Positions 1 to 64,000 of a stretch of 64,000 nt of DNA are shown in pieces (positions within the stretch are counted from its first letter, which is position 1; every line of letters starts with the position of its first letter). The stretch lies in NCBI RefSeq assembly GCF_032884065.1, contig NC_088868.1, forward strand, positions 39,300,867 through 39,364,866, read 5' to 3'. The stretch is from Artemia franciscana. Taxonomy: Eukaryota; Arthropoda; Branchiopoda; Anostraca; Artemiidae. The notes below the pieces were generated by a model. That model searched no databases. It was not told the origin of the DNA and saw only the letters and a list, made by a program, of their open reading frames with translations. The translations under genes and the position numbers were made by a program.

Positions 1-449
1 CAATATCTGATACTTTTGTAAGTAACAAAAGATAAAACTAAAATAACGCATAATTTTCGACAAAAAAACTGTGTCTTCATATACTAGATAATACAACGTA
101 CGTATCATTTCACACAATAATATGTGTCTTAAGTTGCTTCTCTTGGGTATAATATTATTTTTGACTTATTCTGATTCTTGATTTTCTATAGTTCGTTCTT
201 TACTGCACGAAGTAAGTAACAGACGAATTCTTTTCCGTTATTTAACAATAAAGGGCTACGTTAAAATTTCCATCAAGCATAAAGAATCATCAATTCGGGT
301 TGGGGGAGCTTCCTTGGTGGGTTAACTTCTCTATTACGGTAATTTTCTCTTATTTTAGATTTTAACGTTCCATTTTCTTGAAATTTGGAAAAATGTTTTT
401 TTTTATTTAATTTTAGCGTTTTTATTTAATACGCTAAAATTTTTGCCTT
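1..449. other. AT-rich DNA without recognisable gene
   Basis: Both strands show only short, stop-rich frames and homopolymer runs. No splice-flanked protein-like segment and no recognised repeat was found until the family A fragment that starts near 450. Confidence 0.5.
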
Positions 450-612
450 TTTTAAAAAGTAGAGCTAAGAGAAAGAGTCAAACTTTAGCGTACAGAGGGA
501 GGCGTTGTGGAAGAAAAGCCCCTTTCATATACGGAGTAATTTCTGCTCGTTTTAAGTTATAATGTCACTCCTTACTTTCATTTAAAAAACTATTTTTTTT
601 TTATTTAAATAC
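450..612 (+). repeat. Family A palindrome fragment (right arm only)
   Basis: The stretch from the 'agagtcaaactttagcg' motif to 'cactccttactttcat' matches the right arm of the palindromic head of the ~1.7-kb family A element seen in full at 31,113-32,855. The left arm and the rest of the element are absent, so this is a truncated relic. It is AT-rich on both sides and has no coding content. Confidence 0.7.
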
Positions 613-2410
613 GCTGTAAGAGCGAAAATTTAAATAATATATGTTGCTTCCATTAAAGTACACATAACAATTCTGCTTCTAGAAGGCTTAGAGGGTTTCA
701 GTTCTAGTCTTGTTTGTGGTATTTTTTTTTATTATTATTTATAGTTTGAATTGATTGTTCACTTTAGTATACATTCTGTTTGGGTTCTAGTTACTCATTG
801 ATAATTAATTCTGTTATTTTTATATTTAAATTGCTATTAACTTTATTTAGGGTTGTCTTTGGTTTAGTGGTGCTCTTTCCTTTTTTGAAAACATTTACTT
901 TTGAAAAGATATTTTACAAATTGGCATTCACTTGTTTTTAAATAACATTTTTTTTTTATTCAGTAGTAAAACTCATCGTAAGAATGAAAATTTCGACGTG
1001 GAATTTATTTTTTTGACGAATATTTTGCAGCAAATCTTAATTGAAGTTGTGCTACAGAATCCTGGATGGATAGGATGGAGGAATATTATCAAAACAAAAT
1101 CTGTAAGATTTTGATGAAAAAATTAAATGGAAAATGTGGGCCTTCTATAGGTATGAACCAATAAATAAATGAATCAATAAACACTGTAATAAATACAATA
1201 AATAAATGAAACTAGAAGCGAGAGGGAATAACAAATAAATATTCTAGTCAAACTAAAACACAAACAGAAACTGCTACACACAGGAGAAGGGCTAACACCG
1301 TCTAAGTCTTCTAAAGACCGGAACATCATTTGTGCTTTTCTAAAACAAAATAGAATTTGAGCGTTTTTCTTTTTAACATTAGTAAATTCAAAAAATATTT
1401 AGACTTACAAAGAAGAATATCTAAATAAAAATCTATACATAATATCTTTACGAATATCTATATAAAACAGTCTATCTGTATTCATTCATTATGACGACGT
1501 TTTTCTTTTTTTTATGTTATGAATCAAAAAATAGCTGAAAATACAAATTGTTTTCAGTAAAGAGCGAACGACGTTCTGGTGATTGAAAGGCATAGGGCCG
1601 ATTGCCCTAGTCTTCGTCGTGGAAATTTCTCTTCCTCGTCTACTCTTCATCGTGGTAATTTCGTGGTAATTTCTGCTCATTTTAAGTTTGACTTGATTAA
1701 TTGTACTTTCTGATCATTTTGGGTTTCAATTAGTCATTGATATTCAAGGTTGTTTTTTTCGAGTCAGAACAATTCTTTAAACTCATTTCCGCTCCCCTTT
1801 AGTTTAATTTAACTCCTAGCTGTTCTTTAAGGGCACTTATTTTTTCAGAAAAGTTTTTCAATTAAATATATGACTGATTTCAAAGTAAAGGTTTTTTTTT
1901 ATTGGGTAATAAAGGACTATTTGTAAATTTTTTCTTTTTGGTTCTTTTTCTTAAGAATTAAGATTTTAGCCCGACACTAACATTTTGTGCAGCAAATATA
2001 AGAATAATTTACTGGACAACTTATTATTTTCTTTTACTTTCTTTTATTTCATATTTTTCTATTTACCAAGATATGAATTATTTATAAGTTTCTGTGGTGT
2101 TTCAACTCTTGAATAAAAAAAAAAACTATTCTCTTGGAACGTAGGCTGAAAAGGTAGTACCAAGTTTTTTTTTGGCCCGAGGAGTTTTCTATTTATTTTC
2201 TCTTTATTCTATTTACTATATTCTATAAATTAACAATAGAATTTTGTACGGATGGAAAGGAAAGGAAAAATTTTGTTAGAAAAGATTTACGATTGGTAAA
2301 AATTTGAACCTTCTACACGGGTTTATCCCCCAACTTCATTTAAATCTAATACAGAAGAATAGAGGTTGACCTTTTACAGAAGAAGAGAAGGTTGACCTTT
2401 ATACTGCAAT
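613..2410. other. AT-rich intergenic DNA, no gene seen
   Basis: Only short open frames occur (for example about 60 codons at 932-1,114 and 1,489-1,680), with codon composition dictated by T and A runs. A stretch rich in 'aataaata' near 1,155-1,215 resembles the degenerate tail of a retroelement but has no body attached. I see nothing else in it. Confidence 0.45.
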
Positions 2411-2413
2411 TGC

Positions 2414-4386
2414 ACAAAAAAACAAGTTTTTTTAACTGAAAGTAAGGAGCGACGTTAAAACTTGAAACGAAAGAAATTACTCCATATATGAAAGGGGCTT
2501 TTCCTCATCAACCCCGCTCTTTACGCAAAGATATGACTCTTTCTCTTAATTCTACTTTCCAAAACAGTAAAAAACTCTAGCGTAAAGAGCAAGGCATTAA
2601 AGAGGAAAAGCCCCTTTCATATACGGAGTAATTTATGTTCGTTTTAAGTTTTAATGTCACTCCTTACTTTCATTTAAAAAAAATTGTTTTTTTTGTTTAA
2701 TTTCTGGACGTTTTTGAATTAATGTATGTTTTGATCTTGGCAAATAAATTTCATTTGTTTTGCTCTTTACGCTAACTTTCTAATGGTATTAAAAAGTAGA
2801 ACTGTGGCAAAGAGTCAAACTTTAGCGTAAAGAGCGAGGGATTGCGGAGGGGACAATCCATTTCATATACGGACTAATTTCTGTTCGTTTTAAGTTTTAA
2901 TCTCGCTCTTTACTTTCAGTTTAAAAAACTAGTTTTTTTATTTAATTTTTGAAAGTTTTTGTAATAATGCATGTTTGATTTTCACTCTCTGGACATAAAT
3001 TATTAAAATGAAATTTACATATTAATTCTTTTTTTGGCCAAATGAATTTCTCTTAGTTTTGATCAGACGATTTTGAGAAATAAGGGGTGGGGAAGGAGGC
3101 CTAGTGTCCTTCCAATTTTTCGGTTATTTAAAAAGGCAACTAGAGCTTTTAATTTTTAACGAATGTTTTTATTAGTAAAAAATACACGTAACTTAATAAT
3201 TAAGTTACGTAACTAATTATTATATTCTTATGTTTTTGTAATGTATATGAGGGGGTTTGTCCTCTCGTTAATACCTCACTCTTAATGCTAAATCTTAAGT
3301 TTTGTGCCAATTCCTTGAGAATGACCCCTGAATCAGAAAGGCCGTAGAATAAATAGTTGAAATTGTTAAAAATACTTTAGCATAAAGAGGGAGGTATCTA
3401 TCTCCTAACTACTTCGCTCTTTATGCTAAAGTATTTTTAGAACCCCTTATATGCGTAATAATCTCTGTTCGTCTTAAGTTTTAATGCTACTCCTTACTTT
3501 CAATTGAAAAAAAACTTTTTGATGTTTATTTTTTCAATGTATTTTTATAGTAATTCTAGAAAATCCCGCGACCTTTTCATTGAGTTTCTCTTCCATCATG
3601 ACATATTCCTCCACGGAAAGATCCTTCCACATAGTACCCTCCCCTGAAGCCCACCCCCAAACCGAAAAGATCCCCCTGAACACGTCTGTACACTTCCCAA
3701 AAACCAATACTGTATGTAAACACTGGTCAAGGTTTGTAACTTGCAGCACCTCTCCCAGGAACTCCGGGGGATTAAGGCACCCCCAGAGACATATTTATTA
3801 TAGTTTTCGACTATGCGGAACAAAATGGCCAAATTTTGATCCGCTGACTTTGGGAAAAATGAGCCTGGGAGGGGGCCTAGGTGCCCTCCAATTTCTTAGT
3901 CACTTAAAAAGGGCATTAGAACTTTTTATTCCCATTAGAATGAGCCCTCTTGCAACATTCTAGGACCACTTGGTTGATGCGATGACCCCTTGGGGAAAAA
4001 CGAAAAAATAAAAAATAAATAAATAAATAACCACGCACCCGTAATATGTCTTCTGGCAAAAAATACGAAATTCTACATTTTTGTAGATAGTAGCTTGAAA
4101 TAATTGCTGTAGGGTTCTCTGATACGCTGAATGCGATGATGTGATTTCATTAAGATTCTACAACTTTTAAGGGGTGTTTCCCCCTATTTTCCAAAATAAG
4201 GCAAATTCAGGCATGAGACGTTTGATGACAAAGACTTAATTTGATAAAACTTATATATTTAAAATCAGCATAACAATCCAATTCCTTTTATGTATCTATT
4301 AGTATCAAATTCCGTTTTTTAGAGTTTTGTTTACTACTGAGCCTGGTTGCTCCTTACTACAGTTCATTACCACGAAGTGCTTGATA
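2414..4386 (+). mobile_element. Family A element, copy 1, with a duplicated head
   Basis: It starts with a palindrome (2,418-2,690, of the type carrying 'ggggcttttcctc'). A second right arm of a different type (carrying 'tgcggaggggac') follows at 2,755-2,930. The usual family A body comes next, and the end is the degenerate 3' hairpin at about 4,357-4,380. The double head suggests nesting of, or recombination between, two family members. Open frames inside it (for example at 3,534-3,963 on both strands) recur in other copies only because the DNA recurs, and they are broken differently in each copy. I regard them as non-coding. Confidence 0.75.
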
Positions 4387-5510
4387 GATTTTATATTTTG
4401 TTGTTATATTTAATTTTCTTTCGTTAATTAATATTATCTGGTTCCTTAGTTTCTGCTTTGTTTAAATAAACACAGCTTTTGCTCACTTATTCCAAGGGTC
4501 CTGATGTGTTGTTTAAAAAATAAAATAAGACTTGAAGGATTAATACATTGATTAAGAAATCCGTTCTTTTTTTTTAACTGTTCCTTTTTATGAAGATTCT
4601 CATGGGTCTTTCAATATTTTATTTTAAGGCCATCATAAAACATCCTACGTGTGGATACTTAGTCTTTGGAAACTATACATGCGCCTCTATCACCTCCAAT
4701 TTGGCCCAACTGATTTGTTTTATTTTATCAATCGCTTGGAAAAAAGAACTCAAAGCTGTGACTTTGAAAGTAATAGATGGCAATGCGTTTATGAACCGAT
4801 TTTGGGATGCCCCTTAGCTCCCAATCATCCAAAAATAAATGCATAATACTCCTAAAATTTTCAACAATTTGAAAGCTGAAAATCAATAAAAAAAAAGCTA
4901 TTACCCCTGTTCTACTCCTTAATCAGATTTTCCCTCCCCTGAATATATCTCTTCATTCAAGTTAAATTGGCAAAAAGACTTGCTGGTTTAAATTTCCTTC
5001 TGTTGAGAAAAAAATAGGAGTTCGATGGGAAAGACTTAGGGATACAAGTATTGAGCAGCTTAGGAAAACAGAAAATTTCTTTTCTGGCCTGTTTTTGGGA
5101 TGGTCAGTGTTTTTTAGGCAAGGTGATTATAGCTCCAAGTTTTAAATTGATTAGAGACCAGGTAAGGCCAATTTTGGGCTCCCTAGCACGCTTCTCCTTC
5201 CCAATAGATTATTTCGCGTTCTTTTTTATCAGACAATGATACTAAAACCTTAGAGCCAATCTAAATAAATATTTCAGGCCCCTAATATTTGGAGTGCCAT
5301 GCCGCATCGGGGGAAAAAATGGCCTACTCTTTGGGAGGGCCATATTTACTTTTCACACTTTATTCTCGCGCATTGGGGTCTTCATGGCCTCAATATTTGA
5401 GAATATAAATTCCAATTGGACTTGAAATTTTCTTTTAGCCTTTTTGGAAGCCCAGCTTTAAATAAGTCCATTCCCTAAAGCTACTGCTTTTTCGTCTTTT
5501 TTACGCTATA
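4387..5510. other. Repeat-spacer DNA, no gene seen
   Basis: This lies between family A copies 1 and 2. Open frames at 4,590-4,846 and 5,051-5,239 lack splice sites, family motifs and a plausible composition. No tandem or inverted structure was noted. Confidence 0.4.
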
Positions 5511-7249
5511 TTAAATAAAAAAAAGTTTTTTGAAATGAAAGTAAGGAGCGACATTAAAACTTAAAACAAACAGAAATTACTCCTTGTGTGAAAGGGGCTT
5601 TTCCTCCTCGACACCCCGCTCTTTACGCTAAAGTTTTTTTATTGTTTCAAAAATTAAAGTTGTGAAAAAGAATCAATCTTTAGCACAATGAGCGGGGTGT
5701 CGAGGAAAAAAAGCCCCTTTCATATGAGGAGTAATTTCTGTTTCTTTTAAGTTTTAATGTCGCTCCTTACTTTCATTTCAAAAGCTTGTTTTTTTTATTT
5801 AATTTTTGAAAGTTTTTGAATTAATGCATGTCTGATTTTGGCTCTCCGTACATAAATTATTAAATGCAATTTGCTATTAATTCTTTTTTTTTGGCTAAAT
5901 GGCTTTCTCTTAGTTTTGATCAGACGATTCTGAGAAATAAGGGGTGGGGAAGGAGGCTTAGTTGCCCTCCAGTTTTTTGGTTACTTATAAAGTTAACTAG
6001 AACTTTTAATTTTTAACGAACGTTTTTATTAGTAAAAAATATACGTAACCTAAGAATTAACTTACGTAACAAACTTTTATATTCTTATATTATTGATTAT
6101 ATATATGAGGGGGTTCGTCCCCTCGTTAATACCTCGCTCTTCACACTAAATCTTAAGTTTTGTCCCAATTCTTTAAGAATGACCCCTGAATCAGAAGGGC
6201 CGTAGAATAAATAGTTGAAATTACTAAAAATGATTTAGCATAAAGAGCGACGTATTCATCTCCTTCTAAATACCTCGCTCTTTATGCTAAAGTATTTTTA
6301 GAACCACTCACATGCGTAATAATCTCTGTTCGTTTTAAATTTTAATGCTTCTCCTTGCTTTCAATTGAAAAAACTTTTTCATGTTTATATTTTCATTGTT
6401 TTTTTTTAATAGAAATGCTAGAAAATCCTGCACCCTTTTTATTGAATTTCTCTTCCCCCATGAATATTTCTCCAAGGAAAGATCCTCCAATATAGCCCCC
6501 TCCCCTGAACCCAACACCCAAAAAAAAAACCCCTGAAAACGTCGGTACACTTCCCAATAACCATTACTGTATGTAAACATTGGTCAAAGTTAGTAACTTG
6601 CAGCCCCTCCCCCAGGGACTGTGGGGGGTAAGTCATTCCCAAAGACATAGCTATTATGGTTTTCAACTCTGCGAAACAAAATGGCTATCTCAAAATTTTG
6701 ATCCGTTGACTTTGGGAAAAATGAGCGTGGGAGGGGGCCTAGGTGCCCTCCAATTTTTTGGTCACTTAAAAAGGGCACTAGAACTTTTCATTTCCGTTAG
6801 AATGAGACCTCTTGCAACACTCTAGGACCACTTGGTCGATACGATGACCCCTGGGGAAAAGAAAACAAAAACAAAACAAACAAACAAATAAACACGTACC
6901 CGTGATTAGTCTTCTGGCAAAAAATATGAAATCCCACATTTTTGTAGATTGGACCTTGAAACTTTTACACAGGGTTCTCTGATATGCTGAATGCGATGGT
7001 GTGATTTTCGTTACGATCTATGACTTTTAGGGGGGTGTTTCCCCTATTTTTCAAAATAAAGCAAATTTTCTCAGGCTCTTAACTTTTGATGACAAAGACT
7101 AAATTTGATAAAACTTGTATATTTGAAATTAGTATAAAAATTCGATTCTTTTGATATATCTTTTAGCATCGAAATTCAGTTTTTTAGAATTTCGTTTACT
7201 ATTAAGCCAGGTCGCTTCTTACTACAGTTCGTTACCACGAACTGTTTGA
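5511..7249 (+). mobile_element. Family A element, copy 2 (full length)
   Basis: This is a complete copy of about 1,739 bp. It begins with TTAAATAAAA directly after an A, has a palindromic head whose two arms share the copy-specific variant 'gacaccccgct', and ends with the hairpin ACAGTTCGT-tacc-ACGAACTGT followed by TTGA and then a host T. A second, smaller inverted pair built on 'gctctttatgctaaagt' lies in the middle (about 6,230-6,300). It has no coding capacity. Confidence 0.85.
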
Positions 7250-8198
7250 TAAGTGAACAAATAAGCGAGAATTTGGATTTGCCATGATGACGCAAAAGTA
7301 TACAAGTCAACTATATGTGATCTGATTTGTAACTCCTTATTTCAAAGATATTATTCCGCACGTGATTGCTTTTATCAAAATATAGGTCATTTAAGTAAAC
7401 CAAAACTTGGCAAATCACCTTTCTGCAACCTTAATAATTACACTTGTGTAATGCATTAACAAAATTGACGAATGTACAATAATTCAGTTTCATTAGCAAA
7501 CCTTAGTCTACTGAATAGATTAAGTGGGAAATAAGAGTAGAAAAACAAAAAGAAAAATAAGATGCGTATATGGATGTTCGTTCTAATATCTTTGTTTCGA
7601 TGTTCTACTTGTAAGTAATTTTAATAATTCTATAAAGCCACCCAGGAAAGCGTACATAACATAAAGATTGTTTAAATCTAGCAAAGAGCTAACCAATGTC
7701 CATAGTAACCAGGAGTTTACAAAAACTGTCAGAAATTTAAACTGTCTAGTGAGATAAAATCGCTAATTTATCCCGATTCAGAAACCCTTTTAGACAATTT
7801 TAACAGTAAAAAGTCATGTCACGAAAAAATTTATAGTAAATTTTAATCAGAGCCTAAAACTTCTTGAAAGTGTCCTCAAATAAGATTTATATAGATACCA
7901 TAGGAATCAAAACGGTTAAAAAAAAATATTAAGAATAAATAAATTACCCAACAATTAACAAACATGGAAATCCCTTTTTGCCTCTGAATCACTGGTTTGT
8001 CATTTTTTTCGTTTTTTTTTGTCACTAGTAGTGGGGTTTTGGAATATCCCAATGGCTTTTAATGGTTTATTTGAAAGCATTTTAAATCTCTAGTATCAAT
8101 CATGAAATGGAAAGGCTGGAATCTATAAAAATTGAATGAACCTGAATAATCTCTATCGTCAAAATCTTTAACCCAAGAGTTACAATCAAATTCGGTCT
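7250..8198. other. AT-rich spacer and probable 3' UTR of the - strand gene
   Basis: No open frame of interest is present. A perfect AATAAA on the - strand (8,066-8,071) lies about 130 bp beyond the stop codon of the exon at 8,199-8,401 and is a plausible polyadenylation signal for it. Sequence left of this shows no repeat or gene that I can recognise. Confidence 0.45.
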
Positions 8199-8401
8199 TT
8201 AAACTGTAAAATGAGGCTTTACAACCTCTCGGCCATGACCATAACTGCCGTGAATTGCCTCCTTAGTAGCAGAACGTGCAAGCTGCAGCAAATCCTTGGA
8301 GATCTTCAGCAAAGCCTCTTTATCAAACCACTGTGAAGTTTCATATGGCACCGAAATGGTCCTACGGGCAGCAAAGAAGAACTTGAAACCCTGATATGTT
8401 G
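8199..8401 (-). CDS. Terminal exon of an unidentified - strand gene
   Basis: Read on the - strand, a strong acceptor (pyrimidine-rich 'tccctctttttag') is followed by 66 uninterrupted codons and a TAA. The peptide starts TYQGFKFFFAARR, continues with QWFDKEALLKISKDLLQLAR and ends VVKPHFTV. Its charge balance, amphipathic helix-like middle and balanced codons are unlike the surrounding AT-rich noise, so I take it as real coding sequence. The exon starts with two leftover bases (phase 2), so a preceding exon must end with one spare base; the candidate at 16,851-17,173 does. An AATAAA lies about 130 bp downstream. I do not recognise the family and assign no function. It lacks an ATG near its start because it is an internal splice entry, which is why simple frame scans miss it. 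Confidence 0.7.
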
Positions 8402-8771
8402 CTAAAAAGAGGGATATATTAACAGAATAAGCTTGTTTTGGTGTTACTTGGTTGTTTTACATTTGCTGTTTTTTTTTCATAGGCATGTATTTTGAGGGTG
8501 ATACCTGACACGGGGATGCCATGGATATTCTGTGGTAGCCACAACACTTGGCTGGGTAGAGAATTTAAAGTGGCGAAACCCTATAGGCCAGTGTATTCTC
8601 CTGATGAGCCCTTGTGTTGGGTTGTTGCCTCTGAATTATTTGTCTTTACTATTTTTTCTATTGTTTGGTAAATGACGACTTATTCTTATTGACGACATAA
8701 CTGCCTGTCCATGGATTATTCTTTATGGTTGATTGTGTTTGGCTATGCTGTTTCACCTATGTGATTGTATC
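8402..8771. repeat. 5' part of a dispersed repeat (family D)
   Basis: From about 8,490 the sequence ('gggatgccatgg', 'ttggctgggtagagaattt') leads without a break into the block that is repeated at 11,606. It looks like the upstream portion of a longer dispersed element. Frames in it are broken by several stops and no domain is recognisable. Confidence 0.4.
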
Positions 8772-8940
8772 GATGAGTAGGGTTAAGGCCTCATTCAAGT
8801 GCTGGTCTATATTAATCACTAATTTAGGAAAACAGTCTTCCTTTTCTCCTTCTGTCTCTCTCTTTTTTTCTTTTTTTTCTTTTTTTTTCTTTTTTCTTAT
8901 GAGTTTGGGCTGTTGCATTGGTGATTTCTCTTTTCATGAT
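8772..8940 (+). repeat. Dispersed repeat family D, copy 1
   Basis: The block from 'gatgagtagggttaaggcc' to 'tctcttttcatgat' is nearly identical to 11,606-11,786. Both contain a T-rich run in the same place, which is longer in the other copy. The T run and the sharp edges suggest a short retroposed element. Its class cannot be settled from two copies. Confidence 0.75.
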
Positions 8941-9384
8941 AATAATGTTTGAATTTTCGTGTGGTCTACTATTGATATCTCCGAAATCCAATAACTTCAT
9001 CTAGGTGTTTACAATCATGTTCTACCTCACAGTCCCCTTAGTAAGTGAAAATAAATAACACAAGCATTAATAAAAAATGACAATCAATCAGAAGAATGTT
9101 CTCACTCAAATTCAAACTCAATTAAGGAATAATGATAAGAAGTGCTAAAGCATTTTATTGGGAAGGTATGAGAAACTTTTTGAAAATTTTCTCTCAAGAC
9201 AAGAACTCAATTTTCATTTTATTAAGAAAGCATTACCTTGGATTGTCAGTTTAAAATATTTAGTGATATTTATTCCTTAAATTAAAAAAAATATTGTATT
9301 TATTTTAGCAAAAACTGTGAAAACGTTTAAATTGTGCTTTTTATTCTGTACAGTACGAATTATTTTCTGGTCTAGAGTATGCTT

Positions 9385-9595
9385 AGGGGTTGTTAGCCCT
9401 ACTTATGTAAATTTTATTTCGTATTAAGTTTGACTCGGGTATTCGTTGTAATTTCTGTTAACGTTAAGTTTTATTTATTTTTTGAAGGTGAATAATGGTA
9501 GTTTCTCGCTTACAACATTAGTTGACTTTGTTTCCCCTCAAATTTAATGTTATAGAGCTCCTCACTTTCTTTTAAAAGTTGTCTTATGGATAAAG
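9385..9595 (+). repeat. Dispersed repeat family B head, copy 1
   Basis: The segment from 'ggggttgttagccc' to 'cttttaaaagttgtc' is a diverged match to 12,985-13,190. Shared landmarks include 'agtttgactcgg', 'gtaatttctgtt', 'ttgactttgttt' and 'atagagctc'. It is non-coding, and its clear divergence suggests an old family. Confidence 0.65.
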
Positions 9596-9599
9596 TTTT

Positions 9600-10790
9600 T
9601 TAAATTAATTTCTGTCCGTTTGGTATTGTTGTAGTAGTTCTCATGGAAAATATAATTTTTATTAGTTTTTATGTTTAACTTTTTCAACACTCCATGTTTT
9701 GCAAATTATTGTAATTAGAATATTTAATTATATTTCCGATATCATTCCTATATATTTCAGTATGATTTGATTATTTAAACCCTTTTGAATCCTGTTGTGA
9801 GGCTTATGTTTGGTTGAAAATACTTCCACCAACTGTGCTCCGTGACCTTTTGCTGGTATTTCTGTGTATAATTGCGTCAGAGGCAAGTTCACTGTTTTCT
9901 AAGTGAGTTTCCACAAGTTATTGAAGTTCATCTCCATGTCATGAAGTCAATGAACAGAAGTTATGCTAATAGGTTATGATTTTCTTTTGTTTTTAGAAGA
10001 GCTAACCAACGGAACTGGTTAAATGAAAATATTAACAATAGAGATTTAAGTGAATTTCAAGTATGCTGAAGAATGAAATATTGTCTAAATATAATTTTAT
10101 TGATTAATGTAATATGCATAGTTGAGGCATTAAATTGGTATTAAATTGTTAATTGTAGTGATTTATTTTTATTGAGGTATGTTAAAGAAGAAGTTGAGTT
10201 AGTATTAAAGCATAATGGGTCAATTGCATTTTGTGGGGGATTGACATACCCAATATACCTAGAAACATAGTCGCTGGACCTTTCAAACATGCCAAACTAA
10301 ATGTCATGAATGTTATGAATTAAAGTAACTGTATAGGTAGTTTTAATAGTATACACAGAGTGCCTCCTGGCTAGTTCAAAATCTACCCCAATTTACTAAG
10401 GGTCTAACTTGATAATATATGTCGTTCTGAGACATTGCTGCATCAACTTTTTAAAAATGGATATGCCCTTAGTTCCACTATTTCAACATCTACCTAAATA
10501 TTCGTTAAAAGCTTTACTTAATGTTCTTAGTATGCATAGCAGTAATAGGTGTAGTAGCGCTAGAAGCAACATGCTCATAGAACCTTCGGTTAATTCAATA
10601 TCCTTTTCAATACACACTGAATGTTTGAATTTAAACCATCAATTGTTCTTGAATTATTTGTGATACGTCTTGTTGACAACCTGTTGGGATGTTGTGCTTC
10701 TTTTTAGTTTCATAATGTTTCAATATATTCTAAGTTTTCACCTTAATACCCATAGTTTTAAAAGCGAAGGTATTTGCAGTAGATGTTGAA
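9600..10790. other. AT-rich spacer, no gene seen
   Basis: Short frames (for example 10,409-10,663) show no splice sites or family signature. The right part contains motifs such as 'gttttgacaacctgttg' that recur across 10.7-14.6 kb as part of the family B repeat landscape. Confidence 0.4.
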
Positions 10791-10794
10791 TTAA

Positions 10795-11185
10795 TAAAAG
10801 CAGCCTCAGTTAATGGCAGTAATAGTAGTATTAGAGTTAGCAATAATAGCTGAAATAGTAGTAGTAAGAGTGGCAGCAGTAGTATTAGGATGCAAATATA
10901 TCTTTTTGGTTTGTTCATCATCCTACATAATAAGCCTCGTTAGTTTCAACTTCACGTACCAAACTGATCCTAAAATGTTGCTCTTAGCCCTTTTGACAAC
11001 CAGCAAACAGACAGTGTTTCCTGATGAAGTCCACTTATGTCACCGCCCAAAAAAAATCCTTGAACTTTTGTCTTCATAACCTTAGATATAGTTGTAATAG
11101 TATTCTCAGTAGCAGCGCTGGTATTATTAGTAGTTGAACTAATTGGAATAGCAGTATTCCTAGTAGCAGCACTAGCATTAACTTA
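10795..11185 (+). repeat. GTA/GCA-rich low-complexity segments
   Basis: Degenerate trinucleotide-like runs (GTA, GCA and ATA mixes) occur at about 10,795-10,890 and 11,095-11,180. Similar runs lie at 11,335-11,400, 14,150-14,265 and 14,455-14,515. The open frames that cross them, rich in Val, Leu and Ala, are artefacts of composition. Confidence 0.6.
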
Positions 11186-11524
11186 TTTGCTTTCGGCTAT
11201 TTGAACCCCCCCCCCCCTCTTATCAAGTCCTGAAAGTTTTAACTCACAAAAATTAACCATTGATGTGACAATGCTGATATGTATTTTGATAATTTTTTGT
11301 TCTTCTTGAAATTTTTATTCCAATACTTTTAGTCTTACTCGTAGTTGAAATAGAAGCAGTGTTAACATTAGTTTTAAATGTAGCAGTAATGGTGGCATTA
11401 GTAAGAACGTACACATATTGCCTTTTGGTCAGATATTCCTCCTCTTGAGGATTTTCTGAAAGTTCTAACTTTATTCCCAAATCAATTTTTGAGATACGCT
11501 GTTTTGACAATGTACATGTACATA

Positions 11525-11605
11525 GCGTCTTGTGATTTATTTCACAATAATTATTATATTATGTATTTATTATATTATATTTATTTTTTATAATATTATT
11601 ATATG
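11525..11605. repeat. AT-only low-complexity DNA left of family D copy 2
   Basis: The stretch is almost purely A and T ('attatattatgtatt' type). It mirrors the A/T-only DNA to the right of the family D copy (11,787-11,935), as if the element had inserted into AT-rich DNA. Confidence 0.6.
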
Positions 11606-11689
11606 GATGAGTAGGGTTAAGGCCTCATTCAAGTGCTGGTCTATATTAATCACTAATTTAGGAAAACAGTCTTCCTTTTCTCCTTCTGT

Positions 11690-11747
<58 letters not shown>

Positions 11748-11786
11748 TGTTTGTGCTGTAGCATTGGTGATTTCTCTTTTCATGAT
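11606..11786 (+). repeat. Dispersed repeat family D, copy 2, with a long T run
   Basis: This matches 8,772-8,940 nearly base for base, except that its internal T run is about 54 bases long (11,693-11,746). Poly-Phe and poly-Lys frames across it are meaningless. The expanded homopolymer may also be partly an assembly effect. Confidence 0.8.
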
Positions 11787-12059
11787 ATATAATAATAAAT
11801 TAAATAAAATGAATAAAATAATAAATAAATAAAATAATAAAATAAATAAATAATAATAATATAATAAAATAATAAAATAAATCAAATAATAATAAATATA
11901 AGTAATAACAAATTATATATATAATGATATTTCAAATTAATTATTGGTGATAGCTGCAGTAGTAATGGTAGCATACAAATACCACCTTTGCAAATATCCT
12001 CCTTGTCATTTCTTGAAAGTTCTAAATTTATATGCTCAGTCATTTGGGAATTACACCCT

Positions 12060-15000
12060 TTTGACAATCCATATACACACAAACCATTTCAATTTAGTCC
12101 ACCACCCTGCTAAAATTCTCTGAGAGGCTCCCCTGAATGCTTTTCGCCTTTTGGAAAGTAAATTATAAAATACATACCTTTTCTCGATAAGACTTACTGC
12201 GTTCAAACACTGAAAAAATTGCCATAAGGCCTTCGGGGACCTTGTCCTCCCCAAAGACGTAATTACCGGGTCTCTTTAAAAGGTTGAATAAAATAGTTCA
12301 CATAAAACTTCAGATGTACTTTGGAGAATGATAGGCCTAGGTTAGAGGGGGGGATATTGCTATCCATTCACTTTTGGCTCTTAAAAAGGAACTACAGTAT
12401 CCAAGTTCCAGTCAAATAAACCCCTTTCAAACTAAAGATTATACGACCGTCCGTTCTATAGAGACCTCATATCTCTTGAGGAATAACTTACAACCCTTGT
12501 CACCGGGCTCCAAGGAGTTGTGCCCACTTTGACGAAATGATGATAATCTCTTTGGACTATTTTGGGTGAAGTGAGCATTTCACAATTTCGATGGGATGCG
12601 TTGTGAGAAAAGAGCATGTCAGAGAGGGGGATTAGTTCCCTCATTTACTTTTGACTCAAACGGGAACTATCTGTTCCGATCAAACTATCCTCCTCTAAAT
12701 TTCAACCGACAACTCCTTCCAGATAAGCTTTCTACGCCTCTGGGATATAAGTAACGACCCTTATCCCAGACTGTAGGGGGTTTGGTCAACCCAATAGGCT
12801 TTTATTATGACACTTTTGAGTATTTTTGAAGAAATTCCTATCTAAAAATTTGTATCAGATACATTTTGTGAAAATATGACGTTTGGGCTGGGGGGGGGGG
12901 GTCTACTATACTTCAATCACTTAGAATTTCGAAAATAGCGCCAGAGCTTATAATTACCAATCCAATGAGTCACCCAGAGTATAACAGGGGTTGTCAGCCC
13001 CACTTACGCTAGTTTTTGGTGGGATTGAGTTTGACTCGGTTATTCACCGTAATTTCTGTTTGTTTTGAGTTTTATATATTTTTTGATTGTGGATTATTGT
13101 AGTTTTACGCTTGCTACAATAGTTGACTTTGTTTCTGCTTAAATTTGATTTTATAGAGCTCTTTACTTTCTTTTAAAAGTTGTCTAGTGGAAAGAGCCCC
13201 AGGGTACAACTTACAAACCTTGCCCAGACGGCTATGGGGGTTGTCATCCTTGAAGCTGTAATTTCAGACCTCTCAACCACACTGAACTAAACATCCTTGA
13301 CAAAATTTCGAATGAATGTGTTGAGAAATGATAGGCCTTGGGGGGGACTAATTGTCCTCAAATAACTTTTCATTATTGAACGGGCATTAGAACTTTCAGT
13401 TTTGCAATTGCCCTTTCAACAAAATGGTTGTCTTTAAATATAGACTGGATATTTAGAAAATAAACGAGCTTGGTCTTACCAAGACGACTTACCAAGACTT
13501 ACTGTAAGACGACTTGGTAAGACATAGAACTTTCCATTTTGAAAGGAATTAGCTTTTCTGAAAGTTTCAATGATATTTATTGCTATTTTAGAGCAGAAGT
13601 ACCTATGATATTTTTTATGTGCTCTTTTGAAAACTTGCATGTATATTTTTTTTATTTAATTGAAACTCCCCTTAAATGTTCCCTGAAAGTTTCACATTAT
13701 GACCATTGGCATAATGAGTTACGGTAACTATAGTGGGAGTATTCATACCTGCCACAACTCAAACCTAATAATGTAACTTAATGATTCAGCCCGTATTGAG
13801 ATATGGCTTTTGTCACCTTATTGAAATCCAAATGTTCTCAGTTCGTTATTATTTAGTTGATAATTCACCTAAATACTCATTAAAACCTTTACATCGTATG
13901 AATGTGCACTTTCACTTGAAAAGGAAGATGATTGGATAATAGTAATAGGTGCAGTAGCAATATTACCAGCATGCATATAAAATCATCGGTTTTTTCAACA
14001 GCCCCTTCAACACAGGCTGAAAGTTTCAACCTAATACCATCAACTGATTTCTGTAGCCTCTATTTGACAACCTGTGTTGGCATGTTTCATTTCTATTTAA
14101 TTCCATAGGGTTTCAAAGCTTTCCGAATTTTCACCTTCATACCCTTAGTTATAATAGCAGCAGGAAGAGTAGTAGCAGTGAGTTAGTTATAGTAGCCTTA
14201 GTTTTATTGGCAGCAGTAGCAGCAGAAGTAGTAATAAGAGTAGCAGCATGAGCATTACCAATATGTAGCAGTGTGTTAGTAATAGCGTGAACACATTGTC
14301 TTTTGGTCCAATGACCTTCCCGTTCAAGTTTTCTCTGAAAGTTCCGATTTAATAACCAAAACAGTTCTTCAAATACGCTCTTTTGACAATTTGTGTATAC
14401 ATCCTTTGTTTTGATTTAGTTTAAACTTCCCCTCAATATCATAAATGGAGCGATGTGGTAGAAGTGGTGGTAGCAATAGTATTGGTGGTAGTTTTTGTCG
14501 TAGTGGTAGCATGCAAATGTTGTATTTTTGATCAAATCTCTTATTTTTCCTGAATATTCTAAATTAATATAATCAGGCTTTGCTGAATTAAACCCTTTTG
14601 ACAATTTGTATATATGCACGTCCTCAATATTTGCACGTCCAATGTGCACGTCCTCAATATTTGTCTGAAAGGCTAACCAGAATGTCTTTCATCATTTGGA
14701 AAGCATAGACAAAACACTTGCCTTTCTCAATACCATATGTTATACGTAAACAATGAACGAGGTGCCGTGACGACTCTGGGGAGGTTGTGGACCTCAAAAA
14801 AATAATTACTGGATCTTTAGACAGTTTTGAACAAAGCAGCATTCTTAGGGGTGTATGGTTGCACCCCATTCACTTTTTAATCTTAAAAAAAGGGACTAAA
14901 AATTTCTACTTCTAATAAAATAAACCCCTTCCGATCCAATATTTACACGACCCCTCATTCCATAAGAACCATTTATTCCACGGGTATAACTTACAATCCA

Positions 15001-15490
15001 TGCCACTCAGCTCTGGGGGGGGGGGGTTCCACCGTAAAGATGATATTATATGCTCTTTGAATTATTTGAATTATTGTGAACAAATGGCTATATCATAGTT
15101 TCGATCAGATTTGTTTGGAGAAAAGAGGACGTCAGGAAGGCGGTAAGGTATTAGTTGCCCTCTGATCACTTTCATTCTCAAAAAGGGCACTAGACCTTTT
15201 TATTACCCATCCAATGCCCCCTCTAAAATGCATACACCCATAATTTCTACGAAAACATTATTTACCCCCAGGACATAATTTACAACACTTACCCTGAAGG
15301 GTGCAGGGGGTTTTCCATCGTCGAAAATATAATTTCGGGACTGTTCAATGACGTTGAACAAAACGGCTATCTAAGAATTTCAGATGGATGTGTTTAACCT
15401 GATGATGGGTGCTGGGGGGCTGGTTGCCATCATGTCACTTAAGACTATAAAAAGCAGGCTCTAGCCATTGGAACTGGCAATCGAATGACA
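12060..15490 (+). repeat. Composite of diverged family B repeat modules
   Basis: Modules of about 200 bp recur at roughly 12,230-12,420, 12,475-12,680, 12,760-12,980, 13,200-13,410, 14,660-14,900, 14,985-15,215 and 15,270-15,490. Each has the order 'cttacaa..cct', a G-rich stretch, 'gaacaaaatggctat', 'ttttgagaaa..', a 'ggggg' block, 'ttgccctc..cactt' and 'aaagggcac'. The same order of landmarks occurs in the 3' half of family A, so the two families appear to share an ancestral module. The head repeat (12,985-13,190) is embedded here. I saw no convincing gene. Confidence 0.6.
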
Positions 15491-15584
15491 CCCTTTTGAA
15501 ATTTCTATGACAATTTCTAACTGCCCTGATCGAACCAAAAAATAGCACATTGTGCCTGCATTGTTCTTTATTTAGGCACCGCTA

Positions 15585-15720
15585 TCACAATGCCTGTGAT
15601 AGAGATTTGCTGAATGATCTGCTTCTTTTTAGTGTCGCTGTGGCTGTGCCATATAGTAGGGCGTTGGAAAACCCGTTTTGAACTGCACTAAGCTCATGGA
15701 TTTTGTCCATTAGAAAACAG
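15585..15720 (-). CDS. Possible terminal exon, unidentified
   Basis: On the - strand a good acceptor ('attttccctatattgcag') opens a 44-codon frame ending in TGA. It contains MDKIHELSAVQNGFSNALLY and a basic-serine stretch (KRSRSFSKSLS). The supporting evidence is only the acceptor and a protein-like composition; no partner exon is proven. Protein-like but interrupted frames on the same strand at about 15,905-16,165 (with AALDPEDICERLEGKQKM) and 16,175-16,320 (with QGLVDASNLGDGADFVL) hint at a decayed gene or element here. Function unknown. Confidence 0.3.
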
Positions 15721-16554
15721 CTGCAATATAGGGAAAATACTGTCATTATTGATTGCAATAACTGTATTTTGATTTCCTTTTTGACAATGCAATCAAACAA
15801 GAAAAAGAGAACTGACATATATAATTTGTTTTGAGATTTTAAGTCAATTATGCTCAGCTGTATTAGCATACTAGCAATGCTGACGCGACCCATAAAGCAA
15901 TTTTATTTCTTCGCACAGTGAGGTCTCAACACTTCTATTCGCATTTTTTGTTTGCCCTCCAACCTCTCACAAATATCTTCTGGATCCAAAGCTGCATAAG
16001 ATTTTTGTGCCAGCTTATTTTCATTGCACTTCGTCACTGCAACATTCAACTGCTTTTCCACCTTCCAGTCATACAAGCCTCTTCCTTATGCTTTCTTTTT
16101 GCCATCTAGTTTCAAAGCACAACCTTTTAACATATTTGCTCTAACAGTAGCTAATGTAAGTGTGCCTTGGTCATTTAAGGTCTAGACCTGGTCTAGTGAT
16201 GAAAAGCAGCTATTTTGAAAGATCTTTTAGTTCATGTGATTTAGAATTTCCCTTGCATGTCGGAGGACAAAATCAGCGCCATCCCCCAAATTACTTGCAT
16301 CAACTAATCCTTGCCACTGTAAATTTATATATTATATACAAATACAGTTATTCCCGCTCTGAATATGAGCTTGAATCCTCACTTATGTTTTTTTCAGATT
16401 TTACTGCTTAAGCAATATTTGTTACTTCATCGGAACTATTTGCTCATCAATGATCTGGTGTTTTTACGGGTCTTCCCTCTGTATCTTGATCAAGTTAGCT
16501 AACAGCTTCTCTCTCAAGAGACAAATTTTATAAATGTTGTCATGACCAGGGTCT

Positions 16555-16760
16555 CCGTGACACTTCAAATTCAAATTCAAATTCATTTTATTTAAAAAAC
16601 ATTCGACGGACAGAGCCGATTATTAGTTTTTATTGTCATACACACACAAAATCACAGTGTAAAAAGTTTTGTTTCATCAGTAGCTGCAAGAGGATGGTCT
16701 TTCTTGTATAAAAGAGAAAACTCCCAGGTAACGCTCAGTGCTAGCAGAAGAAACTCCTAA
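16555..16760 (-). repeat. 3' end of a truncated LINE with (TTGAAT)n-type tail
   Basis: Read on the - strand, a short UTR-like segment leads to AAATAAAATG and then repeated 'aatttg' units (16,564-16,590). This is the kind of microsatellite tail that CR1/L2-type LINEs carry. No coding part remains, so it would be a 5'-truncated insertion. The assignment rests on tail structure only. Confidence 0.45.
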
Positions 16761-16850
16761 TGTCTTTCCATCTTTCTAAAGTGTATATATATTCGTCTAA
16801 TCACAAATGTAGCTTATTACCAGGGATCAAATAACAACATCAAATCTTAC

Positions 16851-17173
16851 AATTGGGTTTTGTGCCAATTTCTTGGTCGACTTTAAGCTGATCCGTCCAA
16901 AGAGCGTCTGATTGGATAAAATATACTGTTTTCCAAGCCATATCTTGGTGTCCCAATAGTTTGAAAGTAGAAAAACTGGAGGCTTGTGGTTTGATTTCTG
17001 AACTTCCATTAGCTTGTGAATCATTCTGACTGTCACAGTCGTTGACTTCAATTCGGCAGGCTTCTATTTCAGCTTCGGGTGATTTTTTCAAATATTCTTT
17101 AGAAGCCTACTTTGAATGAGATTGGTCTTCGTCTTTCCTTTTGCAGGTATTCCAGGTCAGGAGCATCATATGA
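16851..17173 (-). pseudogene. Candidate - strand coding exon with a frameshift
   Basis: After an acceptor 'gtattacttacag' at its upper edge, the - strand reads SYDAPDLEYLQKERRRPISF and is then broken by a TAA at about 17,097-17,099. The frame shifted by one base continues with KKSPEAEIEACRIEV, SSFSTFKLLGHQDMAWKTVY and DALWTDQLKVDQEIGTKPN, and stops at a consensus donor (GTAAGA) just below 16,851. The exon ends with one spare base, exactly complementing the phase of the exon at 8,199-8,401, which makes them plausible neighbours in one transcript across an 8.4-kb intron. The one-base shift could be a true lesion, an assembly error, or a sign that the 24-codon part is separate. The family is not recognised. 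Confidence 0.5.
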
Positions 17174-17384
17174 CTGTAAGTAATACTTACAACTTTAGCC
17201 GTTGAAATTGGGTATGAACGTAGTTTCCTTATAATTGTAGAGCACTCGCTGTTTCGGTGAAAACGTGGTGTATCTCCATTGGAACCATCGAAAACATATA
17301 TTGGCTTAGAAATATAGACGATGTTGCTATATTTCTATACATAAAGCTGGGTAATTTAGCTAAAGAAATCTCGGCATTTTTTTT

Positions 17385-18370
17385 TTATTATTAGTGAATG
17401 CCCACATCTCAAGATGCTCTGGTTGGTTTCACTGGCACAAGCTTTTAATTTTGTTCTTTAACCAGGGGATACTTCTGGAGCTACAAATTCTATTTAGCAA
17501 GGTTGAACCATCAGAAATTACAAGATAGGGGAATGAAAACCGTGGTTACGAGACTTCAGAATATTTATATTTACAAACTATTTTGTAATTTAGCTAAAAG
17601 AAAGCTCAGTATTTTTTTTTGTTCACAAAGAAAACCCACAGCTCAAGATGTTTTGATCTGCTTCACTGCCACAAGCTGTAAATTTGGCTCTTTAACCAGG
17701 TGATATTTCTGGAGCTACAATTTCTATTTAACAGGGCTGAACCATCAGAAATTATAAGATCGGGGAGTGAAAACAGTGGTTGTGAGATTAAAGACTATCT
17801 ATATCAACACAAAATTTCAGTAATTTAGCTAAAAGAAAGTTTAGTATTTTTTTTAACCGTGAAAACCCACAGCTCAAGGTGTTCTGTTTGGTTTCACTGA
17901 CACAAGCTGTTAATTTTATTCTTTAGCTAGGTGATACCTCTGGAGCTACAAATTCTATTTCGCAAGATAGAATCATCAGAAACTATAAGATAGGGGAGTG
18001 AAAACAGTGGTTATGAGTGGTTATGAGTCATACTATTTGCATCTACAAAAAATTTTAAAATTTAGTTAAAAGAAAGCTTAATGTTTTTTTTTTTAATAGC
18101 GAAAACCCACAGCTCAAAATGTTCTGGTTGGTTTAACCGGCACAAGTTGTCAATTTTGCTCTTTAACCAGGTGATATTCCTTGAGCTACAAATTCTATTT
18201 AGCAAGGTCGAATCATCAGAAAATATAAGATAGAGGAGTGAAAATAGTGGTTATGGGATATCAGATTATTAAATCTGCAAAAAACTTTGTAATTTAGCTA
18301 AAATTAAGCTGAGTATTTTTCTTGACAGTGAAATCCACAGTTCAAGATGTTCCGGTTGGTTTCACTGACA
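17385..18370 (+). repeat. Older ~235-bp satellite units
   Basis: Four diverged tandem units of about 220-240 bp carry landmarks also found in the younger array ('aatttagctaaaag', 'cccacagctcaag', 'gtttcactg.cacaagctgt', 'gataggggagtg', 'acagtggtt'). In addition they carry about 50 bp ('ctctttaaccaggtgatat', 'gagctacaaattctattt') that is missing from the younger units to the right. They are much less alike than the 182-bp units, so they probably represent the ancestral form at the array edge. Confidence 0.85.
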
Positions 18371-21135
18371 CCAGCTGTCAATTTCATTCTTTGAAGTTCA
18401 GAAAATATAAGATAGAGGAGTGAAAACAGTGGTTATGGGATATCAGATTATTAAATCTACAAAAAAGTTTGTAATTTAGCTAAAAGTAAGCTGAGTATTT
18501 TTCTTGACAGTGAAATCCACAGTTCAAGATGTTCCGGTTGGTTTCACTAACACCAGCTGTCAATTTCATCCTTTAGGTATCAGAAAATATAAGATAGAGG
18601 AGTGAAAACAGTGGTTATGGGATATCAGATTATTAAATCTGCAAAAAAATTTGTAATTTAGCTAAAAGTAAGCTGAGTATTTTTCTTGACAGTGAAATCC
18701 ACAGTTCAAGATGTTCCGGTTGGTTTCACTGACACCAGCTGTCACTTTCATCGTTTAGGTATCAGAAAATATAAGATAGAGGAGTGAAAACAGTGGTTAT
18801 GGGATATCAGATTATTAAATCTACAAAAAATTTGTAATTTAGCTAAAAGTAAGCTGAGTATTTTTCTTGACAGTGAAATCCACAGTTCAAGATGTTCCGG
18901 TTGGTTTCACTGACACCAGCTGTCAATTTCATCCTTTAGGTATCAGAAAATATAAGTAGAGGAGTGAAAACAGTGGTTATGGGATATCAGATTATTAAAT
19001 CTGCAAAAAAATTTGTAATTTAGCTAAAAGTAAGCTGAGTATTTTTCTTGACAGTGAAATCCACAGTTCAAGATGTTCCGGTTGGTTTCACTAACACCAG
19101 CTGTCAATTTCATCCTTTAGGTATCAGAAAATATAAGATAGAGGAGTGAAAACAGTGGTTATGGGATATCAGATTATTAAATCTGCAAAAAAATTTGTAA
19201 TTTAGCTAAAAGTAAGCTGAGTATTTTTCTTGACAGTGAAATCCACAGTTCAAGATGTTCCGGTTGGTTTCACTGACACCAGCTGTCAATTTCATCCTTT
19301 AGGTATAAGAAAATATAAGATAGAGGAGTGAAAACAATGGTTATGGGATATCAGATTATTAAATCTGCAAAAAAATTTGTAATTTAGCTAAAAGTAAGCT
19401 GAGTATTTTCCTTGACAGTGAAATCCACAGTTCAAGATGTTCCGGTTGGTTTCACTGACACCAGCTGTCAATTTCATCCTTTAGGTATCAGAAAATATAA
19501 CATAGAGGAGTGAAAACAGTGGTTAAGGGATATCAGATTATTAAATCTGCAAAAAATTTTGTAATTTAGCTAAAAGTAAGCTGAGTATTTTTCTTGACAG
19601 TGAAATCCACAGTTCAAGATGTTCCGGTTGGTTTCACTGAAACCAGCTGTCAATTTCATCCTTTAGGTATCAGAAAATATAAGATAGAGGAGTGAAAACA
19701 GTGGTTATGGGATATCAGATTATTAAATCTGCAAAAAAATTTGTAATTTAGCTAAAAGTAACCTGAGTGTTTTTCTTGACAGTGAAATCCACAGTTCAAG
19801 ATGTTCCGGTTGGTTTCACTGACACCAGCTGTCAATTTCATCCTTTAGGTATCAGAAAATATAAGATAGAGGAATGAAAACAGTTGTTATGGGATGTCAG
19901 ATTATTAAATCTACAAAAAAGTTTGTAATTTAGCTAAAAGTAAGCTGAGTATTTTTCTTGACAGTGAAATCTACAGTTCAAGATGTTCCGGTTGGTTTCA
20001 CTGACACCAGCTGTCAATTTCATTCTTTAAGTATCAGAAAATATAAGATAGTGGAGTGAAAACAGTGGTTATGGGATATCAGATTATTAAATCTAAAAAA
20101 AAGTTTGTAATTTAGCTAAAAGAAAGCTGAGTATTTTTCTTGACAGTGAAATTCACAGTTCAAGATGTTCCGGTTGGTTTCACTGACACCAGCTGTCAAT
20201 TTCATCCTTTAGGTATCAGAAAATATAAGATAGAGGAGTGAAAACAGTGGTTATGGGATATTAGATTATTAAAGCTGCAAAAAAAATTGTAATCTAGCTA
20301 AAAGTAAGCTGAGTATTTTTCTTGACAGTGAAATCCACAGTTCAAGATGTTCCGGTTGGTTTCACTGACACCAGCTGTCAATTTCATCCTTTAGGTATCA
20401 GAAAATATAAGATAGAGGAGTGAAAACAGTGGTTATGGGATATCAGATTATTAAATCTACAAAAAAGTTTGTAATTTAGCTAAAAGTAAGCTGAGTATTT
20501 TTCTTGACAGTGAAGTCCACAGTTCAAGATGTTCCGGTTGGTTTCACTGACACCAGCTGTCAATTTCATCCTTTAGGTATCAGAAAATATAAGATAGAGG
20601 AGTGAAAACAGTGGTTATGGGATATCAGATTATTAAATCTACAAAAAAAAAAATGTAATTTAGCTAAAAGTAAGCTGAGTATTTTTCTTGACAGTGAAAT
20701 CCACAGTTCAAGATGTTCCGGTTGGTTTCACTGACACCAGCTGTCAATTTCATTCTTTAAGTATCAGAAAATATAAGACAGAGGAGTGAAAACAGTGATT
20801 ATGGGATATCAGATTATTAAATCTAAAAAAAAGTTTGTAATTTAGCTAAAAGAAAGCTGAGTATTTTTCTTGACAGTGAAATTCACAGTTCAAGATGTTC
20901 CGGTTGGTTTCACTGACACCAGCTGTCAATTTCATCCTTTAGGTATCAGAAAATATAAGATAGAGGAGTGAAAACAGTGGTTATGGGATATCAGATTATT
21001 AAATCGACAAAAAAAATTGTAATTTAGCTAAAAGTAAACTGAGTATTTTTTCTTGAAACTAAAATCCACAGTTCAAGATGTTCTGTTTGGTTTTACTAAC
21101 ACAAGTTGTCAATTTTATTTTTTAGCTAGATTTAT
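18371..21135 (+). repeat. 182-bp satellite array, about 15 homogenised units
   Basis: The 'ttatgggatatcagattatt' landmark recurs at 18,251, 18,433, 18,615, 18,797, 18,977, 19,159, 19,341 and so on to 20,981. The step is 182 bp nearly every time (180 and 184 once each). Units differ by a few percent. Linked variants ('aaagaaagctgag', 'gaaattcacag', 'cattctttaagtatc') recur together four units apart, which shows a higher-order duplication. No coding frame crosses a unit. The length is close to a nucleosome repeat, as in many arthropod satellites. Confidence 0.95.
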
Positions 21136-21479
21136 TTAAAACAAAGTTTATTTATTTTTAACTAGAAAGTATAAGATAGGGGAGTAAAAATAGTGCTTAC
21201 GATATTTCTAAACTTACAACACTATATATACGTCTAGTTCTCTAAAAACTTCCCCTTTCTGAAAGATAGTTCCTTCAGAACCATGCTTCTTTAAAGTCTC
21301 CCCTTCCCTTGAGTTTCAGACTATCGATGGAAAGTCTGTAAATTTTCACAATTCATTTGAACTGTTAGACACTCATATGTGCCAGGCCAGCGGAATAAAA
21401 CCACATGAACAAATCATTGCATAATCAATTACAAAAAGTACTTATTTTGACCAATTATATCACCCAAAGAGAGATGATA

Positions 21480-21740
21480 ACTAGACCCACTTTGCCTGAG
21501 CAACATGAAAGGTTGCGGCAACCTTTGTACGGCTTCGCCGAATAAATTGTTGCGAGAGGAACACTTTGGTTTTGTTTCATTGCTATCGGTTAAATGCTGA
21601 AGTTGTCAGCGTATCGAAGCTTTTTAAACGTTATGTTCAAAGAATAACGCGATCAGTAGTCACATAATCATAGACTATTCCTCAGCGTTGAAAAAACAAC
21701 AATAACATAAGAACATCGAAAGAAGGCACTAAATTGACTT
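21480..21740 (+). repeat. Dispersed repeat family E, copy 1
   Basis: Segments such as 'ttcattgctatcggt', 'aatcatagactattcctcagcgttg' and 'gaaagaaggcactaa' recur in diverged form at 23,100-23,270. The order is the same and the inner part is shortened there. It is non-coding and of unknown class. Confidence 0.55.
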
Positions 21741-21804
21741 TGTTGCCAGTTGAACTTTATAACTCCATTAATTATTACGAAACTGTCTCACTGTTGTCTG
21801 ATAT

Positions 21805-22012
21805 CGTTTGTATCCGTTGCGTAAACACTTAATTATATGTTGCAGTGAGTATGGGTACACCAACTAGCAAAATTTTTACAAATTCCTCTGTGTTTTCATT
21901 GTTTTACTTTATCGCTTGTACCCGTTGCGTAAACACTTAATTCTAGGCTACAGTAAGTATGGGTATGCTACACTATGCTACACTATGCTACACTAACTAG
22001 CAAAAGTTACAA
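21805..22012 (+). repeat. ~113-bp direct duplication plus a 10-bp tandem repeat
   Basis: The segment 'ccgttgcgtaaacacttaat ... agtatgggta' occurs twice in tandem (from about 21,805 and from about 21,918). The second copy ends in three repeats of TATGCTACAC (21,964-21,993). Both copies close with 'aactagcaaaa'. Confidence 0.75.
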
Positions 22013-22014
22013 GC

Positions 22015-23095
22015 CTCTCTTTACTGAATATGATTGTAGCCTACCAGACGATTATTACTTACAAGTCCCCTGCATTTCTTACCAATGAAACCAAACTGGT
22101 CTTACCATCAAATACACCGCAAACAAATAATAGGTACACCAATATCCAAATTCGCAAACCCCTTATTGCCAAAGATGATTATAGTCGAAAAGTCGACTGT
22201 TGCTTACAAGTCCACTACTTGTCTCACGATTGCTATCCGCCTATTTTTGATTTCAGTGCGTGCCCTACTACTGAAGGTGTCAGCCCCTTGAAACTTTCAA
22301 ACTAGTATATCTCTTGAAAAAATTTTATACCAAAAATGGATGATATATACTTTGATCAGCTCATCAAGAGCTGTCGATTGCTGTTGTACAAAGTCTATCA
22401 GTCTTACTTCAAAAGTTGATTTTTTTTTGCCGTAGGCCAACTTTTTAAGGTCACCACTTAGAAAGGAGCTAAGGATAATCTCCAATTTCTTTAGCAATAA
22501 CAGAACTTTTAAAGTTTAAAAGGTACATCTGATAACATTTCTCTACCTCAATTCCAAGTCCGAAAAAACAAATGATAAACACAGCCAAAATCACGGCATC
22601 ACTTTCAGACCCGTGGGAAAATGCTGCTTTTTTGCTTCTGTAAATTTTTCTATTTATCACTCAAAAAAGATATATTGGCTGTGAGGCCGGGTAAATGCCG
22701 CATATATTTAACACTTATAGATTTAGTCCATCTTCAGTTTGAAAGTGGTGCCTGCCTGCTTCCCTGCTAGAACGGAGCTTTCCACACGAAAGCAGAAACA
22801 TGGTTTGATGAAGCAAAAGCTTGGCTGCACATCTTCATATACTCCTCTCTGACACAGGCTATATAACTCCACGTTGCTTCGCACATCATAGGCTCTTGCC
22901 CGTTGACAAGTAAAAACCATCCTTTTTGCCCCAGGCAAAAGTTCTGCGGAGCTTTTCAGAATGTTATGTCATATTCTTTAACCCGGTCTGAGGTCCACAC
23001 TTTGGGTAAAAACCGCACAGGTTGTATTCTTACCAGTTCCCAGGAATAGGCTGAGATCTGCGGCACAGAAAAAAAGACAAAACCAAAGTGTTGCT
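22015..23095. other. Low-evidence stretch with protein-like but unsupported frames
   Basis: Frames on the - strand at 22,723-22,938 and 22,978-23,160 and on the + strand at 22,030-22,305 are moderately balanced in composition. They have no paired splice sites and no recognised motifs, and competing frames over the same bases look equally plausible. I do not call a gene. Confidence 0.35.
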
Positions 23096-23099
23096 CTCT

Positions 23100-23270
23100 C
23101 AACACAATAAAAACTAGACCTACGTTGCCCGGAAAACTTGAAGTATTGCGATAGCAGCACCTTGCTTTTGTTTCTTCGCTATCGATCAGTAATCACATGA
23201 TCAAAGGCTATTCCTTAGCGTTGAAAAAACAGCAACAAAATAGTATCAAAAGAAGGAACTAAAAGGACTT
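23100..23270 (+). repeat. Dispersed repeat family E, copy 2
   Basis: This is a shortened, diverged match to 21,480-21,740. It shares 'actagacc', 'gctatcg', 'cacatgatcaaaggctattcc', 'agcgttgaaaaaac' and 'gaaggaactaaa'. Confidence 0.55.
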
Positions 23271-23351
23271 TGCATTCATTTGAAATTTGTCCTTTTCAAC
23301 TGTAGACATCGTGACGGATGAAAACTCGGAACAATATTTCATATAATCTAG

Positions 23352-23935
23352 TCAAACAGTTCGTGGGAACAAACGTTGGGTAACAAACGTGGGTAAGGAG
23401 CGACCCGGCTCAATAGTAACCAAAACTCTAGAAAATAGAATTTTTATACCAATAGCAATATTAATAGAATTGCATTTTAATGTTGATTTCAAATATATAA
23501 GTTTCATCAAGTTTAGTCTTGCCCATCGAAAGTTACGAGCCTGAGAAAATTTGCCTTCTTTCAGAAAATAGGGGAAAACACCCCCTAAAATCTTAATGAA
23601 AAGTTCCCCCATAAAATCTTAACAGAATCTTAACGAAAATCACACCATCAGATTCAGCGTATCAGAGAACCCTATGGTTGAAGTTTCAAGCTCCTTTCCA
23701 AAAAAATGTGGAATTTTGTGTTTTTTGCCAGAAGACAGATCACGGATGCGTGTTTATTTGTTTATTTTTTCAGGGGGATCGTATCGACCCAGTGGTCCTA
23801 GAATGTTGCAAGAGGGCTCATTCTCACGGATATGAGAAGTTCTAGTGCCCTTTTTAAGTGACCAAAAAATTGGGGGACACCTAGGCCCCCTCTCACGCTA
23901 ATTATTTTTCCAAAGTCAACGGATCAAGATTCACT
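23352..23935 (-). mobile_element. Family A element, 3' part only
   Basis: In - orientation this is the last ~580 bp of family A, ending (at 23,352) in a damaged terminal hairpin with a local duplication of 'acaaacgtggg'. The palindromic head is missing, and the match stops at the 'ggatcaagattc' region. It lies 0.75 kb upstream of the DM4/12 exon at 24,686. Confidence 0.8.
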
Positions 23936-24685
23936 TTTAGGGACTTTCCTCTTCCATATCAGGTTAATGACACCCTTCAGCCATTCCTTGCGTATTATTT
24001 CGGTTTGTCAGATTATGGAGAACAGGGTGGTTAAAGCTTAAAGGGAAGTATCAAATAATATAGACAAGAAGCTGTAAATGACATATTGATCTGGATAATA
24101 TTGCTTGTGCGCTAACACATATCTAGAAACTGGCATTTTTACAAGGACCAATTAAATTGATTATAGCACTTTGGAGTCATCATTGGACAATAAAAAGTTA
24201 AATCCGCTTTTTACAGGGACAAGTTAAAATAATTACTTTGTTTTATTGTCCTAAGCTAATTTTTTTACAGACATAATATTTTCACACATATTATCTTATT
24301 GTTTTTTTTTCCTTTACTATTATTTTTCTTATTATTTTCTGTTTTAGCAAGTATTATCAGTTGCTTAGGATGCACTGAGGCCAGTTTAGTCTTTGTTGAG
24401 TGATAACAACAAATGTTATGAATCTTCATGACCTTTGTTTTTCTGTATTTCTTTCTTGTATTTAGTCATTGGTTATGACCATCTGTAAATAACAAGTGTA
24501 TCTTCCCATTTTTTAAAGGCCTATGAAGTCATGGTTTGAATAATTGTCTCGTTTTTGATGAATTATTTTGTTTTGCTATTGTTCCATAGTATGTATTATG
24601 TTATACTTGTCTATTTAACTGAATTCTAGCTACGTATGTTATTAGTGGCATTCATTTTACTGAAAATATATCATGTATTTTGCAG
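23936..24685. other. Intron or 5' flank of the DM4/12 gene
   Basis: No repeats are recognised. The end is an excellent acceptor ('catgtattttgcag', AG at 24,684-24,685) for the first visible exon. Any earlier exon with the start codon and secretion signal was not found here or further left. Confidence 0.5.
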
Positions 24686-24863
24686 CGAGCAGGAACGCAA
24701 TATTACTAAGGCCAGTCTGGACTATTAATAATCGTTTAAATATACCACTTGTCACTCAAGGAACTGGTCGAAATTCAATCCGAGGTCTATGGCAAGTAAT
24801 TTTCCCTGTCGCCTTATTTCTTGACTCGTTGTTTGATGAAAAAATGGGAACAGAACAGAAAAG
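24686..24863 (+). CDS. DM4/12-family gene, first visible exon
   Basis: The acceptor 'gtattttgcag' precedes the exon and the donor 'AG|gtaatt' follows. The reading frame (two leftover bases, 58 codons, two leftover bases) encodes the N-terminal part of a DM4/12 protein: RPVWTINNRLNIPLVTQGTG followed by a hydrophobic stretch GLWQVIFPVALFLDSLF. Proteins of this arthropod family usually have an N-terminal secretion signal, which is not visible, so at least one upstream exon is expected. Starting at the in-frame ATG at 24,673 would need the acceptor to be ignored; I judge that less likely. The exon splices in phase to 29,685-29,849. The role of the family is poorly known, so none is assigned. Confidence 0.75.
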
Positions 24864-26006
24864 GTAATTATTGTGAAGTTTTCCACGATGGGTTAAAGGA
24901 AATTTAGGCACCAATGTTTTAACTACTCCTAAATGTCTCCTATAAATATTTTACTGAAATCTTCCGAATAAGCACGTTAGTAAAGATGCTAAATTTAACT
25001 ACAACTACTATTAAAAACTCTCTGAAGAACCAAGCAGGCTAAGTCAAACACAGCCCAGTTTGCTCCTGCTCTATCCAAAAGTCCACGTCCTTACACCCTC
25101 CTATTAAGTTTCTATAATCCTTAAATCTCACCCTACTACATTCTTCTGACTAATTTTGGGGGAGCCCTATTTCGTCTACCTATGGACAGTTTCCCAGTGA
25201 GGACGATCATGTGCAATCTGTCATTTTTTATCTGCAGAATTTATCCTACTCATCTCAACCTTTTTCTAATTACAGCCCTAAAAAGAGAGATACGCCCAAT
25301 TTTTTGCACAGCCGACTCCTTAAGATACGGTCAGTGAGTTGGAAACCCAAATAAATCCACAGATAATTTCTCTTCAAAATATCTAGCAAATCTTCGTTTT
25401 TCGGAACACCCAAGCTTCAGGAACATACTTGGCTACTGTCAAACACTATGGCCTTCAATATTTCAATCGTGGTGAACATGCCTTTCTTTCTATTCTTCAA
25501 CGATTTTTTTGACTGCTAAAAACACCATGGGCCATGGTTATTCTACAGCAAAAAACTTCAATGCACCAAAAGCTTTTATTAATAATATTATCTAGGTGAG
25601 TTGAACAGTCCACTTGGTCAATCTCTTCGTTACCCAATTTCATTTCTTGACCTTAACATCTTACTAGCCTCAGTAACTTTTCTTAACACTAATTTTCAAC
25701 CCTATTCTTGTATCCTGAACTCTCGATACCTCTAAAACATTCAATAATATTGCTAACACTCTCTTTAGGAATCCTAAATTGTTGGCATAATCTAGTTCAA
25801 AGAGATTTTTACTTCCATTTTTAGATTCTGTGCTTTCCTTTTGCCTTTGTTGTGCTCCTTAGAACAACATCCATCAAAATGATCCAAATGAAATGAGCAG
25901 GGATAGAACGCAACCCTGCTTAACTCCAGATTAATACCAGATTCCTATCCGTAGCAGCGTTGTTCTTTTTGCATAGGACTAATCACTTTAATATATTTAT
26001 ATGATA
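24864..26006. other. DM4/12 intron 1, left part
   Basis: This is intronic sequence from the donor at 24,864. I see no nested gene. Family A copies fill the middle of this intron. Confidence 0.5.
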
Positions 26007-27678
26007 TCAAACAGTTCATGGTAACGAACTGTAGTAAGGAGCCACCCGGCTCAATAGTAACCAAAACTCTACATAGTGGAATTTTTATGTCAATAGTTAC
26101 ATCAAAAGAATCGCATCTTAATGCTGAATTTAAGTATATATGTTTCATCAAGATTAGTTTTATCCGTCAAAATTTACGACCCTGAGAAGATTCGCCTCAT
26201 TTTAGAAAATAGGGGGAAATATCCCATAAGAGTCATACGATCTTAACGAAAATCACATCATCAGATTCAACGTATCAGAAAAACATATTGTAGAAGTTTC
26301 AAGCCCTTATCTACAAAAATGCGGAATTTAGCATTTTTTGCCAGAAGACAAATCAAGGATGCGTGTTTATTTGTTTTTTTTCCCAAGGCTGGTCGTATCG
26401 ACTCAGTGGTCCTAGAACGTCGCAAAAGGGCTCATTCTAACGGAAATTAAAAGTTCTAGTGCCCTTTTTAAGTGACCAAAAAGTTGGAGGACACCTAGGT
26501 CCCCTCTAACGCTCATTTTTCCCCGAAGTCCCCAAATCAAAATTCTGAGATGGCCATTTTATTCACCATAGTCGAATAACCTAATAGCTATGTCTTTGGG
26601 GACGACCTACTCCCCCGCAGTCTCCATGGGAGGGGCTTCAATTTACAAACTTTGACCTGTATTTACATATATTAATGGTTACGGGGAAGTGTACAGACGT
26701 TTTCAGGGGTGGAGAGTTGAAGGGTGGGGGGTTACGTGGGATGATCTTTCAATGGAGGAACGTTTTATTGGGGAAGAGACTTTCTTGGAAGGGGGCCAGG
26801 ATTTTCTAGCATTATTTAAAAAAACAATGAAAAAATAAATATGAAAAGTTTTTTTCTGCTGAAAGTGAGGAGAAGCCTTAAAAACTAAAATTAAAATAAA
26901 TTATTACACATATGAGGGGTTTACCTCTTCGTAATACTTCGCTCTTTACGCTAAAGTATTTTTGTAATTTCAACTATTTATTCTACGGCCTTTTTGATTC
27001 AGGGGTCATTCTTAAGGAATTGGGGCAAAATTTAAGCTTTATTGTAAAGAGCGAGGTATCGACGAGGGGTTAGCCCCCTCATATACGCAATAAAAGCATA
27101 CAAATATAGAAGTTCGCTAAGTAGGTTAATTCGTAAGTTACGTATATTTTTTACTTGTGAAAACGTTCGTAAAAATTAAAAGTTATAGTTGTCTTTTTAA
27201 GTAATCAAAAAATTGGAGGACAACTAGGCCTACTCTCTCGCTCCTTTTTTTCAAAATCTTCCAATTAAACTATGAAAAATCCATTTAGCCCAAAAAATAT
27301 TAATATGCAAATTTCGTTTTAATTATTTATGCGTGGAGAGCCAAGATAAAAAAATGTATTAATTAAAAAACGTCCAGAAATGAAGCAAACAAAAAACAAA
27401 TTGTTTTAAATGAAAGTAAGGAGCGACATTAAAACTTAAAACGAACAAATTACTCCGTATATGAAAGGGGCTTTTCCTCCTCAAAGCCCCACTCTTTACG
27501 CTAAAGTTTTTTACTGTTCTAAACTGTAGAGCTGAGAGAAAGAGTCAAGCTTTAGCGTAAAGAGCGGGGCGTTGAGGAGGAAAAGCCCCTTTCATATACG
27601 GAGTAATTTTTGTTCGTTTTAAGTTTTAATGTCGCTCCTTACTTTCATTTTTTTAAAAATGTTTTTTTTTTGTTTAAT
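26007..27678 (-). mobile_element. Family A element, full-length copy in intron 1
   Basis: In - orientation it is complete. The terminal hairpin lies at 26,010-26,032, and the palindromic head is at about 27,405-27,665 with arms built on 'ggggcttttcctcctca'. The 5' end reads ATTAAAC next to an A. Length is about 1,672 bp. It is opposite in orientation to the DM4/12 gene and non-coding. Confidence 0.88.
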
Positions 27679-27983
27679 ACCATACAAGGAAAGGACCTTT
27701 GCTAAAGTTCTCCTGTTAGATGAATAAGCTGCTTGCTTATAATAGAGCTGAGAAATAAAGGGGCGTGATGACTCAACCATTTATCGATTACTAATCTATA
27801 AGTTGTTATCATTTGGGAAGAGTGTTTAGAGTGATAATTTCGTTGACATATTCTTATATTATAATTTCGCTGACATAGTCTATATTCTTTCTAAAATCAT
27901 CCATTCTCTTAAGCATTTCTAAATTGAAGCATTTTTATCAAAAGAATTTCTAAGTTTAAAAATATACATCATACTAATAATTT

Positions 27984-29195
27984 TCAAAGAGTTTGTGGTA
28001 ACGAACTGTAGAAAGGAGCGACCCGGCTCAATAGTAACCGAAGCTCTAAAAATAGAATTTTGATACCAACAGTTTCATTAAAAGAATCGCCTTTTAATCC
28101 TGATTTTCAGTATATAAGTTTCATTAAGATCAGTTATACCCATCAAAAGTTACGAGCCTGAGAAAATTTGCCTTATTTTTAGAAAATAGGGGAAAACATC
28201 CCCTAAAAGTTATACAATCTTAACGAAAATCACACCATCAGATTCAGCGTATCAGAGAGCCCTATTGTAGAGGTTTCAAGTTTCCATCTAAAAAATGTGG
28301 AATTTCGCATTTTTGGCCAGAAGACAGATCACGGATGCGTGTTTATTTGTTTGTTTGTTTTTTAACCAGGGGTGATCGTATCGACCCAGTGGTCCTAAAA
28401 TGTCGCAAGAGGGTTCATTTTAACGTAGATTAAAAGTTCGAGTGCCCTTTTTAAGTAACTGAAAAATTGGAGGGCACCTAGGCCCCCTCCCACGCTCATT
28501 TTTCCCAGAATTCACTGGATAAAAATTCTGAAATATCCATTTTATTCACCATAGTTGAAAAACCTAATAACTATGTATTTAGGAACGACTCACTCCCCCA
28601 CAGTCCCCGTGGGAGGGGCTGCAAGTTACAAACTTTGACCTGTGTTTACATATAGCAATGGTTACTGGGAAGTGTACAGACGTTTTCAGGGGGATGTTTT
28701 TTTTGCTTAGGGTGGAGAGTTGAGGGGAGAGGGGTACGTGGGAGAATCTTTCCATGGAGAAACTTGTCATAGGGGAAGAGAATTTCAATGAAGGGGGCGC
28801 AGGATTTTCTAGAATTATTTGAAAAAAAATGAAAAAATAAATATGAAAAGTTTTTTTCTACTGAAAGTAAGGAGCTGCATTAAAACTTAAAAATAAAAAA
28901 AAATTATTACGCATATAAGAGGTTTACCTCCTCGTTATACCTCATTCATTACGCTAAAGTATTTTTAGTAATTTCAACTATTTATTCTACGGCCTTTGTG
29001 ATTCAGAGGTCAAAGGTCAAAGTGTAAAGAGCGAGGTATTGACGAGGGTTGAGCCCCGTCATATACGCAATAAAAAAGTACGAATATAGAAGTTTGTTAC
29101 GCAAGTTAATTCGCAAGTTACGTACATTTTTACCAATGAAAACGTTTGTAAAAAATTTAAAGTTCCAGTTACTTTTTTAAGTAATCAAAAACTTG
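27984..29195 (-). mobile_element. Family A element, head-truncated copy in intron 1
   Basis: It has the same orientation as the copy at 26,007-27,678 and lies 300 bp from it. It runs from a degraded terminal hairpin (27,985-28,010) through the body and stops near the 'aatcaaaaacttgga' region, so the palindromic head is absent. Confidence 0.82.
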
Positions 29196-29684
29196 GAAGT
29201 CATATAAGGAACAACTTAAAGAATCAGGCTGACAATTTCAGAGGGCATTGGTGAGCTGAGTACACTCAAAAATTTAGATTTAGAGAGGGGACAGATTTCA
29301 GAGGTAAATTGAAAAAAGTTTGAATCAAGGCTATTAAAATTGAACATTTAGACCATATAGAGAACAACAAGTGAGGATAGAGCCAAAATATGTCAAAGGT
29401 ACAGGAAGAGGATGGTACTGACCAAAACTGGTAATAATACAATGAATGAAAATGTCCATACCAGATCAAATAAAAAATAAATTAAGCAGGAGAATTCTGA
29501 TGGCAGTAAAAATTCCTCCTAATTACACGAAACTTAAATGTGCGTATTTTAAATAAAGTATTTTTAAGCCAGCAATTGTTTATATCACTGGGAACAAACA
29601 AACTAACACAGGGACTTCAAAAACGGATTAATCTCAAGAGTAATGTTTTTCTCATTCTTAACTACAAATGAATTTATTTTCTAG
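29196..29684. other. DM4/12 intron 1, right part
   Basis: Unique-looking AT-rich DNA ends in the acceptor 'gaatttattttctag' for exon 2. A 67-codon frame on the - strand at 29,266-29,469 has no supporting signals. Confidence 0.5.
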
Positions 29685-29849
29685 GAGCATCGAGGATGAT
29701 CAATATAAATTATTCAAGGCCTTAGAATCTGCTCTAGCAGTAATGGGTGTAGATGGTCGATCTTGCATGCTTCGAACCATTTGTGAAATGCAAAGACACC
29801 CTATAGGTGAGATGACCATGATTGGGGAGATAATTACAATAATGCTAAC
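29685..29849 (+). CDS. DM4/12-family gene, core exon
   Basis: The exon lies between acceptor 'tttattttctag' and donor 'gtaagttt', with phases matching both neighbours. It encodes the diagnostic DM4/12 core: YKLFKALESALAVMGVDGRS, then CMLRTICEMQRHP and a GEIITIMLT helix. The pattern G-x-D-G-x-x-C-x-x-R-x-I-C-E is what identifies the family, and the two cysteines are expected to take part in disulfides of an extracellular or secretory-pathway protein. No stop or odd residue is seen, so the gene appears intact here. Confidence 0.9.
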
Positions 29850-30503
29850 GTAAGTTTTTATGCTAACATACTCCTTCTAAAAACTACTCCTGCATTGGGA
29901 ACCCCCAAAAATTGAAGCTTCTAGATTTGTTGCTCAGAAAATTAATAAATTTATGACGAAAACATAATACTTCTTGGTGGTTGTGGAAATTTTGAAGGCG
30001 CAATGTGACATTTTTCAAAACATTCAAGAGAAGCAAAAATTATTTTGGAAAGCATGATTTTGTAGTTTTCTTGAGCTCAAATCCTGTCTTTCTGGTCCTT
30101 TCATGTATGGGCTGAACTAACTTTGTGGCTGTGGAAGAGCCCTGCACTCTTTGGTGTTCAGAACTGGTAAAAATTCGGTGGATTTCAGGCCTTTTCATTA
30201 GATTAAAAAATTAAATACATGGAGAAGGAGAGTGGATATGTAAATTCTGATTAAACCAATCGATCGAATGTACCTGATAATAGCGTAATCAATGCATACA
30301 TTATTTTGACTCATTAGTCATTTAACGCCTTTTCTATTTCCACAGTCGGTTTGATGCGTACCGATAATCACTACTTACAAAATATAAGCTCAGGATCTCA
30401 GAAAGAAGAAAGTGTGAGAAGAAAGAAATGGTAAAAGCGTATTTACAGAAACTGTTTTTAATTTTGGTAAAACTGGAAATGGCTAACTACACTTTTATGG
30501 GAA
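29850..30503. other. DM4/12 intron 2, left part
   Basis: Intronic DNA beginning with the donor GTAAGT. No nested gene is recognised; a 71-codon frame from 30,428 ends inside the tandem duplication that follows. Confidence 0.5.
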
Positions 30504-30859
30504 AAAATTCGAACTTACAGATACTTTATGCAGCGCACAAAGAGACGGGTCCTTCCTTTTTGCATTTGGGGCAACTATTGCTTAGAAAAATACATTATTT
30601 TATTTTCCATAATCCTTTGCCATTATCTATATTATACTACTAGCAACTCACCGCAACACCAAGCCGCTCGAGTCCAACACATCCAGTCCAACTTACTGAT
30701 ACTTTAAGCAGCGTACAAAGAGACGGGTCCTTCCGTTTTGCATTTGGGGCAACTATTGCTTAGAAAAATACTTTATTTTATTTTCCATAATCCTTTGCCA
30801 TTATCTACATTATACTACTAGCAACTCACCGCAACACCAAGCCGCTCGAGTCCAACACA
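30504..30859 (+). repeat. ~178-bp tandem duplication
   Basis: Two units start near 30,504 and 30,682 and share 'agagacgggtccttcc', 'tttggggcaactattgctt' and 'accaagccgctcgagtccaa'. They differ at only a few positions, so the duplication is recent. The right unit continues into 'agctatggatgctcctcc'. Confidence 0.85.
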
Positions 30860-31112
30860 GCTATGGATGCTCCTCCTCTGCCCCAATCTATTCAAATCCT
30901 CACTCTTTTACTTGATTTTTTTTTATCTTGAATTATTTCAATTTTTTCATTTTCATGTTGTACTTATTCTTTGTACCATGGTGACTATGCATCATACATC
31001 TATATCTTTTACCTTTGATCAAGATAATTATAATCCACCTAAATTAGATAATTTATTATATCTCTATGGTCAATGTGGCAATTCAGTAACGACAGTTAAA
31101 CATTTAATGGAA

Positions 31113-32855
31113 TTAAATAAAAAAAACTAGTTTTTTTAACTGAAAGTAAGGAGCGACATTAAAACTTAAAACGAACAGAAATTACTCCGTATATGAAATG
31201 GGTTGTCCCCTCCGCAGTCCCTCGCTCTTTACGCTAAAGTTTGACTCTTTACCACAATTCTACTTTTTAAAACAATTAAAAACTTTAGCGTAAAGAGCGT
31301 GGGACTGCGGAGGGGACAACCCATTTCATATACGGAGTAATTTCTGTTCGTTTTAAGTTTTAATGTCGCTCCTTACTTTCAGTTAAAAAAACTAGTTTTT
31401 TTTATTTAATTTCTGAACGTTTTCGAATTAATGCATGTTTGATTTTGGCTCTCCGCACATAAATTATTGAAATGAAATTAGTATATTAATTTTTTTTGGC
31501 TAAATGGCTTTCTCTTAGTTTTGATCAGACGATTTTGAGAAATAAGGGGTGGGGAAGGAGGCCTAGCTGCCCTCCAATTTTTCGGTTACTTAAAAAGGCT
31601 ACTAGAACTTTTAATATTCAACGAACGTTTTTATTAGTAAAAAATATACGTAACTTAAGAATTAACTTACGTAACAAACTTTTATATTCTTATATTTTTA
31701 TTATGTGTACGAGGGGGTTTGTACCCTCGTTAATACCTCGCTCTTTACACTAAATCGTAAGTTTTGTCCCAATTCTTTAAGAATGACCCCTGAATCAAAA
31801 AGGCCGTAGAATTAATAGTTGAAATCACTAAAAATATTTTAGCATCAAGAGCGAGGTATCTATCTCCTCCTAAATACCTCGCTCTTTATGCTAAAGTATT
31901 TTTAGAACCCCTCATATGCGTAATAATCTCTGTTCGTTTTAAATTTCAATGCTATTCCTTACTTTCATTTGAAAAAACGTTTTCATGTTTATTTTTTCAT
32001 TGTTTTTTTTATAGTAATGCTAGAAAATCCTGCGCCCTTTTCATTGAATTTTTCTTCCCCCCTGACATATTCCTCAAAAGGAAAGATCCTCCCACAAAGC
32101 CCTCTCCCATCAACCCCACCCCCAAACCAAAAAATCCCCATGAAAACGTCTGTACACTTCCCAATAACCATTACTATATGTAAACACTGGTCAAAGTTTG
32201 TAACTTGCAGCCCCTCCCTCAGGGACTGTGGGGGAGTAAGTCATTCCCAAAGACATAGTTATTATGGTTTTCGACTATGTAGAACAAAATGGCTATCTTA
32301 AAATTTTAATCTGTTAACTTTTGGAAAAAAATGAGCATAGGAGGGGGCCTATTTGCCCTCCAATTTTTTGGTCACTTAAAAAGGGCACTAGAACTTTTCA
32401 TTTCCGTTAGAATGAGCCCTCTCGCGACATGCTAGGACCACTTGGTCGATAAGATGACCCCTGGGAAAAAAAAAACAAAAAAAAAACAAATAATTAAACA
32501 CGCACCCGTGATTTGTCTTCTGGCAAAAAATACAAAATTCCACATTTTTTAGATAGGAGCTTGAAATTTTTGCTATAGAGTTCTCTGATATACCGAATGC
32601 GATAGTGTGATTTTCGTTAAGATTCTGTGACTTTTAATGGATGTTTCCCCCTTTTTTCCAAAATAGGGCAAATTTTCTCAGGCTCGTAACTTTTGATGAC
32701 AAAGACTAAATTAATTGAAACTTAATATTTAGAATCAGCGTAAAAATTTGAATCTTTTGATGTATCTTTTAGCATCAAAATTCCGTTTTTTAGAGTTTCG
32801 TTTACTATTGAGCCGGGTCGCCCCTTACTACAGTTCCTTACCACGAACTGTTTGA
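31113..32855 (+). mobile_element. Family A element, best-preserved full copy
   Basis: Length is 1,743 bp. The parts in order are: TTAAATAAAA terminus after an A; a palindromic head with arms 31,121-31,242 and 31,279-31,401 that differ by a single base; the body with a second small palindrome at about 31,838-31,905; and a terminal hairpin at 32,832-32,853 followed by TTGA. Near the ends lie AGTAAGGAGCGAC (5') and its inverse (3', here with one change), forming a subterminal inverted repeat. There is no transposase-like frame. It lies in DM4/12 intron 2. Confidence 0.92.
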
Positions 32856-33184
32856 AAAGAAAATAATTCGGTATTTTGGGGCTTCTGACATTATTACTCC
32901 TTTGCGGAAGTTAGGCTCAAAATTGAAAAAAGGATTATATTTTTTGTCTGGGCCCCTTCCACCTCTTAGTTCGTTTATTTTCCCGTTAGTTTTCACCTGT
33001 TTTCGCTTTATAGTTGTGTTATTTCTTAGCAGTTCTTTCGTTAGTTGAGTTATGGTTGTGGTATATATGTTTTATCGCTCGTATAGTTGTGTTATTTTCA
33101 AATTATACTCCATAATAGAGAGGCTCCGAACACCCAGCATTGTATATTAAGCTCTTAATTTGACATTTTTTTCTAACGTGACCA

Positions 33185-34019
33185 GATTCGTCCTGCGCCC
33201 TTTTCATTGAATTTTTTCCCCCATGGTATATTTCTCCAAGGAAAGATCCTCCCACATAGCCCCCTCCCTCAACCCTACCCCAAAAACCAAAAAAATCCCC
33301 CTGAAAACGTCTGTACACTTTCCAATAACCATTATTGTATGTAAACACTGGTTGAAGTTTGTAACTTGCAACCCCTCCCCCAGGGGCTGTGGGGGAGCAA
33401 GTCATCCCCAAAAACATAGTTATTATGATTTTCGACTATGCTAAACAAAATGGCTATCTCAAAATTTTGATCCGTTGACTTTTTGGAAAAAAATGAGCGT
33501 GGGAGGGGGCCTAGATGCCCTCCAATTTTTTAGGTCACTTAAAAACGGCACTAGAACTTTTCATTTCCGTTAGAATAAGCCCTCTTGCGACATTCTAGGA
33601 CCACTTGGTCGATACGATGACCCCTGGGAAAAAAAAACAAAAAAAAAACAAACAAATAAACACGCAACCGTGATTTGTCTTCGGGCAAAAAATGCAAAAT
33701 TCCACATTTTTGTAGATAGGAGCTTGAAACTTCTACAGTAGGGTTCTCTGATACGCTGAATCTGATGGTGTCCTTTTCGTTAAGATCCTACGACTTTTAG
33801 GGGGTGTTTTCCCCTATTTTCCTAAATGAGGCAAATTTTCTCAGGCTCTTAACTTTTGATGGGTAAAACTAATCTTGATGAAACTTATATATTTAAAATC
33901 AGCATTAAAATGCGATTCTATTGATGTAGCTATTGATATCAAAATTCAATTTTTTAGAGTTTTGGTTACTATTGAGCCGGATCGCTCCTTACTACAGTTC
34001 GTTACCACGAACTGTTTGA
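33185..34019 (+). mobile_element. Family A element, 3' half
   Basis: This starts at the 'cctgcgcccttttcattga' region of the body and runs to a perfect terminal hairpin (33,994-34,015) plus TTGA, with a host T following. The head is missing. It follows 330 bp after the full copy in the same orientation. Confidence 0.85.
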
Positions 34020-35290
34020 TATGATAACTGTGTCAATTCGATGGTATTGCTCATTTGCGAGTGATGCTCTTCGAAACCGTTAAAATTGTAAGACTTAAGA
34101 AACCCTAAAAATATTTTTGGCTCTTATTTTAGCTTTTGGCCTTAGCTTGACTATATTTTTTCTTAATGTTATTATAATTCTTATGATCCCCTCTTTAAGG
34201 ATTTTCTTCTTAGAGTCAGTATTTAAATGACTTTTACGTTCCAGTTCTCAATTTATGGGTAAGCGAGCCCTTAATAGAATTGATGCAATAACTAAACCAA
34301 TTACATATTTAATTAATTATGATTAGATCTTGTTTTATCATTGACAAAGTGTGTGAAACATTTTGAAACATTTGTGAACTGTGAAAATCAAAACAAATTA
34401 GAAAGAAATGGTGGGAACTAGCCAAAAACTGATATTTAAAAGAATTTCTTGGTCTTAAAATTTATCAGGAGGGTGGTCATGCTACTTCCTAATAAAATTA
34501 CATCTGAGCAAGGAATTTAAAGCCTCATAAGAACAAAGATTTTGAATCGATGTACGAATAAACATCATAAAAATTCCCTATTGTCTCTACGTTGTATTTG
34601 TTTGTTATGGAAAGGCAGTGTGGTCTTCGTCGCTATTATGTGTAATCTAAGAACAAAACAGTAATTGCTTCATAGGAATTATTGACTAGTATTAGGGACT
34701 GAGTTTCGGTTAGTGAACGAATTTGAGACTTAAAAATAATATATTTAACCCCTCACCTGAGAAAAGGTTGCTTAGAAAATTCCAACCTGGAGAACCTTAC
34801 CCATATTTGGAAGCCAAATGGCAAATAAAACAAATAAAAGGAGTAGAGAAAAAAAAATTCTAGAACATTATATTTTATCCAAAATAAATTTAGGTAAAGG
34901 GTGTCAGAAACACTTCGGAGGGAGCTTATCAGATTGAAAATTAAAAGCTTCATGTTCTTTTTAACAGTTGAGAGTAAATGGGGGGAAACCAGCCCTCCGG
35001 CCTCTAATATTGAACTTGGCAGGCTTGTAATCAGAAACAAAAAACTGTTTGGTTTTCATGCATTAGTTATTCTGGTTTACTTTTTTAGGTTTTTGAATTG
35101 TTGTGTCCTGTTGTTTAAATATGTACACATATTTTTTAAATCACTCTTATTTTTTCTTTACGCAATTTGATTTCTTTTCAGAGCGCTGTCTGTTCCAATA
35201 ATCCCGTTCCTTGAATGCATTTAAATATTTCTGCAATTTTAGAAATTGAAAAGCCAGCAAATTTATTCCTGCTACATTTAGTCCTATTCT
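34020..35290. other. DM4/12 intron 2, AT-rich part
   Basis: No gene is supported. Overlapping frames on both strands at 34,753-35,170 are hydrophobic by AT composition. A segment near 34,605-34,650 ('tatggaaaggcagtgtggtctt') resembles the start of the Penelope-like unit seen at 55,690-55,720, so it may be a small relic. Confidence 0.4.
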
Positions 35291-35299
35291 TTAATAGAC

Positions 35300-36115
35300 G
35301 TGAAATCTAAAACAATGATAATCCTGAGAAAAAACCTTTTATGAGGTATTCCCAAAAAATAATATTTCCCGACGTTTTTTTAAAGCAAAATGAGAGAAAG
35401 CTGACTCATATACCAAAACTAAATTTTGCTCTTCCTTTACCTCAGCAAAACTCGATTATGACCTATTGTTAAGATTATCAGAGCCGAGAAAAGCTGGCAT
35501 TCCAGGAAAATATATAATCTCAGACGCGTTTAGAAAGCAAGATGGAGAAAGTCGACTCGTTTACAGAACAGAAGTTTTCTCTCCCTTTACACTAAAAAAA
35601 ACTTGATTATGCCTTACCGAAAAGAAATAGAAGAGTCAGGAAAGGTTGACTTGCCATGAAAAGAATTATGTTCTCTGATGTTTTTACAAAGCAAGAAGAG
35701 AGAAGGCCGAGTCATGTGCAAAATATAAGTTTCGTCTTCATTTATCTCAACAAAACTTGATTATGCCTTATTATCCAGAAATATCAAAACTAAGAAAACT
35801 GGTGTTCCAGGAAAAATCATAATCTCTGACATTTTTACAAAACAATAGGAGAGAAAGCCGAAACATGTGAAGAATATAAGTTTTAAATTTTCATTTACCT
35901 CCAAAAAAGTCGATTATGTCCTATCGTCAAGAAATATCAAAGCCTAGAAAGGCTGGCGTTCCAGGAAAAATTCTAATCCTATAAGTTTTTACAAATCAAG
36001 GAGAAAAAATTGACTCATATACATAATGCAAGTTCTTCTCCTCCTTTATCTCAAATAACTCTATTATGCCTTATTGATAAGAAATATCAAAGCCAAAATA
36101 GGCTGTTTCCACAAG
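35300..36115 (+). repeat. ~152-bp tandem repeat, about five diverged units
   Basis: The landmark 'gattatgcc' recurs at 35,454, 35,605, 35,759, 35,912 and (as tattatgcc) 36,062, steps of 150-154 bp. Other shared motifs are 'agaaatatcaaagcc', 'ggcgttccaggaaaa' and 'tttttacaaa.caa'. Units are strongly diverged, so the array is old. Confidence 0.85.
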
Positions 36116-37180
36116 TCCTAGTAAAAAAAAAGGGCTGTCTCCATGGGAAGTTCAAAAAGTAGGTCTTAGTAGGACTTTTTATCCTGAAAAAGCAAACTTT
36201 TTGCAGCAAACTTAAAGAAAATACTAAACAGAACACTATCCTATAAATTACGTTTGTACCATGTAATGAGGGAGGCTTAATCCTGGTTAAATTAAGGGCT
36301 CCAGACCTTCACCATTCGGAACGCGAAAGGTTTGTAATCAGAGAAGATTTGCTGGGTTCTTATACAAATTTATTTCAAAAATATTTGGCTATCAAAGAAA
36401 GTCCGATTTTTAATTACGATATCTGCTAAGCTTGAAACTTTTGGTTTTCTTTTTTAAGGTTTTTGGACCGTTCTAACCCAATTGTAAAAATTATGAAAAT
36501 ATATTTTACAATCACCAGTTTTTACTCTCTACTATCTTTTCATAGTAAAGTCTGCACAACGATATGTGTTTATTAAAGCAAGTGAAATATCTAATATCGA
36601 TATATACTTAACTTCAATATTCATCCTTTTTGATAATGCTTAATTCACTGTTAACTAATGTGTTTTTTGTGTTTCTTTTCATATTAACATTGAGTTCACC
36701 TCCCAGTTTAAAAATAATATTTTTTATTCTACTTGAGAACTCACCTATGTAAAACATACATTTTAACTCAGTTCCGTTGACAAATATTCTAAGATCGTTA
36801 ACTTCAGAAACGGGTTGAAATTAGAAAACCAGCCGAAGGAACGTTTTGGAAAACAGCAATTCTTCGATTATGCCTACAACATTAAGTGAAGTCAAACTTT
36901 CAATTTGTTTATTGATAAAACAGGAAGAATCATAACACATTAGCTGTATCATATCCCAAAACTCATGTTTTCCAATTTCTGTCAATCCGACATTTAACTA
37001 GGATAAGCCTCTGGTGTGACCTTTGACTAAAGGTAAATTTTACTACCCTAATATGGGTGTATGTCCAGTAGCAGAGGAAATGTTTAGTATCCACATATGG
37101 GTATAAACTATGTATTCCCTATGGTCCTACTATTGTTGGTCCTTGTTGACATTTAAGATTCTTTTGGAAAGGATTGGCTC
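36116..37180. other. DM4/12 intron 2, middle
   Basis: No gene or clear repeat was recognised. A segment at 36,330-36,470 is weakly similar to 35,020-35,090 ('gtttgtaatcag', 'tttttaaggtttttg'). Confidence 0.4.
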
Positions 37181-37184
37181 ATAA

Positions 37185-37860
37185 GGCACGGACGTGGCTC
37201 ATTCTGTTGGAAATGAGTCATTCGTCATCATTCAATTGGAAAGAGTCAAAATTAGGGTAAAGACATATTTACCCTAAATGCATCCAGAGGAATTTAGAGA
37301 TAGCCATTTTGTTCAAATAGTCTAAATATCCTATAAGAAAGACTTCAGGTTTGAAATATCCCTTCATAACCTCGTGGCTCTGAATGATCGACAATTCGAT
37401 ATTTCTAAGGCATATAATCTTCACATGTAGTTGATGGCCATATAAACTTTGGATTGTGGTCTTATGATTGGAAATTGCAACTTATGGTGCTCTATTTAAG
37501 AGATAGTTAGTAAATTGTGGGCAACCAGCCTCCCCCTCCCAGGACCACAAGTTTTTTAAACAGACATCCATTCAAAAGTTTTAAATGCCCACTTAGTTCA
37601 GCACTGTTAAACGATCCTGCCATTATGCCTTTCGCCGCTTCTCCTTAGAACATAGATCAAGCCAAAGTCCCTTAGAACAAGAGCTGTAAGTTAGGTCACT
37701 CCTTTTATGTTTACATGCAGCACATGTTATGGAGAAAGGTATTTATGTTTGACCGTCACTTTCCAAAAAGGCGAAGGGCATTCAGGTGAGCCCTTCAGAA
37801 AAGGTTGAGCTAAATCAGAAAAATTTTGTGGATACTGACTTTCAAAGGGTGAAACTCAGG
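37185..37860 (+). repeat. Family B-like module(s)
   Basis: Landmarks of the 12-15 kb modules recur here in degraded form ('ttcaaaatagtctaaat', 'aaccagcctccccctcc', 'catttaaaag'-type blocks). This is a diverged relic. Confidence 0.4.
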
Positions 37861-37965
37861 AATGACTTAGTATATTAATTTGGAACTTTCAAGAAGTTAA
37901 ATGGGAGATGATCAATTAACCAAAAAGGTGATATTTCTATGTTACCACTACTACTCCTACAACTG

Positions 37966-39470
37966 CATAAAGAGCGAGGCGTTGAGAGGGGAACAGTCCC
38001 TTTCATATAAGGAGTAATTTCTTTTCGTTTGAAGTTTTAATGTCGCTCCTTACTTTCCGTTAAAGAAACTAGTTATCTTTATTTAATTTCTGAAAGTTTT
38101 TGAAATAATGCATGTTTTGATTTTGGCTCTCCGCACATGAATAATTAAAACAAAATTTGCATATTAATTTATTTGTATGGCTAAATGGCTCTCTCACAGT
38201 TTTAATCGGGCGATTTTGAGAAAAAAGAAGCGGGGGTGACTAGGCCTAGTTACCCTCCAATTTTTTGGTTATTTAAAAAGGCAACTCGAACTTTTAATTT
38301 TTTACGAACATTTTTATTAGTAAAAATATACGTAGCTTACGAATTAACTTATGTAACGAACTTCTAAATTCGTATGGTTTTATTACGTATATGAGGGGAG
38401 TCACGCCCTCGTCAATATCTTGCTCTTTACACTAAAGCTTAAATTTTGTCCCAATTCCTTAAGAATGATCCATGAATCACAAAGGCCGTAGAATAGATAT
38501 TAATAAAATTACTTTAGCGTTAAGAGCAAGGTAATAGAGGGAGGTGAAACCCTCGAATGTGTAATGATTTCTGTTGGTTTTAAGTTTTAATGCTGCTCCT
38601 TATTTCCAGTTGAAAAAACAATTTCATATTTATTTTAAAAATTTTCCTAAAAATGTTAAAGAATTGTTCCCCCTTCATGGAAATTGTCTTTTTCCATGAC
38701 AGAATTCCTCCATAAAAAGCTCCCCCATTTAATCTCCTCCCCTCAAACCCTCCCCCTCCCAACCAAAAAATTCCCCTCAAAGCATCTGTACACTTCCCAA
38801 TAACCATTACTATGTGTAAACACTGGTCAAAGTTTGTAACTTGTAGCCCCTCCCACGGGTACTGTGGGGGAGTAAGTCTCCCCAAATACATAGCTATTCG
38901 GTTTTTCGACTATGTTGAATGAAATGGCTATATTAGAGTTCTGAGCCGGTGATTTTTGGATAAAAATGAGCGTGGGAGGAGGTCTAGGTGCCCTCCGATT
39001 TTTTTCACTTAAAAAGGGCACTAAAACTTTTGATTTCCGTTAGAATGAACCCTTACACGACATTCTAGGACCACTGGGTCGATACGATAACCTAAGTGAA
39101 AAAAAACAAATAAACACGCATCCATCATCTGTCTTGAAGCAAAAAATGCAAAATTCCATATTTTGTAGATAGGAGCTTGAAACTTCAACTGTATGGTTCT
39201 CTAATACATTGAATATGATGGTGAGAATTTTGTTAAGATTCTATGACTTTAAAGGGGTGTTTTCCCCTATTTTTGAAAATAAGGCAAATTTTTTCAAGCT
39301 TGTAACTTTTGATGGGTAAATCTAAGCTAAATGAAACTTATATATTCAAAATTGCCATTAAAATTTAATCTTTTTGATGTAATTATTGTTATAAAAATTC
39401 TGTTTTTAGAATGTCGGTCACTATTGAGCTGGGTCGCTCCTTACTACAGTTTGTTACCACGAACTGTCTG
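37966..39470 (+). mobile_element. Family A element lacking the left arm
   Basis: It begins inside the palindrome ('aaagagcgaggcgttgag', right arm) and runs through the whole body to a terminal hairpin at about 39,444-39,466 followed by CTGA and a host T. It is directly abutted by the TG/TC-rich minisatellite. Confidence 0.85.
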
Positions 39471-39471
39471 A

Positions 39472-40205
39472 TGTCTGTATTTGTGTTTTGGTTTGTCTGT
39501 TTCTGCTTGTTTGTGTGTGTGTTTTGTCTCTCTTTCTTTGTTTGTGTGTCTGACTTTCTATTTTTGTATGTGTGTTTCTTTCTCTGTGTCTGTCTTTGTA
39601 TGTTTGTGTGTCTGACACTGTTTGTCTGTGTTTATGTATTTTTTCTCTCTCTCTCTTTGTGCTTATTTGTCTGACTCTGTGTGTATGTTTGTGTTTTGTT
39701 TATGCGTCTGTCTTTATTTCGTGTGTCTGACTCAGTATGTCTGTGCGTGCGTGTGTATTTTGTCTATCTCTCTTTCTGTGCCTGTGTTTCTGGCTCTGTG
39801 TGCTCATGTACTCTTTTGTCGCTCTCTCTACTCCAGAACGTCTGACTCTGCGTGTTTACATGTGTTTTTTTTATCTGTGTCTGGTTGAGTGTGTTCGTGT
39901 GCCTGGCCCTGTTTGTTTGTGTGAGTAATTTGTATCTCACTCTGTTCTCGTGTGTCTGGTTCTGTGTGTTTGTGTGTTTTTGTCTCTGTGTCTATCTTTG
40001 TTTGTTTGTGGTTTTGACTCTGTGTTTGTGTGTGTACGTATTTTTGTCTGTCTGTCTATGTGCCTATGTATCTGACTTTTTGTGTGTTCTTTTGTCTGAC
40101 CATGTTTGTTTTTGCATCTGTGTCTGTGTGTCTTACTTTGTATGTTTGTTTGTGTTTTGTATCTGTTTGTGTCTCGGTGTGTTTGTGCGTTGACATATTG
40201 TGTTT
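39472..40205 (+). repeat. TG/TC-rich decayed minisatellite, ~58-bp period
   Basis: About 730 bp that are nearly free of A on this strand. The phrase 'tctgactctgtgtgt' and variants recur at about 39,547, 39,611, 39,670, 39,728, 39,789, 39,842, 39,901, 39,956, 40,014 and 40,070 (53-64 bp apart). Long Cys/Val/Phe/Leu-rich frames run through it in several registers at once; they come from composition, not from a gene. Confidence 0.9.
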
Positions 40206-40913
40206 ACTTTAAAAAAGTTGAGGAACTCCACGTACATGTGCTATTTTCTCTAAATGTTTGGTTCGTTTTCAGTCTATTCAATATAGGTTCGATTTATAAT
40301 TCAGTGTCTAGTTTTGGTCATAAAAAGATAGATACACACACACCCAAATGATTTAAAAATCTTTAAGAGAGGTAACACTTATTTCATCGATTTTCTAATT
40401 GAAAATACCAAAAGGATTCTTTTTTATATTTAGGGCTACCATTAACTGATATAAAGACTTTCAAAGGATTGTTGCAAGAGTGGTCCTGGACAAGTAAGCT
40501 ACTGTAGAAGCAGTTTCGGTCGGTAGAATCGTTAAGTTAGCGACTGAAAATAGTGGAACGCCTTAAATGTGATATCGTTATAGCGAGAGCTTGCGATACC
40601 CAACAGCTAAGAGTATTAATTTGATCCTGTCAGGAATTGTTCAGTCGATGCTGCACTAAACCAAAAGATACTATACGCATCCATATGTCAAGATGCTGAA
40701 TTTGTAATATTTCAGGAACAGCCAAGTGTGTTGAATGCCTAGTTATTTTTACTTGGTATAGGAAATTTGACTCCTGCATTTGAGTCCCCCCCTCTAGGAT
40801 TCTGGCAAGACTATGGTCCTATTTATATTTATAGTTTCTTTGAAAAAAATTGCTTTACTTTTTAGTCATTGAAAATGATTTTTTTTTTAATATCTTTTTT
40901 ATTGCTATTTCAG

Positions 40914-41199
40914 GCCAAAACGAGGGAGGAAAGAATTCTTACGTAAATATGTAGAGGCGGAAGATTTTGGACGAGAAGAAAATGCATCCATAGAAACATG
41001 TGGATTCCACTATCCTAAATGTCCCGTTTCTTTATTTAATATATTCAGAAGTTGGAGTGGAACTGATAACGAGTGCGAGCCGATTTACAGCGTAGATGGA
41101 GTTGAGCTTCAAGTTCCTTGTGATGACAATGAAGACTCTTATGTTGATGATGGATGTTCGTCAGTGAATCTCACCGTTTCCCAAAAATGGCATGAATAG
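40914..41199 (+). CDS. DM4/12-family gene, last exon
   Basis: A strong acceptor ('tttattgctatttcag') opens 286 bp ending in TAG. The peptide starts PKRGRKEFLRKYVEAEDFGR, contains the family's second cysteine pair in ETCGFHYPKCPVSLFNIF, and ends with an acidic tail (CDDNEDSYVDD) and SQKWHE. It joins exon 2 in phase (AC|G). An ATTAAA about 100 bp beyond the stop may serve in polyadenylation. The domain's cysteines are all present, so the three-exon gene looks functional. A second copy of this exon, 61,402-61,687 on the - strand, has the same length. Confidence 0.9.
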
Positions 41200-42335
41200 G
41201 GTGTAGTTTGTTTGTTCAAAATTTTCGCGTCAGCTCATAAACAACGTGTGTATTTACTTTTGAATTCGTCAGTGAAACATTTTATAGTTTTATAATATAT
41301 TAAAGCTCAGCCGATTCAAACCTACTTTAAGAATCAAAGCATTAAATTAGTTATTTGGACTATCTCAGAATCCATAATGTCTAGTTTCTTATTATTTTTT
41401 TTTTTTATATAAACCTGGGTAATAGAAGAATACGACGGTGGGACTAACGACAGAACAATTTAATTTAAAGTCTCAGCTTCCAACAATGAAGATGAGTGTC
41501 CAGCCAAAATGCCAAGCATACACATTTATTTGCAAAGCACAAAAAGAAACAGATACCAAGAGATGGCACTTTAAAAAAGTTGAAAAGCTTCATAAGAAAT
41601 TCTATACAATGCATATTTAAAAAGAAAAAGAGATAAGATATCGTTAATTATTTTATTTTAAAAGAGAAGTTATTTTGTTCAAGAACAACAGGTAAGAAAA
41701 GACTATTGCATGATTGTTTTTTTAATTGTATATTTGTTATCTTTTTTATCAGACAAAAAGATAAACATTCAACTTCATAAATTAAATGACACTTACAGTG
41801 TCAAGTTTATTTTACAGTTTTTTAATGGCACGCCGTGCTAATTCAGTTAAAATGAACCCAGTATAAAATAATTCTTCCACTTGAAATCACTTTTGCTGCA
41901 ATCTGGAGTGGGTGGACTGCAGTACGAATGTATTTGGGGAGCTTTCAGTTGGCAGCAGGAAGCCAGGGTACGGTAATTTTGCTGCAGGTACCTTGAGTTA
42001 GTTATAGGCTGGCTTAAGGTACCACAACTGTGGTAGGTGGTGCTTTTATCATTTCATTGTCTCTGTTGATGGAACTTATTGTTGGTCAAGATTTCATTGC
42101 AATGATTAGAAATTATAGAGACCATTTGTGAAATCCTTTTTGGAATGACTGATCAGATGCAAGTTGTAAGCAGACCCAAGATAAGGAACATCCTCAGGAC
42201 CAGAATGGTGTGCTCCCGATATCTTAGCCAGCACACTAGAAATACGAATCTTAAGAAGCGTAGGGGAAAGATCACCGCCTTACCTCTTGGGTACATATGA
42301 AGTAGATAAACACATTTAAAAAAGAATTTGAAGTT
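41200..42335. other. 3' flank of the DM4/12 gene, no further gene seen
   Basis: The stretch contains the presumed 3' UTR and AT-rich DNA. A moderately GC-rich stretch at 41,890-42,060 has no open frame with support. Confidence 0.45.
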
Positions 42336-42610
42336 GATATCAATCAATAAACCAATTTATTCAATCAATCAATTTATTAATACTAAAGAAAACTATTACA
42401 AAAGTAAATCAGTTAATAGGCCCAAGAAGCTATGCTTGTAATGGACCACAGAGAACAAAAATAAAACACTTATAAAATATATACAAAAAAAAAATTAAAA
42501 AAAGAGAAGTGACATACAAATTGGGATAGAATTAAAAGAGAGACAAAAATTATTTAACTGGAAAGACCCGACGAAATAATGCCTTTGCAGAAAGAAAAAG
42601 AGGGACAATC
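42336..42610 (-). repeat. 3' end of a truncated LINE
   Basis: On the - strand a UTR-like segment leads to 'attaataaattgattgatt' and further ATTGA-type units (42,335-42,385). This resembles the tail of the LINE that ends at 43,113. No coding part remains. Confidence 0.4.
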
Positions 42611-43063
42611 AAAGAATATAAATGATTTATTTTATATTGATTTATATTCTGAGAATATAAATCAAGCATATAAAATCAAGCAATGAATTTGAAAAATTGA
42701 TAAAAGCACTTCATGTTCTGTTGACAAGCTATCAGTGTCATTTTTATATTTGAAAAAAAAATTGAGATGGAATTTTCATCTCGAAACTTAATTCTTGTCA
42801 TTGTTTTAGATTTGGTTCAATTTCCGTTGCATTCCACCACTCCACTCGTAAGTTATACTGAATTAAATGAAAAATTCAACTTTTTTGCATTTAAAGCCCT
42901 ATTTCTCTCACCCTAATTAAGCTAGGGTCTTCATCTCCAAACATCATGTGTTTTCCCCTTTGCTCTAATTAAGCTAGTGTCTCCGTCCCAGAACTTAATG
43001 CGTATCATGCTATTAGGCATATTTTCATTGAAATTTTTATTGAAATTCATCTCAAAGTTATAC

Positions 43064-43112
43064 AGCTACAGAAGAAAGAATAATGACACTTTTTTTCCCC
43101 AAAACAGTGAAC
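43064..43112 (+). repeat. Small Penelope-like fragment beside the LINE tail
   Basis: The phrase 'acagaagaaagaataatgac' and 'caaaacagtgaacc' match the Penelope-like unit at 53,690-53,737. The LINE tail begins exactly where the match ends, so the LINE may have inserted into a Penelope-like copy. Confidence 0.45.
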
Positions 43113-43314
43113 CAATTCAATTCAATTCAATTCAATTTATTCAAAAAGAAAAGAAAACACATAACAACAATAATAATAAAGATCCTACAAGCGAACTTGT
43201 TAAGGACCAAAACAACAAAAAATTGTAAATGAAAAAGAGAGAGAAGAAAAAAAAAGAAAAGAGAAAACAAGGGTAATTAAAGCAAATTGAACAAACATTT
43301 AGAGAAATATAATA

Positions 43315-43775
43315 TCAAGATTTTAGTACATTGTTATATAGCGTCCGAAAACTTGTGGATAGCTCGACACTGGAGGGTATTAAATTCCATTGAATTATAG
43401 ATTTATAAATTGGGAATCGCTGGGCGGAACTAGAGATACACCTGGGGACAATGAAGGAACGGTTGGATGAACGGAGACAGTGGCCTTCAGAATTATTACT
43501 ATTAAAATAAGATAATAAGTGGGGAGGAAGATTCTTATGGTAAGCGAAGTATGCAAGGGATAGATTTAACTTTTTGATGATTTGTTCAAAAGGGACAATA
43601 CCAAAATCTGAGTACAAGTCCTTGGTGGGATATAGTCGTGGCAACCGAAAAACTGCTTTGACGGCACGGTTTTGAGCAGATTTTAATTTATTGGTAACTG
43701 AAGGATAAGTATTGCCCCATACAGATCCGCAGTATGAGATACATGGGTAAATAAAAGAATAATAAAGGGTGACAA
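43315..43775 (-). pseudogene. ORF2 C-terminal part, out of frame
   Basis: The last ~150 residues of ORF2, including LKSAQNRAVKAVFRLPRLYP and ending before TGA/TAA near 43,315, lie one frame away from the RT part. The switch falls at about 43,750-43,765 in a run of T and A, so a single small indel explains it. Similar C-terminal 'thumb plus tail' segments follow the RT in many LINEs. It makes no product without the upstream part. Confidence 0.7.
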
Positions 43776-46409
43776 GGAATCGGGAGGAAGAAAATAATTC
43801 ACACGATTAATTATACTTACCTGTCGCAAAATTATGGCTCTGATATAGGACACATGTGTTACAAATGATAGGCAGGAGTCTTTGTGGACACCAAGAAACT
43901 TGGCAACTTCGACCTGCGGGAGGAGATTTGTAGAATATTTTAGGCCAAGTGCTGGCTGAACTTCGTTTTTTTTGTAATGGGTTTGAAATAATACCACCTG
44001 ACTTTCCTTGCTGTTAATGGTCATGCAGTTAACGAGACACCACTCCTGTACTCTATTCAGAAGGGTTTGAGTAGAGGTGACGACGGAGGGTAAATTAGGA
44101 CCGGTGATGAAAAAGTTGCTATCGTCAGCAAAAAGTACTGGGTGCACTGATGGGCCCAGGTCCGTAATCAAATCATTAATATAAAGGAGAAAAAGTATTG
44201 GACCAAGAACAGAGCCCTGTGGGACGCCCCTCCGGACAGGTAGGGGATGTGAAGTCACCCCACCCAGTCTCACACTCTGCACTCTACCAGAGAGATAAGA
44301 GCCGAACCATGAGAAAGGAACTCCGCGAATCCCTAGGTTATTGAGTTTACTTAATAAAACACTGTGATCAACCATGTCAAAGGCCTTTGAAAAATCCAGA
44401 AATAAGCCCAATACAGTATTTTTAAGGTCAAGTTGGGAACGTATAAACTGTGTGGCGTCTATTAGTGCATGAGCAGTTGAAAATTTGGCACGGAAGCCAT
44501 ATTGATGAGGAGAAATCAACGAATCTGATGAATGATTCCCAAATACAAAGGGAGAAAGACGTCGGAATATAATTCTCTCGAGCACCTTAGATATAACTGG
44601 GAGAAGTGAGATTGGACGATAATTGCTTATCTCAGACGGATCGCCTTTTTTATGAATCGGGATAACAATTGCTGATTTAAATATTTCTGGGAAGACTCAA
44701 TTGGTCATAGACAGGTTTGCTATGTGCACAATGGGTTCACAAATATAGGAAGATACGGTCCTAAGAAGCTTATTACTTATGCCAAAGAAGTCAGGTGTAC
44801 TACTATTAGAGAGAGATTCGATAACTTGACGCACCTCTTTGCGATCACTTGGAGAGAAAAACATGGATCTGGGATTCTTGCTAGGGTGTACTGACTGTGA
44901 GAAGGAACAGGAGTTAGCATTTGGAATATTAGTGAAATAATTATTAAAAGCATCCGCTACTAAAATTGGGTCAATTAATCTGCCACTGATGTCCCTAAGG
45001 TTCATAGGAACAGATCTTGAATTCCTTTTTTTTGAAAGGATTTCATTTATTGTAGACCAAATTTTTTGCAAGTTCCCTTTGCAGTGAGATATTTTTGAAT
45101 AATAATAATTTTTCTTTGCTTCCCGGATGATTTTGGTATATATGTTTTTGTATTTTTCATAATTAGTCAGGTCAATAACGCTACTGGTTTTGCAAGCTAA
45201 CTTATACAGGTAATTTTTTCGGTATGAAGAGATTATCAGGCTATTTGACATCCAGGGGCGTATATGGGTAGTTTTTCGGTTTGATTTACGAACTGGAAAG
45301 GTTGAACTAATAAGATCATTCAATCTCTGTGTAAAACTACTTGTGGCTGAATTAACATCCTGACAATCCAAAGTCTTGGACCAATCGAAGGATTTCAAAC
45401 AATCCGTGAACCGGTTCATATTCACAGTATTATATATTCTATTAGACGCACGGGTATTAGTTCTACGGGGTTGAGTAGCTGATAGGGAGGGTAAGGAAAG
45501 ATAGATTGGAAAGTGATCTGACAGGTCAGAAAATATTATTTTGGAGGACAGGTGGTTTCCCAGGGAAGTGCATACAAAAATGTTATTAATTAAAGTAGCG
45601 GTAGACCTCATGGGATCAACTCTAGTAGGAAAAAGAATTGTGGGAAGAAGACCACTTGAGGTAAATGTTTCAAAGAAGGTATCACTATCATTGTTATTGC
45701 TAACATTTAATAAGTTACAATTGAAGTCCCCAAAAACTATTGCCTTCTTTTGTGGTAAATTAATAAAACTAGAAAAATTATCAAACTGATTACAAAAGAA
45801 AGGTGTCGGAAATGAGGGTGGTTTATAAAATAACGAAAAAATAAAAGAATTCTCGTCTACACTTATGTCGACGATTATTGAAAAAATGCATCTATTATTT
45901 ATAGGTTGCGAGAACAAGAATTCGCAATCTAATTGTCTGGTGAATTTTAGACTTGATCGGATGTAAAGAGAAATGCCACCAGAGGACTTGGTTAATTTTC
46001 TTTCAATATGAATAGCTTGAAAGCCAGTGAGGGAAAATTCATTAGTATCATCAATTTCTGAAAGCCACGTCTCCGTTATTCCAATTATGTCGAAAGGGCA
46101 GTAACCATTTGTTAAAATTAAATCTTTAAAATTAGCCCACTTATACCGTATGCTTCTGATATTAAAGCAAATTACATTAAGTTTGGTCTCTTCCATTAGC
46201 TTAGGTTTCACATTTTTCACAAAATCAAAAGTGTCGAGATATTTACAGTTAATTTGGTTTAAAGGGCTATCGGAGCTAGCTAAGGTGTTGGTGGACAGAT
46301 TATTTTGGTCATTGTAATAATTAAAAACAACATTATTGCACAGTGACAAATTATTAAGAAACGTAAAATCTTGTAAAGTACTTGTACTTGTGTTTGTTTG
46401 ACTGTTCAT
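43683..46409 (-). pseudogene. LINE ORF2: AP-like endonuclease plus reverse transcriptase, one nonsense codon
   Basis: From ATG at 46,409, residues about 77-330 form an APE-like endonuclease (LNVICFNIRS, DIIGITETWLSE, IVFGDFNCNLL, SDLSDHFPIYLSL). A reverse transcriptase follows, with NYRPISLLPVISKVLERI, LGLFLDFSKAFDMVDH, GVPQGSVLGPILFLLYINDL and the catalytic LFADDSNFF. A TGA at 44,697-44,699 interrupts the frame between EN and RT; the reading frame on both sides is the same, so this is one point mutation. Near 43,755 the frame is lost again. With only two lesions in about 1,000 codons the copy is young. The enzyme would nick target DNA and copy its RNA in place. Confidence 0.88.
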
Positions 46410-46618
46410 TTCTTAAGCAGTAGTTTCGGTGCTTCTGGACATTTATACGAATAACAGGGGTGGTCGGAGGAGCCACAGAGAGCACATTTCATGACAAGTT
46501 GACACGGGTTTTCTTTGGAGTTCTGGTGGTCACCAGCGCATTTAGAGCATCTCGGGGAAGCTTTACAGTTATTTGCAGTATGGCCGTAGCACTGGCATTT
46601 GTAGCACTGGGTAGGCAA
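46406..46618 (-). CDS. LINE ORF1 C-terminus with CCHC zinc knuckles
   Basis: Seventy codons containing tandem Cys-His knuckles (CYKCQCYGHTANNC, CSKCAGDHQNSKENPC, CALCGSSDHPCYSYKC). These are typical of the nucleic-acid-binding ORF1 (gag-like) proteins of Jockey, I and related LINEs. It ends in TGA overlapping the ORF2 ATG (ATGA), which suggests coupled translation of ORF2. The frame is separated from the upstream ORF1 part (46,712-46,972), so this ORF1 is broken. Confidence 0.8.
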   Translation of the reverse strand: MPTQCYKCQCYGHTANNCKASPRCSKCAGDHQNSKENPCQLVMKCALCGSSDHPCYSYKCPEAPKLLLKK

Positions 46619-46711
46619 AAACTTGTACTCAGTTATAAGTAGACGCTCGTAACCAATAACAAGGGAATTCTCAGTGGCATAGTTTAGGTGGTCAAGTGAC
46701 TCAAACTTTAA

Positions 46712-46972
46712 TCAAAAAGACCTCGTACTTCCTAACTGAACAACTTCTATACAGTTATTAGCGAGATCGCATAGGTCACTTTTAGATGTTCCGTCAGGCA
46801 CTCGGCGTACTATACCAAAAAAGGCAGGACTCTTCACTTTAGCATTAATGGATTGGTCTGCTTTGCTTAATGTATCTGCCAAAGTATTGGCGGCACCCTT
46901 GTCCGACAGAACTACTTGCCATGCATCCCTCCTAGGCCTTAAAACAACTATGCTTGAACTGACACCCCACAA
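46712..46972 (-). pseudogene. LINE ORF1 upstream part
   Basis: The frame contains VVLRPRRDAWQVVLSDKG and KSPAFFGIVRRVPDGTSKSD, consistent with the domain that precedes the zinc knuckles in LINE gag-like proteins. It closes at 46,712 and the knuckle part opens in another frame, so at least one indel separates them. The true start was not identified. Confidence 0.6.
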
Positions 46973-47089
46973 GCTTTATCCAGGAAATCTTTTCGAGCGT
47001 CAGGATTATTCAAGTTTTTTGGTGGATTTTTCACAATCAAGGAGGCACACTCGTGCCTCTATAAAGAGGTGACCCACGACAATGTTAAG

Positions 47090-47655
47090 CGATCTTCGGT
47101 TCCAGTGGTCGCAGAGGGATGGGGAGGGATGCATTTCGTAGCCCGAGCTCCAACTAAGAGACCTGCAAAATTTCATTCCCCTCCAACTTTTCCTTCATGG
47201 GGAAAATCTGGCCGAAAGTTTCGACCCGTCAACCCCAGCCCCCCTTTAACGTTGTCCGATCAGGCTGAAATTGACAAGTTAAGGTCCCCTAGGGCCCAGG
47301 AGCTTATCCGCGAAATTTCAGCTCCTTCCCTGTTTTCCAGAAACCACGCATAGCCACTTAAAATTCATTTTCTTTTTTTTTCTAGACGCCTACAGGTCAT
47401 ATCCGACATCGGATCTGGGTGTACGAAGACTCATTCGATGCGGAATTCTCCGAGTAATTTTCCTGGAAAGTTTCGTAGGAAAATCTTAACCCCCCGAAAG
47501 TTTCGACCCCCCAACCCCACCCCTCCCTTTTAACGTTGTCCGATCGGGCTGAAATTCAGCCCGAGTTAAGGTCCTCTACGGCCCAGGAGCTTATCCGCGA
47601 AATTTCAGCTCGATCCGATAACTCCTTCCCTGTTTTCCAGAAACCACGCATTAGG
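47090..47655. repeat. GC-rich direct repeats, possible LINE 5' UTR
   Basis: Two units of about 140-150 bp (about 47,212-47,350 and 47,498-47,653) share 'gaaagtttcgacc', 'aacgttgtccgatc', 'gcccaggagcttatccgcg' and 'ctgttttccagaaaccacgc'. They are much richer in G and C than their surroundings. Lying just upstream of LINE ORF1 in its sense, they could be repeated promoter monomers of that element; this is inference from position only. Confidence 0.6.
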
Positions 47656-47742
47656 TACTTAATTAACGCATTTCTCTCCATAAGAGCCCATGTTAATTTG
47701 AAATTTTTAAAACTTATTGAGAAGTTATATTTACACACATAC

Positions 47743-47815
47743 AAGTGATTAGCTCAGTCGGTAGAGCGTGGGACTTTTAATCCTTGGATCAAGGGTTCAA
47801 GTCCCTTATGGGCGG
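47743..47815 (+). tRNA. tRNA-Lys (anticodon TTT)-like, acceptor stem broken
   Basis: It has a canonical D arm and A box (TAGCTCAGTCGGTAGAGC), an anticodon loop CTTTTAA with TTT at 47,776-47,778, a T arm and B box (AAGGGTTCAAGTCCCTT), the 3' acceptor half ATGGGCG and a run of T as pol III terminator. The 5' acceptor half (AAGTGAT) pairs with the 3' half at only two or three positions, where CGCCCAT would be expected. It is therefore either a pseudogene or the head of a tRNA-derived SINE. The 5' break lies about 90 bp from the repeats upstream of the LINE. Confidence 0.7.
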
Positions 47816-47845
47816 TTTTTTTTCACAACATCAAAAAAATTTTGA

Positions 47846-48115
47846 TAACACCTGGACAGCTTATCATTTGAGAGATAACAGAATATTTGCTTCTTATGAG
47901 CAAAAGAAATATTTCGGTCATTCTATCTATTTTTTTTTTCTATTTTATACAATGATTTAAAAGCGGGGGGGGTTCCTCTCCTAATTCCTGTACGAGGAGT
48001 ACAGGAATTATTAAATTACATCGACCATGGATTGTAGAAAAACGTACAGAATTAATATGAAAAAAAATAAACCTGTACAAAAGAGTCTTTAAAAACGGGG
48101 GGATTGCCTCTCCTA
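47846..48115 (+). repeat. Family C repeat, copy 1
   Basis: The segment from 'aacacctggacagc' through 'aatgatttaaaagcggg' to 'cctgtacaaaagagtc' is repeated at 48,655-48,903 with small differences, and its last part matches the inverted arms at 48,885-49,360. It contains a short hairpin, 'ctgtacgaggagtacag'. Confidence 0.75.
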
Positions 48116-48654
48116 ATAGTCTTCTTATAGTCCTAATAGTCTAATAGTCCCATGTTAATTTTTGAAATTCTTAAAAGTTACGAATATCAACATTCAAGTA
48201 CATCAAAATAATCAGCTCGGCACGGCGAGAATGACTGCAAGCATCATAAAAATCCAGCTCCATTCCAGAAATGCACGAGTTGACTGGAGCTGTAAGATAC
48301 ATGTCCAAAAGAACTGACTTTTGACCCTGTTGGGGACTTTGCAACTGGGGCAATCCTCAGCGATGTCCGAAATAAGTGTGATATAAATGTGCTTTAAGTA
48401 TATATTTTATAGCCTTTAAGTGCTCATTGCCAATTTTTAGGTGAATTTTCAAATGTTTTGAAGAAGTTTAAGTCTTTCTCGATTTAATGAAACGTGGATA
48501 TTTACTTATTTTATATAAATAGTTGCTAAATAAGATAAATAATATATAATTTACTATAATTACCTAAAGATGTTTCCTATATGAGAAGGCATTTTTAGAA
48601 TAAATTCTTTATTATAGGCTTTTGGACGTAGCGATCAAAATAAAAGTGTATAAT

Positions 48655-48903
48655 TTTGTTAACACCTGGACTGCTTATCATTTGAGAGATAACAGAATAT
48701 TAGCTTCTTATGAGCAAAAGAAACATTTCGGTCATTCTATCTATTTTTTTTTCTATTTTATACAATGATTTAAAAGCGGGTGGGTTGGGGGGCGGCAGCA
48801 ACCCAACTTCCTCTCCTAATTCCTCTACGAGGTGTACAGGAATTATTAAATTACATCCACCATGGATTGTAGAAAAACGTACAAAAATAATATGAAAAAA
48901 ACT
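48655..48903 (+). repeat. Family C repeat, copy 2
   Basis: Near-identical to 47,846-48,050, it runs directly into the left arm of the inverted repeat. Open frames on both strands (48,700-48,939) recur with the repeat and are not gene-like. Confidence 0.75.
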
Positions 48904-49360
48904 TCGTTTTTTTAAAGAGTTAAAGAGGCTGCGTCCCAAAGTCGAACCTTAAAACGTACAGGAATTAGAAGAGGCAGTTGGGGGGCTGCCGCCCCCCAAA
49001 CCCCCCGCTTTTAAAGACCCCTTTGTACAGTTTTTTTTTGTGGGGGGACTTCATTGTTACTAATTACTAGTTTCGGCGCAATGGTTCTCCTGTCCTCTTG
49101 TGTTTAGCATTTTTCGAAGTTATTCCATTATTCATTCATTTCAATTTTTCGTTAATTAAAAGAGGGCCTTTCCGAAGTAAAGAGCGGGGGGTTAGCAAAA
49201 AAAAACAAAAAACCTGTACAAAAGAGTCTTTAAAAGCAGGGGGTTTGGGGGGCGGCAGCCCCCCAACTGCCTCTTCTAATTCCTGTACGTTTTAAGGTTC
49301 GACTTTGGGACGCAGCCTCTTTAACTCTTTAAGAAAACGAAGTTTTTTTCATATTATAAC
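48885..49360. repeat. Inverted-repeat element with G-rich hairpins
   Basis: The left arm (about 48,885-49,035) and right arm (about 49,205-49,360) are inverted copies about 150 bp long, separated by ~170 bp. Each arm reads from 'atgaaaaaaacttcg' through 'gaggctgcgtcccaaagtcg' and 'acgtacaggaattagaagag' to a small hairpin of six G's and six C's, then 'cttttgtacag'. Arms are nearly identical. It looks like a foldback or MITE-type element; no transposase is present. Confidence 0.85.
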
Positions 49361-49916
49361 TGAATAGGACGGTTTTGCGGGTGGGGGAGGTTTCATATCA
49401 GAAATAGTTTGCACGACTGACCTTGCTTTATGGTGCTCAGCGAAGCTTTTAACAAAGTCTATTTGAATATTTCGGCCCTATATCTAAGGGCTGTCTTCAG
49501 CAAAGAAAATAATAAACAATAAAACACTTACAATAAAAGTTTTTGGTTAAAAAACAATTTTTTTTTAGATAGCCATCATTACTTCTTAACGAAAAGTTCA
49601 GCCAATACTGTGTAATAAAAGCTAACATTTTACAAGCTAAAAAGGTTCATTCATTGAACTAACTGTATTTATTAAAAAATGGAATAAGTTCTTATTGCGA
49701 TATTTTCCTTCTCTGCAATTAATATTGTAGTTCTTTTGGGATTGGACTTGGGCTCTTAGACGAGTAACTGGGGTTTTATCCTTACCGGAATTGAGAAGAT
49801 TCATTTGCTCAAATTACTTGTGAATACAAAACGTAAATTGTTTTTTAAACAAACTTTTTTCAGTTTTGAAGTAATTTTTCGGAATATAAGGTAGGTAAAT
49901 CGCACTTGTGGGATAA

Positions 49917-51586
49917 TTAAATAAAAAAACGAGTTTTTTTTTAAATGGAAGTAAGGAGCGACATTAAAACTTATAATGAAAATAAATTACTCCGAATATG
50001 AAAGGGGCTTTTCCTCCTCAACGCTCTTTACGCTAAGGTTTGACACTCTACTTCTTAAAACAGTAAAAAAAATTAGTGTAAAGAGTGGGTCATTGAGGAG
50101 GAAAAGTCCCTTTCATATACAAAGTAATTTCTGTTCGTTTTAAGTTTTAATGTCACTCCTTAATTTCATTAAAAAAAAAAAACTTGTTTTTTTATTAAAT
50201 TTCTGGACGTTTTCTTAATTAATGCATGTTTTGATCTTGGTTCTTCACACATAAATGATTAAAACGAAATTTGCACATTAATTTTTTTTGGCTAAATGGC
50301 TTTTTCATAGTTTTAATCGGAAGATTTTGAGAAAAAGGGAGAGAGGGAGGAAGTCTAGTTGCCCTCCAATTTTTGATTACTGAAAAAGACAACTAGAACT
50401 TTAAATTTCTTACGAAAATTTTCATTAGTAAAATATATATGTAATCTACGAATTAACTTACGTAACAAACTTCTACATTCCTATGTTTTTATTGAGTATA
50501 TGAGGGATTTGGCCCCTAGTCGCTACCTCATTCTTTACACTAAAGCTTAAATCCTGTCCCAATTCCTTAAGAATGGCCCTTGAATCACAAAGAACGTAGA
50601 ACAAATAGTTGAAATTACTAAAGATAGTTTGCGTAAAAAGCGAGGTATTACAAGGAGGTAAGCCCCTCATATGCGCAATAATTTCTATTCTTAAGCTGTA
50701 ATGCTGCTCCTCACTTTCAGTAGGAAAAACGTCTCATTTTTTTCATTGTTTTTTTTTAAATAATGCTTAAAAATCCTGTGCCCTCTTCATTGAAAGTTTC
50801 TTCCCCCATGAGAAGTTTTTCCATGGAAAGATCCTCCCACGTAACCCCCCACCTCGACTCTCCCTCCCAAACCAAAATATCCTCCTGAAAACGTCTGTAC
50901 ACTTCCCAGTAACCATTACTATATGTAAACACAGATCAAAGTTTGTAACTTGCAGCCCCTCCCAAGGGGACTGCGGGGGAGTAAGTCGTTCCCAAAGACA
51001 TACTTATTAGGTTTTCCGACTATGGTGAATAAAACGGTTATCTCAGAATTTTGATCAAGTGACTTTGGGGAAAAATGAGCGTGGGAGGGGGGCTAGTTGT
51101 CCTCCAGTTTTTGGTCGCTTAAAAATAGCACTATAACTTTAATTTCTGTTGAAATGAGCCCTCTCGCGAAATTCTAGGGCCACTGGGTCGAAACGATCAC
51201 CCCTGGGGAAAAAAACAAAACAACAAATAAACACGCATCCGTGATTTGTCTTCAGGCAAAAAATGCAAAATTCCACTTTTTTTAGATAGGAGCTTAAAAT
51301 TTCTAAACAAGGTTCTCTGATACGCTAAATCTAATGGTTTTATTTTCGTTAAGATTGTATGACTTTGGGGGGTGTTTTTTTTCCTATTTTCTAAAATGAG
51401 GCCAATTTTCTCAGGCTTGTAAATTTTGATAGGTAAGACTATTCTTGATTAAAGTTATATCTTTAAGATGAGCATTAATGTTTTTTTTAATGTAATTATT
51501 GGCATCAAATTTTCCATTTTTTAGAGTTTTGGTTACTATTGAGCCGGACCGCTCCTTACTACAGCTCGTTACTACGAACTGTATGA
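49917..51586 (+). mobile_element. Family A element inserted in the Penelope-like element
   Basis: This is a 1,670-bp copy with palindromic head (about 49,925-50,190), body, and a terminal hairpin (about 51,561-51,582) followed by ATGA. Removing it and joining A(49,916) to T(51,587) gives a sequence that aligns without any gap to the homologous, uninterrupted stretch at 54,750-54,815 (reverse complement). The insertion therefore caused neither a duplication nor a deletion of target bases. Its ends are thereby fixed to within one base. Confidence 0.92.
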
Positions 51587-51633
51587 TTCGAGTCGTTTTC
51601 TGGTGTGGGATTTAAGGCTTTAGAAGAATGCTT

Positions 51634-52182
51634 CTACAATCTTTGAGGAATAACAGTATTTATGAAAGAAATTGGGTATCCGTTGCCAAAAAGTATGTCA
51701 GTAATAAAATTTAATTCTTTTTTAATATACGTTTCTGAACAGATATGAAGTACTCTATCCACAAGAGATATTACAACACCTCTTTTAACCTGTGGAGGAT
51801 GGTTAGATTTGAAGTGAAGGTATCTATTATTGTGCGTAGGCTTTCTATCAACCGTAAAATCAAGTTTGATCACACTGGGTATTATCAATACATCTAAAAA
51901 GGGTATTTTCCCATCTGTTTCGGTCTCTAGAATAAATTGCAGGTTTCTATCGTAAGTATTTAAATGTTCTAGAAAACCTTTAAGTTCACTTTCGCCATAA
52001 TTCCAAATTGAAATTACATCGTCCATGAAATGTCCCCAAAACACATGATTAAGAAAATGCGAATCCTGGGCCCAATTTTCAAGATTTTCGACGAAAATAT
52101 TTGTGAGTAGGCCTGATAGAGGTGCTCCCATAAGAAGGCTCCTTACCTGTTTGTAATATGAATCTCGAAACTGGAAGTGCAT
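51634..52182 (-). pseudogene. Penelope-like reverse transcriptase segment
   Basis: An open frame of 182 codons covers the RT core: LLMGAPLSGLLTNIFVENLE, the catalytic box as FMDDVISIW, GKIPFLDVLI and HNNRYLHFKSNHPPQVKRGV. The last two are typical of Penelope-like elements, not LINEs. In many relatives the catalytic box begins with Y; here it is F. The frame is open at its 5' side only by truncation: upstream coding (52,200-52,800) is full of stops. These enzymes are related to telomerase RT. Confidence 0.8.
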
Positions 52183-52927
52183 GGAATATTTGTTACATAT
52201 TTAGCAAAATGCATGAGAACATCAATATCTAGACCTACCGCTGACTCTTCGATTAGATGATAATTGCTTTCCAGTTTATTTTGTAATAATTGATCAGATT
52301 TTGAAACATAAAGACTAGTATAGATGAAAACTATTTCAAAGCTTCTTAATATGCAATTTTCAGAAACGTCTATCTATTTCAACTTTTGTACAAGATCAAC
52401 TGAATTTCTTACATAAAATTTTTGGGAGTGAAACAATACTTTTAATGCTGCGCACAACCATTTTCCAATGTTTGAGACAGGTGATTTTGTACTAGCTACA
52501 AAAAGTCTTGGAGGAATTTCTTGTCTGTGCAATTTTGGTAATCCATAAAACTTTGAGCAAAAACACCTTGGGGGAGAAATTTATTGTAGAGTGATTCTGT
52601 AGAGTGAAACTGTGGAGTGATTCTGCCATTTTCTTTCAAAGTTTTTAATTCTATTAAAACTTTTTGAGCAAATTGATCAGTCTGGTCATGGGTTGATTTA
52701 ACATAAGTGTTTGTATCATTTAATGTGACTGAATTTTACAATCATAATCTGTTTTATGCATAATTACGAAGGAGTTGCTTTTATCGGCCATAGTGATTAT
52801 TACTGAGGAATCACTACGGAGTTTGTTCCGAACTTATGTGTCATATGATTTTTCCATTGCGTTACTGGGAGAATTAGGAAGCTTTAATGAAGTGTTGTAA
52901 AGAGTGTTACTACAAACAAGATCTAAC

Positions 52928-53725
52928 TTAGATCTTGTTAATCAAACAAGATGTAACTGTATCCGGGTTTGAAACAAGAGCACAATATTTGTGAAGAGAG
53001 GATTCTAAAGATGCTACCAAGTCGGCAACTGGAACCTGTTTTGGTAAAAACAAAAATTTTGGCCCCTGTTCTAGGACTTTTTCTTCAACATAGCTAAGCT
53101 TTTTAGATGGAATATTTACAATTGCAGGTCTAGAACTTATCTTAGGATTGTAAACTGGATTGGCCATTTGAGACTCATATGTCAACCTTGTAAACGTATT
53201 AGTGAGTCTCTCTTTTGACACACGGAAATCATGATGTCACATGATTTCACAAATTTCACAATCACAAATTTTTTTCCATCCTAATAATCTGGAAAAAATC
53301 ATCAGATGACAAACTCTGGGACAGAAAATTTTCGAGTGATTTTTTTTCTGAGGAAATTACATTTCTTCTGTAGTTTTTGTCCTTAATAATATAATTATTA
53401 AAACATTTCTTCTGTAGTTTCTGTAATATAATATGTAGTTTTTGATTCAACGTTTTTAGCTGTAATTTATGTATGAACTGTGACTCTCGTAAAGTGTTTA
53501 AGTGAAATTTACGCCTTAAGGATTTTAGAATAATTTTATTTCTTCTGCAAGATTCCAGAAACGTTTGTTGATTAATAATGTTCGCGTGTTTTTCCCTAAA
53601 CTAATAAAATGAAAAATATCTTTGGTCAAATCCTCTCCATAAGCGTGACGTAAATAATGACGAACACCACACTGCCTTTCCATAATACAACTACAGAAGA
53701 GAGAATAATGAGGACTTTTTCCCAA
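52928..53725 (-). pseudogene. Decayed N-terminal region of the Penelope-like element
   Basis: Three frames in succession (53,525-53,725, 53,262-53,450 and 52,928-53,221) give basic, helix-like protein. The last contains NPVYNPKISSRPAIVNIPSK and SYVEEKVLEQGPKFLFLPKQ, which resemble the segment preceding the RT in Penelope-like proteins. Stops and shifts separate them. A matching start segment ('tctcttctgtag', 'atggaaagggagtgtgg') occurs in + sense at 55,660-55,720. Confidence 0.6.
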
Positions 53726-53750
53726 GACAGTGAACCAACATAACCTATTT

Positions 53751-54130
53751 GAATATTTCAGCCCTATATCTAAGGGCTGTCTTCAGCAAAAAAAAATAAT
53801 AAACACTAAAAAACTTACAATACAAGTTTTCGGTTAAAAATCCATTCTTCTTTTAAGATTTCCTTGGCATCAATACTTCTTAACGAAAAGTTCAGCCAAG
53901 ACTGTGTGATAAAAGATTACATTTAAAAGCTAAAAAGGTTCATTTATTGAACTAACTGTATTTACTAAAAATTGGAATAGTTCCTAATTGCGATACTTGC
54001 GATATTGCGATATTTTATAAGCTAAAAAGGTTCATTCATTGAACTAACTGCATTTATCAAAAATTGGAATAATTTCTTATTGCAAAATTGCCTTCTCTGC
54101 AGCTAATCTTGTAGTTCTTTTGGATTGGGC
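53751..54130 (-). repeat. Penelope-like terminal repeat with an internal duplication
   Basis: It matches 49,465-49,790 directly and 55,330-55,623 inverted. A block of about 70 bp containing 'aagctaaaaaggttcatt' and 'gaactaactg' is present twice (about 53,930 and 54,015). It includes the C-terminal codons of the element's protein on the - strand. Confidence 0.8.
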
Positions 54131-54298
54131 TTGTTTTTATTCGTTTCTATTTTTGTTTAATTTTGAATTAGACTATTTTCTGTAATTAAATTTGTGTACA
54201 TAGGGTTGAGTGTGTATTCACCCAAGTCTCTATCTAGGGACGTAATATTATTTATTTTCGTTTGATTTCGATTGCCTCGCAGACTGTTTGTTTGATTC

Positions 54299-54321
54299 CT
54301 AGGTCATTACTAATGACCTAG
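54299..54321. other. Perfect 23-bp palindrome between inverted Penelope-like copies
   Basis: CTAGGTCATT and its exact inverse are separated by ACT. It sits at the junction where the - sense endonuclease remnant ends and, shortly after, the + sense RT remnant begins. Confidence 0.9.
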
Positions 54322-54334
54322 CACTGAATACTAA

Positions 54335-55735
54335 TAGTTCATGGACGATGCAATTTCCGTTTGGAATTATGGCGAACTTAAAGGTTTTCTAGAACATATA
54401 AAAACTTACAATAGAAACATGCCATTTACTCTAGAGACCGAAACAGATGAAAAAATACCTTTTTTTTAGATGTGTCGATAATACGCAATGTGAATGAGTT
54501 TGATTTTAAGGTTTACAGAAAACCTACGCATAATAATAGATACCTTCACTTCAAATCTAATCATCCTCCACAGGTTAAAAGAGGTGTGGTAATATCTCAT
54601 GTGGATAGAGCACTTAATATCTGTTTAGAGCCGTATATTAAAAAAGAATGAAATTTTATCACAGACCTACTTTTTGGCATCGGGTACCCAATTTCTCTCA
54701 TAAATACTTTTATTGCTCAAAAAGTAAAGAAGCATTCTTCAAAAGCCTTAAATCTCACACCAGAAAACGATTCGAGTAATCTCAAAAGCATGATTTACCT
54801 ACCTTATATTCCGAAAATTACTTCAAAACTGAAAAAAGTCTGTTTTAAAAAAAATTTACGTGTTTCACAAGTAATTTAAGTATAATAAATTTTCTCGATA
54901 TGGATCTTCTGTATGGATAAAACCCCAGTTATTCGTCTAAGAGGGGTGTATCAAATACCATGTAGTCGTGGAAATTATTAGATTGGTCAAACCCACCAAA
55001 ATTTAGGAATAAGTTTACAGCAACACAAAGAAAGTATTGAAAAAGCATTAAAATCTAAAAATAATTCCATATCTTTTTATTCAGCTTTAAGCAATCATAT
55101 TTTTGAAAATCCAAATCATCATGTTGTATTTAACGAAACAATTATAATTAGCAATGACCAAGGAATTAAACATACTGTCCACGAGGCAATCGAAATCAAA
55201 CGAAACTTAAATAATAATACATCCCTAAATAGAGACTTGGGTGAATACACACTCGACCCTATGCACATAAAATTAATTACGAAAAATAATCCAATTCAAA
55301 ATAAAACAAAAATAGAAACGAATAAAAACAAGCCCAATCCCAAAAGAATTACAAGATTAGCTGCAGAGAAGGCAAATATCGCAATTAGGAACTATTCCAA
55401 TTTTTTGTAAATACAGTTAGTTCAATAAATGAACCTATTTAGCTTGTAAAATGTTGGATTTTATCACACAGTCTTGGCTGAACTTTTCGTTAAGAAGTAA
55501 CGATGCTAAGGCTATCTTAAAAAAAAGAATGGATTTTAAACCGAAAACTTTTATTGTAAGTGTTTTATTGTTCATTATTTTCTTTGCTGAAGACAGCCCT
55601 TAGATATAGGGCTGAAATATTCAAATAGGTTTTTTTGCTTCACTGTTTTGGGAAAAAAGTCCTCATTATTCTCTCTTCTGTAGTGGTATTATGGAAAGGG
55701 AGTGTGGTCTTAGTCATTATTTCTCTCAGTTAGCA
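54335..55735 (+). mobile_element. Penelope-like element, + strand copy, 5'-truncated
   Basis: It begins inside the RT ('catggacgatgcaatttc', corresponding to the catalytic box) and continues through the decayed C-terminal half of the RT (54,340-54,900), the GIY-YIG region (54,930-55,410) and the terminal repeat (55,330-55,623). It then runs into a short piece of the N-terminal start (55,640-55,730), as expected of tandemly arranged or circularly permuted Penelope copies. It is the uninterrupted homologue used to define the family A insertion site. Confidence 0.78.
54930..55410 (+). pseudogene. GIY-YIG endonuclease domain of the Penelope-like element
   Basis: The frame reads GVYQIPCSRGNY then a TAG, then IGQTHQNLGISLQQHKESIE, matching the GIY-YIG layout (G-x-Y ... 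Y-I-G-Q-T ... R-x-x-E-H) with the first tyrosine pair partly lost to the stop and R/E positions altered. A helical tail ends in NPKRITRLAAEKANIAIRNY and TAA at about 55,410. Penelope-like elements use such a nuclease to open target DNA. The in-frame TAG within the active site argues against activity. Confidence 0.75.
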
Positions 55736-57400
55736 AGTTCCACTGAATTAAATGAACCTCTTGGATTTTTTAACACTTAAGGCCCCCTCCCTATCGCCCT
55801 GATTAAGCTCAATTCTAATCCAAATAGTTCAATTTTAATCTGAATCCGACCGGTGGTTCTTCCACTATACTTGATTGCACGGAAGGACGGACGGACAGAC
55901 GAATTTCAAAAACCTATCTTAATAGATTTTCTCCACCATCCAAATAGGTGATGTGCCTGGATGGGGACATACTATTCTTTCTTCCTTTGGGATCCAGTGA
56001 GCCAGCGTGGCACCCAAGGCGTTGCATAATCAGTTTCCATTAGACTGTTTGCCTATCCATCTGTCTGTGCAATCGAGAATAGGGGAATAACCGTTGGCCG
56101 GATTTGGATGACAATTGAATCATAGGTCCCAGAACCATGAAATATATTAAATTCACAGATGAAGACCCTAGCCCAAATAGAACAAGAAGGAGGAGACTTT
56201 ACCTGATAAAGAAAAGTTTTTGTTTAATTAAGAGTAACTTTCGAATGGAGTGATGTATCTGAAAGAATATTGAACAAAAGATGCCTATGACGATGACACG
56301 TATGATGTTTTAGGATGAAGACCCTAGCAGAAATAAAACAAGGGGGATTGGGTTTTAATATCTGAAAAAATTTAAGTTTTCTATTTAATTTAGTGTAGTT
56401 TGCGAATGGAGCAACGAATCTGAATGAAAGCTAGAAGCTTAAGATCAGGGCTCATATCAAATTCTGGTATCCCGAACCCTACATCTAATAGGGCAAGGCG
56501 AAAAGGTTTAAAGTTTTAAGAAAGTTAAGTATTCCTTTAATTTAGTTGGGCCTATAACTTACAAATGGAGTGACAAATCTGAAGTCAGACTAATCTGAAA
56601 ACCTGAATTCGCCGTAATGAATTTGATAAAATTCTATTGCATTGGATCCAGCTAGAATTCCCCAGACTTGTTTACTGCAGACAGCATTTAGATGGGTAAA
56701 GATTCATAGCTTCAGTAGTCTTACCAATAATATAGTCCTTAGTCCTGAAAATGATGAAATGATAGAAATCTGGTTAAGTTGACAAGATTACAATACCTGG
56801 ACACTAATGTCAGAACATGAGCCCAAATGGACTAAGTTATGCAAAATTTAGCACAAAACAAAGGATATTAGCTTACTGTTGACCAGTGAACTGTGAAATA
56901 ATTTAAATTTTTCTCATTACTTTTAAACAAAATTAAATCAAGTTTTTATTATACTTTAATTTTTTCGTCATAAGCAAATACCTTATTTCAAATCGAAAAA
57001 AAGGACATGGAGCTATATCTGAGTTTACTCTAAATCCAAAGGGGATATTTTCTTGTACATTACCAAAGCAGACGCACAAAAATTTTTCATGTCAAAGGTA
57101 AAGTATTTGAAAAAGATGTGTATTATCAGTATCTTTAAGTAATAAGTATTTAGTAATCTTACTTAAGTGTCAAGTAATAAGTGCATCCTAGAATTTTTAC
57201 TTAAGTACAAGTAAGAGTAATGGGAAATTTTACTTAAGTAGTACGTCAATTAAAATTACTTCACGTAAGTGACAGCACTGCTTCTACTACAACAACCTTC
57301 TTGATGAAAACAACACAATTCATGTCTTTCATATACAGTTTTTTGCTAAGAGTCTTATGTTCCTCTGCTTTTTCTTTTACGAGGTGTACTAACAATTGAC
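55736..57400. other. Spacer without recognised gene
   Basis: There are no coherent frames. Repeated motifs of the type 'gaagaccctagc' and 'gaatggag.gac..atctgaa' at about 56,160-56,590 suggest an old, diverged repeat. I see nothing else. Confidence 0.35.
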
Positions 57401-57990
57401 CTGGTTTTTAAAGATCGGTTGTGATAATAGTATCACCTGTCAACATTGCGACGGTTGCTATTTTTAATAAACCACTATACTTTACGTATCTCATATGAAG
57501 GTTTCTTGAAACGAATTTTGTATTCCTCTGCTTTTCGTTTTGAAAGATATCTTTTGAGATCTGTCGAGTCTTTTCTGTCTTCTTAATAGCCATAATCTCT
57601 TTTCTCTTATTAGTCATACCAAAATGAGACATGTGTTCTTCTTACCCTTTACCAGGAGCCACTTTTTTTGGGGTCTTAGTGAGCTGATTGGTCGGCAAAG
57701 AGAACAAATCAGAAGATTAATTCCCTGTAGCAATTCCTTTTTTGTCAACATTTTCTGATAAACGTATTGGGTTAGTTGGATTTCCTTTATCCTTCATGAC
57801 TTTTTCGACTGGTGCTCATTTATCTTTACTGGGGTCTCCTTTTTATGTAGCTCCAAAAACTTTGGAAGCTTGGTAGGATTTCTTGTTTATTTAGTAGGTT
57901 CTGTCAAGAAGCTAATAAGAAGAGAAATGGGTTCACCATTTCCCTCATCAGGAACAACTTAAAGGGGACCTAAAGTGTCCCATTAGAGCG
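57401..57990 (-). other. Decayed coding-like stretch
   Basis: On the - strand lysine-rich, protein-like pieces alternate between frames (for example TKLPKFLELHKKETPVKINE, LPTNQLTKTPKKVAPGKG and AIKKTEKTRQISKDIF, the last in a 74-codon frame at 57,408-57,632). No motif allows naming. It could be a relic of a retroelement ORF1 or of a host gene; the mixture of frames argues against a working gene. Confidence 0.3.
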
Positions 57991-58037
57991 AGCGAAAGGA
58001 TTTTTTTGATGATGAATGTTTAGCAAGGAAAAAAGAA

Positions 58038-58436
58038 TTGATTCAAATAGTAGAAAAAGTGAAGGCCCTCAAAGAGAGCTCCCTAAAAGTGACAGTAGTT
58101 CTTCAGATGATAGCTATCCGGCGAGATTATAAACAGTTATTGAAACAGAAAAAAAGAGAAGCGGAAATAAGGGATGTAAAACAATTATCGGAGAGTTTTA
58201 AAATGAATGACTTGAAAGTATTTTGGAGGAAAATTCAAGACCCTAAGAAAAGAAAATCTATCCAACAAAAATGCCCAGAACCAGAAACATGGCCTACATA
58301 TTTTGAAATAGGAAACGATACAGCATCTCTTGGAGTGTTAAATTCTATCCCGACGGAGGGAACTTGTTTCCCGCTCCAAGAGCATGACTACAGTTTGCTG
58401 GAGGAAACAAAGGAGGAGGAAATAAAAACATTTTGA
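58038..58436 (+). pseudogene. LINE linker segment upstream of RT
   Basis: Contains IRRDYKQLLKQKKREAEIRD and LKVFWRKIQDPKKRKSI, the 'K-x-x-F-W-x-x-I' region that precedes the RT in many LINEs. It ends in a stop at 58,434-58,436, after which GGTAPGLDGIPIMVYKKF continues in another frame. Confidence 0.7.
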
Positions 58437-58559
58437 AGAATCAGAAAGGGGGCACAGCGCCGGGGCTGGATGGAATCCCTATTATGGTTTATAAGAAGTT
58501 CGCACTGTCATTCGTTCTCATAATGGTCTTCATCTTCAATGGCCCGAAGCATGGAAGAC

Positions 58560-59255
58560 GTCAGTAATTTTGCCACTTTTCAAAAAGGGAAATGCGAAGG
58601 AACGCTCCAACTATAGACCCATATCCCTAAGACCAACGATGAGTAAAATATTTGCAAAAATTATTGATGTGAGACTGTCAAAATGGCTTGAAGTGTACGA
58701 AAAAATTAAAAAAGAGCAAGGAGGCTTCCGGGCCGGATACAATACAGCGGACAGAATGTTTGTACTGCATGCCATTTCTGAAAAATATGGAAGAGGAAAA
58801 AATAAATTTTACGTGGCTTTTTCAGACCTCCAAAAAGCTTTCGATAGCGTGGATAGGGAATTACTGATAATAGAATTAATTATAATTGGACTACCAGGTC
58901 ATTTCACACAGCTGGTAGCTAATATATATGGAAGTACAAAAGCAGTCAGTAGAGTGTTTGGAAAAGGAGATTAAAGGATATTTGAACAGACAAGAGGTGT
59001 TAAACAAGGAAGTGCCCTGTCATCTCGGCTATTCGGAATATTCGTAAACGACATCGTAGAATTCTTGGAGAAAAGATGGGCCCCAACCGTTAAGCTCGGC
59101 AACAGAATGATTTCGGCTCTGCTGTTCACCGACGATCTGGCATTAGTAGCGAAAACAGCTCGTGAACTACAAATTTTAATTGACCTGATGGCAGAACACC
59201 TTGCATCGAAGAAAATTATTGCATCTTCAATAAAGGAGGAAGAAGGAATTTAGTC
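58560..59255 (+). pseudogene. LINE reverse transcriptase, interrupted
   Basis: RT motifs in order are NYRPISLRPTMSKIFAKII, EQGGFRAGYNTADRMFVLHA, FYVAFSDLQKAFDSVDRELL, then a TAA at about 58,971-58,974, then RGVKQGSALSSRLFGIFVND and the catalytic ALLFTDDLALVAK. A further break occurs at about 59,210-59,255. The frame before and after the TAA is the same, so that lesion is a point mutation. Catalytic aspartates are still present. Confidence 0.82.
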
Positions 59256-60184
59256 GAGAACGAGAAATTTCGGTTCAAAGGACAAGAGATTAAGGTAGTG
59301 GAAAAGGCGAAATATCTGGGATTTACCCTGACACCTAACTGCAGTTGGAAAGAACATGTGAGCGAAATGTCAAAGCGAGGGAAAGCAGTTGTGGGTTCAA
59401 TATTACGTAATGACAAAGTCATTAAAAAAGTCAGTCATTAAAAATGCTTAAGCAAATATTTGATTCGAAAATTAAACCGGCAATCCATTACAGAGCTGAG
59501 CTATGGTGCCTGGAGGCCGCGGAGAAGCTAGAATCAGTCCAGTTTAGATACTACAAAAGACTCTTCGGGCTGCACCAGAAAACACATAACCAGCTAATCA
59601 AAGGAGACTTCGGCATCTTCTCACTGAAATTGCACCGGCTTTATCAAGTATTTAAGTTTTGGCTGATATTAACCCAACTTCCTGAGGACCGAATGGCTAA
59701 ACAAGCTTATAATAATTTGCTTCGAATTAATCGGAAAACTACTTGGATTCAACAAATCAAGAAATCTCTTGACAAACTAGGATTCTCTTATTTGTGGAAG
59801 GAAGGAAATGGACCCGGAAACACACAATGCCTTCCAGAAATTATACAGAGATTGAAAGACCAAGATATACAAGAGTGGGGTTGTTTAGTACGTTCGTCGG
59901 AAACACTGAAGGAATATAGTAAAGTAAAAGAAGTTTTTGGGGAAGAATATTATTTTAAGGTAAATTTACCTTTTAGATATTTAAAATTATGGATCCAATT
60001 GAGGTCAAATTGCCTTCCAGTATATAGGGGACAGAAATTTAAAAAAAATAAGGGTACAAATGGTAAGTGTGGGTATTGCGGAAAAGAGGATAATAATTTA
60101 GCCCATTTCCTCATGGAGTGCCAGGAGCTTGTAAGTCTTAGGGCTGAAATTTGGGGGGGACCATCGGTTGGTGCTGCTTTCTGA
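59256..60184 (+). pseudogene. LINE ORF2 C-terminal region with zinc knuckle
   Basis: After an out-of-frame piece (59,256-59,440, with KYLGFTLTPNCSWKEHV) a 246-codon frame from 59,444 holds the thumb-like region (IFDSKIKPAIHYRAELW) and ends with a CCHC-type motif CGYCGKEDNNLAHFLMEC, common in LINE C-termini and thought to bind nucleic acid. It stops at 60,182-60,184. Confidence 0.75.
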
Positions 60185-60390
60185 TATCCTGAGGTCTTCG
60201 ATGCCTGGAACCATATGCAAAATGGCAAAATATGTGGAAAAGGCGGGAGAGGCTCAGTCGACCCCGAGTGAATGAAAATAAGTATTGTTTTATATTGAGT
60301 GTGTGTTCTGTGCAGTGTTGTATTATTAAATCATATTGTGTATGGCCGTAGGGCTCAAATAAAATTTCTTTCTTTCTTTCTTTCTTTCTA

Positions 60391-61300
60391 TCAGTACCTG
60401 CAGTCTGTTCTTTTGTTATGATTGTTCATTAAATCCTTGTTCGTTTTGGTTTCAATTATTCTTTAATTATGATTTCATGCTGTTTTGAGTTTGAATTGTT
60501 ATAGTAATTTATTCCTACCAGTTTTAAGTTTATTTTTACTCTTAGTTTGTCTCTGAAGGACTTCTTTTAGGGATGCTTCTTAGTTGATTTGCTCAACACC
60601 CACCTCTGTATGCTCTGAAAGTTTCAACATAATACCCTTTGCCTTTCTTAAGATATTAGAGATACGTCCTTTTGGAATTTAGGATACACATACTGTCTTT
60701 TGGATTAGTTCAACATGAGAAGTTACAGCTCAATACACTTTACTATTGCCGATAGATTCTACCGTGCTCTTGACATCCTTGAAGCACAGAGTACATTTTA
60801 ATTTGCCACAACATACCCTTACAACTTAATATGCTTAGCCTCTCCTGAGATATTATAACTAAGCCTTTTTGACAGTCATGATCCACATGTTTTCTTTTTG
60901 TTTAGCTTAACATCCCCTTCTTAGTACGCTTCACCATTAATGATACTTACTACTGCGACCTTTTAGCAACCTGGATGAACATTATGTCATTTGATTTAGC
61001 TGAAATGTGTACCCGTTCTACATGATAGTTACATCTGTCGATAAAATTAGAATATTGCACGACTAGAGCACGAGTGATGTTCACAGTTCGTAATCTCTCG
61101 AGTTTTTAAATAAAAACTGCTTTTTCAATAACATTTTGATGTTAAAATCAAGAAAAATACTATACCATTCATGAATTTTTTTTTTTTTAATCGTAAGCTT
61201 TGACTATGATGTTGCTCGTTTATAAGGATATGGGGAATATTTAACATAGTTAATTGTATGATTTAATTCCTACAGTTGGTTTGAATTGGCTATATTTGAT
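60391..61300. other. Spacer with diverged family B motifs
   Basis: Blocks such as 'tgttttgagtttgaattgtt' (about 60,480) and 'ctctgaaagtttcaacataatacc' (about 60,615) echo the 9-15 kb repeat landscape. No gene was seen. Confidence 0.4.
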
Positions 61301-61306
61301 TTTATT
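61301..61306 (-). promoter_or_regulatory. Candidate polyadenylation signal AATAAA
   Basis: On the - strand, about 100 bp downstream of the TAG of the DM4/12 paralogue exon. The + strand paralogue has ATTAAA at a similar distance. Confidence 0.45.
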
Positions 61307-61401
61307 ATAAAATTATGAAAAAGTTTCAATAACGCATTCCCAAATAAATACAAAAACTGTTTACGTGTTGCTTCAAAAACTTTGGGCGAATAAAATGCAC
61401 T

Positions 61402-61687
61402 CTATTCATGCCATTTTGAGGAAACGGTGAGATTCACCGACGAAAGTTCATCATCATCATAAGATTCTTCATCGTCGTCACAAGAAACTTGCAGCTCAAC
61501 TCCATCTACGCTGTAAATTGGCTCGCACTCGGCATCTGATCCACTCCAACTTCTAAAAATGTTGAATAAAGAAATGGGACATTTGGGATAGTGGAATCCA
61601 CACGTTTCTATAGATGCATTCTCTTCTCGTCCAAAGGTCTCCGCTTTTATGTAACTACGTAAGAAGTCTTTCCTCCCTCGTTTTGGT
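61402..61687 (-). CDS. Second DM4/12-family gene, last exon
   Basis: The - strand acceptor 'ttttgttatttcag' is followed by 286 bp ending in TAG, exactly the length of the exon at 40,914-41,199. The peptide starts PKRGRKDFLRSYIKAETFGR, keeps ETCGFHYPKCPISLFNIF and ends SSKWHE. About 80 of 95 residues are identical, and changes are concentrated in the acidic tail, which here reads CDDDEESYDDDELSS. No stop or shift is present, so it is likely a working paralogue. Its earlier exons must lie to the right; I found no DM4/12 core exon before 64,000, implying a long intron or an edge of the window. Confidence 0.88.
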
Positions 61688-62354
61688 CTGAAATAACAAA
61701 AAAAAAAAAAAATCAGAAAAGACTAGAAAGTATAAAACACTTTCGTCTCTCTAGAACTTGTGAATATAAGCGAAACGGAAGGATACTAAAAGGATTATGG
61801 TTGGCACAAAATAGGTAACATATTAATCTAAGTTATAAATGCATTAATGAAATAAATCTTTGAGTTGGGGAGAACAAATTAAAAAGATCAAGTTAGGTAC
61901 AGTCCAATCAATTTACACGCCCGTGTTTTCCTTTAATAAATGAATTCCTGAGAAATAAAAATGAATTTCTACCTTCTAGCATAGATTTTTTTTTCTTGCT
62001 GATTTCTGCTGGCTAGTGTTCTCTAAGACGGAAATGCCTTTGGTTTTACCTAAGACAAAATTTGTATTACCATTGATTTGGTAACTTTTAAAGTTACCAC
62101 GGCCCCTGGCAAGTCTTGCATAAATTTGTTTTATCTAAGCAAGCACATATTAGGGCTTTCAACTTCAACAATAGGGTTCTCTGAATGATTTGTAGTTAGA
62201 TAGGATGAGAGGTGCCTTCAATGGTGTATTTTAACGCTCTCTTTCAACAAAAGAGACTGACTCAACTTTCAAGACTGACCGTATTTTAAACAGTAGGTTG
62301 TACGAAAAGTGTGGTTCAATCCCACTTTCTGGGGCTATAATGAAAGAAAGGTTG
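61688..62354. other. Intron of the second DM4/12 gene, no other gene seen
   Basis: AT-rich DNA upstream (in - sense) of the acceptor. No domain or tandem structure is recognised. Confidence 0.4.
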
Positions 62355-62607
62355 ATGGCTAGGCAACGTTCTACGAATGAAGGATGACAGATTACCGAAG
62401 ATTGTCCTTTTTGGCCAACCGTCTGGGGCTACACGGAAAGCAGGTCGTCCTTGTCTCGGTTGGGAGGATGTCATAAATAAAGATTTAAAGGAAATGGGAA
62501 CTTCCTGGGAGGGTGTAAAGAGGGAGGCTTTAAATAGATTAGGTTGGAGGAGGAGCGTGCGCAGCTGTGTTTGCCTCAGGCGGCTTGGTGCGGCAGTGAG
62601 TTATTAG
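62355..62607 (+). pseudogene. LINE ORF2 C-terminal scrap (RTE-like)
   Basis: The frame reads WLGNVLRMKDDRLPKIVLFG, KAGRPCLGWEDVINKDLKEM and [13 protein letters not shown] before TAG. The 'W-L-G-x-V-x-R-M ... G-R-P ... W-x-D-V-x-x-x-D-L' pattern is the conserved tail of RTE-like LINE proteins. Everything upstream is lost, as is usual for 5'-truncated insertions, and a TA-rich tail follows directly. Confidence 0.75.
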
Positions 62608-62614
62608 TAGTATA

Positions 62615-62703
<89 letters not shown>

Positions 62704-62720
62704 ATATATATATATTTTTT
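62608..62720. repeat. (TA)n/(TG)n microsatellite, LINE tail
   Basis: A long run of TA, broken by a few C and G and ending with (TG)5, directly after the LINE stop codon. LINEs of the RTE group often carry simple-repeat tails, so this may have grown from one. Tyr/Ile frames through it are artefacts. Confidence 0.9.
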
Positions 62721-63456
62721 TTTGAATAGGGGTTGAATATGTTTATCCATAATATTTTCGAAACTGCTATATATACTGCTGAGTATTTTTAAACTTATTT
62801 TGATACATGCCATTCAACCATATTTCCACGATTAGTTGTTTATAAATCAAAATTTTACACGACAATTTTCTTACTTAAAGCAAATTTCAAATTTGTATTC
62901 TTGTGCTCAGGAGACATATCGAGATTTAAACATTTGAATTGAATATCTGAAAATATCAAGGTTAAAAAAAGGAAATTAATTAGAAATCTATACAGCTTGA
63001 AACCCTGCGAATTTAAATCACCAATTTATACCTATCAAATACAAAGATAATAAACACATAATTATTTGTATTTTAACTCATGTACTTAGTTTGAAGCACA
63101 TACCTAAATTCATCTTTCATAGAGTTCCTATTTCCCTGACGATTTGGGTCTTTACTCGAATATTTTAGGATGATTAGGAGAGGGAATGCTAACAAAGAGC
63201 TCTAAACTGACATGACTGGCCATTATAAACATACACCGAAATATTGAGGTAGACATCGACAGAGTAACAAGTAGAAATGACGGTGAGCAAATAGATGAAT
63301 AGACTTTTTCTTATAATATTGTCAGTTCTGTAATTTAAGCAAAATATATTGAACTTCAAGAAGCGGAAAGATACACTACACTGTTATGAAAAGTAAAATT
63401 TTGATTATTGTTTATTAAAACACTATTTTTAAAAAGAAACAGTGGTTAGTTAATGC
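62721..63456. other. AT-rich spacer, no gene seen
   Basis: No coherent frames or repeats are recognised on either strand. Confidence 0.4.
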
Positions 63457-63570
63457 TTTATTGCCTTTACTTAAAACACTCGTTTTAATTGTCTTCTATG
63501 CATTTCTATCTGTTCGTTCTGTTTTTTGTTACCCCCTAGAAGAACTAGCATCTAAAGTTTAATATATCTT

Positions 63571-63675
63571 TTACAAATATACAAGCTGTGTCTTTATCCT
63601 CATTTCCCACTCTTCATCACTATCATCGTTACTAAGCGATGCAACAAAGTTAGGTGGCATGCTAAATGGTTTGAC
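63571..63675 (-). CDS. Terminal exon of an unidentified - strand gene
   Basis: An acceptor 'ttgtcacaatttgtttag'-like site (AG immediately above 63,675, read on the - strand) opens 34 codons, VKPFSMPPNFVASLSNDDSD then EEWEMRIKTQLVYL, followed by TAA. The acidic Asp/Ser/Glu cluster and codon balance are protein-like. The exon starts in phase 0, matching the donor at 63,886-63,891, and an AATAAA (63,457-63,462, - strand) lies about 110 bp downstream. The family is not recognised. Confidence 0.55.
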   Translation of the reverse strand, partial: VKPFSMPPNFVASLSNDDSDEEWEMRIKTQLVYL

Positions 63676-63891
63676 CTAAACAAATTGTCACAAAGAGTGC
63701 ATGACCCAAAAAGATAGTTCAAGACCATTTTTTTTTACAATGAAAAGCTTAACTCACTCACAATAGAAGCGGTCAGAAGTCCAAAGGCAAAAAATTAGGC
63801 AGAAAATATTAAAAATCATTTTTTTTTATAGATGGTGAACAGCTTTTTATTTTTTTATTTTTTTTATGACCGAGTGCTTTTTATAACTTAC

Positions 63892-63995
63892 TATTTCTGT
63901 ATCAATATTTTCATACCATTTTAAATCAACAGATTTATTAGAACTTAAATCCTCACCAGATTTTAGATTAAATTTATGACCATTTCCACTACCAA
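63892..63995 (-). CDS. Penultimate exon of the same - strand gene, upper edge uncertain
   Basis: The - strand frame GSGNGHKFNLKSGEDLSSNK then SVDLKWYENIDTEI ends at a consensus donor GTAAGT in phase 0, in register with the terminal exon at 63,571-63,675. A TAA at 63,997-63,999 closes the frame at the window edge, so the exon would have to begin within the last few bases (a TAG or AAG acceptor is possible there), or the call is wrong. Function unknown. Confidence 0.4.
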
Positions 63996-64000
63996 CTTAC

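Follow-up and report, generated by a model that had tools for sequence, protein, structure and literature searches.

Rolling-circle transposons are classified by their ends and by whether their target is A^T or T^T. Canonical Helitrons begin with TC and finish with CTRR, insert between A and T, and carry a hairpin about 11 nt before the 3′ end. Terminal hairpins of the parvovirus/AAV type, in turn, are palindromes whose inner end repeats the terminus and whose loop occurs in two orientations. HINE, DINE-1 and Cg_HINE elements are described, in the accessible parts of two reports, as non-coding and abundant, with subterminal inverted repeats of 11-15 bp and a short palindrome behind the 3′ repeat; they occupy TT or T-rich sites without duplicating them (PMC4067079, PMC7492417). 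For Helitron2 and the FoHeli elements, the available text of a further source mentions a hairpin at each terminus together with asymmetric inverted repeats close to the ends, with a target of TTTT^T or TTTT^C for Helitron2, an AT-containing target for FoHeli1/2, and FoHeli 5′ hairpins of only a few base pairs (PMC5148889).

Here we describe family A, an abundant, gene-less mobile element of the brine shrimp Artemia franciscana. According to the available text of PMC11492255, rolling-circle elements account for 8.81% of the assembly of this species, and the G+C content of the female assembly is 34.71%. The element was studied in a single stretch of 64,000 nucleotides, called the window below (G+C 34.5%), of which 13,852 bases are family A-like when partial matches are counted, and in copies sampled from the whole genome.

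The reference copy of the window (the 49917 copy; Table 1) is preceded by A at 49916 and followed by T at 51587. On re-checking the sequence, its coordinates, these flanking bases, the TTAAAT start and the 3′ hairpin were found as the first-pass annotation of the window had given them. Two finer points of that description hold in part. The hairpin with a 9-bp stem and the 4-nt tail are present, but in this copy the stem has a mismatch and the tail reads ATGA instead of TTGA; likewise, the subterminal repeat and its inverse do lie near the two ends, 33 nt and 26 nt from them, but the 3′ one carries two mismatches. In family A, these inverted repeats are 13 bp long and the 3′ repeat stands directly before the hairpin. 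The “unusual palindromic head” of the same annotation does exist, and is more remarkable than a single window could reveal. The first ~283 nt fold on themselves (-80.3 kcal/mol, z -16.7, for this copy, whose 3′ end gives a modest fold, z -3.0). The arms of this head are 99 nt long and 84% complementary, with a spacing of 71 nt. The outer arm starts at element base 1, and the inner arm closes with the inverted terminus (one base altered in this copy), which is followed by TTTCTGG.

Table 1. Family A copies, parts of the 49917 copy and related features. Positions are those of the window, except in the last row (contig:position).
Feature	Position	Strand	Remark
Partial head	430..609	+	
Composite copy	2410..4384	+	head 2410-2741 flip; partial second head from 2762 flop; body and 3′ end
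Full copy	5511..7249	+	loop reversed (flop)
5′-truncated copy	23352..23932	-	diverged 3′ hairpin
Full copy	26007..27677	-	flip
5′-truncated copy	27984..29203	-	
Full copy, second head group	31113..32855	+	flip
5′-truncated copy	33191..34019	+	
Copy truncated within head	37965..39471	+	
Full-length family A copy (TTAAAT ... ATGA)	49917..51586	+	ends in common with genome copies
Palindromic 5′ head	49917..50199	+	self-comparison and folding
5′ subterminal repeat AGTAAGGAGCGAC	49950..49962	+	
Inverted subterminal repeat stretch, 25 bases, head inner arm	50142..50166	-	2 mismatches
Unit U1	50294..50417	+	resembles U2
Palindrome P2	50489..50681	.	second and decayed; internal control
Unit U2	51032..51154	+	resembles U1
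3′ subterminal repeat	51548..51560	+	inverse of AGTAAGGAGCGAC, two mismatches
3′ hairpin	51561..51582	+	9-bp stem with one mismatch, 4-nt loop
4-nt tail ATGA	51583..51586	+	TTGA in 42 of 47 distinct 3′ ends
Uninterrupted Penelope-like copy (empty site)	54577..54943	-	aligned to joined flanks of the 49917 copy
Weak PF23343 matches, second larger Rep-type protein	C6:2730453, C6:2740889, C76:535701, C3032:15611, C10:1770637		

Within the window, the pattern of the 3′ end is found eight times at no more than three mismatches, against none in 100 shuffles, so that the hairpin near the terminus can be recognized at this threshold in 8 of the 9 window 3′ ends; the ninth (23352, minus strand) is more diverged and is followed by C. 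The base next to the other eight is T in six cases. Complete 5′ ends are preserved in four copies (those starting at 5511, 27677 on the minus strand, 31113 and 49917), each preceded by A, and these full copies are 79-88% alike in pairwise comparisons.

The window holds other repetitive material as well. A further palindromic stretch at 48861-49363 (48887-49343, 76% against its own inverse) is weakly similar to the family A head, and arrays with a unit spacing of very roughly 260-290 bases, whose units resemble U2, occur at 12194-15513 and, outside the window, in the fetched stretch L060 (6691-8479). Long satellite-like arrays with units of 234 and 182 bases extend over 17351-21115, and a fairly intact LINE is represented on the minus strand (43683-46412) by long open frames in which reverse transcriptase and endonuclease domains occur.

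The first-pass annotation had read the 49917 copy as an insertion into a Penelope-like element, a second copy of which keeps the uninterrupted sequence with no gap at the junction. This filled and empty pair is borne out by the alignment of the joined flanks to the second copy (minus strand, 54943-54577), in which 317 of 372 columns are identical (85%) and none of the 13 gap columns falls at the junction, the alignment being ungapped for 37 bases on the left and 200 on the right. In one open frame next to the element, an RVT_1 match stays below the cut-off; the Penelope label otherwise comes from the first-pass annotation.

The genome search covered an assembly of 1.27 Gb in 6468 contigs. Family A was sampled at 40 scored places of 31,587 first-look candidates, the window copy included and with a bias to relatives of the 49917 copy, and five neighbouring stretches of ~10 kb were added. 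Of 41 outer 5′ ends, 6 were unparsable and 35 were parsed, one of which (also after A) was left out because its last six flank bases are the same as another's. In the 34 that remain, the base before TTAA is A in 33 (binomial P 2e-15). The base after the 3′ end, once a single duplicate had been removed from 48 ends, is T in 37 of 47 distinct cases (P 1e-10), A in 6 and C in 4.

A gap-free empty site was obtained for 10 of the 23 full copies, and a duplication for none; the other 13 are silent, with no usable empty site in the sequences examined. Nine of these sites were retrieved by a script, and the tenth, that of the window copy, which falls below the strict identity filter of the script, was shown by separate alignments; spanning matches for L012 and L003 proved to be the element's own ends and were not counted. 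Five of the sites lie inside other family A sequence (L005, L014, L019, L025 and L032), whereas those of L002, L008, L010 and L027 are in related sequence, at the locus of the copy itself or in another part of the sample. Thus the absence of any target-site duplication or deletion, proposed from one locus, is sustained by ten. Moreover, the empty site of L032 is A^A and that of L027 is A^C, and both filled copies start with TTAAA. Since neither empty site has a T, both T's belong to the element, so that the target is A^T-like and a TT target is ruled out. With this, flank alignment and empty sites in the fetched relatives settle in favour of A^T the choice between A/T and T/T that the first-pass annotation had left undecided. 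In short, the A of the target is near-invariant, and the next T is preferred but not obligatory.

Two other modes of insertion were considered and discarded. A TA duplication, hinted at by several flanks (ta ... ta), is ruled out by the empty sites. Target-primed retroposition of a non-LTR type, with duplication of the site, was brought to mind by the many matches without 5′ ends: 23 of the 48 3′ ends stand in matches that stop short of the 5′ end, some of them tails of interrupted copies. It is ruled out by the ten empty sites without duplication and by the fixed TTGA end, and copies without the 3′ side are also present. As side observations, the separate family A copies L019 and L005 are nested insertions into other family A copies, both at one and the same head position (consensus TAA^TGTC), and L015 and L030 have a common right flank (TTAAGACGGTC...), which may reflect a duplicated region.

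The trait that is new here is the palindromic head, with consensus arms identical within each of two groups of heads and a reversible loop. It spans ~283 nt, from element base 1 to the inverted copy of the terminus. The arms were compared in 42 heads (44 of 53 have the 5′ start, and L027 and L042 were set aside): 33 make up a main group, 3 a second group, and 6 stand outside both. Over 96 nt, the consensus arms show 0 differences in the main group and 0 in the second, whereas 9 columns separate one group from the other; both arms have therefore changed together. The mean distance between arms is 0.071 within a copy and 0.099 between copies, the former being lower than in all of 10,000 permutations (lowest 0.084), which ignore subfamilies. 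The arm closest to a given arm is its partner in the same head in just 8 of the 42 cases, since those of other subfamily members lie almost as near. Furthermore, among 98 predicted pairs in 22 heads, 27 have changed on both sides with pairing kept; covariation contributes little to the score (-1.78 of -154.08), and a small set of related heads accounts for many of the double changes. A long head that stays self-complementary in spite of sequence change provides a record in which one can read whether single-strand hairpins undergo copying, repair or recombination over the lifetime of a rolling-circle element.

As for the loop, 45 of 53 heads carry it in one orientation (flip) and 8 in the reverse one (flop). 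On a tree of 51 bodies (w_2410 and L038_2749 were too short to be placed), orientation has changed at least 5 times, 3 of these changes being forced by branches with support of at least 95, and it is clustered, only 13 to 17 of 500 shuffles giving a value as low. So few changes on the tree indicate that loop inversion is repeated but rare. One subgroup contains 39 flip heads and 1 flop head, and a parvovirus-like 50:50 flip at each round is accordingly ruled out. Arm distance is not ranked with the length of the end branch (Spearman 0.20, P 0.22, in 40 copies; -0.03 in the 34 on short branches). This missing correlation counts against a reset of the arms at each insertion; the means of the 34 copies agree (0.0605 for arms, 0.0600 for twice the end branch), the corresponding values for all 40 being 0.074 and 0.086.

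The second palindrome, P2, offers an internal control, imperfect because it is shorter and more decayed. Its loop is forward in all 54 scored copies and reversed in 0 (copies with a loop score under 25 were skipped and stay uncounted), and the likeness of its arms in 25 full copies is 0.72, against 0.89 for the head. In the open-licence literature, covered mostly through titles and the beginnings of abstracts, we found no description of a long palindromic, loop-inverting Helitron head, nor any mention of the AGTAAGGAGCGAC motif in the literature searched.

A Rep-helicase element combining the TTAAAT 5′ end with the 3′ hairpin, envisaged in the first-pass annotation as the autonomous partner, was not found among the top-scored candidates or by exact patterns. 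A profile search of the genome with PF14214 gave 7435 first-look candidates, and the best 150 of them were scored, with nearly equal results. The four full stretches that were fetched (L058-L061, on contigs C6, C4, C4 and C13) represent one canonical Helitron, with intact frames of 1663-1688 aa, Rep and PIF1 domains in both frames scanned, and ~99% likeness among the four copies over a shared ~5.4 kb. Given its intact frames and this likeness, the autonomous canonical Helitron of the genome has probably been active recently. Its 3′ end, GGGGTGGCGC-GAA-GCGCCACCCC-AACAG-CTAG, is unlike that of family A, and its 5′ end lies, at an approximate position, within a TA/TCTA repeat.

A second, larger Rep-type protein was reached with PF23343, which gave 68 matches, including weak ones (about 30-31 bits, for a cut-off of 27.8) in open frames of 1747-2701 aa. 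One of the long frames has a DUF6570 match in its N-terminal 600 residues, the region scanned. The 3′-side stretches of the 2.7-kaa element (L066-L069) contain no family A end of its own, and the similarity between two of its copies stops, at one locus, at a family A copy in reverse orientation. For the 2492-aa frame of C10, the end was looked for and not located.

The exact-pattern search for the 3′ repeat and half of the hairpin, with upstream sequence other than family A, returned 21 places, most of which, to judge by their letters, resemble family A sequence with a small indel or an internal deletion. Four of them were fetched: L062 and L064 are family A, and L063 and L065 have in common only the last 38-39 nt; these two are tentatively read as truncated family A copies, their boundary being partly set by the search pattern. 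The 5′ repeat with another interior occurs at 17 scattered places, among whose letters no multi-copy second family is evident. Viral contigs (one exact pattern) and phages were likewise searched for family A, and nothing was found. As pattern searches need exact matches, a diverged partner would be missed.

The explanation that we prefer, and regard as very probable, is that of a non-autonomous Helitron-like element: family A would move by a single-stranded rolling-circle (HUH/Y-transposase) route, with a Rep acting in trans and a palindromic head that becomes homogenised. From anatomy and by exclusion, the rolling-circle part of this reading is well supported. The ends, the target, the lack of duplication, the identity of the consensus arms and the loop inversions are direct observations, from which we infer the chemistry, the trans-acting Rep and the mode of homogenisation to be as follows. 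A Rep-helicase supplied in trans, in a genome that does contain Rep-helicase proteins, would nick before TTAAA at the 5′ end; the strand would be peeled off up to the hairpin and TTGA, and inserted without duplication behind an A and, in most cases, ahead of a T. In the source elements, the head of ~283 nt is palindromic to the very terminus, and its single strand is expected to form a single long hairpin. Recombination or copying between the two arms would keep them identical and would sometimes invert the loop.

Several other explanations have to be weighed against this one. That family A is a true Helentron derivative, of the HINE/DINE-1 class, moved by a Helentron Rep-helicase-endonuclease, is suggested by the 13-bp subterminal inverted repeats, the hairpin right after the 3′ repeat, the lack of duplication and the many copies, all of which recall those elements as far as the available text describes them (PMC4067079, PMC7492417). 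The sites described there are TT or T-rich, however, whereas the left base is A in 33 of 34 family A ends, and exact patterns found no Rep element with family A ends, so that we hold this origin to be doubtful. A transposase of the abundant canonical Helitron that tolerates TT...TTGA ends could also carry family A. Both kinds of element lie in AT-rich sites compatible with A^T, and the 7435 first-look Rep candidates, with intact 1663-1688 aa frames and probable recent activity, would provide the enzyme; the 3′ end of this Helitron (the GGGGTGGCGC hairpin, AACAG-CTAG) is nevertheless so unlike that of family A that such a carrier is considered unlikely. Far less credible is a cut-and-paste origin with no duplication of the site. 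The accessible text on ATon (PMC3422177) and Spy (PMC4482050) gives AT or AAATTT as targets, but family A has no terminal inverted repeats (TTAAAT versus TTGA), which rules out membership of these two groups, and its target, with mixed bases at left positions -3 and -2, does not correspond to AAATTT.

For the head itself, other explanations may be considered. Its arm identity and loop inversion could be due to ordinary chromosomal recombination or gene conversion between inverted repeats, unrelated to transposition, and we see the chances for and against as evenly balanced: inversions are rare and track the subfamily, and close inverted repeats may behave in this way regardless, but P2, in the same element, has 0 inversions in 54 scored copies. 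The weight of this last argument is lessened by the fact that the arms of P2 are less alike, and P2 is therefore less prone to recombine. By analogy with parvoviruses, a hybrid of rolling circle and rolling hairpin could be imagined as well, in which the end of the inner arm would be a Rep resolution site and hairpin transfer would homogenise the arms and flip the loop; we judge it to be quite improbable.

Returning to the Helitron-like reading, its place among known systems can be delineated. The first-pass annotation had proposed a non-autonomous element of Helentron type. Of this, the rolling-circle superfamily stands, by virtue of sharp ends, clean empty sites, the lack of duplication and the conserved 3′ hairpin, but the filing under Helentrons does not, given that the TT target fails. 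Since canonical ends, a TT target and the Helitron2 target are all absent, family A is placed among Helitron-like elements as a non-canonical variant, rather than with the Helentrons. With the canonical Helitron (Helitron1) it shares A-T insertion without duplication and a 3′ hairpin; it differs in having TTAA in place of 5′ TC and mostly TTGA in place of 3′ CTRR, a hairpin 4 nt from the 3′ end, and a long 5′ palindrome. With HINE, DINE-1 and Cg_HINE, as described in the available text, it has in common subterminal inverted repeats, a 3′ palindrome, absence of duplication and abundance; it departs from them in its A^T target, in its TTAAA...TTGA ends, and in that their 5′ structure is a short inverted repeat, whereas here a palindrome of ~283 nt reaches the terminus. 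Family A thus joins Helitron targeting to a Helentron-like subterminal anatomy, which makes these features separable. The asymmetric repeats and the hairpins at both ends (head and 3′ hairpin) are a Helitron2 feature, but the TTTT^T or TTTT^C target attributed to Helitron2 in the accessible text does not agree with the left A of 33 of 34 ends, and the terminal sequences are other ones. Finally, the head would be analogous to parvovirus/AAV termini in that its inner end repeats the terminus and its loop is found in two orientations, although in family A a single end bears the long palindrome and inversions are rare.
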